Source: an uncultured Clostridia bacterium (lineage in GTDB: Bacteria; Bacillota; Clostridia; UBA1381). From it: a stretch of 54,772 nucleotides of DNA. This document shows, piece by piece, positions 1 through 54,772 of this stretch. Both the position numbers and the translations under genes were made by a program. The notes beneath the pieces are model-generated. The model was not told the DNA's origin, did no database searches, and saw nothing but the letters and a program-made list of their open reading frames with translations. The DNA lies in assembly GCA_944390495.1 (NCBI GenBank), contig CALXQE010000062.1, positions 1 through 54,772 on the forward strand, in the 5' to 3' direction. Within the stretch, counting starts at the first letter, position 1. Every line of letters starts with the position of its first letter.

Positions 1-1
1 A

Positions 2-436
2 GCAGTAGCATATCTTGCCGGAAAACATCCAAGTATAATTATGTGCCGTGGATATTATCACGATACTGTTATACGTGCTTATAACTGGGACGGCAGTGAG
101 CTTACAATGCTTTGGGAACATAATGCGTCTAAAGAAAACAGAGATACTACAATGTACGCACAAGGTAACCACAATTTATCAATAGGAGATATTGATAATG
201 ACGGTAAGGATGAAATTGTGTTCGGTAGTGCGGCACTTGATGATGACGGTAAGACGGTACTTGGAAATACAGGTCTTGGTCACGGTGACGCAATGCACCT
301 AAGTGACTTTAATAATGACGGTATGCAAGAGGTTTTCTCAGTTAAAGAGGACAAAGAAGGCTGGTATAATAAATATGCTGAGGACTTGCGAGTTGCAGAA
401 AATGGAACTCATTTTTGGGAAGCAGGCAAAATATGA
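2..436 (+). pseudogene. Rhamnogalacturonan lyase, 5' fragment before an in-frame TGA (partial at window edge)
   Basis: The reading frame is open from the window edge and reads as the middle of a PL11 rhamnogalacturonan lyase: a CRGYYHDTVIRAYNW stretch, then QGNHNLSIGDIDNDGKDEI and GLGHGDAMHLSDFNNDG, the calcium-binding, FG-GAP-like blades of the beta-propeller typical of this family. The true start lies to the left of the window. The frame ends at TGA 434-436 directly after FWEAGKI, and the same frame resumes without a shift and carries the rest of the propeller. I see no frameshift and no SECIS-like hairpin just after the TGA. The fragment is therefore the front part of a gene broken by a nonsense mutation, or by a one-base assembly error. 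The family cleaves the rhamnose-galacturonate backbone of pectin outside the cell. Confidence 0.8.
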
Positions 437-490
437 CTGACAACCACAAAAAATCCTGATAACGGTAAAGCATGGGATAACGGCAGAGGT

Positions 491-3232
491 GTGATGGATA
501 ATATTGATGATGCTTATGCAAAGGAAAATCCTAATGCTTTGGCACTTGGTTGGAGCAGTGGCTTCCCACAAACACATGACTTAAACGGTGATGATGTTGC
601 CGTAAAGCCTTCTGGAGCAGGAAGCGGTTCATTTGATAACTTCCTTGTATATTGGGACGGTGACTTAGGAAGAGAACTTCTTGATGCAAATATCATTCAA
701 AAATATGATGCAGAGACAGGTACAACAAAGAGATTTTACGGACCGTCTGACGGGTATACTCTTACGGGCGGAAGTACAAACAACTATACAAAGAGAACTC
801 CGTCACTTGTGGCAGATATTTGGGGTGACTGGAGAGAAGAAGTTATTATGCCTGTAAATAAAGGTGTTGACTCAAACGGAACACCGCTTCCAAATCCCGG
901 TCTTAGAATCTTTACATCAACAATGCCAACAGACTACCGTTTAACAACACTTATGCACGACAGCCAGTACAGAATGTCTGTTGCATGGCAGAATGTAGGA
1001 TATAACCAGCCTACACATACGAGTTATTATGTAGGAAGCGCGGCACTTGCAACTGATGAAAACGGAACAGAACTTAACTATCTTGCTCCGGAAGTACCTT
1101 ATACAAGTGTTACTTATGAAGCTCCTGAAAATGTACCTGTAACAGGTATTACTATGGATGAAACATTAAGCGTTGAAAAGGGACAGAGCGTAGCTGTAAA
1201 TTATCAAATACAGCCATCAGACGCAACGAAGAAAGGTGTAACGTGGACATCGGAAGATGAAACTGTTGCCACTGTGGCAAACGGTTTTGTAAAGGGTGTA
1301 GGAGTCGGTACAACGACAATTAAAGGTGTAACGAGAGACGGTGGATTTACGGCAGAATGTGAAGTTACTGTATATTCTACACCTGTTACAGGAATTACTA
1401 TTTCTGATAAAGTGATTGAAGTTGGAGTAGGCGGCTCAAAAACGCTGAAAGCTACAGTTTTACCTGATGACGCAACTGATAAGTCAGTAACATGGACAAC
1501 TGCTGATGAAGGTGTTGCGACTGTTAAAGACGGTGTTGTAACCGGTGTAGGACTTGGTAAAACAACTGTTACCGCAATATCAAACGACAGCGGCAAAACG
1601 GCAGAATGTATTGTTAAGGTAAAACCGATTGAAACAGTTGATAAAACAGGTGAAAATGTATTTGAAGTTGTGGGCGAAACACCACAAAATCTGTCTGTTG
1701 ACAACAACACAGCAAGCAGTGTAACACTTACTCATAACGACGCAGATAACGGCGTTATGGTAGAGAAAACATTTGAATCCTTGACAGATAATAAGGTATC
1801 ACTTACATTTAAGTTTGTAACAGGCGGTCAGAAATATGACGGTTCAAACTGGAACTGGACAGGTCATGAATATACGACAGGTTTAAAATTCCTTGACAGT
1901 GAGGGTAATAATATTTTAAATATTTATCAGCCGTATGCTGAAAAGGCAGGTTCTCTTATGTCAGCTGTAAATGACGGTGAGGCTAAGGCAGTTACGAGCG
2001 GTGATTCAGGCTGGTCTAACAGTGGAAATGTTGCAGGTAATATACAGGGAAGTTCAAAGAGATGGCTTGTAAACCTTGAATTTGACTATGCAAATGATGT
2101 ATGTAACGTAAGAATCAGCGGTATGGACGGTACTTGGACAACTGAAGACGGCGTTATGAAACAAACCATAAGCCTTGACGGAAAGAGCTTTAATAAACTT
2201 CAGCTATACACCACAAAGGACGGCAGCGGAACAATAAAAGCAAATCCGCAGATTTCAGACCTTTCATACGTTGTTTCAACAACAGCGGTAGGTAACAGTA
2301 CAACAATATTTAATAAAGGTTTTAACGGCGTAGAATGGACAGCGGAAGATATTGACGGTTTTGTACAGACAAACCAAGCAACTGCTTCACTTCAATTTGA
2401 CGGCGATAACGGACGTATCTGGTATAACCCAACAAAACCCGGTACTGCATATTCAGCAGAAAAGACATTTGACGTTACAGGTGATATAGTAATGTATAAC
2501 GTTGACTGGTATTTCGGTAATGCAACAGGCAGACTTGTAAATAAGGAATATATACAGTTCGGTAATAAACTTCGTCTTGGTTGGAGCCAAAGCAGTGAGG
2601 GCGGATATTGCGTACTTTTAAGTACAGACGGCGGAGTGACTTATGACGGTGTTACAACAGACGGTACAACGACAACTGTTGACGAAAATAAGAAGATATT
2701 TGTCGGAGAAAATACGACATATACAAAGAATGTTAAGGTTGTATTTGATACAAAGACAAACACGATAAAATCTTTGATCTTTGATGGTAAGACCGTTGAT
2801 GCGTATACAAATTATAAGCTGGCTGATGATGCAACTGTTAATTCAGTAAGTTTTGGTTTTGAACGTGGAGGTTCAACTAATGAATGGGGCTATCCATGCG
2901 GTATTGACAGCTTGTATGTATCTCAATTTACTGCCGGAGAAGAAAATCCTGATTTCTCAAATGTGAGAGCAGACAGTATAGAAGGTAATACTGTAAATGT
3001 AGCGTACGACCTTGTTAATTACACAGGTGAAAATGTTCAAATAATTGGTGCTTTGTATGATGCAGAAGGCGTATTAGTTGAGATGAAAGCATCTGAATTA
3101 ATGGAACTTCCTGATGTTATGCAGGAATTTACAAGCGGCACGGAAGCACTTGAATTTACAAATAACCCGGCAGATTATACATTAAAGCTATTTATGTGGG
3201 ATTCAATCACAGATATGGTGCCGGTAGTTTAA
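491..3232 (+). CDS. Rhamnogalacturonan lyase (PL11), main open part, with two Ig-like (Big_2) domains and a C-terminal extension
   Basis: This frame continues the PL11 propeller begun upstream in the same phase. Visible family motifs include NFLVYWDGDLGRELLD, TPSLVADIWGDWREE, LMHDSQYRMSVAWQ and NQPTHTSYYVG. After the catalytic part (to about base 1070) come two bacterial Ig-like repeats at about 1137-1380 and 1380-1632, each with a WTS/WTT-DE-VATV core, then two beta-sandwich-like segments (about 1650-2280 and 2290-2940) and a short C-terminal domain. No LPxTG anchor or membrane segment is seen at the end. The ATG at 491 is only the first start after the TGA at 434-436; the natural gene begins outside the window. 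If the TGA is real, this protein lacks the first propeller blades and signal peptide and is unlikely to be exported or active. A terminator follows at 3251. Confidence 0.82.
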   Translation: MMDNIDDAYAKENPNALALGWSSGFPQTHDLNGDDVAVKPSGAGSGSFDNFLVYWDGDLGRELLDANIIQKYDAETGTTKRFYGPSDGYTLTGGSTNNYTKRTPSLVADIWGDWREEVIMPVNKGVDSNGTPLPNPGLRIFTSTMPTDYRLTTLMHDSQYRMSVAWQNVGYNQPTHTSYYVGSAALATDENGTELNYLAPEVPYTSVTYEAPENVPVTGITMDETLSVEKGQSVAVNYQIQPSDATKKGVTWTSEDETVATVANGFVKGVGVGTTTIKGVTRDGGFTAECEVTVYSTPVTGITISDKVIEVGVGGSKTLKATVLPDDATDKSVTWTTADEGVATVKDGVVTGVGLGKTTVTAISNDSGKTAECIVKVKPIETVDKTGENVFEVVGETPQNLSVDNNTASSVTLTHNDADNGVMVEKTFESLTDNKVSLTFKFVTGGQKYDGSNWNWTGHEYTTGLKFLDSEGNNILNIYQPYAEKAGSLMSAVNDGEAKAVTSGDSGWSNSGNVAGNIQGSSKRWLVNLEFDYANDVCNVRISGMDGTWTTEDGVMKQTISLDGKSFNKLQLYTTKDGSGTIKANPQISDLSYVVSTTAVGNSTTIFNKGFNGVEWTAEDIDGFVQTNQATASLQFDGDNGRIWYNPTKPGTAYSAEKTFDVTGDIVMYNVDWYFGNATGRLVNKEYIQFGNKLRLGWSQSSEGGYCVLLSTDGGVTYDGVTTDGTTTTVDENKKIFVGENTTYTKNVKVVFDTKTNTIKSLIFDGKTVDAYTNYKLADDATVNSVSFGFERGGSTNEWGYPCGIDSLYVSQFTAGEENPDFSNVRADSIEGNTVNVAYDLVNYTGENVQIIGALYDAEGVLVEMKASELMELPDVMQEFTSGTEALEFTNNPADYTLKLFMWDSITDMVPVV

Positions 3233-3250
3233 TGCACAAATAATAAATTT

Positions 3251-3286
3251 ATCCCTTGGGACATTATATCCCAGGGGATTTTTTTA
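3251..3286 (+). terminator. Rho-independent terminator of the rhamnogalacturonan lyase gene
   Basis: An 11-bp stem (3251-3261 with 3269-3279, one G-T pair) with a 7-base loop is followed by a run of seven T. It lies 18 bases after the stop codon. Confidence 0.85.
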
Positions 3287-3303
3287 AATTTTTCGGATTG
3301 GAT

Positions 3304-3333
3304 TTGACAAAAAGGTGAAAATAGTAGTATAAT
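3304..3333 (+). promoter_or_regulatory. Sigma-A promoter for parE and the following genes
   Basis: TTGACA at 3304-3309 and TATAAT at 3328-3333 are separated by 18 bases, a near-consensus vegetative promoter about 55 bases before the parE ribosome binding site. Confidence 0.75.
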
Positions 3334-3394
3334 TAGTAAGATATAATAGCGATTACTATAAGTTGATATAAAAAAATAGGAAAGGAAAGGTTCT

Positions 3395-5413
3395 ATGCCA
3401 AGGAAAAAACAGGAATACGGTAATGACAGTATAACAAGCCTTAAAGGTGCGGACAGAGTAAGAAAACGTCCGGCGGTTATTTTCGGCAGTGACGGGCTTG
3501 AGGGCTGTGAGCATTCATTTTTTGAGATATTGTCAAATTCGATAGATGAGGCAAGAGAAGGATACGGTAACTTAATTGAAGTTACACGTTTTATGGATAA
3601 ATCAATCGAGGTAAAGGACCATGGGCGAGGTGTACCCCTTGATTATAACGAGGGTGAAGGCAGATACAACTGGGAACTTGTGTACTGTGAACTTTATGCC
3701 GGCGGTAAGTATGATAATAATAAAGGCGGTATGTATGAGTACAGTTTGGGACTTAACGGTCTTGGTGCCTGTGCAACCCAGTACAGCAGTGAGTATATGG
3801 ACGTAAGTGTTGTAAGGGATAAAACACTTTATACACTTCATTTTGAAAAGGGTGAAAATATAGGCGGACTTACAAAGACCGATACAAGAAGTGTTAAGAC
3901 GGGTACTGTACAGCGTTGGAAGCCTGATACGGAAGTATTTACAGATATAAATATACCACTTGAGTTTTTCCAAGATGTTTTAAATAAACAGGCAATGGTA
4001 AATGCCGGACTCAAATTTGTTTTATATAATGAAACAGAAACCGGTATGGAAATGTTTGAGTATTATTACGAAAACGGTATTGTTGACTATGTAAAAGAAA
4101 CGGTTGGTGACGAAGGTTTTACGACCGTTGAAACATGGGAAATGGAAAGAACAGGCCGTGACAGGGAGGATAAAGAGGATTACAGAATGAAAATGCAGAT
4201 AGCGTTCTGTTTTTCAAATACTGTAAATATGCTTGAATACTACCATAACTCAAGTTACCTTGAACACGGCGGTTCACCTGACAGGGCTGTTAAGAATGCT
4301 TTTGTATATTCTATTGACAGATACTTAAAGCAAAATGACAAGTACAATAAAAATGATACAAAGATAACATTTAATGACGTTGCGGATTGTCTTGTGCTTG
4401 TTATAAACTCATTTTCAACACAGACAAGTTACGAAAACCAGACTAAAAAAGCTATAAATAATAAATTCATTCAGGAAGCAATGACTGAATTTTTGCGTGA
4501 AAAGCTTGAGGTTTATTTTATAGAAAATAAAACTGACGCAGAAAAGATTGCAAACCAAGTAATTGTAAATAAAAGAAGCCGTGAAAATGCAGAAAAGGCA
4601 AGAATTGATATAAAGAAAAAGCTTACCGGTACGATGGATATAACAAACAGAGTTGAGAAGTTTGTTGACTGTCGAAGTAAAGATGTGAGCATAAGAGAAC
4701 TTTATATAGTAGAGGGTGATTCGGCTTTAGGTTCGTGTAAACTTGCAAGGGACCCGATGTTTCAGGCTATTATGCCTATTCGAGGTAAAATATTAAACTG
4801 CCTTAAAGCTGATTACCCGAGAATTTTTAAAAGTGATATTATAACCGACCTTGTAAAGGTGTTAGGGTGCGGTGTTGAGATAAAGTCATCACATAATAAG
4901 AGTATTGAAAGTTTTAGTCTTGATAATTTAAGATGGGATAAAGTTATATTATGTACAGATGCCGACGTTGACGGTTACCAGATACGAACACTGCTTCTTA
5001 CAATGATTTACAGACTTATGCCGACACTTATTGAATCAGGTAAAGTTTATATAGCGGAGTCACCCCTTTATGAAATAGCTGTTTTAAAGACGAAACGTAA
5101 GGGTGAAACGCTGTTTGCATATACAGACGGTGAAAAAGAAGAAATTGTGCGGAAGCTTGAAGAGGAAGGACTAAGTCTTTCAAAGGATGACTATGAGATT
5201 AAGCGTTCAAAGGGTCTTGGTGAAAACGAACCGGATATGATGAGTTTAACTACAATGCACCCGGCGACAAGACGTCTTATACGTGTTACACCTGAAGATG
5301 CTGAGGGTACGGCAAGGATGTTTGATGTACTTTTAGGTGATAATATTCAGGATAGAAAGGACTTTATAGCAGATAACGGCGGACATTATATGGAAATGCT
5401 TGATTTATCATAA
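3395..5413 (+). CDS. parE: Type IIA DNA topoisomerase ATPase subunit (ParE/GyrB family, divergent clostridial type)
   Basis: This is the B subunit of an ATP-driven type IIA topoisomerase. The GHKL ATPase domain shows E44-x3-N48-x2-D51-E52 and D75-H-G-R-G79, followed by the YSLGLNGLGA lid loop near residue 116. The TOPRIM metal site is seen as VEGDSALG (E440) and TDADVDG (D522, D524, D526). At 672 residues it is close to ParE length. The first motif differs from textbook GyrB/ParE (LSNSIDEA), so it belongs to a divergent branch rather than the housekeeping gyrase. The start is fixed by a purine-rich GGAAAGGAAAGG at 3379-3390. parC follows after 17 bases, so the two subunits are co-transcribed and form an A2B2 enzyme. 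Housekeeping gyrAB is presumably elsewhere. Confidence 0.9.
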   Translation: MPRKKQEYGNDSITSLKGADRVRKRPAVIFGSDGLEGCEHSFFEILSNSIDEAREGYGNLIEVTRFMDKSIEVKDHGRGVPLDYNEGEGRYNWELVYCELYAGGKYDNNKGGMYEYSLGLNGLGACATQYSSEYMDVSVVRDKTLYTLHFEKGENIGGLTKTDTRSVKTGTVQRWKPDTEVFTDINIPLEFFQDVLNKQAMVNAGLKFVLYNETETGMEMFEYYYENGIVDYVKETVGDEGFTTVETWEMERTGRDREDKEDYRMKMQIAFCFSNTVNMLEYYHNSSYLEHGGSPDRAVKNAFVYSIDRYLKQNDKYNKNDTKITFNDVADCLVLVINSFSTQTSYENQTKKAINNKFIQEAMTEFLREKLEVYFIENKTDAEKIANQVIVNKRSRENAEKARIDIKKKLTGTMDITNRVEKFVDCRSKDVSIRELYIVEGDSALGSCKLARDPMFQAIMPIRGKILNCLKADYPRIFKSDIITDLVKVLGCGVEIKSSHNKSIESFSLDNLRWDKVILCTDADVDGYQIRTLLLTMIYRLMPTLIESGKVYIAESPLYEIAVLKTKRKGETLFAYTDGEKEEIVRKLEEEGLSLSKDDYEIKRSKGLGENEPDMMSLTTMHPATRRLIRVTPEDAEGTARMFDVLLGDNIQDRKDFIADNGGHYMEMLDLS

Positions 5414-5430
5414 AATACAGGAGATTTTTT

Positions 5431-7641
5431 ATGGCAAGGAAGAAGAAAGATAAAACGGAAGAAATTATATATGCTCCCATTGACGAGCAGCCGATTACTC
5501 AAACACTTGAGCAAAATTATATGCCCTATGCAATGAGTGTAATAGTATCAAGAGCTATTCCTGAAATAGACGGTCTAAAGCCGGCACACAGGAAACTACT
5601 CTATACGATGTATAAAATGGGATTATTAGGCGGTAAACTTACAAAATCAGCAAATGTTGTGGGACAGACAATGAAACTTAACCCACACGGTGACGCTGCA
5701 ATATATGAAACTATGGTACGTCTTACAAGGGGCAACGAAGCACTTTTGCACCCACTTGTAGAGTCAAAGGGTAATTTCGGTAAACAGTATTCAAGGGACA
5801 TGGCGTATGCTGCGTCAAGATATACAGAGGTAAGACTTGAACCTATATGTCAGGAATTGTTCGGTGATATTAACAAGAACACCGTTGAATTTGTGGACAG
5901 CTACGACGGCGGTATGAAAGAACCTACACTTTTACCTGTGGCGTTTCCTGCAATTTTGGTAAACCCGAATCAAGGTATTGCGGTAGGTATGGCAAGCAAT
6001 ATATGTTCATTTAATTTGCGTGAAGTATGCGACGCAACTATCGCTGTAATGAAAGATGAAAATGCTGATGTAATAAAGTATATGATAGCACCGGATTTTT
6101 CTATGGGTGCAAACCTTATTTACTCAGAAAATGAAATGAGGAAAATATATGAAACAGGCAGAGGCAGTTTTAAATTAAGGGCAAAATATAAATACGACAA
6201 GGAAAACAACTGTATAGAAATACTTGAGATACCGTATACCACAACGGTTGAAGCAATTATAGGAAAAATAATGGAGCTTGTAAAGGCAAACAAGCTTAAA
6301 GAAATTTCCGACGCACGTGATGAAACCGGTCTTCAAGGTTTTAGGATTGCACTTGACTTAAAGCGTGGAATTGACCCTGATTCACTTATGGCAAAGCTTT
6401 ATAAGCTAACGCCTTTGGAGGACAGCTTTAGCTGTAATTTTAACGTGCTTATTAAAGCACGTCCTATGGTCCTTGGAGTTAAGGACATTTTAAAGGAATG
6501 GATAGCCTTTAGAATGGAGTGCGTTAAAAACGGTATAAAATACGACATTGAAAAGAAAAGCGAAAAACTGCACCTTTTAACAGGTCTTAAAAAGATTTTG
6601 CTTGATATAGATAAGGCTGTTTCAATTATTCGCCATACTGAAAAAGAGGCGGACGTTGTACCGAATTTGATGGACGGATTTGATATAGATGAGGTTCAGG
6701 CAGAGTATATTGCAGAAATTAAACTTCGTAATCTTAATAAAGAGTATATCATAAACAGAACATCTGAAATTGAAAAACTTATTGAAGAACTTGAGGAACT
6801 TAACCGCATACTTTCAAGTGACGATGAGATAAAAAAGGTAATTGCAAATGAGCTTGAAAAAATTTCTAAAAAGTACGGTCAGGACAGAAAGACGGAGCTT
6901 ATAAGTGACGATGAAGTGGTTCAGTACAGCGAAACTGAAAATATTGACGACTATGCCCTTACAATTTTCTTTACAAGGGAAAACTATATAAAGAAAATAT
7001 CGGCAGTGTCACTTCGTTCAAGTTCAACTGAACATAAGCTGAAAGAGGACGACGAGATTTTACAGACAATCGAGGCTACAAATAAGTCCGAGCTTATATT
7101 CTTCTCAAATAAATGCGTTGCCTATAAGATGAAAACATACGACCTTGCAGACGCAAAGGTAAGTACGATAGGTGAGTATTTACCGGGACTTTTAGGACTT
7201 GATGAGGACGAGAGAATACTTTATACTGTTGTGACAACTGATTACAGCGGTAATATGCTCTTTACCTTTGAAAACGGTAAAATGGCAAAGGTTGAGCTTA
7301 AAAATTACGAAACAAAAACAAACCGTAAAAAACTTGTGGGAGCTTACGGAAACAAGTCACCTATATGCGATATAAGGCTTTTGCAAAAGGATATTGATGT
7401 AGTTATAATGTCTGATAATAACAGGATTTTATGTCTTAACACAGATAAAATACCGCTAAAGGCAACAAAGAGTACACAGGGTGTTCAGGCAATAACACTT
7501 CGCAAAAAAGATGCTAAAGTAGTTAAGGTTATGGAGGCTGAAAACTGCGGAATAGACGACTTTGAAAAATACAGAACAAAAAATATACCTGCCGCAGGCG
7601 GCATATTAAAAGGAGAGGACACACAGATAAGTTTGATATAG
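5431..7641 (+). CDS. parC: Type IIA DNA topoisomerase cleavage subunit (ParC/GyrA family, divergent)
   Basis: This is the DNA-cleaving partner of the preceding gene. The catalytic arginine-tyrosine pair is R130-Y131 within AASRYTEVRL. The quinolone-binding helix reads NPHGDAAIYE: the position of GyrA Ser83 is Ala89, and the acidic position four residues on is Glu93. The C-terminal part has degenerate beta-pinwheel blades (for example FFSNKCVAYKM and FENGKMAKVEL) but no GyrA box, so topoisomerase IV-like decatenation is more likely than supercoiling. At 736 residues it is slightly short for the family. The downstream citrate synthase begins 32 bases after the stop, suggesting one long transcript. 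Confidence 0.9.
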   Translation: MARKKKDKTEEIIYAPIDEQPITQTLEQNYMPYAMSVIVSRAIPEIDGLKPAHRKLLYTMYKMGLLGGKLTKSANVVGQTMKLNPHGDAAIYETMVRLTRGNEALLHPLVESKGNFGKQYSRDMAYAASRYTEVRLEPICQELFGDINKNTVEFVDSYDGGMKEPTLLPVAFPAILVNPNQGIAVGMASNICSFNLREVCDATIAVMKDENADVIKYMIAPDFSMGANLIYSENEMRKIYETGRGSFKLRAKYKYDKENNCIEILEIPYTTTVEAIIGKIMELVKANKLKEISDARDETGLQGFRIALDLKRGIDPDSLMAKLYKLTPLEDSFSCNFNVLIKARPMVLGVKDILKEWIAFRMECVKNGIKYDIEKKSEKLHLLTGLKKILLDIDKAVSIIRHTEKEADVVPNLMDGFDIDEVQAEYIAEIKLRNLNKEYIINRTSEIEKLIEELEELNRILSSDDEIKKVIANELEKISKKYGQDRKTELISDDEVVQYSETENIDDYALTIFFTRENYIKKISAVSLRSSSTEHKLKEDDEILQTIEATNKSELIFFSNKCVAYKMKTYDLADAKVSTIGEYLPGLLGLDEDERILYTVVTTDYSGNMLFTFENGKMAKVELKNYETKTNRKKLVGAYGNKSPICDIRLLQKDIDVVIMSDNNRILCLNTDKIPLKATKSTQGVQAITLRKKDAKVVKVMEAENCGIDDFEKYRTKNIPAAGGILKGEDTQISLI

Positions 7642-7673
7642 TCTGAATGGATTTCAGGCGGAAAGGAAGTAAT

Positions 7674-9038
7674 ATGTTGACAGAAAATGAAAAGAAAGCA
7701 TTGCAGGAGAGATTTCAAAACAGGGCAGCCGGATTATATCAGCCCCTTTCAAAGGAACTTTTTAAACAGTTTCATGTAAAAAGAGGTCTTAGAAACGACG
7801 ACGGTACAGGTGTAATGGCAGGACTTACATCTGTCGGTGCAGTACAGGGTTACTATATAGACGACGGAGAGAAAGTACCAATGGAGGGACATCTTCGTTA
7901 CAGAGGTTACGATATTACAGATATTGTGAAAAATTGTGAAGAAGAAAATCGTTTCGGGTTTGAAGAAGTTGCGTATCTTTTGCTTTTCGGAAATCTGCCT
8001 GACGCTGATACATTGGAAGATTTTTCACGTCTTATAGGTAACATGAGAGTTTTACCTGAAGGATTTGCGGAGGATATGATTTTAAAGGCACCGAGTAAAA
8101 ACATAATGAACAAAATAGCCAGAACAGTTTTGGCATCATATTCATACGATTCAAATCCTGACGAAATTTCAGTGGGAAATATACTTCGTCAGTCAATCGA
8201 GCTTATAGCAAGACTGCCTGTAATGGCGGCATACGGTTACCAGGCTAAAAGTCACTACCACGACGGAAACAGCCTGTATCTTCACGCACCGCAGCCGAGA
8301 TTGTCAACAGCTGAGAATCTTCTGTATATGCTAAGACCTGATAACAAGTATACACATGAAGAAGCAGAAATGCTTGACGTACTTTTGATGATACACGCCG
8401 AACACGGCGGCGGTAACAATTCCGCATTTACTACAAGGGTTGTTTCATCATCAGATACAGATACTTATTCTGCAATCGCTGCTGCAATAGGTTCTTTAAA
8501 AGGTCCTAAACACGGCGGTGCAAATGCAAAGGTTATGTCACAGATGGAGGACATAAAATCACACGTTAAAAACTGGGACGACAAAAAAGAAGTAAGCAAT
8601 TATATAGAAAAGATAATCAGAAAAGAAGCATTTGACGGAGCAGGACTTATATACGGAATGGGTCATGCGGTTTATACAATATCTGACCCGAGAGCAATAC
8701 TTCTAAAGGAGAGAGCAAAAAGACTTGCCGAGAAGAACCCTGAATTTAATAAGGAATTTAATTTGTATTGTTTGGTTGAAGAACTTACACCGGAAGTTTT
8801 TGCAAGGGTAAAACACAACGACAAGGTAATAAGTGCAAATGTAGATTTGTATTCAGGATTTGTATATAAAATGCTTGGAATACCTGAGGAAATGTATACA
8901 CCGCTTTTTGCTATTTCAAGAATTGTAGGCTGGTGTGCACACAGACTTGAAGAGGTTATAGGCTGCGGCAGAATTATAAGACCTGCATATAAGTCTGTAT
9001 TACATAGTAAAGACTATGTTAAAATAGATGAAAGATAA
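7674..9038 (+). CDS. gltA: Citrate synthase
   Basis: It condenses acetyl-CoA and oxaloacetate to citrate in the cytosol. The family signatures are HAEHGGGNNSAF (first catalytic His region), LKGPKHGGAN and GMGHAVYTISDPRA (second His and substrate arginine region), plus VDLYSGFVYKMLG near the C-terminus. I chose ATG 7674 because GGAAAGGAAG lies at 7660-7669; an in-frame ATG at 7647 has no good ribosome binding site. The length (454 residues) fits type I/II bacterial enzymes. Its place behind parC is unusual. With PEP carboxykinase and malic enzyme in the same window it probably feeds an incomplete TCA route toward 2-oxoglutarate and glutamate. Confidence 0.92.
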   Translation: MLTENEKKALQERFQNRAAGLYQPLSKELFKQFHVKRGLRNDDGTGVMAGLTSVGAVQGYYIDDGEKVPMEGHLRYRGYDITDIVKNCEEENRFGFEEVAYLLLFGNLPDADTLEDFSRLIGNMRVLPEGFAEDMILKAPSKNIMNKIARTVLASYSYDSNPDEISVGNILRQSIELIARLPVMAAYGYQAKSHYHDGNSLYLHAPQPRLSTAENLLYMLRPDNKYTHEEAEMLDVLLMIHAEHGGGNNSAFTTRVVSSSDTDTYSAIAAAIGSLKGPKHGGANAKVMSQMEDIKSHVKNWDDKKEVSNYIEKIIRKEAFDGAGLIYGMGHAVYTISDPRAILLKERAKRLAEKNPEFNKEFNLYCLVEELTPEVFARVKHNDKVISANVDLYSGFVYKMLGIPEEMYTPLFAISRIVGWCAHRLEEVIGCGRIIRPAYKSVLHSKDYVKIDER

Positions 9039-9049
9039 AGGAGATACCT

Positions 9050-9787
9050 ATGGACAAGGTTAATATACTCGGTGTAAAGGTTGATATGGTAGGTATAGAT
9101 GAGGCGGCTGATAAGATTATGGAGTTCCTTGATGAAGACAAAGTCCATGCAGTTTTTACACCTAATTCCGAAATTATTATGCGAGCATACAGAGATGCTG
9201 AATTTTGTAAGCTTTTAAACGGTGCTGATTTGCTTACGGCTGACGGTATAGGAGTTGTTTATGCCTCAAGGATACTTAAAAAACCTATAAATGAACGTGC
9301 GGCCGGTTACGATATAGCAAGAAAAGTCTTAAAAAAGATGAATGATACGGGACATAAACTTTTCCTTTTCGGCGGTAAACCTGGAGTAGCTGAAGAAGCC
9401 AAGGAAAAACTGCTGATTGACTATCCTAATCTTAACATTGTAGGCACAAGAAACGGCTACTTTAAAAGCGAAGAAGAAAGTGAAATAGTAGAAGAAATTA
9501 ACTCATCAGGTGCTGATATGTTATTTGTTTGTTTGGGTGCTCCTAAGCAGGAGGAATGGATAAACAGAAACAAAGAAAATTTAAAGGTGCGTGCGGCACT
9601 TGGAATAGGCGGAAGTCTTGACGTTTTTGCAGGACGGGTAGAGAGGGCACCGGAAATATTTTGCAAGTTAGGTCTTGAATGGTTTTACAGACTTTTAAAA
9701 GAACCGTGGCGTATAGGCAGAATGATGGATTTACCTAAATTTGCGGTTACGGTATTACTACACGGTAAAAAATATAAACAGGATTAA
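9050..9787 (+). CDS. WecG/TagA/CpsF family glycosyltransferase (GT26)
   Basis: This 245-residue protein carries the GT26 signature: TPNSEIIMRAYRD, LLTADGIGVVYASR, FLFGGKPGVAEEAKEKL, GADMLFVCLGAPKQEEWI and IGGSLDVFAGRVERAPE. Family members add N-acetylmannosamine or a related sugar to undecaprenyl-diphosphate-GlcNAc, the linkage unit of teichoic acids or of other cell-wall polymers. The acceptor cannot be told from sequence. It has no signal peptide; the amphipathic C-terminal part (PWRIGRMMDLPKF) is the region that docks these enzymes to the membrane. It starts 11 bases after citrate synthase and is followed almost directly by tmk. Confidence 0.88.
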   Translation: MDKVNILGVKVDMVGIDEAADKIMEFLDEDKVHAVFTPNSEIIMRAYRDAEFCKLLNGADLLTADGIGVVYASRILKKPINERAAGYDIARKVLKKMNDTGHKLFLFGGKPGVAEEAKEKLLIDYPNLNIVGTRNGYFKSEEESEIVEEINSSGADMLFVCLGAPKQEEWINRNKENLKVRAALGIGGSLDVFAGRVERAPEIFCKLGLEWFYRLLKEPWRIGRMMDLPKFAVTVLLHGKKYKQD

Positions 9788-9801
9788 TTTTGGTGGCAGT
9801 T

Positions 9802-10479
9802 ATGGGGATACTTATAGCAATAGACGGAGTTGATGCAAGCGGAAAGCAGACGCAGACACAGCTTCTTATAAAACGACTTAAAGAAGAAGGAAAAGACGTC
9901 AGGGGTGTTTCGTTTCCTGCTTATGATAACCAATCATCAACACTTGTAAAAATGTACTTAAACGGTGATTTCGGCAAAAATCCCGAAGATGTAAATGCCT
10001 ATGCGACTTCAACGCTTTTTGCTGCGGACAGATTCGCTACTTACAGAACAGATTGGGGTAATGACTATAACAGCGGTAAAATAATAATTGCAGACAGGTA
10101 CGTTTCGTCAAATCTAATTCATCAGGCAAGTAAGATAGCTGATGAAAAGGAAAAGGAAAAGTTCCTTGTATGGCTTGATGACTTGGAATACAATATTTAC
10201 GGATTACCAAAACCTAATGTTACGATTTTTCTTGATATGCCGCCTGAGTACGGAGCTAAACTTATGCAGTCAAGATTAAATAAAGCTACGGGAGAGGACA
10301 CCAAGGATATACACGAAAGTGACATTAGTTATCTTGAAAAAAGCTACAATAATGCTGTGTTTGTTTCAAAAAAATTCGGCTGGAAACATATTTCATGCGT
10401 CAGTGACGGAAATATAAGACCGGTAGAAGATATACATGAGGAAATATATTCTGTCGTAAATGAACTGATTAGTCGATAG
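9802..10479 (+). CDS. tmk: Thymidylate kinase-like P-loop kinase (dTMP kinase, atypical Walker A)
   Basis: This 225-residue NMP kinase begins MGILIAIDGVDASGKQTQ, matching the dTMP kinase fold (FxxxEGxDGxGKST) but with Gln instead of Ser/Thr after the Walker A lysine. Further family features are the DR motif in ADRYVSSNLIHQ, a FAADRFATY stretch, and a C-terminal EDIHEEIYSVVNELI helix. It presumably phosphorylates dTMP to dTDP. Two starts are possible: TTG 9790 (AGGA at 9780-9783) and ATG 9802. I prefer ATG because it puts the first beta strand at the usual distance from the N-terminus. The neighbouring order WecG-Tmk-secreted protein has no obvious functional logic beyond co-transcription. Confidence 0.82.
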   Translation: MGILIAIDGVDASGKQTQTQLLIKRLKEEGKDVRGVSFPAYDNQSSTLVKMYLNGDFGKNPEDVNAYATSTLFAADRFATYRTDWGNDYNSGKIIIADRYVSSNLIHQASKIADEKEKEKFLVWLDDLEYNIYGLPKPNVTIFLDMPPEYGAKLMQSRLNKATGEDTKDIHESDISYLEKSYNNAVFVSKKFGWKHISCVSDGNIRPVEDIHEEIYSVVNELISR

Positions 10480-10519
10480 TGTAAGCGGGAAATGAGCTTG
10501 GAAGGTAAAGGTGACTGAG

Positions 10520-12043
10520 ATGAAAAAAACAGCTCTATTATTTTTCTTTTTAGTTTTAATGATGATGTCATCGTCTGTATATGCTAAAGGTATTGATATT
10601 TATATAGACGATACTGAGCTTGAGTGTGAGGAAGAACCGATTAATTCAAACGGACGTGTACTTGTTCCTATGAGGTCTGTTTTTGAAGCATTCGGAGCAG
10701 AAGTTACATGGAACGGTGAGGAAAGAAAAGTACAGGCTGAAAGTTTCGGTGAAATAATAGACCTTACAATAGACAGTAACAAGATGAGTATCGGTGTTAT
10801 AAATTCAGACGGTGCTTTTGTGGTAAGCGACACCATAGAACTTGACGTTCCCCCGCAGATTATAAATGATAGGACGTATGTTCCTATACGTGCGGTGTCG
10901 GAGTCACTCGGTGCATTTGTATCATGGGACGGAAACAATAACAATGTTTTAATTGATACAAGACCTGAAATGAGCGGTAACGTCTATTATACGTCAGACA
11001 GCGATTACCAAAAGCTGTACTCAGTTTTGCAAAACGGTATGGGCAGAGAAAAAATTTCCGACAGAAGTGTATATGATATAGAAACATACCAAGGGTATGT
11101 GTACTATCTTGCAAAGGATAATAACTTTTTGTTTAGAGCTAATATATATACGGGCGAAGAACAGCTTACACAGGTCGGTGTAAATAAGATTTGTATAAGT
11201 GACGGATATGTGTATTATCAGGATTTAGACGGCGGACGTGAAAGCGGTATTGTGTACAGAATGAATGTTGATACGGGAGAAGTACAAAAACTTACACAAG
11301 AACACGTTAAATATCCGAGAATTTATAAAAACTATCTTTATTACAATGTTGACGGCGAGAACAAAATGTATTATACAACTGTTGACGGCACAGCGGCAGG
11401 AAGTATAAGTTTGGGTGATGAAAATTTTGTTAAGCTGCATACGGTAAACTGTAAATTTTTCGGTGATTACATATTTGTTGAAGATGGAGTGCATTACGGC
11501 GGTATTACACGCATATCACTTGACGGAAGCGAAGTGAAAAGACTTACAATTTATAACAGCCTGATGTTTAACTCACAGCCTATAAGTGATAAAGTTCTTT
11601 ATTTAAAACCTGAGGAAGGATATGATATTTATTGTATAAATACTGACGGAAGCGATGAGCATTTAGTTGCGGAAGTTGACGATATGTGGCTTGGCGTAAG
11701 TGTACTTGATGGCAGGGAAAATACGATATATTATAAAAATCCAATGCACCAGGAAATATATAAAGTAAATCTTGACGGCAGTGAAAATTCATATTTTTGT
11801 TATGGTGATGACCTTAAGGTTTTGGGAGAAAAAATGATTTTATCTTATGACGGTGTTTATATATTAAACAGTGACGGTAGCTCAATGACAAAAATATATA
11901 ACAGAAGCGTAAAAGATATGACGGTTATAGATAATAAAGCATATTATAAAGATAAAAATTCATCAAGACTGTATATTTCAGATACAGACGGTAAAAACGG
12001 TATGGTTACTGCCGATTCCGTCGGTGAATGGGCAGTTGAATAA
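10520..12043 (+). CDS. Secreted protein: copper-amine-oxidase N-terminal-like (stalk) domain plus DUF5050 propeller
   Basis: A signal peptide (MKKTALLFFFLVLMMMSS, cleavage near SVYAKG) is followed by a Cu_amine_oxidN1-type domain (about residues 25-150) with its paired RVLVPMRSVFEAFGAEVTW and RTYVPIRAVSESLGAFVSW halves. The rest, about residues 155-507, is a DUF5050-type repeat region with recurring VYYxxxDG, IYxVNxDG and LYISDTDG elements, expected to form a beta-propeller. It is exported and no anchor is visible; function is unknown, with a carbohydrate or cell-wall sensing or binding role plausible. ATG 10520 follows AAAGGTGA at 10507-10514; GTG 10511 is a weaker alternative. It closes the parE-led gene run, with a terminator at 12042. 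Confidence 0.85.
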   Translation: MKKTALLFFFLVLMMMSSSVYAKGIDIYIDDTELECEEEPINSNGRVLVPMRSVFEAFGAEVTWNGEERKVQAESFGEIIDLTIDSNKMSIGVINSDGAFVVSDTIELDVPPQIINDRTYVPIRAVSESLGAFVSWDGNNNNVLIDTRPEMSGNVYYTSDSDYQKLYSVLQNGMGREKISDRSVYDIETYQGYVYYLAKDNNFLFRANIYTGEEQLTQVGVNKICISDGYVYYQDLDGGRESGIVYRMNVDTGEVQKLTQEHVKYPRIYKNYLYYNVDGENKMYYTTVDGTAAGSISLGDENFVKLHTVNCKFFGDYIFVEDGVHYGGITRISLDGSEVKRLTIYNSLMFNSQPISDKVLYLKPEEGYDIYCINTDGSDEHLVAEVDDMWLGVSVLDGRENTIYYKNPMHQEIYKVNLDGSENSYFCYGDDLKVLGEKMILSYDGVYILNSDGSSMTKIYNRSVKDMTVIDNKAYYKDKNSSRLYISDTDGKNGMVTADSVGEWAVE

Positions 12044-12076
12044 AAAAAGAGCAAGCCAAAAGGCTTGCTTTTTTAA
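12042..12076. terminator. Bidirectional terminator between convergent genes
   Basis: A GCAAGCC/GGCTTGC stem (12051-12057 with 12062-12068) is flanked by an A run on the left and a T run on the right, so it can stop transcription from both sides. Confidence 0.85.
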
Positions 12077-12831
12077 TTCTCGCTTTCGTAGTCATTTTTT
12101 ATATATCCCGAAATTTTTTCTATTGTACGGATAGGTGCGTCTTTGGCAGTTCCCCATTCCATATCTTTATTGCGGTAATCAAATTTTAAAGTGAATTTAT
12201 GTATGTCCTCTTGTATACGTTCAAGTTCCGACATTTCTTTAGTGTACATATATGATAAAAATTCACCTGCCCTGCCGCTGTTAAGGGATTTTAAGGCATT
12301 GTCACATAATAGCTTTGCGTGCTTTAAACAAAGTCCCTTTGATTTTTCAAATTTCTCTTTAAATACGCTGTCGTTTGCCCACATATATAAAAGTACATCG
12401 GCGTAACGCTCCATAGTTTTGTTAATCTTTTCGCATACAATACAGCTACTGTCAAGTTTTGATATACTGCTTGATAATTCAGAGGCAAAATCAGCGGCGG
12501 CGGAACTTTTCTTAAATAAACCGCCCTTTGAATTTTCAGCCGCCTTTGCGGATTTTGTGAGCTTTTGAAGCTTATTTCGTATTTCTTCAAGGTGAGTGTC
12601 AAGAACAAGGGATAGGGCAAGCTTGTTTGACATATCAAAAAGCATGGAATAGTGATGGTTACAAAAACCCTTTTCGTTTGATTCTATTCTAAAATCAGGT
12701 TCCATCATAGCCGCACCTAAGGTATAATCGAGAGTTTCACGTTCAAGTTTTTTTTCAAGCTCACAAAGGGGACATTCACAGTCAATGTCATATACTTCAT
12801 TTACAGGTATAGTATATATTTGCTCTTTCAA
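12073..12831 (-). CDS. DUF6062 family protein with paired Cys/His motifs
   Basis: This 252-residue cytosolic protein has two repeated putative metal-binding units: CPLCELE with FCNHHY in the first half, and CIVCEKI with GLCLKHAKLL in the second, the pattern of the DUF6062 family. The role of the family is unknown; the CxxC...CxxH pairs suggest zinc or a redox site (inference). The middle is predicted helical and lysine-rich. The start chosen is TTG 12831, preceded by GGAG with 8 bases spacing; an upstream in-frame ATG at 12870 has no ribosome binding site and would add 13 residues. It is transcribed alone, convergent with the DUF5050 gene. Confidence 0.75.
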   Translation of the reverse strand: MKEQIYTIPVNEVYDIDCECPLCELEKKLERETLDYTLGAAMMEPDFRIESNEKGFCNHHYSMLFDMSNKLALSLVLDTHLEEIRNKLQKLTKSAKAAENSKGGLFKKSSAAADFASELSSSISKLDSSCIVCEKINKTMERYADVLLYMWANDSVFKEKFEKSKGLCLKHAKLLCDNALKSLNSGRAGEFLSYMYTKEMSELERIQEDIHKFTLKFDYRNKDMEWGTAKDAPIRTIEKISGYIKNDYESEN

Positions 12832-13071
12832 TATAATCACTCCTACATCTATTTTATATAATTTTATCATTTTATTTTAGGCGTGTCAATCAAACTGCAA
12901 AATTAAACAAAACACAATATATTGTGTAATAATGTACGAAAATTAAAAAGTGAATACATCCAAAAAATGAAAGACTATACATTTTTTTGTGCAAAATCGT
13001 CATATTAAACTATGTAAAAAGTATTAATTGTGGATTATATCATAAAAATAATATTTTTTTAGAATAACTGC
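12832..13071. other. AT-rich intergenic region with a 16-bp perfect palindrome
   Basis: No gene is visible between the DUF6062 start and the pckG promoter. The sequence is very AT-rich. A perfect 16-bp palindrome lies at 12912-12927 (ACACAATA/TATTGTGT), about 80 bases upstream of the DUF6062 start and about 170 bases upstream of the pckG -10 element. It could be an operator for either gene, but it matches no operator I can name with confidence. Confidence 0.5.
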
Positions 13072-13100
13072 TTTAAAATACACAAAAAATATGTTATAAT
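13072..13100 (+). promoter_or_regulatory. Probable pckG promoter
   Basis: TATAAT lies at 13095-13100, with a weak TTTAAA -35 at 13072-13077 and 17-base spacing. The weak -35 suggests regulation. Confidence 0.5.
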
Positions 13101-13120
13101 GTAAATATCTAAAGGTAGAT

Positions 13121-13142
13121 TGCAGTATCAAAATATACTGCA
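13121..13142 (+). promoter_or_regulatory. Inverted repeat in the pckG leader (operator or hairpin)
   Basis: TGCAGTAT (13121-13128) and ATACTGCA (13135-13142) form a perfect 8-bp inverted repeat with a 6-base centre. It begins about 15 bases after the expected transcription start and ends 22 bases before the ribosome binding site. It has no T run, so it is not a terminator. A repressor operator or leader hairpin is likely. Confidence 0.6.
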
Positions 13143-13176
13143 TAAATGTGTAAATTAATGATTGGAGGATTTTACT

Positions 13177-14958
13177 ATGACAGAAAACAAGACAGTTCTT
13201 GCATGGCTTGATGAAATGTCAGCTATGTGTCAGCCGGACAAAATCGTTTGGATTGACGGAAGTGAAGAACAGCTTGAAGCTTTAAGAGCAGAGGCTGTTA
13301 AGGCAGGCGAACTTATAAAGCTTAATGAGGAAAAACTACCGGGTTGTTACTATCACAGAACAGCTGTAAACGACGTTGCTCGTGTAGAGGACAGAACATT
13401 CATCTGTACTCCGACAGAAAAAGAAGCTGGTCCTATAAACAACTGGATGGCTCCTGATGAAATGTATGCAAAGATGAAGGCTTTATATGCCGGCTCAATG
13501 AAGGGCAGAACAATGTACGTAATCCCTTATTCAATGGGTCCTGTTGGTTCACCTTTCTCAAAGATAGGTATCGAGCTTACAGACAGCATTTACGTTGTAC
13601 TTAACATGGCTATCATGACAAGAATCGGTCAGAAAGTTTTAGATCAGCTTGGCAATGATGAAAATGCTGAATTTGTAAAGTGTCTTCACGCAAAGAAGGA
13701 TGTAAATCCTGATGATAGATATATCGTACAATTCCCACAGGATAACACAATTTGGTCAATCAACTCAGCTTACGGCGGTAACGTTCTTCTTGGTAAGAAG
13801 TGTTTCGCTCTAAGAATCGCATCATACCTTGGTATGAAGCAGGGCTGGATGGCAGAACATATGCTTATCCTTGGTCTTGAAAATCCTCAGGGAGAAGTTA
13901 AGTACATTTGTGCTGCATTCCCATCAGCTTGCGGTAAGACAAACCTTGCAATGCTTATTCCACCGGAATACCTAAAGGAACAGGGCTATAAAGTATGGAC
14001 AGTTGGTGACGATATTGCTTGGCTAAACATCGGTCCTGACGGCAGACTTTATGCTATCAACCCGGAAGCTGGTTTCTTCGGTGTTGCTCCTGGTACATCA
14101 GTAAAGACAAACTTCAATGCTCTTGAGTCAACAAAGAAGAACACAATCTTCACAAACGTTGCTATCAATAACGATGATATGACAGTTTGGTGGGAAGGTC
14201 TTGACAAGAATCCTCCTGTTAATGCAACAGAGTGGAAGGGTTCAGTTGTTAACGGCCCTGAATTTATAGCAGAAGGCAACAACCTTGCTCATCCTAACTC
14301 AAGATTTACAGCTCCTGCTGTTAACTGCCCATGTATTTCACCTGAATTTGAAAATCCACAGGGTGTTCCTGTTGACGCTATCGTATTCGGTGGTAGACGT
14401 GCTAAGTGTGCTCCGCTTGTATATCAGTCAAGAGATTGGCAGCACGGTACATTCGTTGGTGCTACAATGGCATCAGAAACAACAGCAGCTGCAGCCGGTG
14501 CAGTAGGTGTTGTTAGACGTGACCCAATGGCTATGAAACCATTCGTAGGCTACAACATGGCTACTTACTGGGGACACTGGCTTGAAATGGGTGAAAAGCT
14601 TGGTGACAAAGCTCCTAAGATTTTCCACGTTAACTGGTTCAGAAAAGACGACGAAGGACACTTCATGTGGCCTGGATTCGGTGACAACATGCGTGTACTT
14701 CTTTGGATTCTTGACAGATGTGCAGGTAAAGTTGACGCTGATGAATGTGCAATCGGTTACGTTCCAAAGGCAAGCGACATCGACCTAACAGGTCTTGAAG
14801 ATGAAAACATTGATATGGAAGGTCTTCTTGCAATCGACAAGAACGTATGGCTTGAAGATGTTCAAAATATTGAAGAATATTTTGCTCAGTTCGGCGATAT
14901 GCTTCCAAAGGCAATGGCTGACGAACTTGAAAAGTTAAAGGCTAACCTTTCTAAGTAA
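13177..14958 (+). CDS. pckG: Phosphoenolpyruvate carboxykinase (GTP)
   Basis: It interconverts oxaloacetate plus GTP with PEP, CO2 and GDP. The 593-residue length and motifs are those of the GTP class, not the ATP class: the P-loop PSACGKTN at residues 249-256 with the reactive Cys252, the nucleotide-site region FGGRRAKCAPLVYQSRDW, and the metal-site segment VWTVGDDIAW. ATG 13177 follows GGAGG at 13164-13168; an in-frame TTG at 13162 overlaps that ribosome binding site and is unlikely. Codons are more biased (AAG, AAC, ATC, GGT, GCT) than in neighbours, consistent with strong expression. In fermenting anaerobes it often works in the carboxylating direction, giving oxaloacetate. It is monocistronic, with a terminator at 14967. 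Confidence 0.96.
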   Translation: MTENKTVLAWLDEMSAMCQPDKIVWIDGSEEQLEALRAEAVKAGELIKLNEEKLPGCYYHRTAVNDVARVEDRTFICTPTEKEAGPINNWMAPDEMYAKMKALYAGSMKGRTMYVIPYSMGPVGSPFSKIGIELTDSIYVVLNMAIMTRIGQKVLDQLGNDENAEFVKCLHAKKDVNPDDRYIVQFPQDNTIWSINSAYGGNVLLGKKCFALRIASYLGMKQGWMAEHMLILGLENPQGEVKYICAAFPSACGKTNLAMLIPPEYLKEQGYKVWTVGDDIAWLNIGPDGRLYAINPEAGFFGVAPGTSVKTNFNALESTKKNTIFTNVAINNDDMTVWWEGLDKNPPVNATEWKGSVVNGPEFIAEGNNLAHPNSRFTAPAVNCPCISPEFENPQGVPVDAIVFGGRRAKCAPLVYQSRDWQHGTFVGATMASETTAAAAGAVGVVRRDPMAMKPFVGYNMATYWGHWLEMGEKLGDKAPKIFHVNWFRKDDEGHFMWPGFGDNMRVLLWILDRCAGKVDADECAIGYVPKASDIDLTGLEDENIDMEGLLAIDKNVWLEDVQNIEEYFAQFGDMLPKAMADELEKLKANLSK

Positions 14959-14966
14959 TAAAAACA

Positions 14967-14998
14967 AAAGCGGTGTTTTAAAAACACCGCTTTTTTTA
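14967..14998. terminator. Bidirectional terminator between pckG and thiD
   Basis: A GCGGTGT/ACACCGC stem extended by A/T pairs is flanked by A and T runs. It lies between two convergent genes. Confidence 0.88.
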
Positions 14999-15002
14999 AT
15001 GC

Positions 15003-15791
15003 TTATTTTGAAGGATAAAACTTGTAAATGTGATTTAGAGGACCGCTGCCGTGACCTAAATCCATCATATCCATTAACGCTCCTGTTATATAATCCTTTG
15101 CGTTTTTAACCGACTCTTTAATGTCGTATCCCTTTGCAAGATTTGCCGCTATTGCAGAGGATAACGTACAGCCTGTACCGTGGGTATTTGGGTTATTTAT
15201 GCGACTTCCTGTAAACCATGTTTCACTGCCGTCAAAAAGCAGGTCGTTACTCGTATCATCAAGGTGACCGCCCTTTAAAAGTACGGCAGTGCCGTATTTT
15301 TCGTATATAGCCTTTGCTCCTTTTACCATATCATCTTCACATGAAATATTAAATCCGCATAGAATTTGTGCTTCGTATATGTTTGGTGTTACAATATCGG
15401 CAAGGGGAAACAGCAGGGAAGTCAAAGCTTCAACTGCGTCGTCGTTTATAAGCTTACAGCCGCTTGTAGATACCATAACAGTATCAAGTACAATGTTTTT
15501 TGCATTATACTGTTTTAGTTTTTCTGAAATAGTGCTTATAATTTGGGCAGATGACACCATTCCGATTTTTACTGCATCGGGAAATATGTCATCAAATACA
15601 GCGTCTATTTGCGTTGCGACAACTTCATGGGGAATATCATATACACCGAAAACACCCTTTGTATTTTGTGAGGTGACGGAATTAATAACACTCATACCGT
15701 ACACACCGTTTGCTGCAAATGTTTTTAAATCTGCCTGTATGCCTGCACCGCCGCTTGAATCGGAGCCTGCTATTGTAAGTGCTGTTTTCAT
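15003..15791 (-). CDS. thiD: Hydroxymethylpyrimidine/phosphomethylpyrimidine kinase
   Basis: ThiD phosphorylates HMP to HMP-P and then HMP-PP for thiamine synthesis or salvage. The ribokinase-like signatures are AGSDSSGGAGIQADLKTF at the N-terminus, VLLKGGHL in the middle and NTHGTGCTLSSAIAANLA with the catalytic Asp region near the C-terminus. At 262 residues it has the usual length. It is the last gene of a thiW-thiM-thiE-thiD operon, one base after thiE, so translation is probably coupled. ThiC is absent here, so the operon looks like a salvage and uptake unit. Confidence 0.95.
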   Translation of the reverse strand: MKTALTIAGSDSSGGAGIQADLKTFAANGVYGMSVINSVTSQNTKGVFGVYDIPHEVVATQIDAVFDDIFPDAVKIGMVSSAQIISTISEKLKQYNAKNIVLDTVMVSTSGCKLINDDAVEALTSLLFPLADIVTPNIYEAQILCGFNISCEDDMVKGAKAIYEKYGTAVLLKGGHLDDTSNDLLFDGSETWFTGSRINNPNTHGTGCTLSSAIAANLAKGYDIKESVKNAKDYITGALMDMMDLGHGSGPLNHIYKFYPSK

Positions 15792-15792
15792 A

Positions 15793-16434
15793 TTAGCCCT
15801 CCTTTATTTCTGTTACTTTTTCGTAAAGACTGAATGCGGCTTTTTCAATGTCATCTGCGGCATATATGCCGGAAACCACAGCCGCACCGGCTATACCTGT
15901 ACCTTTAAGATTTAATATATTGTCGCTGTTTATACCGCCTATTGCTACAACAGGAATACCTACGGAGGATGTAATTTCTTTTAAAGTGGATAATTCCATT
16001 TTTACTGCATTGCCCTTTGTAGATGTACCGAATACTGCACCGCTGCCTAAATAATCGGCACCGTTCTTTTCGGCTTTTAAAGCCTCCTTAACATTTCGTG
16101 CAGTTACTCCAATTATCTTATCATCACCTAATATTTTTCGTGCCTCACTTGCGGGCATATCGTCCTGACCTATATGCACTCCGTCTGCATCTACTGCCAG
16201 TGCCACGTCAATATTATCATTTATAATAAGAGGTACGTTGTATTTTTTGCAAACCTCTTTAATCTCTTTTGCGGATTTAATAAATTCGTCCGTTGACATA
16301 TTTTTTTCCCTAAGCTGAAGAAGTGTAACACCGCCCTTTAAAGATTCTTCAGCTACCTCACAAAGTGTCCTTTCGCCAAGCCATGAACGGTCTGTCACTC
16401 CGTAAAGATGTAATACTTTTCTATCTATACTCAA
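15793..16434 (-). CDS. thiE: Thiamine-phosphate synthase
   Basis: ThiE joins HMP-PP and thiazole phosphate to form thiamine phosphate. This 213-residue TIM barrel has the family motifs LLQLREKNMS, LIINDNIDVALAVDADGVHIGQDD, YLGSGAVFGTSTK and VVAIGGINSDN. The start is a TTG at 16434, supported by GGAGGG eight bases upstream. It overlaps the end of thiM by 14 bases, so the two are translationally coupled. Its substrates come from the flanking ThiD and ThiM kinases. Confidence 0.95.
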   Translation of the reverse strand: MSIDRKVLHLYGVTDRSWLGERTLCEVAEESLKGGVTLLQLREKNMSTDEFIKSAKEIKEVCKKYNVPLIINDNIDVALAVDADGVHIGQDDMPASEARKILGDDKIIGVTARNVKEALKAEKNGADYLGSGAVFGTSTKGNAVKMELSTLKEITSSVGIPVVAIGGINSDNILNLKGTGIAGAAVVSGIYAADDIEKAAFSLYEKVTEIKEG

Positions 16435-17206
16435 TTTCTATACCCTCCAAATTCGGATTTGTCATTTCATCAAAAAGATTTATTTTATATGAAAGCGTAC
16501 CTATATTTTCACGATACGCACGTTTTCCGCATATTCCGTAAACTGCAAATGCTGCTACTGCTGCATTAAATAGATTGTCGTGATTTCCGCCGCAGTACGC
16601 ACCTATAACAGATGATAACATACACCCGGAGCCTGTTATTAGCTTCATCATTTTGTGACCGCTTTTTATTACGGCAGTTTTATCACCGTCTGTTATTACG
16701 TCCGATACGCCGCTTACACCAACAACTGCACCTGTTTTTTGTGACAGCTTTTTTGCAAGGGTGATTACGTTTTGTGTACTATCACAGTCAGCCGAATCAA
16801 CACCATGTACATTTGTTTCGTCATTTACCATACTTTTAAGCTCAGAATAATTTAAACGAATAACATTTGGTTTTACTTTTAAAAGAATTGTTTTAACAGC
16901 CCTTTTACGAAGATTTGATATACCCATTCCCACAGGGTCTAAAATTATGGGTATGTGCTTTTTGTTTGCGGCATTACCGGCACAAAGCATTGCTTCAATG
17001 CGTTTTTCTGAAATTGTACCGGTATTTAGTACAAGTCCGTCTGATGCAGAGGCGACTTCATAAGTTTCAAGGGGGTCGTCTGCCATAATAGGCGACGCAC
17101 CGACTGTTAATGTTATATTTGCACAGTCGGTAGCAGTTACATAATTTGTTATATTGTGAATTAGCGGTCGTTTTTTTCGTACGTTGTTTACTATGTCATA
17201 AATCAT
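16421..17206 (-). CDS. thiM: Hydroxyethylthiazole kinase
   Basis: ThiM phosphorylates salvaged thiazole alcohol. This 261-residue ribokinase-fold protein shows HNITNYVTATDCAN, GASPIMADDPLE, ILDPVGMGISNLRK, VIRLNYSELKSM and ITGSGCMLSSVIGAYCGG (anion hole and catalytic Cys/Asp region). Its ATG overlaps the thiW stop as TAATG. The order transporter-ThiM-ThiE-ThiD allows conversion of imported thiazole and HMP to thiamine phosphate. Confidence 0.95.
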   Translation of the reverse strand: MIYDIVNNVRKKRPLIHNITNYVTATDCANITLTVGASPIMADDPLETYEVASASDGLVLNTGTISEKRIEAMLCAGNAANKKHIPIILDPVGMGISNLRKRAVKTILLKVKPNVIRLNYSELKSMVNDETNVHGVDSADCDSTQNVITLAKKLSQKTGAVVGVSGVSDVITDGDKTAVIKSGHKMMKLITGSGCMLSSVIGAYCGGNHDNLFNAAVAAFAVYGICGKRAYRENIGTLSYKINLFDEMTNPNLEGIEIEYR

Positions 17207-17709
17207 TACTTTACCTCGAAAAATTTATCAAGTGCATGAGTCTTTTTAAGTGCGGTTACAAGAAATATTGCTATAATTGTTCCGCCAAGTGAACTTACCG
17301 CAAAGGGAATAACATAGGCAAAAAGTGCCGCGTCACTGCCCATAACAAGGGTTGCCAGCGGATATGCCGCAAGTGCACCTATTATACCAGTACCGAACAG
17401 CTCACCGATAAAAGCCGCCGGCGTTTTCTTTATAAATTTATAACCAAGTCCCGCAATTAAAGCACCGCACATACTGCCTGGGAATGCAAGCATTGTACCC
17501 ATACCTGTTGCAATTCTTAAAAGAGATGTGACAGCCGCCATAACTACACCGTAAAAAGGCCCTAAAAACACAGCCGCTAAAATATTTATAAGGTGCTGTA
17601 CGGGAAAGCACTTTGACGCACCTACCGGGAAATACAGCGGTGAGCATACTACTCCTACGGCTATAAGCATAGCCGCTGTTGCTAATTTTTTTGTTGTTAA
17701 ATTTTTCAT
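17206..17709 (-). CDS. thiW: ECF transporter substrate-binding (S) component ThiW, thiazole precursor uptake
   Basis: This small, very hydrophobic protein (167 residues, about five to six membrane segments) matches the ThiW family: VCSPLYFPVGASKCFPVQHLINILAAVFLG is the characteristic N-terminal region (quoted here in part as FPVGASKCFPVQH). ThiW is the predicted thiazole-specific S component that borrows the shared ECF energising module (EcfA/A'/T), which is not in this window. It is the first gene of the thi operon, preceded by AAAGGAAG and by a promoter at 17742-17770. The leader is only about 30 bases and contains no TPP riboswitch. Confidence 0.9.
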   Translation of the reverse strand: MKNLTTKKLATAAMLIAVGVVCSPLYFPVGASKCFPVQHLINILAAVFLGPFYGVVMAAVTSLLRIATGMGTMLAFPGSMCGALIAGLGYKFIKKTPAAFIGELFGTGIIGALAAYPLATLVMGSDAALFAYVIPFAVSSLGGTIIAIFLVTALKKTHALDKFFEVK

Positions 17710-17741
17710 TTTAAAACTTCCTTTGTATATGTATTTATATT

Positions 17742-17770
17742 ATTATACCATAAACGTAAGAGATACTCAA
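17742..17770 (-). promoter_or_regulatory. Promoter of the thiW-thiM-thiE-thiD operon
   Basis: On the minus strand TTGAGT (17770-17765) and TATAAT (17747-17742) are spaced by 17 bases. Only about 30 bases separate the -10 element from the thiW start, too little for a TPP aptamer. Confidence 0.7.
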
Positions 17771-17776
17771 TAGCAT

Positions 17777-17807
17777 AAAAAAAGCACTTCAAAGGAAGTG
17801 CTTTTTT
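17777..17807 (-). terminator. Terminator of ptsI
   Basis: A 10-bp stem AAAGCACTTC/GAAGTGCTTT (17781-17790 with 17795-17804), with a T run on the minus strand, directly follows the ptsI stop codon. Confidence 0.88.
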
Positions 17808-17809
17808 GT

Positions 17810-19474
17810 TTAGTCAAGGTATTTACTTAGCATACTTTCTTTAATTTCCGAAACATCAGTTTCTATAACCTTTTTCCTTATCGGTAAAATTGCAGTCGGT
17901 GTAACAGACAGTTCGTCAATACCGATAGACAGGAATAATTCAGTAAGTTCAAGGTCTGCACCAAGCTCACCGCATATTCCCACCCAAGTATTATTTTTGT
18001 GTGCATTTTGTACCACAAGGTTTATAAGTCTTAAAATCGCCTTGTGGTGTGTGTCACAAAATTCGCCTATATCAGGATTTTGTCTGTCAGCCGCTAAGGT
18101 GTATTGAGTAAGGTCGTTTGTACCTATTGAGAAGAAATCAAGGTGTTTTGAAAGTATGTCGCTTATAACAGCCGCCGCCGGTGTTTCAATCATACAGCCA
18201 AGCTCCACATTTTTTGAATATGCAATGCCTTCGCTGTCAAGCTCCTTTTTAACTTCATCAACAATTTCAAGAACCTTTATAACTTCCCATTCCGACGCAA
18301 TCATCGGGAACATAATCGCAAGTTTTCCGTATACAGACGCACGGAACAGTGCACGAAGCTGTGTTTTAAATATATCAGGTCTTGTAAGACAAATTCTGAT
18401 TGCTCTTATACCCATTGCAGGATTTTCTTCCTTCGGCATATTAAAATAATCAACCTGCTTGTCAGCACCTATATCAAGTGTTCTTATAATAACACGTTTA
18501 TTAATCATTTTTGAAAGAACATCTTTGTAAACGGCAAACTGAACGTCCTCTGATGGATAGTCACTGCTTTCAAGATACAAAAACTCACTTCTGAAAAGTC
18601 CTATACCTTCAGCATCGTTTTTAAGCACTGCACCTATGTCAAGCACATTACCGATATTTGCACAAAGTTCAATTTTTTGGCCGTCCTTTGTGACGCTGTC
18701 ACGTCCCTTTAAAAGCTGAAGAAGCTTTAACTGCTCGTCAGCCTCACGTTTTTTTTCTTCCATTTTTTTAATGGTTTCATCGTCAGGGTCAATATATATA
18801 GTGCCTGTGTATCCGTCCACAATAGCGTCATGTCCGTCATAGCTATCTGATAAAATACCCTTTGCACCTATAATTGCCGGTATGTTCATCATTCTTGCAA
18901 GAATTGAGGCGTGTGAACTTGTAGAACCGCCCTCAGTAACAAATGCAAGGAGTTTATCTTTGTCAAACTGAACAGTTTCACTCGGTGCAAGGTCGTCAGA
19001 AACTATGATTACCGGTTTATCTGAAATAATTCCGCCTTTATCTCTGCCGGAAAGTATTTTAATAAGTCTTTCCGAAACGTCCTTAACGTCGGCACTTCTC
19101 TCACGCATATACGCATCGTCCATTGCACGGAACATCTGTACAAAATTATCACATGTCTGACCTACTGCTGTTTCAGCGTTTAGCATTTGGTCGGTTATTA
19201 TATTTTTAATAGACTCTATATAATCAAGATCCTCAAGCATCATTTGGTGGATTTGAAAAATCATTGCGTTTGCTTCACCGACTTCATTAAGAGCTTTATC
19301 GTAGAGCATGCTAAGCTCCTCAATCGCTTTTTCCCTTGCTTTTTCAAAACGTGCAATTTCAGCCTCACTGCTCTCTATATGTGAACGTTTAATCGTACTT
19401 TCCTTTCGGCTGAAAACAAACACAGAGCCGCGTGAAATACCACCGCAAACGGCTTTTCCGGAGATGGTAATCAT
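17810..19474 (-). CDS. ptsI: PTS enzyme I (phosphoenolpyruvate-protein phosphotransferase)
   Basis: Enzyme I takes phosphate from PEP and passes it to HPr at the head of the sugar phosphotransferase system. The phosphorylated histidine is H188 in EGGSTSSHASILAR. The PEP-binding barrel shows GIGLFRSEFLYL, IRTLDIGADKQ, NPAMGIRAIR, GCMIETPAA, FFSIGTNDLTQY and the catalytic Cys in GICGELGAD. The length (554) is slightly below the usual 570-575. The start follows AAAGGAGGAT. No ptsH, hprK or sugar-specific enzyme II is adjacent, so it is an orphan general component; HPr must be coded elsewhere. Confidence 0.95.
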   Translation of the reverse strand: MITISGKAVCGGISRGSVFVFSRKESTIKRSHIESSEAEIARFEKAREKAIEELSMLYDKALNEVGEANAMIFQIHQMMLEDLDYIESIKNIITDQMLNAETAVGQTCDNFVQMFRAMDDAYMRERSADVKDVSERLIKILSGRDKGGIISDKPVIIVSDDLAPSETVQFDKDKLLAFVTEGGSTSSHASILARMMNIPAIIGAKGILSDSYDGHDAIVDGYTGTIYIDPDDETIKKMEEKKREADEQLKLLQLLKGRDSVTKDGQKIELCANIGNVLDIGAVLKNDAEGIGLFRSEFLYLESSDYPSEDVQFAVYKDVLSKMINKRVIIRTLDIGADKQVDYFNMPKEENPAMGIRAIRICLTRPDIFKTQLRALFRASVYGKLAIMFPMIASEWEVIKVLEIVDEVKKELDSEGIAYSKNVELGCMIETPAAAVISDILSKHLDFFSIGTNDLTQYTLAADRQNPDIGEFCDTHHKAILRLINLVVQNAHKNNTWVGICGELGADLELTELFLSIGIDELSVTPTAILPIRKKVIETDVSEIKESMLSKYLD

Positions 19475-19649
19475 ATTTAAAATCCTCCTTTGAATATAAA
19501 AATTATTATAAAAATTTTTATAGCTTTACTAATATATATTATACACTATTTTTTACAAAAAGGGAAGAGGCTATTAAAAAAAAGTTGTGCATAATTTTGT
19601 TAAAAATATAACAATATTTTATATTTTTTGCATAAATCAAAAAAAATTA
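19475..19649. other. AT-rich upstream region of ptsI
   Basis: No gene is seen. A minus-strand TATAAT at 19543-19538 could be the ptsI -10 element, without a clear -35. A 16-bp perfect AT-only palindrome lies at 19507-19522 in the ptsI leader; given its composition it may be chance. Confidence 0.4.
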
Positions 19650-19678
19650 TTGATTTTCATTGATATGTATGATATAAT
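19650..19678 (+). promoter_or_regulatory. Promoter upstream of the lipoprotein gene
   Basis: TTGATT (19650-19655) and TATAAT (19673-19678) are spaced by 17 bases. They imply a leader of about 160 bases before the lipoprotein start. Confidence 0.65.
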
Positions 19679-19734
19679 TTTATTGTGCAAAATGATTAAA
19701 TATATACATGTATTATTAGGAGATTATTGTAATT

Positions 19735-19806
19735 TTGTATAACCGTGGGATGGTTTATTATTTAATAATGAAAAACACAGTTTGGATCAAAGAAGTATAT
19801 AATTAA
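19735..19806 (+). CDS. Possible 23-residue leader peptide (uncertain)
   Basis: Within the lipoprotein leader a TTG-initiated frame codes for MYNRGMVYYLIMKNTVWIKE plus three residues and stops at 19804-19806, 27 bases before the lipoprotein ribosome binding site. AGGAG occurs about 13 bases before the TTG, which is longer than ideal. There is no homology I can recognise. It may be a regulatory leader, a small membrane peptide or chance. Confidence 0.25.
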   Translation: MYNRGMVYYLIMKNTVWIKEVYN

Positions 19807-19847
19807 AAAGTTATATAAAAAATTATTTTATCATGGAGGGAATACAT

Positions 19848-20435
19848 ATGAAAAAGAAAATTTTACTTATGTTATCTGCTTGTGTTATAGTATTATCTAT
19901 GACTAGTTGTACTATTCCGAATATGAGCACCAGTCAAACAAATGGGGAAACAGAGTCACAAGTTGCAGACAGTACACCAGAGAGTACAGGAAGTGAGCAA
20001 AAATCAAGTCAGGATAGCAGTAAAAAAACAGAAAAAAAGACTTATGCGATAGGAGAAACTTGGACTGTTGACGGACAATGGTCTGTTACAGTAAATTCTG
20101 TAACAGAAACAAGTGACAGAAATCAGTTCTCTGAAAAAACACCGAATGCTGTATATGTTGTAGATTATACTTATACAAATATAGGATATGAAAGTGAATA
20201 TATGGACGGATTATACATAAGCCTTGATGATGGTATAGTTGACAGTGCGGGAGTAATGGGATATTCTTATCCGGGTGATATTGTAAATTATCCTCAAGCT
20301 GCTCCAGTAGGTGCAACATGCAATGCACAAGCTTGTATCGGTGTTGACAATCCGGGAAGTTTTAAAATTAATTTTTCGCAGTATGATGGAAACAACGAGA
20401 AGCATTCAGCAGTATTTGATGTTGCTGTTCAATAA
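19848..20435 (+). CDS. Lipoprotein with a DUF4352-like Ig-fold domain
   Basis: A lipoprotein signal peptide (MKKKILLMLSACVIVLSM with lipobox TSC, cysteine near residue 21) is followed by a Ser/Thr/Gln/Lys-rich linker (about residues 25-65) and a beta-rich domain of about 130 residues starting at YAIGETWTVDGQWSVTVNSV, with a VYVVDYTYTNIGYE segment. This layout resembles the DUF4352 family of exported Ig-like proteins, whose substrate is unknown. ATG 19848 is chosen because GGAGGG lies 8 bases before it; the in-frame ATG at 19833 overlaps the ribosome binding site. It is monocistronic with its own promoter and terminator. Confidence 0.78.
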   Translation: MKKKILLMLSACVIVLSMTSCTIPNMSTSQTNGETESQVADSTPESTGSEQKSSQDSSKKTEKKTYAIGETWTVDGQWSVTVNSVTETSDRNQFSEKTPNAVYVVDYTYTNIGYESEYMDGLYISLDDGIVDSAGVMGYSYPGDIVNYPQAAPVGATCNAQACIGVDNPGSFKINFSQYDGNNEKHSAVFDVAVQ

Positions 20436-20452
20436 AATAATGAATAATATTT

Positions 20453-20484
20453 AAAAGGTGGTCGTATACGATCACCTTTTTTAC
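20453..20484 (+). terminator. Terminator of the lipoprotein gene
   Basis: A 12-bp stem around a TATA loop (AAAAGGTG... with ...CACCTTTT) is followed by T residues. Confidence 0.88.
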
Positions 20485-20516
20485 TGTTTATTATATTTAT
20501 TAGCACATAAAATCTA

Positions 20517-20545
20517 TTGAATAAACACATAAAATATGGTAAAAT
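20517..20545 (+). promoter_or_regulatory. Promoter of the malic enzyme gene
   Basis: TTGAAT (20517-20522) and TAAAAT (20540-20545) are spaced by 17 bases; the start codon is 32 bases further on. Confidence 0.65.
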
Positions 20546-20577
20546 AGAGAAAGAGTTAATTGATAGGAGATATAGAT

Positions 20578-21750
20578 ATGGATAAAAAAGAATTTGCATT
20601 AAAACAGCATGAAACATGGCAGGGTAAAATCGAGGTAGTGTCAAGGGCAAAGGTCACAAACAGAGATGAACTTTCCGTTGCATATACTCCCGGTGTTGCA
20701 GAGCCTTGTAAGGAAATTTCAAAGGACGTGGACCTTTCGTATAAATACACAAGACGAGGAAATTTAGTGGCTGTTATAACGGACGGAACGGCTGTTTTGG
20801 GACTTGGTGACATCGGCCCTGAGGCAGGTATGCCTGTTATGGAGGGTAAGTGTGCATTGTTTAAAACATTTGCCGATGTTGACGCTTTTCCGCTGTGTGT
20901 GCGTTCAAAGGACGTTGACGAGATAGTAAACTGCATTAAGCTTATAGCAGGTTCATTCGGTGGTATAAACCTTGAAGATATATCTGCACCGAGATGTATT
21001 GAGATTGAAAGACGTTTAAAGGAGGAATGTGATATTCCTGTATTCCACGACGACCAGCACGGAACAGCTGTTGTTGTACTTGCGTCTGTGCTTAATGCAC
21101 TAAAGGTTGTAGGTAAGGATATTACAGAAATTAAAGCTGTTGTAAACGGTGCGGGAAGTGCAGGTATGGCGATTACAAGACTTTTGGTATCAAGAGGTCT
21201 TAAAAATGTTATTATGTGCGATAAGTACGGCTCACTTTACAGAGGTAATCCCGAAATGAACGAGGAGCAGGCTAAACTTGCCGAAATGACAAATCCTGAC
21301 AACTTAGATGTAAAACTTGATGAAGCTATTATAGACGCAGATTTATTTATAGGTGTATCGGCACCGGGAATACTTACTGAAGAAATGGTTTCAAAAATGG
21401 CAAAGGACCCTGTTGTTTTTGCAATGGCAAACCCTGTACCTGAAATCATGCCTGACGAGGCAAAAAGAGCAGGTGTAAGAGTAATCGGAACAGGAAGAAG
21501 TGACTTCCCGAACCAGATTAATAATGTACTTGCATTTCCGGGTATATTTAAAGGTGCACTGTCGGTTCGTGCAAGTGACATAAACGACGAAATGAAAATG
21601 GCGGCAGCACAGGCTATTGCCGATATTATTAAAGATGATGAACTTAATGAGGAATATATAATTCCCGATGCCTTTGATAAGAGAGTGGCAGAAAATGTGG
21701 CAAATGCTGTGGCTGAAGCTGCAAAGAAAACGGGAGTGGCAAGAATATAA
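20578..21750 (+). CDS. Malic enzyme (oxaloacetate-decarboxylating malate dehydrogenase)
   Basis: It oxidatively decarboxylates malate to pyruvate and CO2 with NAD or NADP. This 390-residue short-form bacterial enzyme shows VAYTPGVAEPC, the metal-site segment VFHDDQHGTAVV, the Rossmann motif NGAGSAGMAI and FAMANPVPEIMPDEA. ATG 20578 follows GATAGGAGAT; the TTG at 20560 lacks a ribosome binding site. Coenzyme preference cannot be decided by eye. The downstream YetA-like lyase begins after 12 bases and has no promoter of its own, so the two look co-transcribed, a surprising pairing. Confidence 0.93.
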   Translation: MDKKEFALKQHETWQGKIEVVSRAKVTNRDELSVAYTPGVAEPCKEISKDVDLSYKYTRRGNLVAVITDGTAVLGLGDIGPEAGMPVMEGKCALFKTFADVDAFPLCVRSKDVDEIVNCIKLIAGSFGGINLEDISAPRCIEIERRLKEECDIPVFHDDQHGTAVVVLASVLNALKVVGKDITEIKAVVNGAGSAGMAITRLLVSRGLKNVIMCDKYGSLYRGNPEMNEEQAKLAEMTNPDNLDVKLDEAIIDADLFIGVSAPGILTEEMVSKMAKDPVVFAMANPVPEIMPDEAKRAGVRVIGTGRSDFPNQINNVLAFPGIFKGALSVRASDINDEMKMAAAQAIADIIKDDELNEEYIIPDAFDKRVAENVANAVAEAAKKTGVARI

Positions 21751-21762
21751 GGAGAAAGGAAA

Positions 21763-24354
21763 ATGGAAAGTATAAAATTTCATTGGCTTAAAAACAGAAG
21801 TAAAGGCGGTTATGTGACGTGGGGAGTACCATTTAAGCAGGGCGTTAAAACAGATGATGTATGTTTTATTCCCCGTGATGAAAAGGGAAACAATATAGCC
21901 TTTCAGGAAAAACCTATTGCATTTTATCCTGACGGAAGTACAAAGTGGAGCTCATATACAGCAAAGGTTGAGAGCGATAATATAACGCTGTATAATGACG
22001 GACACAGCGAAACTTTCGGCGGCAACTGCGTTACTGAAAATGACAGCGAAATAAGTGTAGATAACGGCTTATTTAACGCAGTATTCCCGAAAACAGGTAA
22101 AGTGCTTATGAAAACACCTTACGCTTTTGCAATGCTAAAATCAATAAAGGAAATACGCTCCTTTGACGGAGACTATGAAATAAGAAAATCAATTCCTTAC
22201 TACGGTGAAATTGATAAAATGACAATAGAGGAAAGCGGAAGTTTAAAGGTAACGGTAAAGGCAGAGGGTGAGCACAAAAGAAGTGACGGTGAATTTTTAA
22301 AGTTTATCGTAAGATTTACAATCCACTATAATGAACCGACAGTTGGTATCGTTCACACATTTTTATTTGACGGCGACGAAAACACTGATTTTATAAAGGG
22401 CGTTGGAATAGAGTTTTCACGCAGTATGGAAGGCGAGCTTTATAACAGAAGAATTAAAATTACAGGTGATACAGGTGTTATGCACGAGCAGATGCAGATA
22501 CTTAATTTATGGCGTCCGAGATTATCTCCTGAAATTGAGAAACGTCAAATGGCAGGTGAAAAGCTGTCACTTTCCGATATGGTTGATTTAAGAAACGGAA
22601 ACGCTGTAACGTGTGATGAAATTGACAATGTTACAAAGTGGGATTGTTACAGACTTGAGCAGCTAAGTGCAGACAGCTTTGAGGTTAAAAAACGTACTGC
22701 CCATGATGAATGTACATTTATAAAGGCAAATTGGGGCAGACGCTCAAAGGGTATGATGTATATAGGTGATGAAAATAACGGTATCGGTGTATGTATCCGT
22801 GATTTTTGGCAAAAGTACCCTACATCTTTATATGCAAAAGGTCTTTCGCAGGATGAGGCGGTTTTGACTGCTTGGATTGTTCCGCCTGATAGTGAAGCCT
22901 TTGATATGCGTCACTATGATACTGTTGCACACGACCAAACATATTATGAGGGATTTCCTGAAATCGGTTCAAGTGCCTACGGTATTGCAAACACAAATGA
23001 AATGACTCTGTTTTTGTTTGATTCAGTACCGACAGACGGCGAGCTTATGGAAAAAGCCGACAGCGTTCAAAAACCTGCCGTACTTGTGGCAGATGTGAAA
23101 TACTACCATGATATTAAAATATTCGGTGAATGGAGTCTGCCTGAAAGAGATACACCTCTTAAAACGTGGCTTGAAGATGAACTTGACAAGGCATTTGATT
23201 TTTACAAAAATGAAATTGAACAGCGTCACTGGTACGGACTTTGGGACTACGGCGATATAATGCACACATACGACGCTCAGCGTCACTGCTGGAAGTACGA
23301 TATGGGCGGTTACGCATGGCAAAATACCGAGCTTGTACCTACCCTTTGGCTTTGGTATGCCTTTATGCGTACAGGCAGAGAGGATATATTTACGGTAGCT
23401 GAGGCAATGAGCCGTCACAGTGCAGATGTTGATACATACCATTTCGGTGACTATAAGGGTATAGGAAGCCGTCATAATGTAGTACATTGGGGCGATTCAT
23501 GTAAAGAACCTCGTATTGCAATGGCAGGTCACCATAGACCGCTGTACTATTTAATGGGCGGTGACGTGAGAATAGGCGACGTTTTAGACGACGTCAAGGA
23601 CGGAGATTTTTCAACTCTTAATATTGACCCGCTCCGCTACTTCTACAAAAAAGAGGAAATGAAACTTCCTACCCACGCAAGAACAGGCCCTGACTGGTCA
23701 ACTTACTGCTCTAACTGGTACACAGCATGGGAAAGAAGAAACGATACACATTACCGTGACAAGATAATGACAGGTATAAACGACCTTAAAAAAGCACCTA
23801 TGTGTATGATTTCAGGCTCTAACTTTGAGTATGACCCTCATACGGGACACATGGGATATATCGGTGAAAGTGCGGCAGGAGGTTCACATTTGGCTGTATG
23901 TATGGGCGGCCCTGAAACATGGTTTGAGCTTGCAGAGCTTTTAGGCGACGATGAATTTAAAGATATGCTTATTCAGTACGGAAAGTTTTATTTCTTGCCC
24001 CTTGAGGAAAAGGTTCGCCTGTCTAACGGACTTATTACAGGCAACGGATTTGTATATCCGTATATGGCGTCATCGCTTTGTGCTTATGCCGCAAAGATGT
24101 CAAAGGACGAAAAATTAGCTTATCAGGTTTGGCAGGTGCTTATACATTCACTTGCAGGTAAAGATAAAAAGGATAATTTTGATAAGGAAGTCGTTAAAAA
24201 CTACTTTAACACAGAAAATCTTGATGAAATGTTCTGGATTTCAACTAACTTTACTGCCCAGTGGTGCTTAAATACAATAGTTGCCCTTGAACTTACAAAG
24301 GGTATGATGAAAGATAACAAAGAAGACTACGAATGGGAAGATTGGGTTAAATAA
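21763..24354 (+). CDS. PcRGLX/YetA-like protein, probable exo-rhamnogalacturonan lyase (PL26-related)
   Basis: This 863-residue cytosolic protein has no signal peptide. It matches the PcRGLX/YetA-like three-domain family: an N-terminal beta-rich domain (RSKGGYVTWGVPFKQG, AFYPDGSTKWSSY), a middle domain, and an alpha/alpha toroid with highly conserved segments GLWDYGDIMHTYD, MGGYAWQNTELVPT, GSRHNVVHWGDSCKEPRIA and GESAAGGSHLAV. PcRGLX is an exo-acting rhamnogalacturonan lyase and B. subtilis YetA lies in a rhamnogalacturonan cluster, so breakdown of imported rhamnogalacturonan oligosaccharides is likely. Activity is inferred from family only. The gene follows malic enzyme after GGAGAAAGGAAA and ends at a strong terminator. 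Confidence 0.8.
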   Translation: MESIKFHWLKNRSKGGYVTWGVPFKQGVKTDDVCFIPRDEKGNNIAFQEKPIAFYPDGSTKWSSYTAKVESDNITLYNDGHSETFGGNCVTENDSEISVDNGLFNAVFPKTGKVLMKTPYAFAMLKSIKEIRSFDGDYEIRKSIPYYGEIDKMTIEESGSLKVTVKAEGEHKRSDGEFLKFIVRFTIHYNEPTVGIVHTFLFDGDENTDFIKGVGIEFSRSMEGELYNRRIKITGDTGVMHEQMQILNLWRPRLSPEIEKRQMAGEKLSLSDMVDLRNGNAVTCDEIDNVTKWDCYRLEQLSADSFEVKKRTAHDECTFIKANWGRRSKGMMYIGDENNGIGVCIRDFWQKYPTSLYAKGLSQDEAVLTAWIVPPDSEAFDMRHYDTVAHDQTYYEGFPEIGSSAYGIANTNEMTLFLFDSVPTDGELMEKADSVQKPAVLVADVKYYHDIKIFGEWSLPERDTPLKTWLEDELDKAFDFYKNEIEQRHWYGLWDYGDIMHTYDAQRHCWKYDMGGYAWQNTELVPTLWLWYAFMRTGREDIFTVAEAMSRHSADVDTYHFGDYKGIGSRHNVVHWGDSCKEPRIAMAGHHRPLYYLMGGDVRIGDVLDDVKDGDFSTLNIDPLRYFYKKEEMKLPTHARTGPDWSTYCSNWYTAWERRNDTHYRDKIMTGINDLKKAPMCMISGSNFEYDPHTGHMGYIGESAAGGSHLAVCMGGPETWFELAELLGDDEFKDMLIQYGKFYFLPLEEKVRLSNGLITGNGFVYPYMASSLCAYAAKMSKDEKLAYQVWQVLIHSLAGKDKKDNFDKEVVKNYFNTENLDEMFWISTNFTAQWCLNTIVALELTKGMMKDNKEDYEWEDWVK

Positions 24355-24385
24355 AAAAAGCCGCTGCATTTGCAGCGGTTTTTTA
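24355..24385. terminator. Bidirectional terminator between convergent genes
   Basis: A CCGCTGCA/TGCAGCGG perfect stem (24361-24378) with A and T runs on either side, overlapping the end of the glycosyltransferase gene. Confidence 0.9.
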
Positions 24386-25984
24386 GTTGTGCTTATACAG
24401 CATATCGTATTCAAATTCAGAAACAAGTGTATAATTATCTTTTATTATATTTAAAAGCTGTCTGCTCTGTATAATGTCGATGTTGTGTATTATAACCCAT
24501 TTAGGCGGTGTTTCAATCATCATTTCATTAATTGCTCTGCCAAACTCAGGATAGTTTGTCGCCCATGACTCCTGCAAAGTAAAGAGTCTGTAACATGGCA
24601 TAATGTCGGCAGTCAAAAACCATGCTGATGACACGTTATATCCAAATACACTGTCACGTTCTTCCTCAGGTATATATGATGACAGCGATTTTGCACTGTA
24701 ATATATATCTGAATAAACATCGCTGTACTCGTTAGGTTTTTGCTGTTTGTATAGTTTTTGAAGGTAATGTGCGGTGTTATATGATACTCCTGATATGTAG
24801 TTATACATTGTAAAAACCATTATAACACAAAGCATTATTGAAGGAAAGTTTATTCTGTTTCCCGCAAGGAAAAAGAACATAGCCGTATAAATCGGGATTA
24901 GGGGAATAAGGGTAGTGTAATAATGTGTATACCCGAATCCCAGAATTATAGGTATAAGTGCAAAAACCGACATTGTGGATATGAGCGACGCAACACGAGG
25001 ACCGAGTCGTTTTGCAAAGATTGAGGAAACCACAACCATAGAAATAACAGGAAGTATCCATAATATTAACGCCATTATATCAGCGGCAGTTTTGCTGTCT
25101 GAACCATTTGAAGCGTACATAAAGTTAAATGTAAAGGTTGAAAAAATCATATCGGAGAATGTACCCTTTACTATGAAAAACAGACATATAGGCACTGTAA
25201 CGGTTAAAATCCCCAACAGAAAATACATGATATTTTTCAGCGATTCTTTTATGTGGTCGTTTATGAAATCCGTTACAACAGCCGTAAGAACTATACCGCA
25301 TATAATTAGTCCGTTGTTTATGCGTGTAAAGGCACAAAGTGCAAAGCATATACCGTAAATATACATATACCGAAATGGGTGTGGCATATCGGGAGCTTTT
25401 GCGAAATACCTTACGGACAGGTATATGGGAATCATACAAAAGAGCATACAGTAATCTTCGCTGAAATTTCCGTCACTGATTGTTGCACCGAATGCTGCTA
25501 CGGAAATAAGCGTACAAATTACAGAACGTGTAGTTTTTGTAAATATTCGTGCTGTTTTGTACATAAATATGGAAGTTACCCAAAGGAATATACATTGTAT
25601 TATAAATACACCTGATTTTGTACCGGTAAGCTTTAGCCCAAGTGCATTTAGATAAAACAGCAAAGGACCTTTATGGTCAAAATAGTCTTTGTAAAGCTCC
25701 TTGCCGCTGTTTATGCCCTTTCCTATAAGCATAAATATACTTGAGTCACCGTCGCAAAAATCCTTGTACAAAGGACTTGTGGAGGCTGACAGAAGAAGCA
25801 TAAACAAAACAACAAACACTAAAAAGATAAGATACATTATAATTTTTTTGTAAAGGTATCTGCGAAATACGGGGTCACGAAGGTTTGTAATGTCAAACTT
25901 TCTGAAAAAATCGTTGTCTGTTTCTTCGATGTATTTTTTCAGCTGTTCCATGCTGACCTCGTAAGTAATTTTATTTTTTGACAT
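24383..25984 (-). CDS. Polytopic GT-C type membrane glycosyltransferase-like protein
   Basis: This 533-residue protein has a cytosolic N-terminal tail of about 50 residues, about ten to twelve membrane segments, and a soluble C-terminal domain of about 120 residues. Between the first two membrane segments it has the GT-C hallmark: an Asp in FCDGDSSIF followed by YKDYFDHKGPLLFYLNALG, as in ArnT/PMT-like enzymes that use polyprenyl-phosphate sugars. The donor and acceptor are unknown; a cell-envelope polymer or glycolipid is likely. It starts after AGGTGGTGA and stands alone between two terminators. Confidence 0.72.
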   Translation of the reverse strand: MSKNKITYEVSMEQLKKYIEETDNDFFRKFDITNLRDPVFRRYLYKKIIMYLIFLVFVVLFMLLLSASTSPLYKDFCDGDSSIFMLIGKGINSGKELYKDYFDHKGPLLFYLNALGLKLTGTKSGVFIIQCIFLWVTSIFMYKTARIFTKTTRSVICTLISVAAFGATISDGNFSEDYCMLFCMIPIYLSVRYFAKAPDMPHPFRYMYIYGICFALCAFTRINNGLIICGIVLTAVVTDFINDHIKESLKNIMYFLLGILTVTVPICLFFIVKGTFSDMIFSTFTFNFMYASNGSDSKTAADIMALILWILPVISMVVVSSIFAKRLGPRVASLISTMSVFALIPIILGFGYTHYYTTLIPLIPIYTAMFFFLAGNRINFPSIMLCVIMVFTMYNYISGVSYNTAHYLQKLYKQQKPNEYSDVYSDIYYSAKSLSSYIPEEERDSVFGYNVSSAWFLTADIMPCYRLFTLQESWATNYPEFGRAINEMMIETPPKWVIIHNIDIIQSRQLLNIIKDNYTLVSEFEYDMLYKHN

Positions 25985-26079
25985 GTTTTCACCACCTGAT
26001 TATACTTATTTTATCATATCATAAACAGAGTGGTTGTTCAATTTATAGGGTGTTACAGTTTAATAAAAAGAAGATAACA

Positions 26080-26115
26080 AAAAAATACCTTTGAAATATA
26101 TCAAAGGTATTTTTA
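26080..26115 (-). terminator. Terminator of the NSS transporter gene
   Basis: An 11-bp stem AATACCTTTGA/TCAAAGGTATT (26084-26094 with 26101-26111) with a minus-strand T run, just after the transporter stop codon. Confidence 0.85.
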
Positions 26116-26118
26116 AAA

Positions 26119-27486
26119 TCATATAAACTTACTTATAATTCCTTGAGAAATCAGAATTACTAATATAATCGGCAGTATATATTTAAAGTATGGTTTAATC
26201 CAGCGTGGAATTTTAGGCCCTTTACCTATATTAGCCTCTTCAATATATTTGTCAAAGCCCCAGCCGTACTTTGTTGTACAGAACAGGATATATAAAAGAG
26301 AACCTGTCGGGAGAATTATACTGCTTACAAGGAAGTCCTCAAGGTCAAGCACTGTTGAACCTTCGCCGAATGGCTGGAAATTTGAAAGAAGGTTAAACCC
26401 GAATACACATGGAAGTGACAAAACTGCCACAACGAGTATATTTATTATAACTGCTTTCTTTCTTGAAATATTGAATTTTTCCATTGAGCAGCTTAATATA
26501 TTTTCAAATACGGCAATAACCGTTGAAAGTGACGCAAAGGTCATAAACAGGAAGAACAATGTTCCCCAGAATCTGCCGCCTTTCATTTCGATAAAGATAT
26601 TAGGAAGAGTTTTAAAGACAAGACTCGGACCGCTGTCAGGCTCAACATTAAAGGCAAAACAGCAAGGGAATATGATAAGTCCCGCAACAACTGCCACAAA
26701 TGTATCAAGTAAAGAGATTGTAACAGATTCTTTAAGCAGAGTCTGAGATTTGTCAATGTAACTTCCGAATACCATCATTGAACCCATTCCGACGCTTAGT
26801 GTGAAGAATGACTGGTTCATTGCCGTTGTGACAAGATTAAAAAATCCTATATCCTGAATTTTGTTAATGTCAGGGAAAAGATAGAACTTAACGCCCTCAA
26901 TACCGCCGTTAAGACGTACTGCGTGTATGGCAAGGAGAACGATAAGTGCCAAAAGTGCAAGCATCATAACCTTTGTTATGTTCTCAACGCCCTTTTGAAG
27001 TCCCAAAGAACATATACCAAAACCAAGAACAACCGTTATAATCATCCATAAAGACATTGTTCCGGGGGAGGCAAGAAGTGTATCGAATACACCTTGTGCG
27101 GCAGTGGTGTCAAGAGCTGAAAATCCGCCCACTGCAAATTTATAAAAATAGTACATCATCCAGCCGCATACAGTTGTGTAGAAAAGCATTAAAAGATAGT
27201 TGCCGGCAATGGCAAAATTACTGTGCCAGTGCCATTTCGTGCCTTTAGGCTCAAGCTCCTGATAAGCTGTTGCCGTACTTTTTCTGCTGGCACGTCCTAT
27301 TGCAAATTCAATTGTAAGAACCGGGATACCCACAACAGCAAGAAAGAATAAGTAAAATAATACAAATATTCCTCCGCCGTAGTTTCCCACAACGTACGGA
27401 AATCTCCATACATTTCCTATACCTATTGCACATCCTGCCGACAGCAGAATGAATCCTAATCTTGATTTTAGACTTTCTCGTTCCAT
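26119..27486 (-). CDS. Sodium-dependent transporter of the neurotransmitter:sodium symporter (NSS) family
   Basis: This 455-residue protein has about eleven membrane segments, like the bacterial NSS amino acid transporters MhsT and Tyt1. The first segment has the unwound Na+ site motif GCAIGIGNVWRFPYVVG, and a later one FFTLSVGMGSMMVFGSY. It should import an amino acid with sodium; the substrate is not evident. It starts after GGAAGG. Only 27 bases separate its start from the terminator of the upstream tRNA-Glu, and no own promoter is obvious, so it may depend on readthrough. Confidence 0.9.
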   Translation of the reverse strand: MERESLKSRLGFILLSAGCAIGIGNVWRFPYVVGNYGGGIFVLFYLFFLAVVGIPVLTIEFAIGRASRKSTATAYQELEPKGTKWHWHSNFAIAGNYLLMLFYTTVCGWMMYYFYKFAVGGFSALDTTAAQGVFDTLLASPGTMSLWMIITVVLGFGICSLGLQKGVENITKVMMLALLALIVLLAIHAVRLNGGIEGVKFYLFPDINKIQDIGFFNLVTTAMNQSFFTLSVGMGSMMVFGSYIDKSQTLLKESVTISLLDTFVAVVAGLIIFPCCFAFNVEPDSGPSLVFKTLPNIFIEMKGGRFWGTLFFLFMTFASLSTVIAVFENILSCSMEKFNISRKKAVIINILVVAVLSLPCVFGFNLLSNFQPFGEGSTVLDLEDFLVSSIILPTGSLLYILFCTTKYGWGFDKYIEEANIGKGPKIPRWIKPYFKYILPIILVILISQGIISKFI

Positions 27487-27513
27487 AAATATTTCCTTCC
27501 GTATTGTGTATTA

Positions 27514-27553
27514 ATAAAAAATCCCATATAAATGCGTGGCATTTATATGGGGT
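27514..27553 (-). terminator. Terminator of tRNA-Glu
   Basis: A 13-bp perfect stem (27523-27535 with 27539-27551) with a 3-base loop, followed on the minus strand by seven T. It lies between tRNA-Glu and the NSS transporter gene. Confidence 0.88.
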
Positions 27554-27557
27554 TTAT

Positions 27558-27632
27558 TGGTGACTCGTGAGGGAATCGAACCCTCGTTGCCGGCGTGAGA
27601 GGCCGGAGTCTTGACCGCTTGACCAACGAGCC
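27558..27632 (-). tRNA. tRNA-Glu (anticodon CTC)
   Basis: A complete cloverleaf reads from GGCTCGT to ACGAGTC plus A and an encoded CCA. The anticodon arm is CCGGC-CTCTCAC-GCCGG, giving anticodon CTC (Glu, GAG codon). The T arm contains GGTTCGATTCC. A consensus promoter lies 14 bases upstream. Confidence 0.95.
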
Positions 27633-27645
27633 ATTAACAGATAGT

Positions 27646-27674
27646 ATTATACCACGATGATTTTTGTTTGTCAA
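27646..27674 (-). promoter_or_regulatory. Consensus promoter of tRNA-Glu
   Basis: On the minus strand TTGACA (27674-27669), a 17-base spacer and TATAAT (27651-27646): a perfect sigma-A consensus, as expected for a stable RNA gene. Confidence 0.88.
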
Positions 27675-27675
27675 G

Positions 27676-27712
27676 AGAAAAAAGCGGATTTTGAAAAAAT
27701 CAAAATCCGCAG
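27676..27712 (-). terminator. Terminator of glyA
   Basis: An 11-bp perfect stem GCGGATTTTGA/TCAAAATCCGC (27684-27694 with 27700-27710), followed on the minus strand by six T. Confidence 0.88.
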
Positions 27713-27721
27713 TATGTTTTA

Positions 27722-28963
27722 TTAGTTATATAGAGGATATTTGTCGCAAAGAGCTTTAACTCTTGTCTTGATTTCGTCCTTTTTATTATCAAAATCTTTG
27801 ATTGTAAGTGCGATAAGTTTACCGACTTCCACCATGTCCTCTTCTTTAAATCCTCTTGAAGTTGAAGCAGGAGTGCCTATTCTTATACCGCTTGTAACAA
27901 ACGGACTTCTTGTATCGAAAGGTATAGCGTTTTTGTTAACTGTAATACCCACTTCATCAAGCATTTTTTCAGCTTCTTTACCTGTAACACCTGTTTCTGT
28001 AAGGTCTACAAGCATAAGGTGGTTATCAGTACCGCCGCTGACAAGTTTAAAACCTTCAGCCATAAGAGTATCTGCAAGAACAGCTGCATTTTTAACAACC
28101 TGATTTGCATATTCTTTAAATGACGGGTCAAGTGCTTCCTTAAAGCAAACTGCTTTAGCAGCGATTGTGTGCATTAAAGGACCGCCCTGAATACCCGGGA
28201 ATATAGCTTTATTTACCTTTGTTGCAATTTCTTCGTTATTTGTAAGGATAAGACCGCCTCTCGGACCTCTCAGTGTCTTATGTGTAGTTGTTGTAACAAC
28301 GTCTGCATAAGGCATTGGAGATGGGTGAACACCTGCTGCAACAAGTCCTGCTATATGTGCCATATCTACCATGAAGTATGCACCGACTTCCTTGGCGATT
28401 TCTGCAAACTTTTCAAAGTCTATAACTCTTGGATATGCTGACGCACCTGCAAGGATTAGTTTTGGCTTACATTCAAGGGCAATTCTTCTTACTTCGCCGT
28501 AATCTATTGTATTTGTATCCTCTGTAACACCGTAAGGGACGATGTTAAAGTACTTACCTGACATATTTACAGGGCTTCCGTGACTTAGATGTCCGCCGTG
28601 TGCAAGACTCATTGATAAAACAGTATCGCCTGGTGTTAAAAGTGCGAAAAATACTGCCATATTAGCCTGTGCACCGGAGTGAGCCTGTACATTTGCAAAG
28701 CCGGCACCGAAAAGTTCTTTGGCTCTTTCAATCGCAAGTGTTTCAACTACGTCAACGTATTCACAGCCGCCGTAGTAACGCTTTCCCGGATAACCTTCCG
28801 CATACTTGTTTGTAAGTGGTGAACCGTTTGTTTCCATAATTCTTTCTGAAACAAAGTTTTCAGATGCGATAAGTTCAATTTTGTTTTGCTGACGATTTGT
28901 TTCGTCTTGGATTGCCTTATATACCTCAGGGTCAAAGGACTTCATCTTTTCATATCTTTCCAT
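27722..28963 (-). CDS. glyA: Serine hydroxymethyltransferase
   Basis: GlyA converts serine and tetrahydrofolate to glycine and methylene-tetrahydrofolate with PLP. Conserved segments are [52 protein letters not shown] and the PLP-lysine motif [15 protein letters not shown]. The length (413) is typical. It is monocistronic, with its own promoter (29002-29030) and terminator. No riboswitch fits in the short leader. Confidence 0.97.
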
Positions 28964-29001
28964 TTTTCGGTATCCTTTCTCAAAAAATAATTCTGCCTTT
29001 T

Positions 29002-29030
29002 ATTATATCTTTTATTAAAAAAAATTTCAA
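29002..29030 (-). promoter_or_regulatory. Promoter of glyA
   Basis: On the minus strand TTGAAA (29030-29025), 17 bases, TATAAT (29007-29002), about 40 bases before the glyA start. Confidence 0.7.
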
Positions 29031-29038
29031 GTACTTTA

Positions 29039-29067
29039 TTGCAATTTTTAAGTGAAAATTGTATAAT
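29039..29067 (+). promoter_or_regulatory. Promoter of nth
   Basis: TTGCAA (29039-29044), 17 bases, TATAAT (29062-29067). It is nearly back-to-back with the divergent glyA promoter; the -35 elements are 8 bases apart. Confidence 0.7.
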
Positions 29068-29109
29068 AAACGGAGAATATTGAATTTTAAGTAAGAAGGT
29101 GATTGTAAA

Positions 29110-29748
29110 GTGACAAAAAAAGAAAGGGTACTTAAAATGCGTGAGCTTCTTGACGAGGCGTATCCTAACGTGGAATGTTCACTAAACTATTCAAATCCGC
29201 TTGAAATGCTTATTGCAACACAGCTTTCTGCACAGTGTACAGACGCAAGGGTAAATATAGTAACCGAAAGCTTGTTTAAAAAATACAGAAATGTTTATGA
29301 TTTTGCAAATGCCGATTATGAGGAACTTTGCGAAGATATAAAGTCAACGGGATTTTACAGAAACAAGGCTAAAAATATAATTTTGTGCTGTCAAAGACTG
29401 ATTGACGTTTACGGCGGTCAGGTGCCTGACACTATGGAGGATTTAACAAGCCTTGCGGGTACGGGAAGAAAAACAGCGAACCTTGTACTCGGCGATATAT
29501 TCGGAAAGAGTGCCGTTGTGGTAGATACACACTGCAAGCGTATTGCAAAGAGAATAGGTCTTACTGCAAATGACGACCCCACAAAAGTGGAAATGGATTT
29601 AAAGAAAATAGTACCGCCCGATTATCAGCTTAGAATGTGCCACCAGTTTGTAGCACACGGACGTGCGGTATGTACGGCAAGAAAACCAAAGTGTGAAATA
29701 TGTCCCGTAGCTGAAATATGTAAAAGCAAAGATAAAAAAATCCTGTGA
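29110..29748 (+). CDS. nth: Endonuclease III (DNA glycosylase/AP lyase)
   Basis: Nth removes oxidised pyrimidines from DNA and nicks the abasic site. The 212-residue protein has the helix-hairpin-helix SLAGTGRKTANLVLG with the catalytic Lys, the catalytic Asp in VVVDTHCKRIAKRIGL, and a C-terminal 4Fe-4S motif C-x6-C-x2-C-x5-C (CTARKPKCEICPVAEIC). The start is GTG 29110, seven bases after AGGTGA. The stop codon TGA is inside the left arm of the terminator hairpin, which shows that TGA is a normal stop in this organism. Confidence 0.96.
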   Translation: MTKKERVLKMRELLDEAYPNVECSLNYSNPLEMLIATQLSAQCTDARVNIVTESLFKKYRNVYDFANADYEELCEDIKSTGFYRNKAKNIILCCQRLIDVYGGQVPDTMEDLTSLAGTGRKTANLVLGDIFGKSAVVVDTHCKRIAKRIGLTANDDPTKVEMDLKKIVPPDYQLRMCHQFVAHGRAVCTARKPKCEICPVAEICKSKDKKIL

Positions 29749-29768
29749 AAAATCACAGGATTTTTATT
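29735..29768. terminator. Bidirectional terminator overlapping the nth stop codon
   Basis: A 9-bp perfect stem ATCCTGTGA/TCACAGGAT (29740-29748 with 29753-29761) with A and T runs on either side. It serves nth and the convergent mannosyltransferase-like gene. Confidence 0.88.
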
Positions 29769-31070
29769 TTACATTATTTGATGAAGTGTTATATAGCCTG
29801 TAAGGTATATACCGAAACCTATCGCCATAATTGCGGTAATAGGAAGTTCCGTTTCCTTGTATTTATCGGTAAATGTTGCAAGTACCCAAAATACAGGGAA
29901 CATACAGCTTAAATAACGTGATAAACTAAGGGGCCATGACGCAGCTGCATTAAATGCAAAGTAAATAAGCATAAACACAACATATATAGAGCGTGTACGG
30001 CGTATGCTGTAAAGTATTACAGCCGCAAAAACGGGAAGTGCCAAAAGTTCGGGCATAAACAAACAGGTAATAGATGACCATCTGTCGTTAAAGGACATGG
30101 TTCTTGACCAAAGCATATTAAGTGTTTTGCCGAAGAACTGTAATTTTTGATGCCAGTGGTCAATCTGATACTGTGAAAAGATAAATGGGTCACCCGTTAC
30201 GCTGTAATTTATATAAAAGTATATAATTATGCCGACAGGTATAATTAATATAGGAAGAACACCTAAAAAATCCTTACCGAGCTTTTTCCAGTTCTTTTCC
30301 CTAATAAGTCCTATCGGACATTCATGCTGTACCCACTCGACTGCGGCAGGTATAATCATTAATACACCGAATGAACGAGTAAGTGCCGTAAGTGCACCGA
30401 GTATTCCGACTACAAGCCAGTTATGTTTACGGATTGCAAGGAATGTTGCAATAGTCATCATAAAGAACGTACTTTCAGTCATTATTCCGCCGTAATAGAA
30501 CGCAAAGGGATATACAGATAAAAATACAACGCTTTTTTTAGCGATGGATTTGCTGTAATCCATTGTGACAAGCTTGTACATCAGCACACAGCCCACACTG
30601 TAACATATCGTTGACACAATCATACCTGAAAGTATGTAGTTTGGTATAAAAGCATGAAGTATTTTTACAAGCATAGGAAACAGCGGGAAAAATACAAGCA
30701 TAAGATACTGACCGTCTTCAATGTGGTTTGCGTATCCGTTTTCGGCGATTTCAAGATAATGGGGAGCGTCCCATATATTCCATCTGCTAAAAAATTCGGG
30801 TATGCTCTGTACATCTCCGTCGCTGAAGATACCGTATGCCATCCATGCAAGTAAAAAGACGGCTATTCTAAATCCTAAGGCTAACAGGAAAATTTTAAGA
30901 CATTCCATGCCCGTAGTTTTTTCGCCCAGTGGTTTGTATGTTTTATCCTCAAGAGCAAAGGAAAACAGTTTATTATTAGGAAGAGAAAAACCAGCCTCCT
31001 TTGCAAAACGTACAAGCCATAATAAAAGTGCGGCGAAAAATATGATACATACAATTACACTGTATATCAT
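29769..31070 (-). CDS. PIG-V/GT76-like membrane mannosyltransferase
   Basis: This 433-residue polytopic protein has about nine to eleven membrane segments and the PIG-V-like motifs FFSRWNIWDAPHYLEIAENGY and LVFFPLFPMLVK, plus SVYPFAFYYGGIMTES. PIG-V proteins move mannose from a dolichol-phosphate donor; bacterial relatives presumably use polyprenyl-phosphate sugars. It starts directly at the stop of the GT2 gene upstream, which would make such a donor, so the pair probably works together on an extracytoplasmic glycan. Sugar identity is inference. Confidence 0.8.
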   Translation of the reverse strand: MIYSVIVCIIFFAALLLWLVRFAKEAGFSLPNNKLFSFALEDKTYKPLGEKTTGMECLKIFLLALGFRIAVFLLAWMAYGIFSDGDVQSIPEFFSRWNIWDAPHYLEIAENGYANHIEDGQYLMLVFFPLFPMLVKILHAFIPNYILSGMIVSTICYSVGCVLMYKLVTMDYSKSIAKKSVVFLSVYPFAFYYGGIMTESTFFMMTIATFLAIRKHNWLVVGILGALTALTRSFGVLMIIPAAVEWVQHECPIGLIREKNWKKLGKDFLGVLPILIIPVGIIIYFYINYSVTGDPFIFSQYQIDHWHQKLQFFGKTLNMLWSRTMSFNDRWSSITCLFMPELLALPVFAAVILYSIRRTRSIYVVFMLIYFAFNAAASWPLSLSRYLSCMFPVFWVLATFTDKYKETELPITAIMAIGFGIYLTGYITLHQIM

Positions 31071-32024
31071 TTATTTATCTCCAATCGTATTAGTTTCTTT
31101 TATTATATATATAGGTCTGTGTTTTGTTTCCAGATATGTTTTTGACAGATACTGACCGAGTATACCGAAGCAAAAAAGCTGTATCCCCGAAAGAAAACAA
31201 ATTATACACACAAGGGAAGGATACCCTGCAACAGGGTCGCCGAACAGGAGCGTTTTAACTATTATTGTGATTATAAGCACAAAAGCTACAATACAAAGTA
31301 AAAATCCTATAACAGACGAAATCGCCAAAGGTACAGTGGAAAATGCGATTATACCGTCAAGGGAGTATAAAAACAGTTTCCAAAATGACCACTTTGTTTC
31401 GCCTGCTACGCGTTTGGTGTTTTCGTATTCAAGCCACTTTGTTTCAAAACCTACCCAGCCGAATATACCCTTTGAAAATCTGTTGTACTCGGTCATTTCA
31501 AGGATTGCACCTACCATTTGACGTGTCATAAGCCTAAAATCCCTTGCACCGTCTACTATGTTCGCCTTTGATATTTTGTTAATTAATTTATAAAAACAGC
31601 GTGCAAAGAAAGAACGTATATGAGGTTCACCCTTACGTGTGGTGCGTCTTGTGGCAACGCAGTCATAGTTTTCTTCAGTTATATATCGGTACATTTCCTC
31701 AAGCAAAGAGGGCGGGTCTTGAAGATCTGCGTCCATAATTGCGGTAAAGTCACCGCTTGCTGATTTCATTCCCGCATACATTGCCGCCTCTTTGCCGAAA
31801 TTCCTTGAAAACGATATATATTTAACACGTTCGTCCTTTTGGGAAAGTGATTTAATGATGTCAAGTGTATTATCCCTTGAGCCGTCGTTTACAAAAATAA
31901 ATTCAAAGTCAGTATCAAACTTATTTTTCATAAGCTCTGCCTGTTTTACTATTACATCATAAAACAGGGGGAGAGATTCTTCCTCATTATAACACGGAAC
32001 AATTATACTTATTAAATAGCTCAT
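31071..32024 (-). CDS. Polyprenyl-phosphate glycosyltransferase (GT2, DPM1/GtrB-like)
   Basis: An N-terminal GT-A domain has IIVPCYNEEESLP, FIFVNDGSRDNTL, YISFSRNFGKEAAMYAGM and the metal-binding MDADLQDPP. It is followed by two C-terminal membrane helices and ends GILGQYLSKTYLETKHRPIY, the GtrB/DPM1 layout (317 residues). It is expected to charge undecaprenyl phosphate with a sugar. The next gene on the transcript, a PIG-V-like transferase, is the likely user. ychF lies 12 bases upstream, so all three may share a transcript. Confidence 0.9.
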   Translation of the reverse strand: MSYLISIIVPCYNEEESLPLFYDVIVKQAELMKNKFDTDFEFIFVNDGSRDNTLDIIKSLSQKDERVKYISFSRNFGKEAAMYAGMKSASGDFTAIMDADLQDPPSLLEEMYRYITEENYDCVATRRTTRKGEPHIRSFFARCFYKLINKISKANIVDGARDFRLMTRQMVGAILEMTEYNRFSKGIFGWVGFETKWLEYENTKRVAGETKWSFWKLFLYSLDGIIAFSTVPLAISSVIGFLLCIVAFVLIITIIVKTLLFGDPVAGYPSLVCIICFLSGIQLFCFGILGQYLSKTYLETKHRPIYIIKETNTIGDK

Positions 32025-32036
32025 TTTAAAGCCTCA

Positions 32037-33131
32037 TCATACGTTAAATCTAAACAGAACAACATCTCCGTCCTGCATAACGTATTCCTTACCTTCACTT
32101 CTTACAAGTCCCTTTTCTTTAGCTGCCGTCATACTGCCGCATTCCATAAGGTCGTTATAGTGAACAACTTCCGCACGGATAAATCCACGTTCAAAGTCTG
32201 AGTGGATTTTACCTGCCGCCTGAGGTGCTTTTGTACCCTTTGTGATAGTCCATGCACGAACTTCAGGTTCACCTGCCGTAAGGTAGCTTATAAGACCTAA
32301 AAGTGTGTAGCTTGCTTTTATAAGTCTGTCAAGACCTGATTCACTCATATTAAGCTCCTCTAAAAACATTGCCTTTTCTTCGCCCTCAAGCTGTGCAATT
32401 TCTTCCTCTATCTTAGCACTTACAGGCATAACAAGAGAACCTTCCTTTGCGGCAAGTTCCTTTACTCTGTTTACAAATTCGTTGCTTTCAATACCCTTAG
32501 CAAAATCGTCCTCTGCAACATTTGCCGCATAAATTACGGGTTTCATTGAAATAAGGGCGATTTCCTTCATTATAGCAAGCTCGTCATCTGTGTAATCAAT
32601 ACTTCTTGCAGGAAGTCCCTCCTCAAGTGTAGCTTTTACCTTTTCTAATAGGTTAAGCTCTGACGCAAGTGACTTATCGCCCTTCATTGCCTTTTTAGTA
32701 CGGTCAATACGTCTTTCAATCATCTCAATATCAGAGAAAATAAGCTCAAGGCTGATGGTTTCAATATCACGGATAGGGTCTATCGAACCGTCAACGTGTG
32801 TTATGTTTGTATCTTCAAAACAACGTACAACGTGTACTATTGCGTCAACTTCACGAATATGTGAAAGGAACTTGTTACCAAGACCTTCTCCCTTTGAAGC
32901 ACCCTTTACAAGCCCTGCTATATCAACAAATTCTATATACGCATGTGTAACCTTTTTTGGATTGTATATTTCGGCAAGCTTGTCAAGACGTTCGTCTGGC
33001 ACATCTACTATACCGACGTTCGGTTCAATGGTACAGAACGGGTAGTTTGCCGACTCCGCACCTGCCTGTGTTATAGCGTTAAACAATGTTGATTTACCTA
33101 CGTTCGGTAAACCTACAATACCTAATTTCAT
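32037..33131 (-). CDS. ychF: Ribosome-binding ATPase YchF (OBG-type P-loop)
   Basis: YchF is a conserved ATP-hydrolysing relative of OBG GTPases that binds ribosomes. The 364-residue protein has GLPNVGKSTLFNAIT, the switch motif NYPFCTIEPNVGIVDVPD, the G3 region FVDIAGLVKGASKGEGLGN, an NxxE nucleotide motif in YAANVAEDD, a coiled-coil insert and the C-terminal TGS-like domain ending KEGLVRSEGKEYVMQDGDVVLFRFNV (quoted in part as DGDVVLFRF). It starts behind GAAAGGATG. It leads the ychF-GT2-PIG-V transcription unit. Confidence 0.97.
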   Translation of the reverse strand: MKLGIVGLPNVGKSTLFNAITQAGAESANYPFCTIEPNVGIVDVPDERLDKLAEIYNPKKVTHAYIEFVDIAGLVKGASKGEGLGNKFLSHIREVDAIVHVVRCFEDTNITHVDGSIDPIRDIETISLELIFSDIEMIERRIDRTKKAMKGDKSLASELNLLEKVKATLEEGLPARSIDYTDDELAIMKEIALISMKPVIYAANVAEDDFAKGIESNEFVNRVKELAAKEGSLVMPVSAKIEEEIAQLEGEEKAMFLEELNMSESGLDRLIKASYTLLGLISYLTAGEPEVRAWTITKGTKAPQAAGKIHSDFERGFIRAEVVHYNDLMECGSMTAAKEKGLVRSEGKEYVMQDGDVVLFRFNV

Positions 33132-33210
33132 TAAAATTCATCCTTTCGTTTTGCGGTTAATTAACTTAGTGTGAAGAAATTATTAACCAACTGTAAATTA
33201 TACTCAGTAT

Positions 33211-33239
33211 ATTATATAACAAGAAAAAGATTTTCGCAA
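33211..33239 (-). promoter_or_regulatory. Possible ychF promoter
   Basis: On the minus strand TTGCGA (33239-33234), 17 bases, TATAAT (33216-33211). A second TATAAT lies at 33202-33197 without a well-spaced -35. Confidence 0.5.
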
Positions 33240-33267
33240 TACTCTTTATTATTTTTTGGGAATGTGT

Positions 33268-33273
33268 TATAAT
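33268..33273 (+). promoter_or_regulatory. Possible -10 element for the two-component system
   Basis: TATAAT at 33268-33273, 47 bases before the regulator start. The matching -35 (TTTATT) is poor, so control by an activator, perhaps the regulator itself, is possible. Confidence 0.4.
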
Positions 33274-33319
33274 GAGTGTGGTTAAATCTTTCACGAAAAT
33301 GACAAGGAGGATATTAAAA

Positions 33320-34006
33320 ATGACAAATAACAAAGTGCTTATAGTTGATGACGATGAACACATTGCAGAGCTTATAAAAATTTACTTTGAAAAGGACGGA
33401 TTTACAACTGTTACGGCAAATAACGGTAAAAAAGCCGTTGAACTTTTTAAGTCTGAAGCACCTGCGATAGTAATACTTGATGTAATGATGCCTGAAATGG
33501 ACGGCTGGCAGGTATGCCGTGAAATACGCCGTGTAAGTAACATTCCGATTATTATGCTTACGGCAAAGGGTGAAACCTTTGACAAGGTGCTTGGACTTGA
33601 GCTTGGAGCAGACGACTACATGGTAAAGCCCTTTGAACCTAAAGAACTTATAGCAAGAGTAAAGGCAGTTTTAAGAAGAAGCGATATAAAGGAAACAAGT
33701 GCGGAAAAGGAAATAGTTTTCCCGAACCTTACAATAAACCTTACAAATTACGAGCTTAAAATAAACGGAAACATAGTTGAAGTACCGCCGAAAGAACTTG
33801 AACTTCTTTACTTCCTTGCGTCAAATCCGAACAGGGTATTTACCCGTGAACAGCTCCTTGAAGAAGTATGGGGATTTGACTATTTCGGAGATTCACGCAC
33901 AGTTGACGTCCATATAAAAAGACTTCGTGAAAAACTTGAGGGAGTCGAATCAAACTGGCAGCTAAAAACAGTTTGGGGCGTAGGATACAAGTTTGAGGTA
34001 AGATAA
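33320..34006 (+). CDS. OmpR/PhoB family response regulator
   Basis: The receiver domain shows the acidic pocket VDDDEH, phosphoryl-accepting D54 in VILDVMMPEMDGW, and the conserved Thr and Lys in LTAKG and DYMVKPF. The DNA-binding domain is a winged helix with PPKELELLYFLASNPNRVFT and SRTVDVHIKRLREKL. ATG 33320 follows AAGGAGG at 33304-33310; an in-frame ATG at 33272 would add 16 residues with no ribosome binding site. It overlaps the kinase gene as TAATG. The stimulus is unknown. Confidence 0.95.
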   Translation: MTNNKVLIVDDDEHIAELIKIYFEKDGFTTVTANNGKKAVELFKSEAPAIVILDVMMPEMDGWQVCREIRRVSNIPIIMLTAKGETFDKVLGLELGADDYMVKPFEPKELIARVKAVLRRSDIKETSAEKEIVFPNLTINLTNYELKINGNIVEVPPKELELLYFLASNPNRVFTREQLLEEVWGFDYFGDSRTVDVHIKRLREKLEGVESNWQLKTVWGVGYKFEVR

Positions 34007-35424
34007 TGTTTAAAAGTATATTCGGACGTCTTTTCTGGACTTATGCCGCTATACTTGCCCTTGTATTTACAACTGTTTCAATCTCGGTTGGATTATTTGT
34101 CAATCAGTTTGCTGTAAGCAAGCACATGGAAAATGTATTAAGTGTTGCCGATACTATTGAATACTGGACGGGTGCACTTCAGATTGAGTCAACCGATTAC
34201 CGTTCCCGTGCGGCATACAAACAAATGCTTGTATCATGGGCAAACTTTCTTAAATCCGATATGATTATTACAAATACCGACGGTGAAGTTATAGAAACAA
34301 CATGTAATGTAAATACTGCACCTGATAATTTGGTAAATACAGTTGTAAGCGGTAAGGTTATAAATAAATCAAGTACGTTTAACGGTGCTTATGACAAAAA
34401 GATGATGGTTATAGGTATACCGATTAAGTATCAGGGCGGAATCGTAGGTGCAATGTTTGTAAATACAGGTATGTTTGATATAAAAAGAACGGCGCTTGAA
34501 CTGTTTTATATATTTATTGCGTCCTCGGCGGTGTCGATACTTGCGGCATTTGCACTTGTTTATATGCAGTCTAAACGTATCTCGAAACCTATCGTAAAAA
34601 TTAATGAGGCGGCAAGAAATATTGCATCGGGTAAGTATGATAAGAGAGTGGCTGTTACAAGTAATGATGAAATAGGTCAGCTTGCGTCAAGTTTTAATTT
34701 TATGGCTGATTCCGTGGCTGAACTTGAAAACACGAGAAGTGAATTTATAAGTGACGTTGCCCATGAGCTTAGAACTCCTATGACGAGTATTTCGGGATTT
34801 ATTGAGGGAATAATGGACGGGACTATTCCGCCTGAAAAGGAAAAGGATTATCTTAAAATTGTACTTGATGAAACTAAACGTCTTACGAAAATGGTTAATG
34901 ATATGCTTGAAATGTCGAAGATGTCATCAAGTGAGTACAAGCTTGACATTACTAAATTTGACATAAATGAAATGACAAGAATTTGTATAATAGGACTTGG
35001 AAACAGAATTGACGAAAAAAATCTTGACCTAAATGTTGACTTTGAAAAGGATTCCCTTATGGTTTTGGCGGATAAAGACGCAATAAACAGAGTTATAATA
35101 AACCTTTTGGATAATGCGATAAAGTTTAGCTATCCAAATACAACCATCGGTATAAGAACATGGGTAGAGGGAGGACGTGCAAGATTTTGCGTAGGTAATT
35201 TCGGTGACGGAATAAGCGGAAGCGACCTAAGCAACATCTTTAACAGATTTTATAAAACAGACAAGTCACGTGCTAAGGAAAAAAGCGGTGCGGGACTGGG
35301 ACTGTCCTTTGTAAAAAATATAATAACTCTTCATAAGCAAAATGTATGGGTTGAAAGCGTTGATACAAAGGAAGGTTCGTCGGTTAAATATACAAAATTT
35401 ACCTTTACGCTGGAACTTGCCTGA
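34006..35424 (+). CDS. Sensor histidine kinase
   Basis: Membrane helix 1 is at about residues 10-33, an extracellular sensor region at 34-162, helix 2 at about 165-187 and a HAMP linker at 188-240. The phospho-accepting histidine is H253 in SDVAHELRTPMTSISGF, and the ATPase domain has NLLDNAIKFS and GAGLGLSFVKN. The extracellular part looks like a single PAS-like sensor domain. It is translationally coupled to the preceding regulator, its cognate partner. Adjacent genes give no clue to the signal; TGA is the stop codon. Confidence 0.94.
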   Translation: MFKSIFGRLFWTYAAILALVFTTVSISVGLFVNQFAVSKHMENVLSVADTIEYWTGALQIESTDYRSRAAYKQMLVSWANFLKSDMIITNTDGEVIETTCNVNTAPDNLVNTVVSGKVINKSSTFNGAYDKKMMVIGIPIKYQGGIVGAMFVNTGMFDIKRTALELFYIFIASSAVSILAAFALVYMQSKRISKPIVKINEAARNIASGKYDKRVAVTSNDEIGQLASSFNFMADSVAELENTRSEFISDVAHELRTPMTSISGFIEGIMDGTIPPEKEKDYLKIVLDETKRLTKMVNDMLEMSKMSSSEYKLDITKFDINEMTRICIIGLGNRIDEKNLDLNVDFEKDSLMVLADKDAINRVIINLLDNAIKFSYPNTTIGIRTWVEGGRARFCVGNFGDGISGSDLSNIFNRFYKTDKSRAKEKSGAGLGLSFVKNIITLHKQNVWVESVDTKEGSSVKYTKFTFTLELA

Positions 35425-35432
35425 TTTTTTTA

Positions 35433-35461
35433 TTGACTCAATGGATAAATAGGTGTAAAAT
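35433..35461 (+). promoter_or_regulatory. Promoter of galT
   Basis: TTGACT (35433-35438), 17 bases, TAAAAT (35456-35461), 35 bases before the galT start. Confidence 0.7.
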
Positions 35462-35496
35462 GGATATATACTTAAATATTAAGGAGGAATTAGCTA

Positions 35497-36474
35497 ATGG
35501 CTGAATTACGTTGGAATCCGCTTATAAAGGATTGGGTTATGATTGCATCTCACCGTCAGAACAGACCGCAGATGCCGAAGGATTGGTGTCCGTTCTGTCC
35601 GGGTTCGGGAAAGGTGCCTGATAACTTTACAGTTTATAAATATGATAACGATTTCCCTGCACTTTCACAGGATCCGCCGATTCCTGATGATGTTGAAACA
35701 AGAATTTACAAAACTAAGCCGTCATACGGTAAGTGTGAAGTAATACTTTACTCACCAGAGCATACAGTAACACTTCCTGAACTTCCTGTTGACCACATTC
35801 GTGAGCTTGTTGACCTTTGGGAAAACAGATTCGTTGAAATAAGTCAGGACGAAAAGATTAAGTATGTATTTATATTTGAAAACAGAGGTGACGTTGTAGG
35901 TGTTACAATGCCTCATCCTCACGGTCAGATTTACGGTTACAGTGTAGTACCTAAGAAGCTTGAGCTTGAAATGAACTCATGCAGAGAACATTTTGAAAAT
36001 ACAAATCACTGCTTAATATGTGATATGCTTGAGGACGAAATTAAGTTCGGTAAGAGAGTTATTATTGAAAACGATGATTTTATCGCATTCTTACCTTTCT
36101 TCAGTGAATATCCTTACGGTATGTACATAGCTGCAAAGCGTCATATTCAGAATTTGACACAAATGACAGACAGTGAAAAAACAAATCTTGCAAAGATTTT
36201 GAAGGAAACAACAGGTACTCTTGACAGCTTGTTTGACTATGCGTTCCCATACATGATGTGTATGTACCAGAACCCTGTAAACGGAGAAGATGTATCTGAT
36301 TTCTATCATTTCCATATTGCATTCTATCCTCCGATGAGAAGTGCGGATAAGGTTAAGTTCAACGCTTCATCTGAAACAGGTGCATGGGCACATTGTAACC
36401 CGACAGCTCCTGAAGAAAAGGCTGAAGAACTTAAAGCAGCACACGAGAAATTCCTAAAAAAGATGAATGGCTAA
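35497..36474 (+). CDS. galT: Galactose-1-phosphate uridylyltransferase (HIT superfamily)
   Basis: GalT swaps UMP between UDP-glucose and galactose-1-phosphate in the Leloir pathway. The 325-residue HIT-fold protein has the catalytic HPHGQIYGY, metal-binding CPFCPG near the N-terminus, and a second-half YHFHIAFYPP motif typical of the short GalT class. It starts behind AAGGAGG. No real galactokinase or epimerase is adjacent; instead the convergent neighbour is a galactokinase homologue lacking its catalytic motifs. The GH2 beta-galactosidase further right may supply galactose. Confidence 0.93.
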   Translation: MAELRWNPLIKDWVMIASHRQNRPQMPKDWCPFCPGSGKVPDNFTVYKYDNDFPALSQDPPIPDDVETRIYKTKPSYGKCEVILYSPEHTVTLPELPVDHIRELVDLWENRFVEISQDEKIKYVFIFENRGDVVGVTMPHPHGQIYGYSVVPKKLELEMNSCREHFENTNHCLICDMLEDEIKFGKRVIIENDDFIAFLPFFSEYPYGMYIAAKRHIQNLTQMTDSEKTNLAKILKETTGTLDSLFDYAFPYMMCMYQNPVNGEDVSDFYHFHIAFYPPMRSADKVKFNASSETGAWAHCNPTAPEEKAEELKAAHEKFLKKMNG

Positions 36475-36479
36475 TATTT

Positions 36480-36509
36480 TAAAAGGACGGTTTTTAAGCC
36501 GTCCTTTTT
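36480..36509 (+). terminator. Terminator of galT
   Basis: A 10-bp stem AAAAGGACGG/CCGTCCTTTT (36481-36490 with 36499-36508) followed by T residues. Confidence 0.85.
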
Positions 36510-36549
36510 GTGTTTTACTGTCCCTTGTGCTGTTTTTTTAGTGTCCCTT

Positions 36550-37611
36550 TTATGATGGTTCACTGATACATACTGATGGTTTATACCCGATACGGCTCTC
36601 AAAACCGTTTACAATCATACTTGCGGCATAATCCACAAAATCGTCTTCTACAATAGCTGCTATTCCGTTTTTCCATGCACGTACTGCCTTAACTCCGTCG
36701 AGGTTTTGACAAAGACGCACAAGATACACTTTTTCACGGCCTAAATCCCAGTATGTTTCCATTGAACACTGAGAGTAGTTCATCTCATTGAAAAGTGTCT
36801 TTACATCACACCTTTTAAGAGCATTTGAGGCGTTTTGTATGCGTTTATTTTCCGTTACGAGATGATACATATACCTTAGGGCTGTTTTATCCTTTATTTC
36901 AGTTTCACAGCTTTTGAGCATATCCTCCGTTATTTCCGAAACAGACATAACATGGGGAAATTTGCGAGATACTTTTCTAAAAGCATACTTAATTTCGTTT
37001 ATGTGGCAGTTTTCGTCTTTCATGCAGTGGGCTGACAGTATCTTGTAGCCTGTAAGTGGCAGAGGCAGATTTTTAGGTCTGCCCGTGGAAAGCAGTGTGC
37101 AGTAACCGCTTTGGTATGCTGTAATGCCTAAATAGGGAGTTATGTCGTTTTCACAGGCAGATTCACGGGCTGTGGTTAAAATATCATGTTCTTTTTTGCT
37201 TACGGTCATTAAAAGGTCTGTAAGTGTGACGGCAAAGGGTTCGTCGGGTGAGATAAAGTCGGGTATGGAGCAGTCATATAAAATTTCAGCACCCTTTATT
37301 CCGTATTTTGTAAGAGCTTTTATATGGTTTGCAAGTGTTCTTTCTTTGCCGTGAAAAAGATTGGGGGGTGTGTTTAATGTATATGAAAAAAGTTTCAGCC
37401 CCGATGTGTCCTCTATGCGTATTATATTCCCGTCAATTTTCCTTGCAAACATTTTGACACGCATTGACAAAGTACATGTAATTGACGGCGTAAGGTATAT
37501 ATTACTGTGACCTAAAAGTGTACATAAAAGTCCGTTTGAAGCAAAGTATAAAAAGTTTTCGCTTTGACTGTATCTTTTATAAAAACTTGATTTTAAATCT
37601 GTTAAATTCAA
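36550..37611 (-). CDS. Galactokinase-like protein lacking GHMP kinase motifs (probable pseudoenzyme)
   Basis: The overall layout and length (353) follow galactokinase. Where GalK has APGRVNLIGEHTDY this protein has SNGLLCTLLGHSNIY, so the catalytic Arg, Glu and Asp become Leu28, Gly34 and Asn37 and only a Gly and His remain. The GLSSSA ATP loop is replaced by a SPDEPFA stretch near residue 125, and the third glycine-rich motif is replaced by VRAWKNGIAAIV. The C-terminal half still aligns in spirit: RYMYHLVTENKRIQNASNAL matches the conserved VxxENxRVxxxxxAL helix. It starts at TTG 37611 behind AAGGAG. Adjacent, convergent galT supports a link to galactose. A regulatory or sugar-binding role is possible; catalytic activity looks unlikely. 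Confidence 0.6.
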   Translation of the reverse strand: MNLTDLKSSFYKRYSQSENFLYFASNGLLCTLLGHSNIYLTPSITCTLSMRVKMFARKIDGNIIRIEDTSGLKLFSYTLNTPPNLFHGKERTLANHIKALTKYGIKGAEILYDCSIPDFISPDEPFAVTLTDLLMTVSKKEHDILTTARESACENDITPYLGITAYQSGYCTLLSTGRPKNLPLPLTGYKILSAHCMKDENCHINEIKYAFRKVSRKFPHVMSVSEITEDMLKSCETEIKDKTALRYMYHLVTENKRIQNASNALKRCDVKTLFNEMNYSQCSMETYWDLGREKVYLVRLCQNLDGVKAVRAWKNGIAAIVEDDFVDYAASMIVNGFESRIGYKPSVCISEPS

Positions 37612-37689
37612 ATTACCACTCCTTATTTTTATATTGCAAGTATATTTTGCCCGAATTGTAAAAAATAAATCATAAAAATCCTTTATTGC

Positions 37690-37718
37690 TTGACTTTTTT
37701 TGAAAAAAAGAGTATAAT
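37690..37718 (+). promoter_or_regulatory. Promoter of greA
   Basis: TTGACT (37690-37695), 17 bases, TATAAT (37713-37718), 40 bases before the chosen start. Confidence 0.78.
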
Positions 37719-37757
37719 AGCTAAACTGTAAATAAATAAATGAGAGGAATGACGCAA

Positions 37758-38231
37758 ATGGCTGAGAATAAGGAATATGTACTTACACGTGACGGTAAGG
37801 CGGAGCTTGAAGCGGAGCTTGACAGATTGAAGAATGTCACAAGAAAGGAAGTTTCCGAAAAAATTAAGGAAGCACGTTCTTTCGGTGACCTTTCCGAAAA
37901 CGCAGAGTATGACGAAGCTAAAAACGAACAGGCTGAAGTTGAAGCAAGAATCAATGAAATTGAATATATGCTTAAATATGCAAGAGTAATTTACGATGAA
38001 GAAATTAAGTCTGACGTGGTAACTCCGGGTTCAAAGGTAGTCCTTGATATTTTCGGCGGTGAGAAGAAGTATACAATAGTTGGTTCGACTGAGGCTGACC
38101 CATACAAAAATAAGCTTTCATACGAATCACCTATAGGTGCAGCTTGCCTTAACAGAAGTGCAGGCGAAACTGTAACAGCTCAAACTCCCGGCGGAGAAGT
38201 TCAGTTTAAGATCGTTTCAATAGAAAGATAA
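37758..38231 (+). CDS. greA: Transcription elongation factor GreA
   Basis: GreA rescues backtracked RNA polymerase by stimulating transcript cleavage. The 157-residue protein has the N-terminal coiled coil (LTRDGKAELEAELDRLKNV) with the acidic tip segment GDLSENAEYDEAKNEQA, and a C-terminal FKBP-like domain with PYKNKLSYESPIGAAC. Three in-frame ATGs exist (37740, 37749, 37758); the last is eight bases after GAGGAA and gives the normal N-terminus. It has its own promoter and terminator. Confidence 0.96.
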   Translation: MAENKEYVLTRDGKAELEAELDRLKNVTRKEVSEKIKEARSFGDLSENAEYDEAKNEQAEVEARINEIEYMLKYARVIYDEEIKSDVVTPGSKVVLDIFGGEKKYTIVGSTEADPYKNKLSYESPIGAACLNRSAGETVTAQTPGGEVQFKIVSIER

Positions 38232-38236
38232 AGATT

Positions 38237-38277
38237 AAAAACCGTTTTTGATATGATTCAAAGGCGGTTTTTTTTTA
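38237..38277 (+). terminator. Terminator of greA
   Basis: An imperfect hairpin (AAAACCG...CGGTTTT with a T-rich/A-rich inner stem) followed by eight or more T. Confidence 0.78.
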
Positions 38278-38325
38278 TGTAATAGAAAGACTTTTGCCGT
38301 CATAGTCATATTATGGGTGATGTTT

Positions 38326-39399
38326 ATGCGAAGTATCGTTAATATATTTGCTGTTTCCTTTGGCTATGCGGCTGCCGTTATAGGTGCGGGGTTTGCGTCA
38401 GGTCAGGAAATAGTAAGTTTCTTTGTTAAATACGGCAGATACAGTTTGTTCGGGATTTTGATTGCCTGTTTGATTTTTTTCGCCTTTTCCTATGCTGTAC
38501 TGTGTAGCTGCAAAGAATATAATATACATTCCTATGATGAACTTTTGACAAAGTTTTACGGTGAAGGGAATATAAAAAAAGCAATAAAAATCGGTATATT
38601 TATTTTTTCCGTATGCTCAATGTGTGTTATGACGGCTTGTATGGGGGAGATTTGCGTTTTAACCACAGGGGTGGGGAGAATAGTGGGTTCTTTATTGTTT
38701 TCGGTTTTGTGCCTTTTTGTACTTGTTATGGACGGGAGAAATGTCCTTAAAATAAATTCAATATTGGGTGGATTTATAATTTTCGGGATAATTTTCAGCT
38801 GTCTTTACATATTGCGTTTTAGAGAGCATCAAACCTTTTCAAATAATGTCAGTATTGCAGTATCGGGAATTACCTATGCAGGTTATAATCTTTTAACCTC
38901 TGGTGCTGTATTGGCAGGTATGAGCGAAATGATTAAAAATAAAAGGGACGCTTTTTTAACATCACTTGTTTCGGTAATAATTCTTTTTGTGATGATGTTT
39001 TTTATTTGGTGTGTACTTTCCACGTATTACGGTAAAATTAATCTCGGTGAAATACCAATGCTCACAATGACATACAGACAAAATAATGTGTTGGGTATTA
39101 TATACTGCATTATGCTTTTTCTTGCGGTACTTACAACGGGTATATCAAACGGATTCGGTGCAGTGGATATAGGCGGTAAATATTGGGGAAGAAAAGCCGC
39201 TACGCTGTTTTCGGTGTTTGTTTCCTTTTGTATGAGCGGTGCAGGTTTTACGAGGCTTATAGACACCCTTTACAGAGCCTGCGGTTATATTGGTATGGCG
39301 GTGGTTTTTTCGTTTATTTATATTTTTATAAAAAATATGAAAAAAGTTAAAAAAGAAAGAAAAACAAAGAATAATAAAATAAATAGTATGAAATATTAA
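38326..39399 (+). CDS. YkvI-like polytopic membrane protein (APC superfamily)
   Basis: This 357-residue protein has about ten membrane segments. Its first helix carries VIGAGFASGQEIVSFF, the GxGFASGQE-type motif of the YkvI group, distant relatives of amino-acid transporters in the APC fold. Transport of a small solute is likely, but the substrate is unknown. ATG 38326 follows GGGTGA with five bases spacing; upstream in-frame GTG 38317 and ATG 38320 overlap that site. The last codons lie inside a block repeated upstream of the second tRNA cluster (39385 onward). Confidence 0.72.
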   Translation: MRSIVNIFAVSFGYAAAVIGAGFASGQEIVSFFVKYGRYSLFGILIACLIFFAFSYAVLCSCKEYNIHSYDELLTKFYGEGNIKKAIKIGIFIFSVCSMCVMTACMGEICVLTTGVGRIVGSLLFSVLCLFVLVMDGRNVLKINSILGGFIIFGIIFSCLYILRFREHQTFSNNVSIAVSGITYAGYNLLTSGAVLAGMSEMIKNKRDAFLTSLVSVIILFVMMFFIWCVLSTYYGKINLGEIPMLTMTYRQNNVLGIIYCIMLFLAVLTTGISNGFGAVDIGGKYWGRKAATLFSVFVSFCMSGAGFTRLIDTLYRACGYIGMAVVFSFIYIFIKNMKKVKKERKTKNNKINSMKY

Positions 39400-39420
39400 T
39401 ATAACAGCTTAAAATCGCAG

Positions 39421-39449
39421 TTTACAAAACAGAGGTTATTTGCTATTAT
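39421..39449 (+). promoter_or_regulatory. Promoter of tRNA cluster 1
   Basis: TTTACA (39421-39426), 17 bases, TATTAT (39444-39449), with the same spacing and similar context as the promoter of cluster 2. Confidence 0.7.
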
Positions 39450-39483
39450 ATACAAGTCGTTTGGTGATGACGAAAGGGCACGA

Positions 39484-39560
39484 CGGGATGTAGCGCAGTT
39501 TGGTAGCGCATCTGGTTTGGGACCAGAGGGCCGCAGGTTCGAATCCTGTCATCCCGACCA
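39484..39560 (+). tRNA. tRNA-Pro (anticodon TGG)
   Basis: CGGGATG pairs with CATCCCG, the discriminator is A and CCA is encoded. The anticodon arm CTGG-TTTGGGA-CCAG gives anticodon TGG. The gene is 77 bases long and identical to the copy at 41701. Confidence 0.96.
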
Positions 39561-39567
39561 CTTATAT

Positions 39568-39643
39568 GGGAGTTTAGCTCAGCTGGGAGAGCGTCTGCCT
39601 TACAAGCAGGATGTCACAGGTTCGAGCCCTGTAACTCCCACCA
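39568..39643 (+). tRNA. tRNA-Val (anticodon TAC)
   Basis: GGGAGTT pairs with AACTCCC, with A discriminator and encoded CCA. The loop CTTACAA gives anticodon TAC. It has no counterpart in the second cluster, where only a trace of its 5' flank remains. Confidence 0.96.
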
Positions 39644-39700
39644 CATAAATTTCAGAATTGAGATTTATAGGTTTTGCGTAGCAAAACTACAAATAAATAT

Positions 39701-39776
39701 GCTGGTGTAGCTCAATTGGTAGAGCAGCTGATTTGTAATCAGCAGGTCGCGGGTTCGAGTCCCATCACCAGCTCCA
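39701..39776 (+). tRNA. tRNA-Thr (anticodon TGT)
   Basis: GCTGGTG pairs with CACCAGC, with T discriminator and encoded CCA. The arm GCTGA-TTTGTAA-TCAGC gives anticodon TGT. It is identical to the copy at 41815. Confidence 0.96.
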
Positions 39777-39816
39777 TTAAAAACAGGGATAAGCTTTAGG
39801 CTTGTCCCTTATATAT

Positions 39817-39901
39817 GGGAGAGTTCCCGAGCGGCCAAAGGGGGCAGACTGTAAATCTGTTGTCTTCGACTTCGATGGTTCGAATCCATCCTCTCCCACC
39901 A
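39817..39901 (+). tRNA. tRNA-Tyr (anticodon GTA)
   Basis: An 85-base class II tRNA with a long variable arm. GGGAGAG pairs with CTCTCCC, with A discriminator and encoded CCA. The arm CAGA-CTGTAAA-TCTG gives anticodon GTA. It is identical to the copy at 41931. A 9-bp hairpin lies in the spacer just before it (39786-39808). Confidence 0.96.
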
Positions 39902-39933
39902 AAAGAACACATTAAAATCTGTGTTCTTTTTTG
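39902..39933 (+). terminator. Terminator of tRNA cluster 1
   Basis: AAAGAACAC pairs with GTGTTCTTT, followed by a T run, immediately after tRNA-Tyr. Confidence 0.83.
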
Positions 39934-40016
39934 TTTTAAAACTGACGACCGCTTTTTGAAAAAAATATAGTTCGATTATGATTCACCTTTGAAAGTGTAT
40001 AGTGTATTGCGAGTGA

Positions 40017-40045
40017 TTGACAAAATTTATGAGTAATTGTATAAT
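40017..40045 (+). promoter_or_regulatory. Consensus promoter of the leucine-rich-repeat protein gene
   Basis: TTGACA (40017-40022), 17 bases, TATAAT (40040-40045): a perfect sigma-A consensus with a leader of about 65 bases. Confidence 0.8.
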
Positions 40046-40117
40046 AATTACAGGGAATAAAGTCATATAAAATGGAGTGCATTTAGATATTTTTGTTTTA
40101 AAGAAAGGGTGATTGTT

Positions 40118-41482
40118 ATGAAAAAGTTAGTAGTTGGTATGATTTTTATGCTGAGTATACTTTGTATGTCTGTGACTGCATTTGCACTGACAGAGGGTGA
40201 TTGGGAGTATCAGCTTATGGAAAACCAAGCCGTTATTACGCAGTATACCGGTAAAGATGAAAATGTAGTTATTCCCGATATGATTGGCGGTGTACCGGTA
40301 ACGGCGGTTACATGTGATAACAACGGGGACAATTATTTTAACAACGGTATCATAAAATCTGTTACTTTCCCGTCTACGGTTAAGACTATAAACCGTATGT
40401 GTTACAACTCAAAAACTCTTGAAACAGTTGTTTTGCCTGAAGGCGTTGAGGAAATTGCGGAAATAGCCTTTTCGGGATGTGAAAATCTGAAAAATGTTAC
40501 GCTGCCGTCAACATTGAAAAAGATGGGTAGTTTTGCATTTTCAGGGTGCAGTTCGCTTACGAGTATTAATTTCCCGGCAGCACTTGAAACAATGGACAGC
40601 GGTGTTTTCAGCAAAAGCGGACTTGCAAGCGTAGATATGAGTGCATGCACAAATCTTAAAAAAATTGACAGTGCTATTTTCAGATACTGCACAGAACTTA
40701 AAACAGTCAGTTTACCTAATAATTTTACAAATATTACAAATTTCATGTTCGGAGATTGTACTGCCCTTACTGATATAGATATTTCCAGAACAGTAACTTC
40801 TATCGGAATGGAAGCATTTTACGGCTGTACATCCCTTGACAGTGTTGTTTTGCCTGCTTCCCTTAAAGATGTTGAACAAAACGCATTTAGCGAATGTACT
40901 TCTTTAGAAGAAGTTATTATTCCGTATGGCACAGAGAATATTGAGTCATCATTTCAAAACTGTACATCACTAAAAGGAGTGTATGTTCCCGATACTGTAA
41001 TTTATTTCGGAATTAATATTTTAAAAGGCTCACCGAATGCGATTATATACTGTACATCTGATTCAAAAGCCGCAGAGGTATGTAAGAAAAATACAATTTC
41101 CTACTTAACGGACAGTTCTGTGAATACACCTGTCAATGTGCTTTATAACGGAAAAAGAATTTCTTTTGATAAATACGGAAAAAATCCTGAAATCCTTGAG
41201 GGCCGTACGCTTGTGCCGCTAAGGTCAATATTTGAAGCTATGAACGCAGAAGTTGATTGGGACGGAGCAACAAGTACGGTAACTGCAACACGGGACGATG
41301 TCAGCATACAAATCTGCATAGGTGCATCGGAAATGTATAAAAACGGTACGACTATCCCTGTTGATGTTCCTGCACAGCTCGTTGGTGATTATACTATGGT
41401 TCCTGTACGATTTATTGCCGAAGCCTTTGACGCAGCGGTTGAATGGAATGGAAACGGTGATGTGGTACTGATAAGTGAATAA
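40118..41482 (+). CDS. Secreted BspA-type leucine-rich repeat (LRR_5) protein with a C-terminal copper-amine-oxidase-like stalk domain
   Basis: A signal peptide (MKKLVVGMIFMLSILCMS, cleavage near TAFA) is followed by about nine LRR_5 repeats of the form CxSLxxVxLPxxLxxIxxxAFxGC (residues about 60-330) and a C-terminal Cu_amine_oxidN1-type domain (about 340-454) with RTLVPLRSIFEAMNAEVDW and MVPVRFIAEAFDAAVEW. The latter domain also occurs at the N-terminus of the DUF5050 protein at 10520. It is exposed or secreted and may bind host or diet polymers; function is unknown. ATG 40118 follows AAAGGGTGA; GTG 40109 overlaps that site. It sits between the two tRNA cluster copies. Confidence 0.87.
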   Translation: MKKLVVGMIFMLSILCMSVTAFALTEGDWEYQLMENQAVITQYTGKDENVVIPDMIGGVPVTAVTCDNNGDNYFNNGIIKSVTFPSTVKTINRMCYNSKTLETVVLPEGVEEIAEIAFSGCENLKNVTLPSTLKKMGSFAFSGCSSLTSINFPAALETMDSGVFSKSGLASVDMSACTNLKKIDSAIFRYCTELKTVSLPNNFTNITNFMFGDCTALTDIDISRTVTSIGMEAFYGCTSLDSVVLPASLKDVEQNAFSECTSLEEVIIPYGTENIESSFQNCTSLKGVYVPDTVIYFGINILKGSPNAIIYCTSDSKAAEVCKKNTISYLTDSSVNTPVNVLYNGKRISFDKYGKNPEILEGRTLVPLRSIFEAMNAEVDWDGATSTVTATRDDVSIQICIGASEMYKNGTTIPVDVPAQLVGDYTMVPVRFIAEAFDAAVEWNGNGDVVLISE

Positions 41483-41500
41483 GGAAATATTTAATATGAA

Positions 41501-41532
41501 ATATCACGCATGGATTGTGCGTGATATTTTTT
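41501..41532 (+). terminator. Terminator of the leucine-rich-repeat protein gene
   Basis: A 10-bp stem ATATCACGCA/TGCGTGATAT (41501-41510 with 41518-41527) followed by seven T. Confidence 0.87.
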
Positions 41533-41640
41533 AATTATAAATAATAGCGGTTAATTATAATATGATGAGAAAATAGAAGAAAAAAGGAGAAAAAAGTATA
41601 AAATATTGATATAACATGATATAATCTGATATAATCAGAG

Positions 41641-41669
41641 TTTACAGATTGCAAAATATTTGCTATTAT
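41641..41669 (+). promoter_or_regulatory. Promoter of tRNA cluster 2
   Basis: TTTACA (41641-41646), 17 bases, TATTAT (41664-41669), matching the promoter of cluster 1. Confidence 0.7.
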
Positions 41670-41700
41670 ATACAGGCTGTTTGTGACAACGTAAATATGA

Positions 41701-41777
41701 CGGGATGTAGCGCAGTTTGGTAGCGCATCTGGTTTGGGACCAGAGGGCCGCAGGTTCGAATCCTGTCATCCCGACCA
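41701..41777 (+). tRNA. tRNA-Pro (anticodon TGG), second copy
   Basis: Identical over 77 bases to the gene at 39484-39560, including the encoded CCA. Confidence 0.96.
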
Positions 41778-41814
41778 TTTATATGGGTATAGGAAAAGGG
41801 TTTAATCTAAATAT

Positions 41815-41890
41815 GCTGGTGTAGCTCAATTGGTAGAGCAGCTGATTTGTAATCAGCAGGTCGCGGGTTCGAGTCCCATCACCAGCTCCA
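41815..41890 (+). tRNA. tRNA-Thr (anticodon TGT), second copy
   Basis: Identical over 76 bases to the gene at 39701-39776. Confidence 0.96.
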
Positions 41891-41930
41891 CTAAAAACAG
41901 GGATAAGCTTTGAGCTTGTCCCTTACATAT

Positions 41931-42015
41931 GGGAGAGTTCCCGAGCGGCCAAAGGGGGCAGACTGTAAATCTGTTGTCTTCGACTTCGATGGTTCGAATC
42001 CATCCTCTCCCACCA
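41931..42015 (+). tRNA. tRNA-Tyr (anticodon GTA), second copy
   Basis: Identical over 85 bases to the gene at 39817-39901, including the long variable arm and CCA. Confidence 0.96.
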
Positions 42016-42023
42016 AAGTTTTT

Positions 42024-42052
42024 AAGAATCGCATATATGCGGTTCTTTTTTT
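42024..42052 (+). terminator. Terminator of tRNA cluster 2
   Basis: A 10-bp stem AAGAATCGCA/TGCGGTTCTT (42024-42033 with 42038-42047) and a T run. It is unrelated in sequence to the terminator of cluster 1. Confidence 0.85.
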
Positions 42053-42066
42053 GATTTTTTTATGGG

Positions 42067-42095
42067 TTGACATTTTGGTGAAAATATGTTATTAT
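42067..42095 (+). promoter_or_regulatory. Promoter of the DnaD-like gene
   Basis: TTGACA (42067-42072), 17 bases, TATTAT (42090-42095). The leader of about 130 bases contains an inverted repeat TAGGAAA/TTTCCTA (42154-42160 with 42182-42188). Confidence 0.7.
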
Positions 42096-42230
42096 ATAAG
42101 TATCTGAAAAAGAAACACACAAGAGGATAAAACACAACTGACAGGATTAAATATAGGAAATATATTTTTTTGTAAAATAAGTTTCCTAAAAAGACACTAA
42201 TTCTTGTTAAAACTAAATACGGAGGTAAAA

Positions 42231-43058
42231 ATGAATAACTCAATACCGTATTTTCCCCTTGATGTTCATTTGGACGATAAAATAGAGCTAATCGAGGCAG
42301 AGTTTGGGCTGAAAGGATTTGCAGTAGTTGTTAAGTTATTCCAGAAAATTTACGGAGGACAAGGTTACTACTGTGAATGGACAAAAGACGTATCATTATT
42401 GTTTAGCAAGCAAACGGGGCTGGGTTATAATGACGTGTCTGAAATAGTGAGTGCTGCGGTTAGGAGAGGTATATTTGACAAGACGCTTTTTGATAAATAC
42501 AGTATTCTCACATCGAGAGGTGTGCAGAAAAGATATTTTGAGGCTGTCAGCCGCCGTAAGAAAGTGGAAGTCAAAAGGGAATACCTCTTATTTAATGTCG
42601 ACCAAATTTACAAAAATGTCTGCATTTTAGGTGAAGATGTAAACATTTCAAGGGAAAATGCAAGCATTTTAAAACAAAGTAAAGGAAAGAAAAGTAAAGT
42701 AGAGAAAAGAACAGAAGAGGATAGTAATACTGCGATGGTTTTGGAAAAAATCATTGACGTGTATGAGAAAAACATAGCACCTGTAACTCCGATTATATAT
42801 GAGGGCTTGAATAATTGGTGTAAGTGTATAAGCGGTGAAATAATTGAATGGGCAATAGGTGAGGCGGTAAGGAATAATAAGGGAAACTACAAGTATATAG
42901 ACGCAATACTTAAAAATCACCATAATGCAGGACATAAAACAATGTCCGAGGTGACAGACAGTAACAGAGCATTTAAGTCACAATCTGAATTTGAGTTTAA
43001 CGACGACAAAAACCTAAGCTATGACGACCTTGAAAAAATGATGATGAACAGTATGTAA
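42231..43058 (+). CDS. DUF4373 (Lin1244/Lin1753-type) protein with a DnaD-like C-terminal domain
   Basis: The N-terminal about 90 residues match the DUF4373 domain of phage and element replication proteins: YFPLDVHLDDKIELIEAEFG, GFAVVVKLFQKIYGGQGYYCEW, VSLLFSKQTGL. A charged KGKKSKVEKR linker follows, then a DnaD/DnaB_2-like helical domain (VLEKIIDVYEKNIAPVTPII ... WAIGEAVRNNKGNYKYIDAIL). In phages such proteins help load the helicase at an origin. Here it is alone, with no integrase, recombinase or capsid genes. ATG 42231 follows GGAGGT. It ends only 12 bases from the convergent AraC gene, with no terminator in between. It may be a domesticated or relict element gene next to a tRNA locus. 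Confidence 0.8.
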   Translation: MNNSIPYFPLDVHLDDKIELIEAEFGLKGFAVVVKLFQKIYGGQGYYCEWTKDVSLLFSKQTGLGYNDVSEIVSAAVRRGIFDKTLFDKYSILTSRGVQKRYFEAVSRRKKVEVKREYLLFNVDQIYKNVCILGEDVNISRENASILKQSKGKKSKVEKRTEEDSNTAMVLEKIIDVYEKNIAPVTPIIYEGLNNWCKCISGEIIEWAIGEAVRNNKGNYKYIDAILKNHHNAGHKTMSEVTDSNRAFKSQSEFEFNDDKNLSYDDLEKMMMNSM

Positions 43059-43070
43059 GATTATATTCGA

Positions 43071-43925
43071 TTACCTGTCGCCTGATGTGACATTACGTCT
43101 GTATTCACTTGGGGTACAATTCATAAACCTTAAAAACATTTTGCCGAAATAACTGTTATTATTAAATCCGCAGAGTGAAGAAATTTGCGAAATGGTTTTA
43201 TCGGTGTTTTTTAACATATACGCACTTTGCATAATTCTGTATCTGTTTAGATACACAAAGGGCGATACATCGGCAGTTTCACGGAAAATACGGCATAAAT
43301 GTTCTCTGCTGGTGTGTGCGTGCGTGGATAAATCCTCAAGGGTTATGTTATTCATATAATTTAGGTGTATGTAATTGATTATTTTTTTAAGTGTATCGGA
43401 CTTTACGTCCTTTTTGACTGCGTTCCTTTTTTCACCGTGGGCTATGCACATTGACATCATTCTTGTTATATTTCCCTTTACATAAAGCTCATAACCTTGA
43501 ATTTGGCTGTTAAAAATCTCGCTTGTTTCTATGGCGGTGCTTATTACTTCTTTTGGAAGTGCAGTGGGGATTACCAGTTCATTTCGTATAATAGGCATGA
43601 TAAGTTTTTTGTAAATGTTATCGTATTCCGGTACGATGAAGCTGGGCGAAAATACTATTGCGATAAATGAACACTGAATATTGTTATTAATAATAACAGA
43701 ATGAAGTGCTCCTGAGTTTATAAAAACACCCTGTGATTTTTCAAGATGAACAGCGGTGTTTTCGATTTGTACCTTTACACTGCCCTCTGTCAGTATAAAC
43801 AGCTCAAATTCCTTATGATAGTGAAGGGGAACAGGGACATTTTCCGATGTATTATATGTATATATTCCCACGGGGAAATCGGCTGTGCCGTGAATTACGT
43901 GTTCTTCTAAATACTTTTTGCCCAT
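43071..43925 (-). CDS. AraC family transcriptional regulator (cupin sensor)
   Basis: An N-terminal cupin (VPVPLHYHKEFELFILTEGS) would bind the sugar inducer. The C-terminal double helix-turn-helix has TLEDLSTHAHTSREHLCRIF and ISQISSLCGFNNNSYFGKMF followed by CTPSEYRR. The 284-residue start at 43925 follows AGGTGG; a TTG at 43964 would overlap its own promoter region. It is divergent from the GH31-xylB operon with about 120 bases between start codons, and a palindrome in that gap overlaps both promoters, so it very likely controls the operon. Confidence 0.9.
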   Translation of the reverse strand: MGKKYLEEHVIHGTADFPVGIYTYNTSENVPVPLHYHKEFELFILTEGSVKVQIENTAVHLEKSQGVFINSGALHSVIINNNIQCSFIAIVFSPSFIVPEYDNIYKKLIMPIIRNELVIPTALPKEVISTAIETSEIFNSQIQGYELYVKGNITRMMSMCIAHGEKRNAVKKDVKSDTLKKIINYIHLNYMNNITLEDLSTHAHTSREHLCRIFRETADVSPFVYLNRYRIMQSAYMLKNTDKTISQISSLCGFNNNSYFGKMFLRFMNCTPSEYRRNVTSGDR

Positions 43926-43970
43926 ATCCTGCCACCTCATCAATATTGTTATACAATCCGTCAAAATAAT

Positions 43971-43987
43971 TATAGCATTAAGCTATA
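43971..43987. promoter_or_regulatory. Inverted repeat between the AraC gene and the xyloside operon (candidate operator)
   Basis: TATAGC-ATTAA-GCTATA is a perfect 6-bp inverted repeat. It overlaps a minus-strand TATAAT (43974-43969) for the AraC gene and lies just upstream of a plus-strand TATAAT at 43996-44001 that lacks a good -35, as expected for an activator-dependent promoter. Confidence 0.5.
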
Positions 43988-43995
43988 TTTGGTAA

Positions 43996-44001
43996 TATAA
44001 T
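43996..44001 (+). promoter_or_regulatory. Probable -10 element of the GH31 operon
   Basis: TATAAT at 43996-44001. No recognisable -35 lies 16-18 bases upstream (TAGCAT). Initiation near 44008 would leave 28 bases to the GGAGGT before ATG 44046. Confidence 0.5.
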
Positions 44002-44045
44002 TGTATCAAAGAGGTAAATTTATGTCAAGGGAACGGAGGTATTAT

Positions 44046-46016
44046 ATGTTTTTTGATGGCAGTGACGGACGTTTGGAGGCGTTTTGGCGAAATGAGAAAA
44101 TACTTATAGAAGCATGGGGAAAGAATGCACTTCGCATAAGGGTTACCCATAACGCTGACTTTACAGGCAATAACAATGCACTGGAGGAAACAAAGTCAAA
44201 GGGTGAAGTTGAAATAACCGAGGAAAAGGCACGGATAAGCAACGGAAAAATCAGCTGTGAAATCCATGAAAGCGGCTGGATTGAGTTTTTTAAGGACGGG
44301 AAATTGATTTTAAAAGAATACTCAAGGGATTCGTGGACGGCAAACGAGCACAGTCCGAGTATGAAATTTTCCGCCCGTGAGTTTAAGTCGGTAAGCGGAA
44401 GTGATTATCGTATTACAGCACGATTTGAATCACAAAAGGGCGAGAGAATATTCGGAATGGGACAGTACCAACAGGAAAATCTTGATTTAAAGGGCTGTGT
44501 ACTTGAGCTTGCCCAGCGTAATTCACAAATAAGCATACCCTTTTACATATCAAATAAAGGTTACGGCTTTTTGTGGAACAACGGCGGTATAGGTGAGGTA
44601 ATGTTCGGTATGAACTACACGCAGTGGCAAAGTAAGCTGTCCGAGGAACTTGACTATTGGATAACTTGTGACGACACACCTAAGAGTATCATAGAAAGCT
44701 ACACAGCCGTAACGGGACGAGCACCGAAGTTTCCCGAAAACGCACTTGGACTTTGGCAGTGTAAACTGCGTTATCGTACGCAGGAGGAAGTGCTTGGTGT
44801 AGCACGAGAGTATAAAAGGCGTGGAATACCCCTTGATGTTATAGTTATAGACTTTTTCCACTGGATAAGACAGGGTGACTGGAGTTTTGACCCAAAGTAT
44901 TGGCCTAATCCCCAAGAGATGATGGACGAGCTTAAAGAAATGGGTGTTAGGTGTATGGTTTCGATTTGGCCGACGGTTGACCGTAAAAGTGTAAACTTTC
45001 AGGAAATGTTTAACAAAGGTCTTGTTATAAGAACGGAACGAGGAAGCATTCAGTGCTTTGATTTTCAGGGCGATACCGTAATTTACGACGCATTAAATCC
45101 TAAAGCCCGTGAATTTATATGGGATAAGGTAAAGGAAAACTACTATAAATACGGAATTGATATGTTCTGGCTTGACGAGGCTGAACCTGAATATTCAGCC
45201 TATGATTTTGACAATTACCGCCACTTTACAGGCTCAGCGTTAAAGGTGGGCAATATGTACCCTAAGGCACACGCAAAGGCATTTTACGACGGTATGATAA
45301 AGGAAGGACAAAAGGACGTGGTAAATCTTTTAAGATGTGCATGGGTAGGAAGTCAAAAGTATGCCGCACTTGTATGGTCGGGTGATATTAAGTCAACGTT
45401 TACGGCACTTCGTGACCAGTTAAGTGCAGGACTTAACATAGGTTTGGCAGGTATTCCGTGGTGGGTATCGGATACGGGCGGATTTTTCGGCAGTGTATAC
45501 GATGAGCATTTTAACGAACTGCTTGTTCGCTGGTTCCAGTTTTCGACGTTTTGTCCCGTACTTCGTATGCACGGTGACAGAGGGCCGCACGATACACCCA
45601 CACTTTCAGACCTTGACTATGGCGGCGGTTTTTCCGAAACGGGCAGACCTAATGAGCTGTGGAGCTTTGGGGAAGATGTGTACGAAATTTTAAAGAAGTA
45701 TCTTGATATACGTCTTAGCATGAAGGACTACATAAAATCAGTTATGGACGAGTCGAGCAGTAAAGGTTATCCTGTTATACGCACGATGTTTTTTGAATTT
45801 CCCGAGGATGAAAAGTGCTGGGAAGTAGATGACCAGTATATGTTCGGAAGTAAGTACCTTGTTGCACCCGTGCTTTACCAAGGAGTAGATAAACGTAAGG
45901 TTTATTTGCCCGAGGGAAAATGGAAAAATATCCACACAGACGAAATTTTTGAGGGCGGTCAAAGTATTATATCGGACGCACCGATTGATATTATTCCCGT
46001 ATTTGAAAAAATGTAA
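44046..46016 (+). CDS. GH31 family glycoside hydrolase, probable alpha-xylosidase
   Basis: This 656-residue protein has no signal peptide, so it acts in the cytosol. After a beta-sandwich N-terminal domain (GQYQQENLDLKGCVLELAQR, FLWNNGGIGEVMFG) the TIM barrel shows GLWQCKLRYRTQEEVL, IDFFHWIRQGDWSFD, nucleophile D377 in MFWLDEAEPEY and acid/base D447 in VWSGDI. GH31 includes alpha-glucosidases and alpha-xylosidases; the following isomerase and xylulokinase favour alpha-xylosidase. Two starts are credible: ATG 44046 with GGAGGT at 44035-44040 (preferred) and ATG 44022 with GAGGT at 44011-44015, which would sit too near the mRNA 5' end. First gene of a four-gene operon. Confidence 0.87.
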   Translation: MFFDGSDGRLEAFWRNEKILIEAWGKNALRIRVTHNADFTGNNNALEETKSKGEVEITEEKARISNGKISCEIHESGWIEFFKDGKLILKEYSRDSWTANEHSPSMKFSAREFKSVSGSDYRITARFESQKGERIFGMGQYQQENLDLKGCVLELAQRNSQISIPFYISNKGYGFLWNNGGIGEVMFGMNYTQWQSKLSEELDYWITCDDTPKSIIESYTAVTGRAPKFPENALGLWQCKLRYRTQEEVLGVAREYKRRGIPLDVIVIDFFHWIRQGDWSFDPKYWPNPQEMMDELKEMGVRCMVSIWPTVDRKSVNFQEMFNKGLVIRTERGSIQCFDFQGDTVIYDALNPKAREFIWDKVKENYYKYGIDMFWLDEAEPEYSAYDFDNYRHFTGSALKVGNMYPKAHAKAFYDGMIKEGQKDVVNLLRCAWVGSQKYAALVWSGDIKSTFTALRDQLSAGLNIGLAGIPWWVSDTGGFFGSVYDEHFNELLVRWFQFSTFCPVLRMHGDRGPHDTPTLSDLDYGGGFSETGRPNELWSFGEDVYEILKKYLDIRLSMKDYIKSVMDESSSKGYPVIRTMFFEFPEDEKCWEVDDQYMFGSKYLVAPVLYQGVDKRKVYLPEGKWKNIHTDEIFEGGQSIISDAPIDIIPVFEKM

Positions 46017-46033
46017 TTTAGGAGGTGAAAATT

Positions 46034-47875
46034 ATGAAAGAATTTATATTTTTTGATGACGTATATAAAATGAATTGGGTAGAAGGTAATACAGAATGGG
46101 GAACTGTAAAGAAACCTAAAGAATTGGAAGTTACAATTACTTCAAAAAACGATGAAAATACAAGAGAAGAGGAGTATGTTTTTAAAAATACAAGTGATAA
46201 AGATGTCTTTACGTCTTTGAAGGATATATCTATATATGTTCCTTTTAACGATGACTATAAATCCTCTGATGTTTGTATTACAAATCGTTGTCATACCCAT
46301 ATATGGTGCGGCGGTGATATAACTTATGTTATGGCACTTAGAATGGGAGGTGATTCGCCGCATTTAGGTTTGGTACTTACTGAGGGCAGTATAGGCGGAT
46401 ATAGTGTTGAACGTGATTTTGAGAAAATGAGTAATGATAGAGGCGATTTTATTTTTCACCCGTCACCTGTAAATCTTGCACCAAGAGAAAGTTTTAAAAT
46501 TAAGTGGAAATTATTTCGGCATGAAGGGAAAGAAGATTTTTATGAAAAACTGAAAACGTATTGTAAAAGGTATATCGGTGTGAAAGCTGAAAATTATGTT
46601 GTGTTTGAAGATGAGAGGATTCATATTGAAATAGAACCTGCCTTTGATATTAAGGATATAAGTATAATGCGTGGAGATGATGAGGCAGAATTTTATGTTT
46701 CCGACAATAAAATAGTAGTAGATGAAAAGGCAAAAAGTTACGGAGAATATTCATATAAAATAAATATAAATAATGTTAAAACAAAATGCAGCGTATTGGT
46801 GTTACCGACTGTTGAAAAGCTTGCATATAAAAGATGTCGCTTCATAACCGAAAAACAGCAGTATCATAATGAAAATAGTGCTCTTGACGGTGCATATCTA
46901 ATATACGATAATGAAGAAAAACATATTTACTATAATTCTGTATATGACTATAATGCAGGTCGTGAAAGAATAGGTATGGGATTGCTGATAGCAAAATATT
47001 TGCAGTATGATAAAAATGAAGAATTTGAACAAAGCTTGAAAAAGTATATTTGTTTTGTGGAGAGGGAGCTTTTTAACGAGGAAACAGGCGAGGTATACAA
47101 TGATTATAAGAGAGATAATTCATATAAGCGTTTGTATAATTATCCGTGGATGAGTCTGTTTTATTTGGAATTATTTGATTTGTACGGTGAAGAAAAGTAC
47201 TTGACAAATGCTTATAAAATAATGAAATCTTTTTATGAACAGGGCGGAACGTATTTTTACGCAATTGAAATTCCGCTTTTAAGGATTTCAAAAACTTTAA
47301 TAAATAACGGAATGAATGATTATGCGGAAGAACTTAAAAATTATTTTATACATCATTGTGAATATATAATTAAAAACGGTTTAAAGTATCCTGCACACGA
47401 GGTAAATTATGAACAAAGTATAGCCGCTCCGGCTTGTAATATGCTGATACAGATGTATATGCTGACAAAGGAAAAAAAATATCTTGCCGGTGCTAAAGAA
47501 CAAATGAAAGGACTTGAATCTTTTAACGGCTTACAGCCTGATTATCATATGTATGAAGTAGCAGTACGTCATTGGGACGGATATTGGTTTGGAAAGAGAA
47601 AAATGTACGGCGATACATATCCGCATTATTGGAGTGCACTTACGGCTCGTGCATACAGAGATTTTGGTGTAATAACGGAAAATTCAGAATACGAAAAAAA
47701 ATCACATGCTTCACACAGAGGTGTATTAAGTCTTATAAATCCTGACGGAAGTGCGTCATGTGCTTATGTATATCCTGTTTCCGTAAACGGAGAAGATACA
47801 GGGTATTATGATGTGTATGCAAATGATCAGGATTGGGGATTGTATTTTATGTTTTGCAGTTTTATGGATAAATAA
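46034..47875 (+). CDS. Putative six-hairpin (alpha/alpha toroid) glycosidase-like protein, family not assigned
   Basis: This 613-residue protein has no signal peptide. The N-terminal half looks like a beta-sandwich (HTHIWCGGDITYVMALRMGG, FIFHPSPVNLAPRESFKI), followed by a helical domain from about residue 280 (RIGMGLLIAKYLQYD, NYPWMSLFYLELFDLYGEE, PAHEVNYEQSIAAPACNML, YPHYWSALTARAYRDFG) typical of six-hairpin glycosidases such as unsaturated glucuronyl or other exo-enzymes. I cannot assign a GH family or point to certain catalytic acids. ATG 46034 follows GGAGGTG. It lies 17 bases after GH31 and 21 before the isomerase gene, so it should act on the same oligosaccharide. Its base composition is slightly more AT-rich than its operon partners. 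Confidence 0.62.
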   Translation: MKEFIFFDDVYKMNWVEGNTEWGTVKKPKELEVTITSKNDENTREEEYVFKNTSDKDVFTSLKDISIYVPFNDDYKSSDVCITNRCHTHIWCGGDITYVMALRMGGDSPHLGLVLTEGSIGGYSVERDFEKMSNDRGDFIFHPSPVNLAPRESFKIKWKLFRHEGKEDFYEKLKTYCKRYIGVKAENYVVFEDERIHIEIEPAFDIKDISIMRGDDEAEFYVSDNKIVVDEKAKSYGEYSYKININNVKTKCSVLVLPTVEKLAYKRCRFITEKQQYHNENSALDGAYLIYDNEEKHIYYNSVYDYNAGRERIGMGLLIAKYLQYDKNEEFEQSLKKYICFVERELFNEETGEVYNDYKRDNSYKRLYNYPWMSLFYLELFDLYGEEKYLTNAYKIMKSFYEQGGTYFYAIEIPLLRISKTLINNGMNDYAEELKNYFIHHCEYIIKNGLKYPAHEVNYEQSIAAPACNMLIQMYMLTKEKKYLAGAKEQMKGLESFNGLQPDYHMYEVAVRHWDGYWFGKRKMYGDTYPHYWSALTARAYRDFGVITENSEYEKKSHASHRGVLSLINPDGSASCAYVYPVSVNGEDTGYYDVYANDQDWGLYFMFCSFMDK

Positions 47876-47896
47876 TAAAGAAATGAGGTAAAAATT

Positions 47897-49375
47897 ATGA
47901 ACAACATTCCAAAGGTAAAAGTAGGTATTGTGGCTGTAAGCCGTGACTGTTTTCCCGAAAGTCTTTCGGTAAACAGGAGAAAAGCACTTGTTAAGGCATA
48001 TGCTGAAAAATATGCAAGTGATGATATTTACGAATGTCCTGTATGTATAGTGGAAAGTGAAATACAGATGAAAGAGGCACTTTCAGATATTAAGAACGCA
48101 GGCTGTAATGCACTTTGCGTATACCTCGGTAATTTCGGCCCTGAAATATCGGAAACAATGCTTGCACAGCAGTTTGACGGCCCTAAGATGTTTGTTGCGG
48201 CGGCGGAGGAAAATATAGGTGTGCTGTCCGACGACAGAGGTGACGCCTACTGCGGTATGCTTAACGCAAGCTACAACTTAAAATTAAGAAACGTAACAGC
48301 GTATATTCCCGAATACCCCGTAGGTACAGCGGAAGAATGTGCAGATATGATTCATGAGTTTTTACCTGTTGCAAGGGCTGTAATAGGTTTGTCTGATTTA
48401 AAGATTATTTCTTTCGGCCCAAGACCTCTTAATTTCCTTGCTTGTAATGCACCGATTTATCAGCTTTACAAGCTCGGCGTTGAAATAGAAGAAAATTCGG
48501 AGCTTGATTTATTTGAAAGCTTTAACGCACACGAAGGCGATAAGAGAATAGCAGACGTTGTGGCAGATATGGAAAAGGAACTTGGTGAGGGCAATAAAAA
48601 ACCTGAAATCCTTGAAAAACTTGCACAGTATGAACTTACCTTGCTTGACTGGATTGAAAATCACAAAGGTTCAAAGAAGTATGTGGCAATAGCAGGTAAG
48701 TGCTGGCCCGCATTTCAGACGCAGTTTGGTTTCGTGCCATGCTATGTAAACAGCCGATTAACAGGCAGAGGAATACCTGTTTCATGTGAAGTTGATATTT
48801 ACGGTGCGTTGTCGGAATACATAGGAACGTGTGTATCACAAGACGCAGTGACGCTTCTTGATATTAATAATTCAGTACCTTTCGATATGTTTAATGAAGA
48901 TATTAAAGGTAAGTTTGACTATACACATAGGGATACATTTATGGGCTTCCACTGCGGAAACACATGTTCATCAAAACTTGCCGCATGTTCTATGAAGTAT
49001 CAGAAAATTATGGCACGTTCACTTCCCGTTGAGGTTACAAACGGTACACTTGAAGGTGATATAGCACCCGGTGACATTACATTTTTCCGCTTGCAGTCAA
49101 CAGCCGACGCAAAACTTCGTGGATATATCGCAAACGGTGAGGTTTTACCTGTCCCGACACGTTCATTCGGTTCAATCGGTGTATTTGCTATACCTGAAAT
49201 GGGACGTTTTTACAGACATGTGCTTATTGAAAAGAATTTCCCTCATCACGGTGCGGTAGCATTCGGACATCATGCAAAAGCACTTTATGAAGTGTTTAAG
49301 TATGTGGGAGTAGACGATATAGGTTACAACCAACCTAAAAATGTAAGATATGCAACGGAAAATCCGTGGGGATAA
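47897..49375 (+). CDS. L-fucose/L-arabinose isomerase-fold sugar isomerase (candidate non-XylA xylose isomerase)
   Basis: This 492-residue protein belongs to the FucI/AraA-like superfamily: an N-terminal Rossmann-type domain (VKVGIVAVSRDCFPESL, CNALCVYLGNFGPE), a central domain with GKCWPAFQTQFGFVPC, and likely metal ligands Glu in VSCEVDIYGALSEY, Asp in VTLLDINN and His in FPHHGAVAFGHHAK. Family members interconvert aldoses and ketoses with Mn2+. The next gene, four bases on, is xylulokinase and the operon starts with a GH31, so D-xylose to D-xylulose is the likely reaction. L-arabinose and fucose are less likely because no matching kinase or epimerase is present. Substrate is inference. Confidence 0.78.
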   Translation: MNNIPKVKVGIVAVSRDCFPESLSVNRRKALVKAYAEKYASDDIYECPVCIVESEIQMKEALSDIKNAGCNALCVYLGNFGPEISETMLAQQFDGPKMFVAAAEENIGVLSDDRGDAYCGMLNASYNLKLRNVTAYIPEYPVGTAEECADMIHEFLPVARAVIGLSDLKIISFGPRPLNFLACNAPIYQLYKLGVEIEENSELDLFESFNAHEGDKRIADVVADMEKELGEGNKKPEILEKLAQYELTLLDWIENHKGSKKYVAIAGKCWPAFQTQFGFVPCYVNSRLTGRGIPVSCEVDIYGALSEYIGTCVSQDAVTLLDINNSVPFDMFNEDIKGKFDYTHRDTFMGFHCGNTCSSKLAACSMKYQKIMARSLPVEVTNGTLEGDIAPGDITFFRLQSTADAKLRGYIANGEVLPVPTRSFGSIGVFAIPEMGRFYRHVLIEKNFPHHGAVAFGHHAKALYEVFKYVGVDDIGYNQPKNVRYATENPWG

Positions 49376-49379
49376 GAAT

Positions 49380-50837
49380 ATGTATTATATAGGAATTGAT
49401 TTAGGAACGTCGGCAGTTAAAATGCTGATGGTTGATGAAAAGGGCGAATTTATAAACAGTGTATTAAAGGAATATCCGCTGTATTTTCCCAAAAACGGCT
49501 GGTCGGAGCAAAATCCAGAGGATTGGTGGAATGCAGTTTGCGAAGGTCTTAGGGAAATTACAAGTGACTTTGATAAAAACAAGATAGGCGGTATATCCTT
49601 CGGCGGTCAGATGCACGGTCTTGTTATGCTTGACAGTGACGATAACGTAATACGAAACGCAATACTTTGGAATGACGGCAGAAGTGATAAGCAGTGTAAA
49701 TACTTAAACGATGTAATAGGTAAAGATAAACTTACAGAGTACACCGCAAATATTGCCTTTGCAGGATTTACTGCACCTAAAATTTTGTGGGTTAAAGAAA
49801 ACGAGATTGAAAACTTTAAAAGAATAAGTAAAATAATGCTCCCCAAGGATTATATCGTATATAAATTGACGGGCGTACATTCGACGGACTATTCCGATGG
49901 GTCGGGAATGTTACTTTTAGATGTTAAAAATAAGTGCTGGTCAAAGGAAATGCTTGATATTTGCGGAATTGATGATAGCGTAATGCCGACGCTTTATGAG
50001 AGTAGTGACGTTGTGGGAACGCTTACGGATAAAGCGGCAAAGGAAACAGGTCTTAATAAAAATGTTAAAATTATTGCAGGAGCAGGTGACAATGCGGCGG
50101 CGGCAGTAGGTACGGGAACGGTGGGAAACGGCAGATGTACTATTTCTCTCGGTACATCGGGAACGGTATTTATTTCATCTGATGAGTTTTCACTTGATAA
50201 AAATAACACACTCCATTCATTTGCACACGCTGACGGAAAATATCACCTTATGGGCTGTATATTATCGGCGGCTTCCTGTAATAAGTGGTGGATTTCGGAT
50301 ATACTGGGAAGTGAAGATTATGATGAAAGTCAAAGGGATATAAAAAATCTCGGTGACAATAACGTGTTTTTTGCTCCGTATCTTATGGGTGAGCGTTCTC
50401 CACATAACAACCCTAATGTAAGAGGTGCTTTTTTGGGTATAAGCATGGATACCACAAGGAAAGATATGACTCAGGCTGTACTTGAAGGAGTTGCCTTTGC
50501 ACTTCGTGACAGTATAGAGGCGGCAGGAAAACTCGGAATTTCGGTTAAAAGTGCCGCTGTCTGCGGAGGCGGCGGAAAAAGTCCGCTGTGGTGCAAAATT
50601 ATAGCGAATGTACTTAATATGGAAATTTTTACTCTCCAAAAAGATGAAGGCCCGTCATTCGGCTCTGCTGTTTTGGCTATGGTCGGGTGCGGTGAATATG
50701 AAAACGTCAGTGAGGCGGCAAAAAAACTTACAGCGGTTAAAGACAGGTATATCCCCGAAAAGGAAATTGCAGAAAAATACGAAATAAAATATAACAAGTT
50801 TAAAAAGATTTATCCGAGCATTAAAGATTTATATTAA
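49380..50837 (+). CDS. xylB: Xylulokinase
   Basis: This FGGY-family kinase of 485 residues phosphorylates D-xylulose. It shows the phosphate-1 loop IGIDLGTSAVKMLMVD, the xylulokinase-specific GISFGGQMHGLV, catalytic Asp in IAGAGDNAAAAVG, and the adenosine motif VCGGGGKSPLWCKI. ATG 49380 lies four bases after the isomerase stop, behind GGGG; an in-frame ATG at 49350 inside the isomerase gene has no ribosome binding site. No terminator is visible after the stop. It ends the operon and delivers xylulose-5-phosphate to the pentose phosphate pathway. Confidence 0.93.
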   Translation: MYYIGIDLGTSAVKMLMVDEKGEFINSVLKEYPLYFPKNGWSEQNPEDWWNAVCEGLREITSDFDKNKIGGISFGGQMHGLVMLDSDDNVIRNAILWNDGRSDKQCKYLNDVIGKDKLTEYTANIAFAGFTAPKILWVKENEIENFKRISKIMLPKDYIVYKLTGVHSTDYSDGSGMLLLDVKNKCWSKEMLDICGIDDSVMPTLYESSDVVGTLTDKAAKETGLNKNVKIIAGAGDNAAAAVGTGTVGNGRCTISLGTSGTVFISSDEFSLDKNNTLHSFAHADGKYHLMGCILSAASCNKWWISDILGSEDYDESQRDIKNLGDNNVFFAPYLMGERSPHNNPNVRGAFLGISMDTTRKDMTQAVLEGVAFALRDSIEAAGKLGISVKSAAVCGGGGKSPLWCKIIANVLNMEIFTLQKDEGPSFGSAVLAMVGCGEYENVSEAAKKLTAVKDRYIPEKEIAEKYEIKYNKFKKIYPSIKDLY

Positions 50838-50906
50838 AAGTTTATATCCCATAATATGTCAATTTAACAAAATATCTAAAAATATAATACAATTATATTA
50901 TTTTAA

Positions 50907-50935
50907 TTGATTATATAAGGTGTTGATGTTATAAT
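50907..50935 (+). promoter_or_regulatory. Promoter of the purine permease gene
   Basis: TTGATT (50907-50912), 17 bases, TATAAT (50930-50935). The leader is only about 40 bases with a small AAGTC/GACTT hairpin, too short for a purine riboswitch. Confidence 0.65.
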
Positions 50936-50983
50936 ATACGGACAAAATAACAAAAAGTCATAAGACTTGAGAGGGGAGTAAAA

Positions 50984-52348
50984 ATGTTAGAGAAAATTTT
51001 TAAACTCAAACAAAACAACACAAATGTAAAGACAGAAGTGTTGGCAGGTATTACGACATTTATGACAATGGCGTATATATTGGCTGTAAATCCGAGTATA
51101 CTTTCTGATGCGGGTATGGATTCCACTGCTGTTCTTTTGGCAACATGTATTGCGTCATTTATAGGTACATCTATAATGGCATTTTATGCAAACAGACCTT
51201 TTGCACTTTCAGCAGGTATGGGACTTAACGCATTCTTTGCGTATACCATTGTCCTAAACCTCGGATACACATGGCAGGAAGCTTTATTTGCGGTATTTAT
51301 TGAAGGTGTTATATTTATTTTATTGTCACTTACACGTGTGCGTGAGGCGATATTCAATACCATACCGATGGTTTTAAAAACAGCCGTATCGGTGGGAGTC
51401 GGCTTGTTTATTGCATTTATCGGTTTGCAGGGTGCAGGACTCAGCGTTAACAGTGATTCAACACTTTTAACCATAACAGATTTTATGCTGGATTTTAGAA
51501 CTGCAGGAATATGTTCCGTTCTTGCTGTTGTCGGAACGTTTATAACAGCTATACTTTACGTTAAAAATGTAAAGGGTTCGATATTGCTTGGTATATTGAT
51601 TACTTGGATTTTGGGAATGCTTTGTCAGCTTACACATATATATGTACCGAATGCTGATGCAGGTTATTATTCAATGTTTCCGACATTGGCATTTACGGAT
51701 TTTACAAAAATCGGCGAAACATTCGGACAGTGTTTCAATGTTAATTTAAAGGATTTGGGAATTGTAAACTTCCTTGTTGTAATATTCTCATTCCTGTTTG
51801 TTGATATATTCGATACGTTAGGTACACTTATGGGTGTAACCACAAAGGCAGGCATGCTTGATAAGGAAGGCAGACTTCCGGGTATAAAGCGTGTGCTTAT
51901 GGCTGACGCTGTTGCAACTGCTGCGGGTGCTGTTCTCGGTACATCTACCGTTACAACATTCGTAGAGTCATCAACAGGTGTTTTGGCAGGAGGACGTACA
52001 GGTCTTACAACTTTTGTAACAGGACTTTTGTTCCTTATTGCGATGTTCTTTGCACCTGTGTTTACGGCTATTCCGTCGTTTGCAACAGCTCCTGCACTAA
52101 TCATTGTAGGATTTTTGATGTTTACATCTATTACAAAAATAAAGTTTTCCGATAATAATTTAACAGAGGTAATTCCTGCATATCTATGTATCATTGCAAT
52201 GCCGCTATTCTACAGTATTTCAGAAGGTATTTCATTCGGTATAATATCTTATGTAGTTTTAAATCTTTTCAGCAGAAAATTCAAAAAGCTAAATCCGTTT
52301 ATGGTGGTTTTGGCAATACTGTTTGTTTTAAAATATATATTCCTGTAA
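50984..52348 (+). CDS. AzgA/PbuG-type purine (guanine/hypoxanthine) permease
   Basis: This 454-residue protein has about 12-14 membrane segments and matches the AzgA branch of the NCS2 transporters: TEVLAGITTFMTMAYILAVN, RPFALSAGMGLNAFFAYT, FLFVDIFDTLGTLMGV, and the substrate-site segment GAVLGTSTVTTFVESSTGV. It should import hypoxanthine, guanine or adenine with protons. It follows GAGAGGGGAG and has its own promoter and terminator, so it is not part of the xyloside operon. Confidence 0.93.
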   Translation: MLEKIFKLKQNNTNVKTEVLAGITTFMTMAYILAVNPSILSDAGMDSTAVLLATCIASFIGTSIMAFYANRPFALSAGMGLNAFFAYTIVLNLGYTWQEALFAVFIEGVIFILLSLTRVREAIFNTIPMVLKTAVSVGVGLFIAFIGLQGAGLSVNSDSTLLTITDFMLDFRTAGICSVLAVVGTFITAILYVKNVKGSILLGILITWILGMLCQLTHIYVPNADAGYYSMFPTLAFTDFTKIGETFGQCFNVNLKDLGIVNFLVVIFSFLFVDIFDTLGTLMGVTTKAGMLDKEGRLPGIKRVLMADAVATAAGAVLGTSTVTTFVESSTGVLAGGRTGLTTFVTGLLFLIAMFFAPVFTAIPSFATAPALIIVGFLMFTSITKIKFSDNNLTEVIPAYLCIIAMPLFYSISEGISFGIISYVVLNLFSRKFKKLNPFMVVLAILFVLKYIFL

Positions 52349-52354
52349 TATTAA

Positions 52355-52389
52355 AAAAGAGCATAGGGCGTTTGCCTTATGCTCTTTGT
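52355..52389. terminator. Bidirectional terminator between purine permease and GH2 gene
   Basis: A 14-bp stem (52356-52369 with 52374-52387, containing G-T pairs) flanked by an A run and T residues. Confidence 0.87.
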
Positions 52390-52392
52390 GTT

Positions 52393-54772
52393 TTAGTCTG
52401 TAATTACAACAGAACCTGTAATACCGCCCTTGCGTCTTTCTTCACTGCTGTAAACTATAACAGCAAGTTCTGTTTCACCTGTGATGTCCGAAACATCTGC
52501 TTCTGCTTTCTTACCCCATGTACAGTCGTCTTTAAATACTTCTTTTCCGTTTATAAATATTTCAACTTCATTACCCATAACTTCACGGAAAACAATTTTA
52601 TTGTCGCTGTCCGTTATATTTACTGTTGCTTTGTAAAGACCGTACCCTGTGGTGTCTTTAAATATATCGTCACCGCCGTTACCTACATTTACAATTCCCC
52701 ATGTGTTCATGTCGTGGTCTTCAATCTTTACGTTAGGGTCGGGACGTGCAGATGAAAGCGTAATAGTTTGACGCCATGTAGGAATATATTTTTCGTTTAC
52801 GGACGGAATAAATATCGGTTTTTCCTTAGGCTCAATAACCTCTATTTCGCTGTAACCGCTTTCAAGGTTTTCCGATGCGGCAGTAATAGATACTGATTTA
52901 CTTCCGTCTGTTTGCTTAACTATTACCTGACAAAGACCGTTAAATAAACGTCGTTTATCTGACTTGTCTTCTTCGTGGGAATTTGGGTCACCGTTTCCGA
53001 CGCCGATTATTTCACAGCCTGATGGTGTAAATTTAATCATATTGTCGGCAGTCGGTACGGGGTTGCCGTTTTTGTCAACAACGCTTATATTAAATATTGC
53101 ACTGTCGTCACAGTCTGCGTATACAAAACTGCGGTGCGGTGTAACTATAATTTTGCAAGGCTCATCGGCTGTTGTTACGCTTTCATGGCAAACCTCTTTT
53201 CCGCCGATGTATCCAATCATTTTTAATGTACCGCTCTCAAATGGTACTTCCCAAGAAGTCATATCGTATTTGTCAACATCTTTTTTACCGAGTGATTTAC
53301 CGTTTAAGAATAATTCAGCTTCTGTGCAGTTTGTATGTGCCATTACTTTGACAATTTCACCCTCTGTAAAATTCCAGTGGGGAAGAATATGAATCATCGG
53401 TTCTTTTGTGAAAAAGGCTTTGTTAAGATAAAATGCGTCCTTTTTAAATCCGCATGTGTCCATTATTCCGAATTGTGTGCTTATAGACGGCCATTCAAAG
53501 GGCGTCGGCTCACCTCTGTAATCAAATCCCGTCCATATAAAAAGTCCCATGATGTGAGGTCTTGTGTCTATCTGCTTAAAACCGTCACGGTGTGTATTAC
53601 CCCAGGCGGCGGCTTCGCTGTCGTAACAATCTATTATATTTTTTGAGTGGTCTGTTTTGTATACGCCCCTTGTCTGGAAAGCACTGTTGTTTTCACTGCC
53701 TATCATCGGAATATTAGGGTACTTTTCTCTAAAATCATCAAATGCGTAGGTGTTGTAATTAAAACCTGTCATATCAAGTACATCAAATGAACCGTTCTCT
53801 GATGTGAAACCAAAGTTCATTGCACCTAAAAGGAAACGTGTATCGTCAAGCTTTTTAACTTCACACTTTAGTTTTTCTGCAAGATTTCTGCCTGTCGGTT
53901 CTCCCTGGAGCGGTTCTTCATTAAATAATGAATACATAATAACAGACGGGTGGTTTCTGTCACGCATAACCATATCCTTTATCTGTTTTATTCCGTCAGG
54001 GCTTGTGCTAAAGTTTCTGTTTTCGTCCATTACAAGTAATCCGTACTTGTCGCAGTAGTCAAGTATTTCGGGGTTTGGATTTCCGTGGGCACATCTGTAA
54101 GCGTTAGAGCCCATTTCCTTTAGTAATTTAATTCTGTATTCGTTCACGCTGTCGGGAACGGCAACTCCTACACCTGCATGGTCTTGGTGGTTGCAAGTAC
54201 CGTATAGATTAACACGTCTGCCGTTTAGGAAAAATCCCTTGTCTTTGTCTATTGAGATTGTACGGAAACCGAAGGTGTTTTCCTGTTTGTCGATAAGTGT
54301 ATCACCCTCGTAAAGCTCACTTACCATAGTGTAAAGATTAGGTTCATCAATATCCCATAAATACGGACTGTATGTAAGTATGTTTTGTGATAGGTTGACG
54401 CTGTCGCCGCCTTTTATAGTACAGGTTGTTTCAGCTTTTCCTACTGTGTTGTTTTGTTTGTCCAATATATATGACTTTAATGTAAATTCACGTTCTGTAT
54501 ATGATGAGTTTTCGATAGTGGTATCAGTAACTGCGTCCCAAATGTCAACGCTTTTCTTTTCGGGGTGAATAAACACGCCCCAATGTGCTATGTGAAGTTT
54601 GTTCTTCTTATATAAATTAACGTGTCTGTAAATACCTGCTCCCTCATACCACCAGCCTTCAACTGCCGTTGCGTCAACGAAAACAGTTAAATCGTTGATT
54701 TGATTGCCTAAAAGAGCCATATCGGTTGCGTCAACGGTAAAGGAATTGTAACCGCAGAAGTTTCTGCCTATA
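52393..54772 (-). CDS. GH2 beta-galactosidase-like enzyme with C-terminal sugar-binding-like domain (partial at right edge)
   Basis: The frame is open to the window edge, so the 5' end lies outside; the visible 790 or so residues start inside the jelly-roll domain (NFCGYNSFTVDATD, VEGWWYEGAGIYRHV). The barrel carries RISIDKDKGFFLNGRRVN-type sequence (seen as FFLNGRRVNLYGTCNHQD), the acid/base Glu in MYSLFNEEP and nucleophile Glu in MIGSENNSAF, then FIWTGFDYRGEPTPFEWP. Two Ig-like domains and a galactose-binding-like domain (YGLYKATVNI, EIFINGKEVF) follow. Beta-galactosidase acting on pectic galactan or other beta-galactosides is likely, though GH2 also holds beta-glucuronidases. Any signal peptide is outside the window. 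Confidence 0.85.
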   Translation of the reverse strand, partial: IGRNFCGYNSFTVDATDMALLGNQINDLTVFVDATAVEGWWYEGAGIYRHVNLYKKNKLHIAHWGVFIHPEKKSVDIWDAVTDTTIENSSYTEREFTLKSYILDKQNNTVGKAETTCTIKGGDSVNLSQNILTYSPYLWDIDEPNLYTMVSELYEGDTLIDKQENTFGFRTISIDKDKGFFLNGRRVNLYGTCNHQDHAGVGVAVPDSVNEYRIKLLKEMGSNAYRCAHGNPNPEILDYCDKYGLLVMDENRNFSTSPDGIKQIKDMVMRDRNHPSVIMYSLFNEEPLQGEPTGRNLAEKLKCEVKKLDDTRFLLGAMNFGFTSENGSFDVLDMTGFNYNTYAFDDFREKYPNIPMIGSENNSAFQTRGVYKTDHSKNIIDCYDSEAAAWGNTHRDGFKQIDTRPHIMGLFIWTGFDYRGEPTPFEWPSISTQFGIMDTCGFKKDAFYLNKAFFTKEPMIHILPHWNFTEGEIVKVMAHTNCTEAELFLNGKSLGKKDVDKYDMTSWEVPFESGTLKMIGYIGGKEVCHESVTTADEPCKIIVTPHRSFVYADCDDSAIFNISVVDKNGNPVPTADNMIKFTPSGCEIIGVGNGDPNSHEEDKSDKRRLFNGLCQVIVKQTDGSKSVSITAASENLESGYSEIEVIEPKEKPIFIPSVNEKYIPTWRQTITLSSARPDPNVKIEDHDMNTWGIVNVGNGGDDIFKDTTGYGLYKATVNITDSDNKIVFREVMGNEVEIFINGKEVFKDDCTWGKKAEADVSDITGETELAVIVYSSEERRKGGITGSVVITD

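Follow-up and report, generated by a model that had tools for sequence, protein, structure and literature searches.

A clostridial PL27 family protein, likely an L-rhamnose-α-1,4-D-glucuronate lyase, encoded within a probable xylose module

The gene at 46034–47875 of the analyzed window, a 54,772-nucleotide stretch of DNA from an uncultured Clostridia bacterium, encodes a 613 aa protein that belongs to the PL27 lyase family, an assignment that sequence and fold establish as far as they can. By precedent with the characterised members of the family, the protein is likely to be an exo-acting L-rhamnose-α-1,4-D-glucuronate lyase. A previously unplaced sugar enzyme thus acquires a family and a predicted reaction, the removal of rhamnose caps from plant arabinogalactan side chains. 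What is new to PL27 is this particular sequence; the enzyme type is already known, and only its operon setting is unusual.

The lyase gene lies within a group of same-strand genes preceded by a divergent regulator, with the following layout:

43071–43964, minus strand: AraC-type regulator, divergent, preceding the group; its sensor domain is cupin-like
44022–46016, plus strand: GH31, probable α-xylosidase (closest solved structure MeXyl31, 5zn6)
46034–47875, plus strand: PL27 lyase gene, 613 aa, ATG start
47897–49375, plus strand: PF02952 (FucI-family) isomerase, a probable D-xylose isomerase of the XylA-II type
49380–50837, plus strand: xylulokinase XylB (TIGR01312, 582.9 bits against a cut-off of 380.25)

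The four plus-strand genes are closely spaced, with 17 bases between the end of GH31 (46016) and the lyase, and 21 bases between the lyase and the isomerase ATG (47897). An AGGAGG precedes the ATG at 46034; the mechanical alternative start is a GTG at 46025, which defines a 616-codon open frame (46025–47875, plus strand). The lyase frame contains no inner stop, and it is a genuine gene and not a chance frame, since near full-length relatives (56–60% identity) occur in four other genomes of the window's genus and family, and 337 of the 387 matches in a pattern scan of GTDB genomes encode a relative. Inspection by eye revealed no N-terminal signal on the 613 aa protein, which is predicted to be probably cytosolic. 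Downstream of xylB, a terminator-like hairpin (52356–52387, a consensus match only) follows an NCS2 permease gene that may or may not be part of the operon transcript, and promoter-like sites hardly exceed those in shuffled sequence (39 found, 31.7 expected).

A phmmer search against PDB sequences identified a sole meaningful relative, BACCELL_00875 (5no8/5nok), the PL27 L-rhamnose-α-1,4-D-glucuronate lyase of Bacteroides cellulosilyticus, with an E-value of 9.2e-133 over residues 35–606; the only other chain listed was an antibody (E 0.15). The two proteins are identical at 229 of 566 aligned positions (40%), and a profile built from 40 family members returned BACCELL_00875 at E 2e-183, the next PDB chain scoring E 0.44. 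Structural comparison led to the same family. The AlphaFold2 model (mean pLDDT 92.5, pTM 0.92) superposed on 5no8 over 606 of 613 residues with a VIA Z of 44.7, an rmsd of 1.7 and 38% identity, with the next other structure among the matches listed reaching Z 23.6 and aligning 316 residues with 8% identity, and Foldseek matched the BACCELL_00875 structure at E 4.2e-57 with a TM of 0.94 on the query. Homology to a characterised member and fold are joined by a shared set of charged and polar residues, described below, as grounds for PL27 membership. Neither Pfam nor NCBIfam, both searched to E 1, gave the protein a lyase name, NCBIfam returning no match for it, and annotation resting on these collections may therefore leave such genes unnamed.

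The sequence-only reading of this DNA had described a β-sandwich followed by an α/α toroid, and the AlphaFold2 model bears out this layout, which is also that of BACCELL_00875. The parts of the protein are as follows:

46124–46522, plus strand: N-terminal β-sandwich, residues ~31–163 (AlphaFold2 model), holding a CxxxxCHTHIWC motif
46274–46309, plus strand: C-x4-C-x2-H-x2-C motif, residues 81–92 (50-row alignment)
46574–46804, plus strand: second small strand-rich part, residues ~181–257 (AlphaFold2 model)
46811–47866, plus strand: C-terminal α/α toroid, residues ~260–611, with conserved YPxxEVNYEQSI and RHWDGYWFGK...GDTxPHYWS blocks

Conservation was assessed on an alignment of 50 rows comprising the window protein, relatives from 39 of the best 80 GTDB loci and 10 loci from the G genomes; about 47 rows are distinct, as at least three pairs (L017/L044, L018/L046 and L019/L048) look like the same contig, agreeing in length and in match position. 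Defining conserved columns as those with the window residue in at least 94% of rows yielded 104 columns, 79 of which carry the same residue in BACCELL_00875, while 21 differ (C86, C92, R310, H441 and Y517 among them, all replaced in the Bacteroides protein) and four fall before the compared BACCELL stretch. Among conserved H, Y, R, K, D or E columns, 31 of 39 are common to both proteins, and one of the remaining eight lies outside the compared stretch. The 25 of 104 conserved columns not shared with BACCELL_00875 indicate that the window subfamily differs somewhat from the one that has been characterised. The cysteine-histidine motif illustrates this divergence: C81, C86, H89 and C92 occur in 48, 49, 50 and 50 of the 50 rows, respectively, whereas BACCELL_00875 keeps the cysteine and the histidine at the first and third positions and has alanine and lysine at the second and fourth. 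In this subfamily the motif may bind a metal or play a structural part. Measured against an 85% consensus drawn from the 49 relatives in the alignment, the window protein shows only three departures (F141, A464 and V511), all conservative, and its sequence therefore holds no hint of changed specificity.

According to PMC8377490, PL27 enzymes act on gum arabic, where they carry out β-elimination at glucuronate with release of the rhamnose cap, and metal-independent syn-eliminating lyases often use a single Tyr or His as both base and acid. By analogy with the characterised PL27 enzymes and with metal-independent lyases in general, a pocket of the window protein would bind the non-reducing end of an arabinogalactan-type side chain where a glucuronate carries a rhamnose cap, and a His or Tyr would take the glucuronate H5 and protonate O4. 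Elimination would then cleave the C4–O4 bond, L-rhamnose would depart, and the glycan would be left capped by 4,5-unsaturated glucuronate. The lyase may work on oligosaccharides that have been taken up into the cytosol, alongside the GH31 α-xylosidase. The same paper describes FoRham1 (PL42) of Fusarium oxysporum, which, provided that the PL27 activity is as predicted, would share its target bond and chemistry with the window protein, but which is an unrelated seven-bladed β-propeller with 3–5% identity to PL27 enzymes; it is thus an analogue and not a family member.

The window genome seems to hold the means to use both products, judging from its gene content. Rhamnose could be processed by RhaA, then by a RhaB-like kinase and finally by an aldolase: RhaA is present, the RhaB-like kinase scores 522 bits, just below the 527.95 cut-off, and there are Aldolase_II proteins, a broad family also found in 12 of 14 control genomes. 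A hydrolase of the GH88/GH105 type, encoded at another place in the genome, could take off the 4,5-unsaturated glucuronate cap; two GH88-family matches in the genome exceed the cut-off, a strong one at 247 bits and a weak one at 33 bits. Against the rhamnose reading stands the operon itself, which is composed of xylose genes and lacks rhamnose genes, the rhamnose and GH88 genes being located on other contigs.

The genes flanking the lyase had been read from sequence as a xyloside operon with a GH31 α-xylosidase, and both points hold up well. The closest solved structure to the GH31 protein is the α-xylosidase MeXyl31 (5zn6; E 3.8e-232, next best 1e-91), and the presence of the isomerase and XylB next to it makes a xylose module very likely; xylose released by GH31 would be channelled through these two enzymes of the same operon. 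The isomerase matches PF02952 (E 3.3e-34), returned no PDB match, and falls far short of sulfoquinovose isomerase (73 bits against a 700 cut-off), which was rejected as a candidate. It is present in 14 of 61 close genomes, the window's own and 13 others at 82–93% identity, and adjoins XylB both here and at 8 of the 13 loci read from the other genomes. Classical XylA scores over its cut-off in 7 of the 61 genomes, many of which are incomplete, and in none of the 14 that bear the isomerase; chance alone would predict an overlap of about 1.6 genomes, so that mutual exclusion of the two isomerases is suggestive, not strong. A FucI-family xylose isomerase of clostridia, XylA-II, is reported in PMC2873477 to cluster with xylB in two species, its role being confirmed by gene disruption and complementation. 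Since the window isomerase likewise belongs to the FucI family, lies next to xylB and occurs in genomes without a classical XylA, it is probably a XylA-II-type xylose isomerase. The FucI-family isomerase is more conserved than the adjoining GH31 and PL27 genes, and in one relative locus (L165) it adjoins an NCS2 permease (58.6%), the type of gene that follows xylB in the window.

Twelve of the 61 close genomes gave a match at E ≤ 0.001, which was weak in two cases; among 398 genomes drawn evenly from the phylum, only the window's own and one other matched. An earlier single-protein scan of GTDB contigs found no relative; the 337 described above were found with an alignment query, and the best 80 of their loci were studied. 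Two patterns run against viral contigs produced 13 matches, none of them a PL27 relative, and thus no phage link. The occurrence of PL27 relatives in genomes titled Clostridia, Lachnospiraceae, Bacillus-type and Treponema suggests that the same rhamnose-decapping step takes place in other users of plant glycans. A 131 aa PL27 relative (query residues 3–117) in a genome of the same family (L025, 8954–9349), encoded beside GH2 and AraC genes, is a probable remnant.

The neighborhoods of other PL27 genes were compared with the gene order in the window. Among the best 80 GTDB loci, a GH31 relative occurs in one (L101, 25% identity, opposite strand), a XylB relative in one (L102, 25%, ~6.5 kb away) and a FucI relative in none; the 11 PL27 loci of the G genomes contain no GH31 relative, and the 13 isomerase loci of other genomes, several on short contigs, contain neither GH31 nor PL27 relatives. 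The window arrangement therefore looks lineage-specific, and operon position is weak evidence on substrate. Without a conserved GH31 beside PL27 genes elsewhere, the idea, drawn from that position, that the substrate of the protein also contains α-xylose is weakly supported. Two G-genome loci do carry related sugar genes, an FGGY kinase (31.5%) in L022 and a FucI-like isomerase (25%) in L024. In the latter (1350–8177, minus strand), PL27 is followed on the same strand by the FucI-like isomerase, a PfkB kinase and a fructose-bisphosphate-type class II aldolase, a set that could make up a sugar pathway coupled to PL27.

For the wider neighborhoods, four loci in which a simple caller gave no PL27 ORF (L092, L096, L111 and L114) were excluded, and Pfam was run on 138 of 175 operon neighbors (161 of the 175 being 150–1100 aa long). 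The tallies are rough, drawn from the 25 commonest of 62 and of 44 families without a control set, and some neighbor sets are near-identical (e.g., L103 and L108). Among the families listed for these 138 neighbors there were 21 ABC-transport permeases, 7 GH28 and 6 GH42 β-galactosidases, together with a few GH88, GH43, GH123 and lacto-N-biose-phosphorylase-like proteins; non-sugar neighbors (EF-Tu/EF-G, SIR2, hydrogenase) were also present. The sugar genes in these neighborhoods fit the uptake and degradation of oligosaccharides from arabinogalactan or pectin, which agrees with the action of PL27 enzymes on gum arabic.

The protein had originally been taken for a glycosidase of a family that could not be placed, a view that gives way to PL27, which fits nearly the whole chain in both sequence and fold. 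The Pfam search yielded only GH88 (PF07470; E 0.0042), at 16.6 bits against a cut-off of 26.6; GH88/GH105 identity was rejected on this score, which, with the lack of an NCBIfam match, fits the difficulty of placing the protein from sequence. This weak hit and the toroid nonetheless lend something to a reading as a six-hairpin hydrolase, whether an unsaturated uronyl hydrolase akin to GH88/GH105 or a toroid glycosidase of some other kind. The toroid alone resembles epimerases, GH76 and GH88 enzymes at Z 18.7–23.6 (18.7–19.6 for GH88/GH105, with 7–11% identity), but PL27 accounts for nearly the whole chain at about twice the Z and 38% identity, making a hydrolase very improbable. GH88/GH105 enzymes have a six-hairpin toroid in common with the window protein and could act on the product of a PL27 lyase. 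Of the suggestion that the protein removes a uronic acid or galactose, the involvement of a uronic acid survives, whereas hydrolytic removal does not, PL27 enzymes acting by β-elimination according to PMC8377490. It is likewise highly unlikely that this PL27 protein has lost its activity or serves in binding only: the frame is intact, it agrees with BACCELL_00875 at 31 of the 39 strongly conserved charged or polar columns, and the residues of its relatives are retained at all but three well-conserved columns.

A further reading is a PL27-fold lyase that eliminates at a 4-substituted glucuronate with a leaving sugar other than rhamnose (e.g., xylosyl, fucosyl or arabinosyl), matched to the xylose operon. 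A probable α-xylosidase, a xylose-isomerase-like enzyme and a xylulokinase as operon partners argue for it, as do the FGGY kinase and the FucI-like isomerase near two other PL27 genes and the Bacteroides origin of all three characterised PL27 enzymes named in PMC8377490. Yet the three conservative changes amount to no specificity drift with respect to relatives whose contexts are varied and nearly always devoid of GH31, and we regard a different leaving sugar as unlikely. A rather unlikely extension is that the clostridial PL27 is tuned to, or co-regulated for, a glycan bearing both α-xylose and 4-capped glucuronate, cut in the cytosol by a GH31–PL27 pair that passes xylose directly to a XylA-II-type isomerase and XylB; if so, either a plant gum or side chain of arabinogalactan that has yet to be described would be implied, or a leaving sugar new to PL27. 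The rhamnose-glucuronate lyase activity remains the reading that we prefer.

Elsewhere in the window, two further genes are related to rhamnogalacturonan lyases. A PcRGLX-like protein (21763–24354, plus strand; PF21346; 5xq3, E 2.4e-126), which we take to be a member of PL26, is a relative of exo-rhamnogalacturonan lyase, and a gene that starts near the contig end and is probably cut (491–3232, plus strand) encodes the C-terminal part of a family 11 rhamnogalacturonan lyase (PF21348) together with bacterial Ig-like domains. The presence of these relatives fits a bacterium that uses plant-wall sugars.
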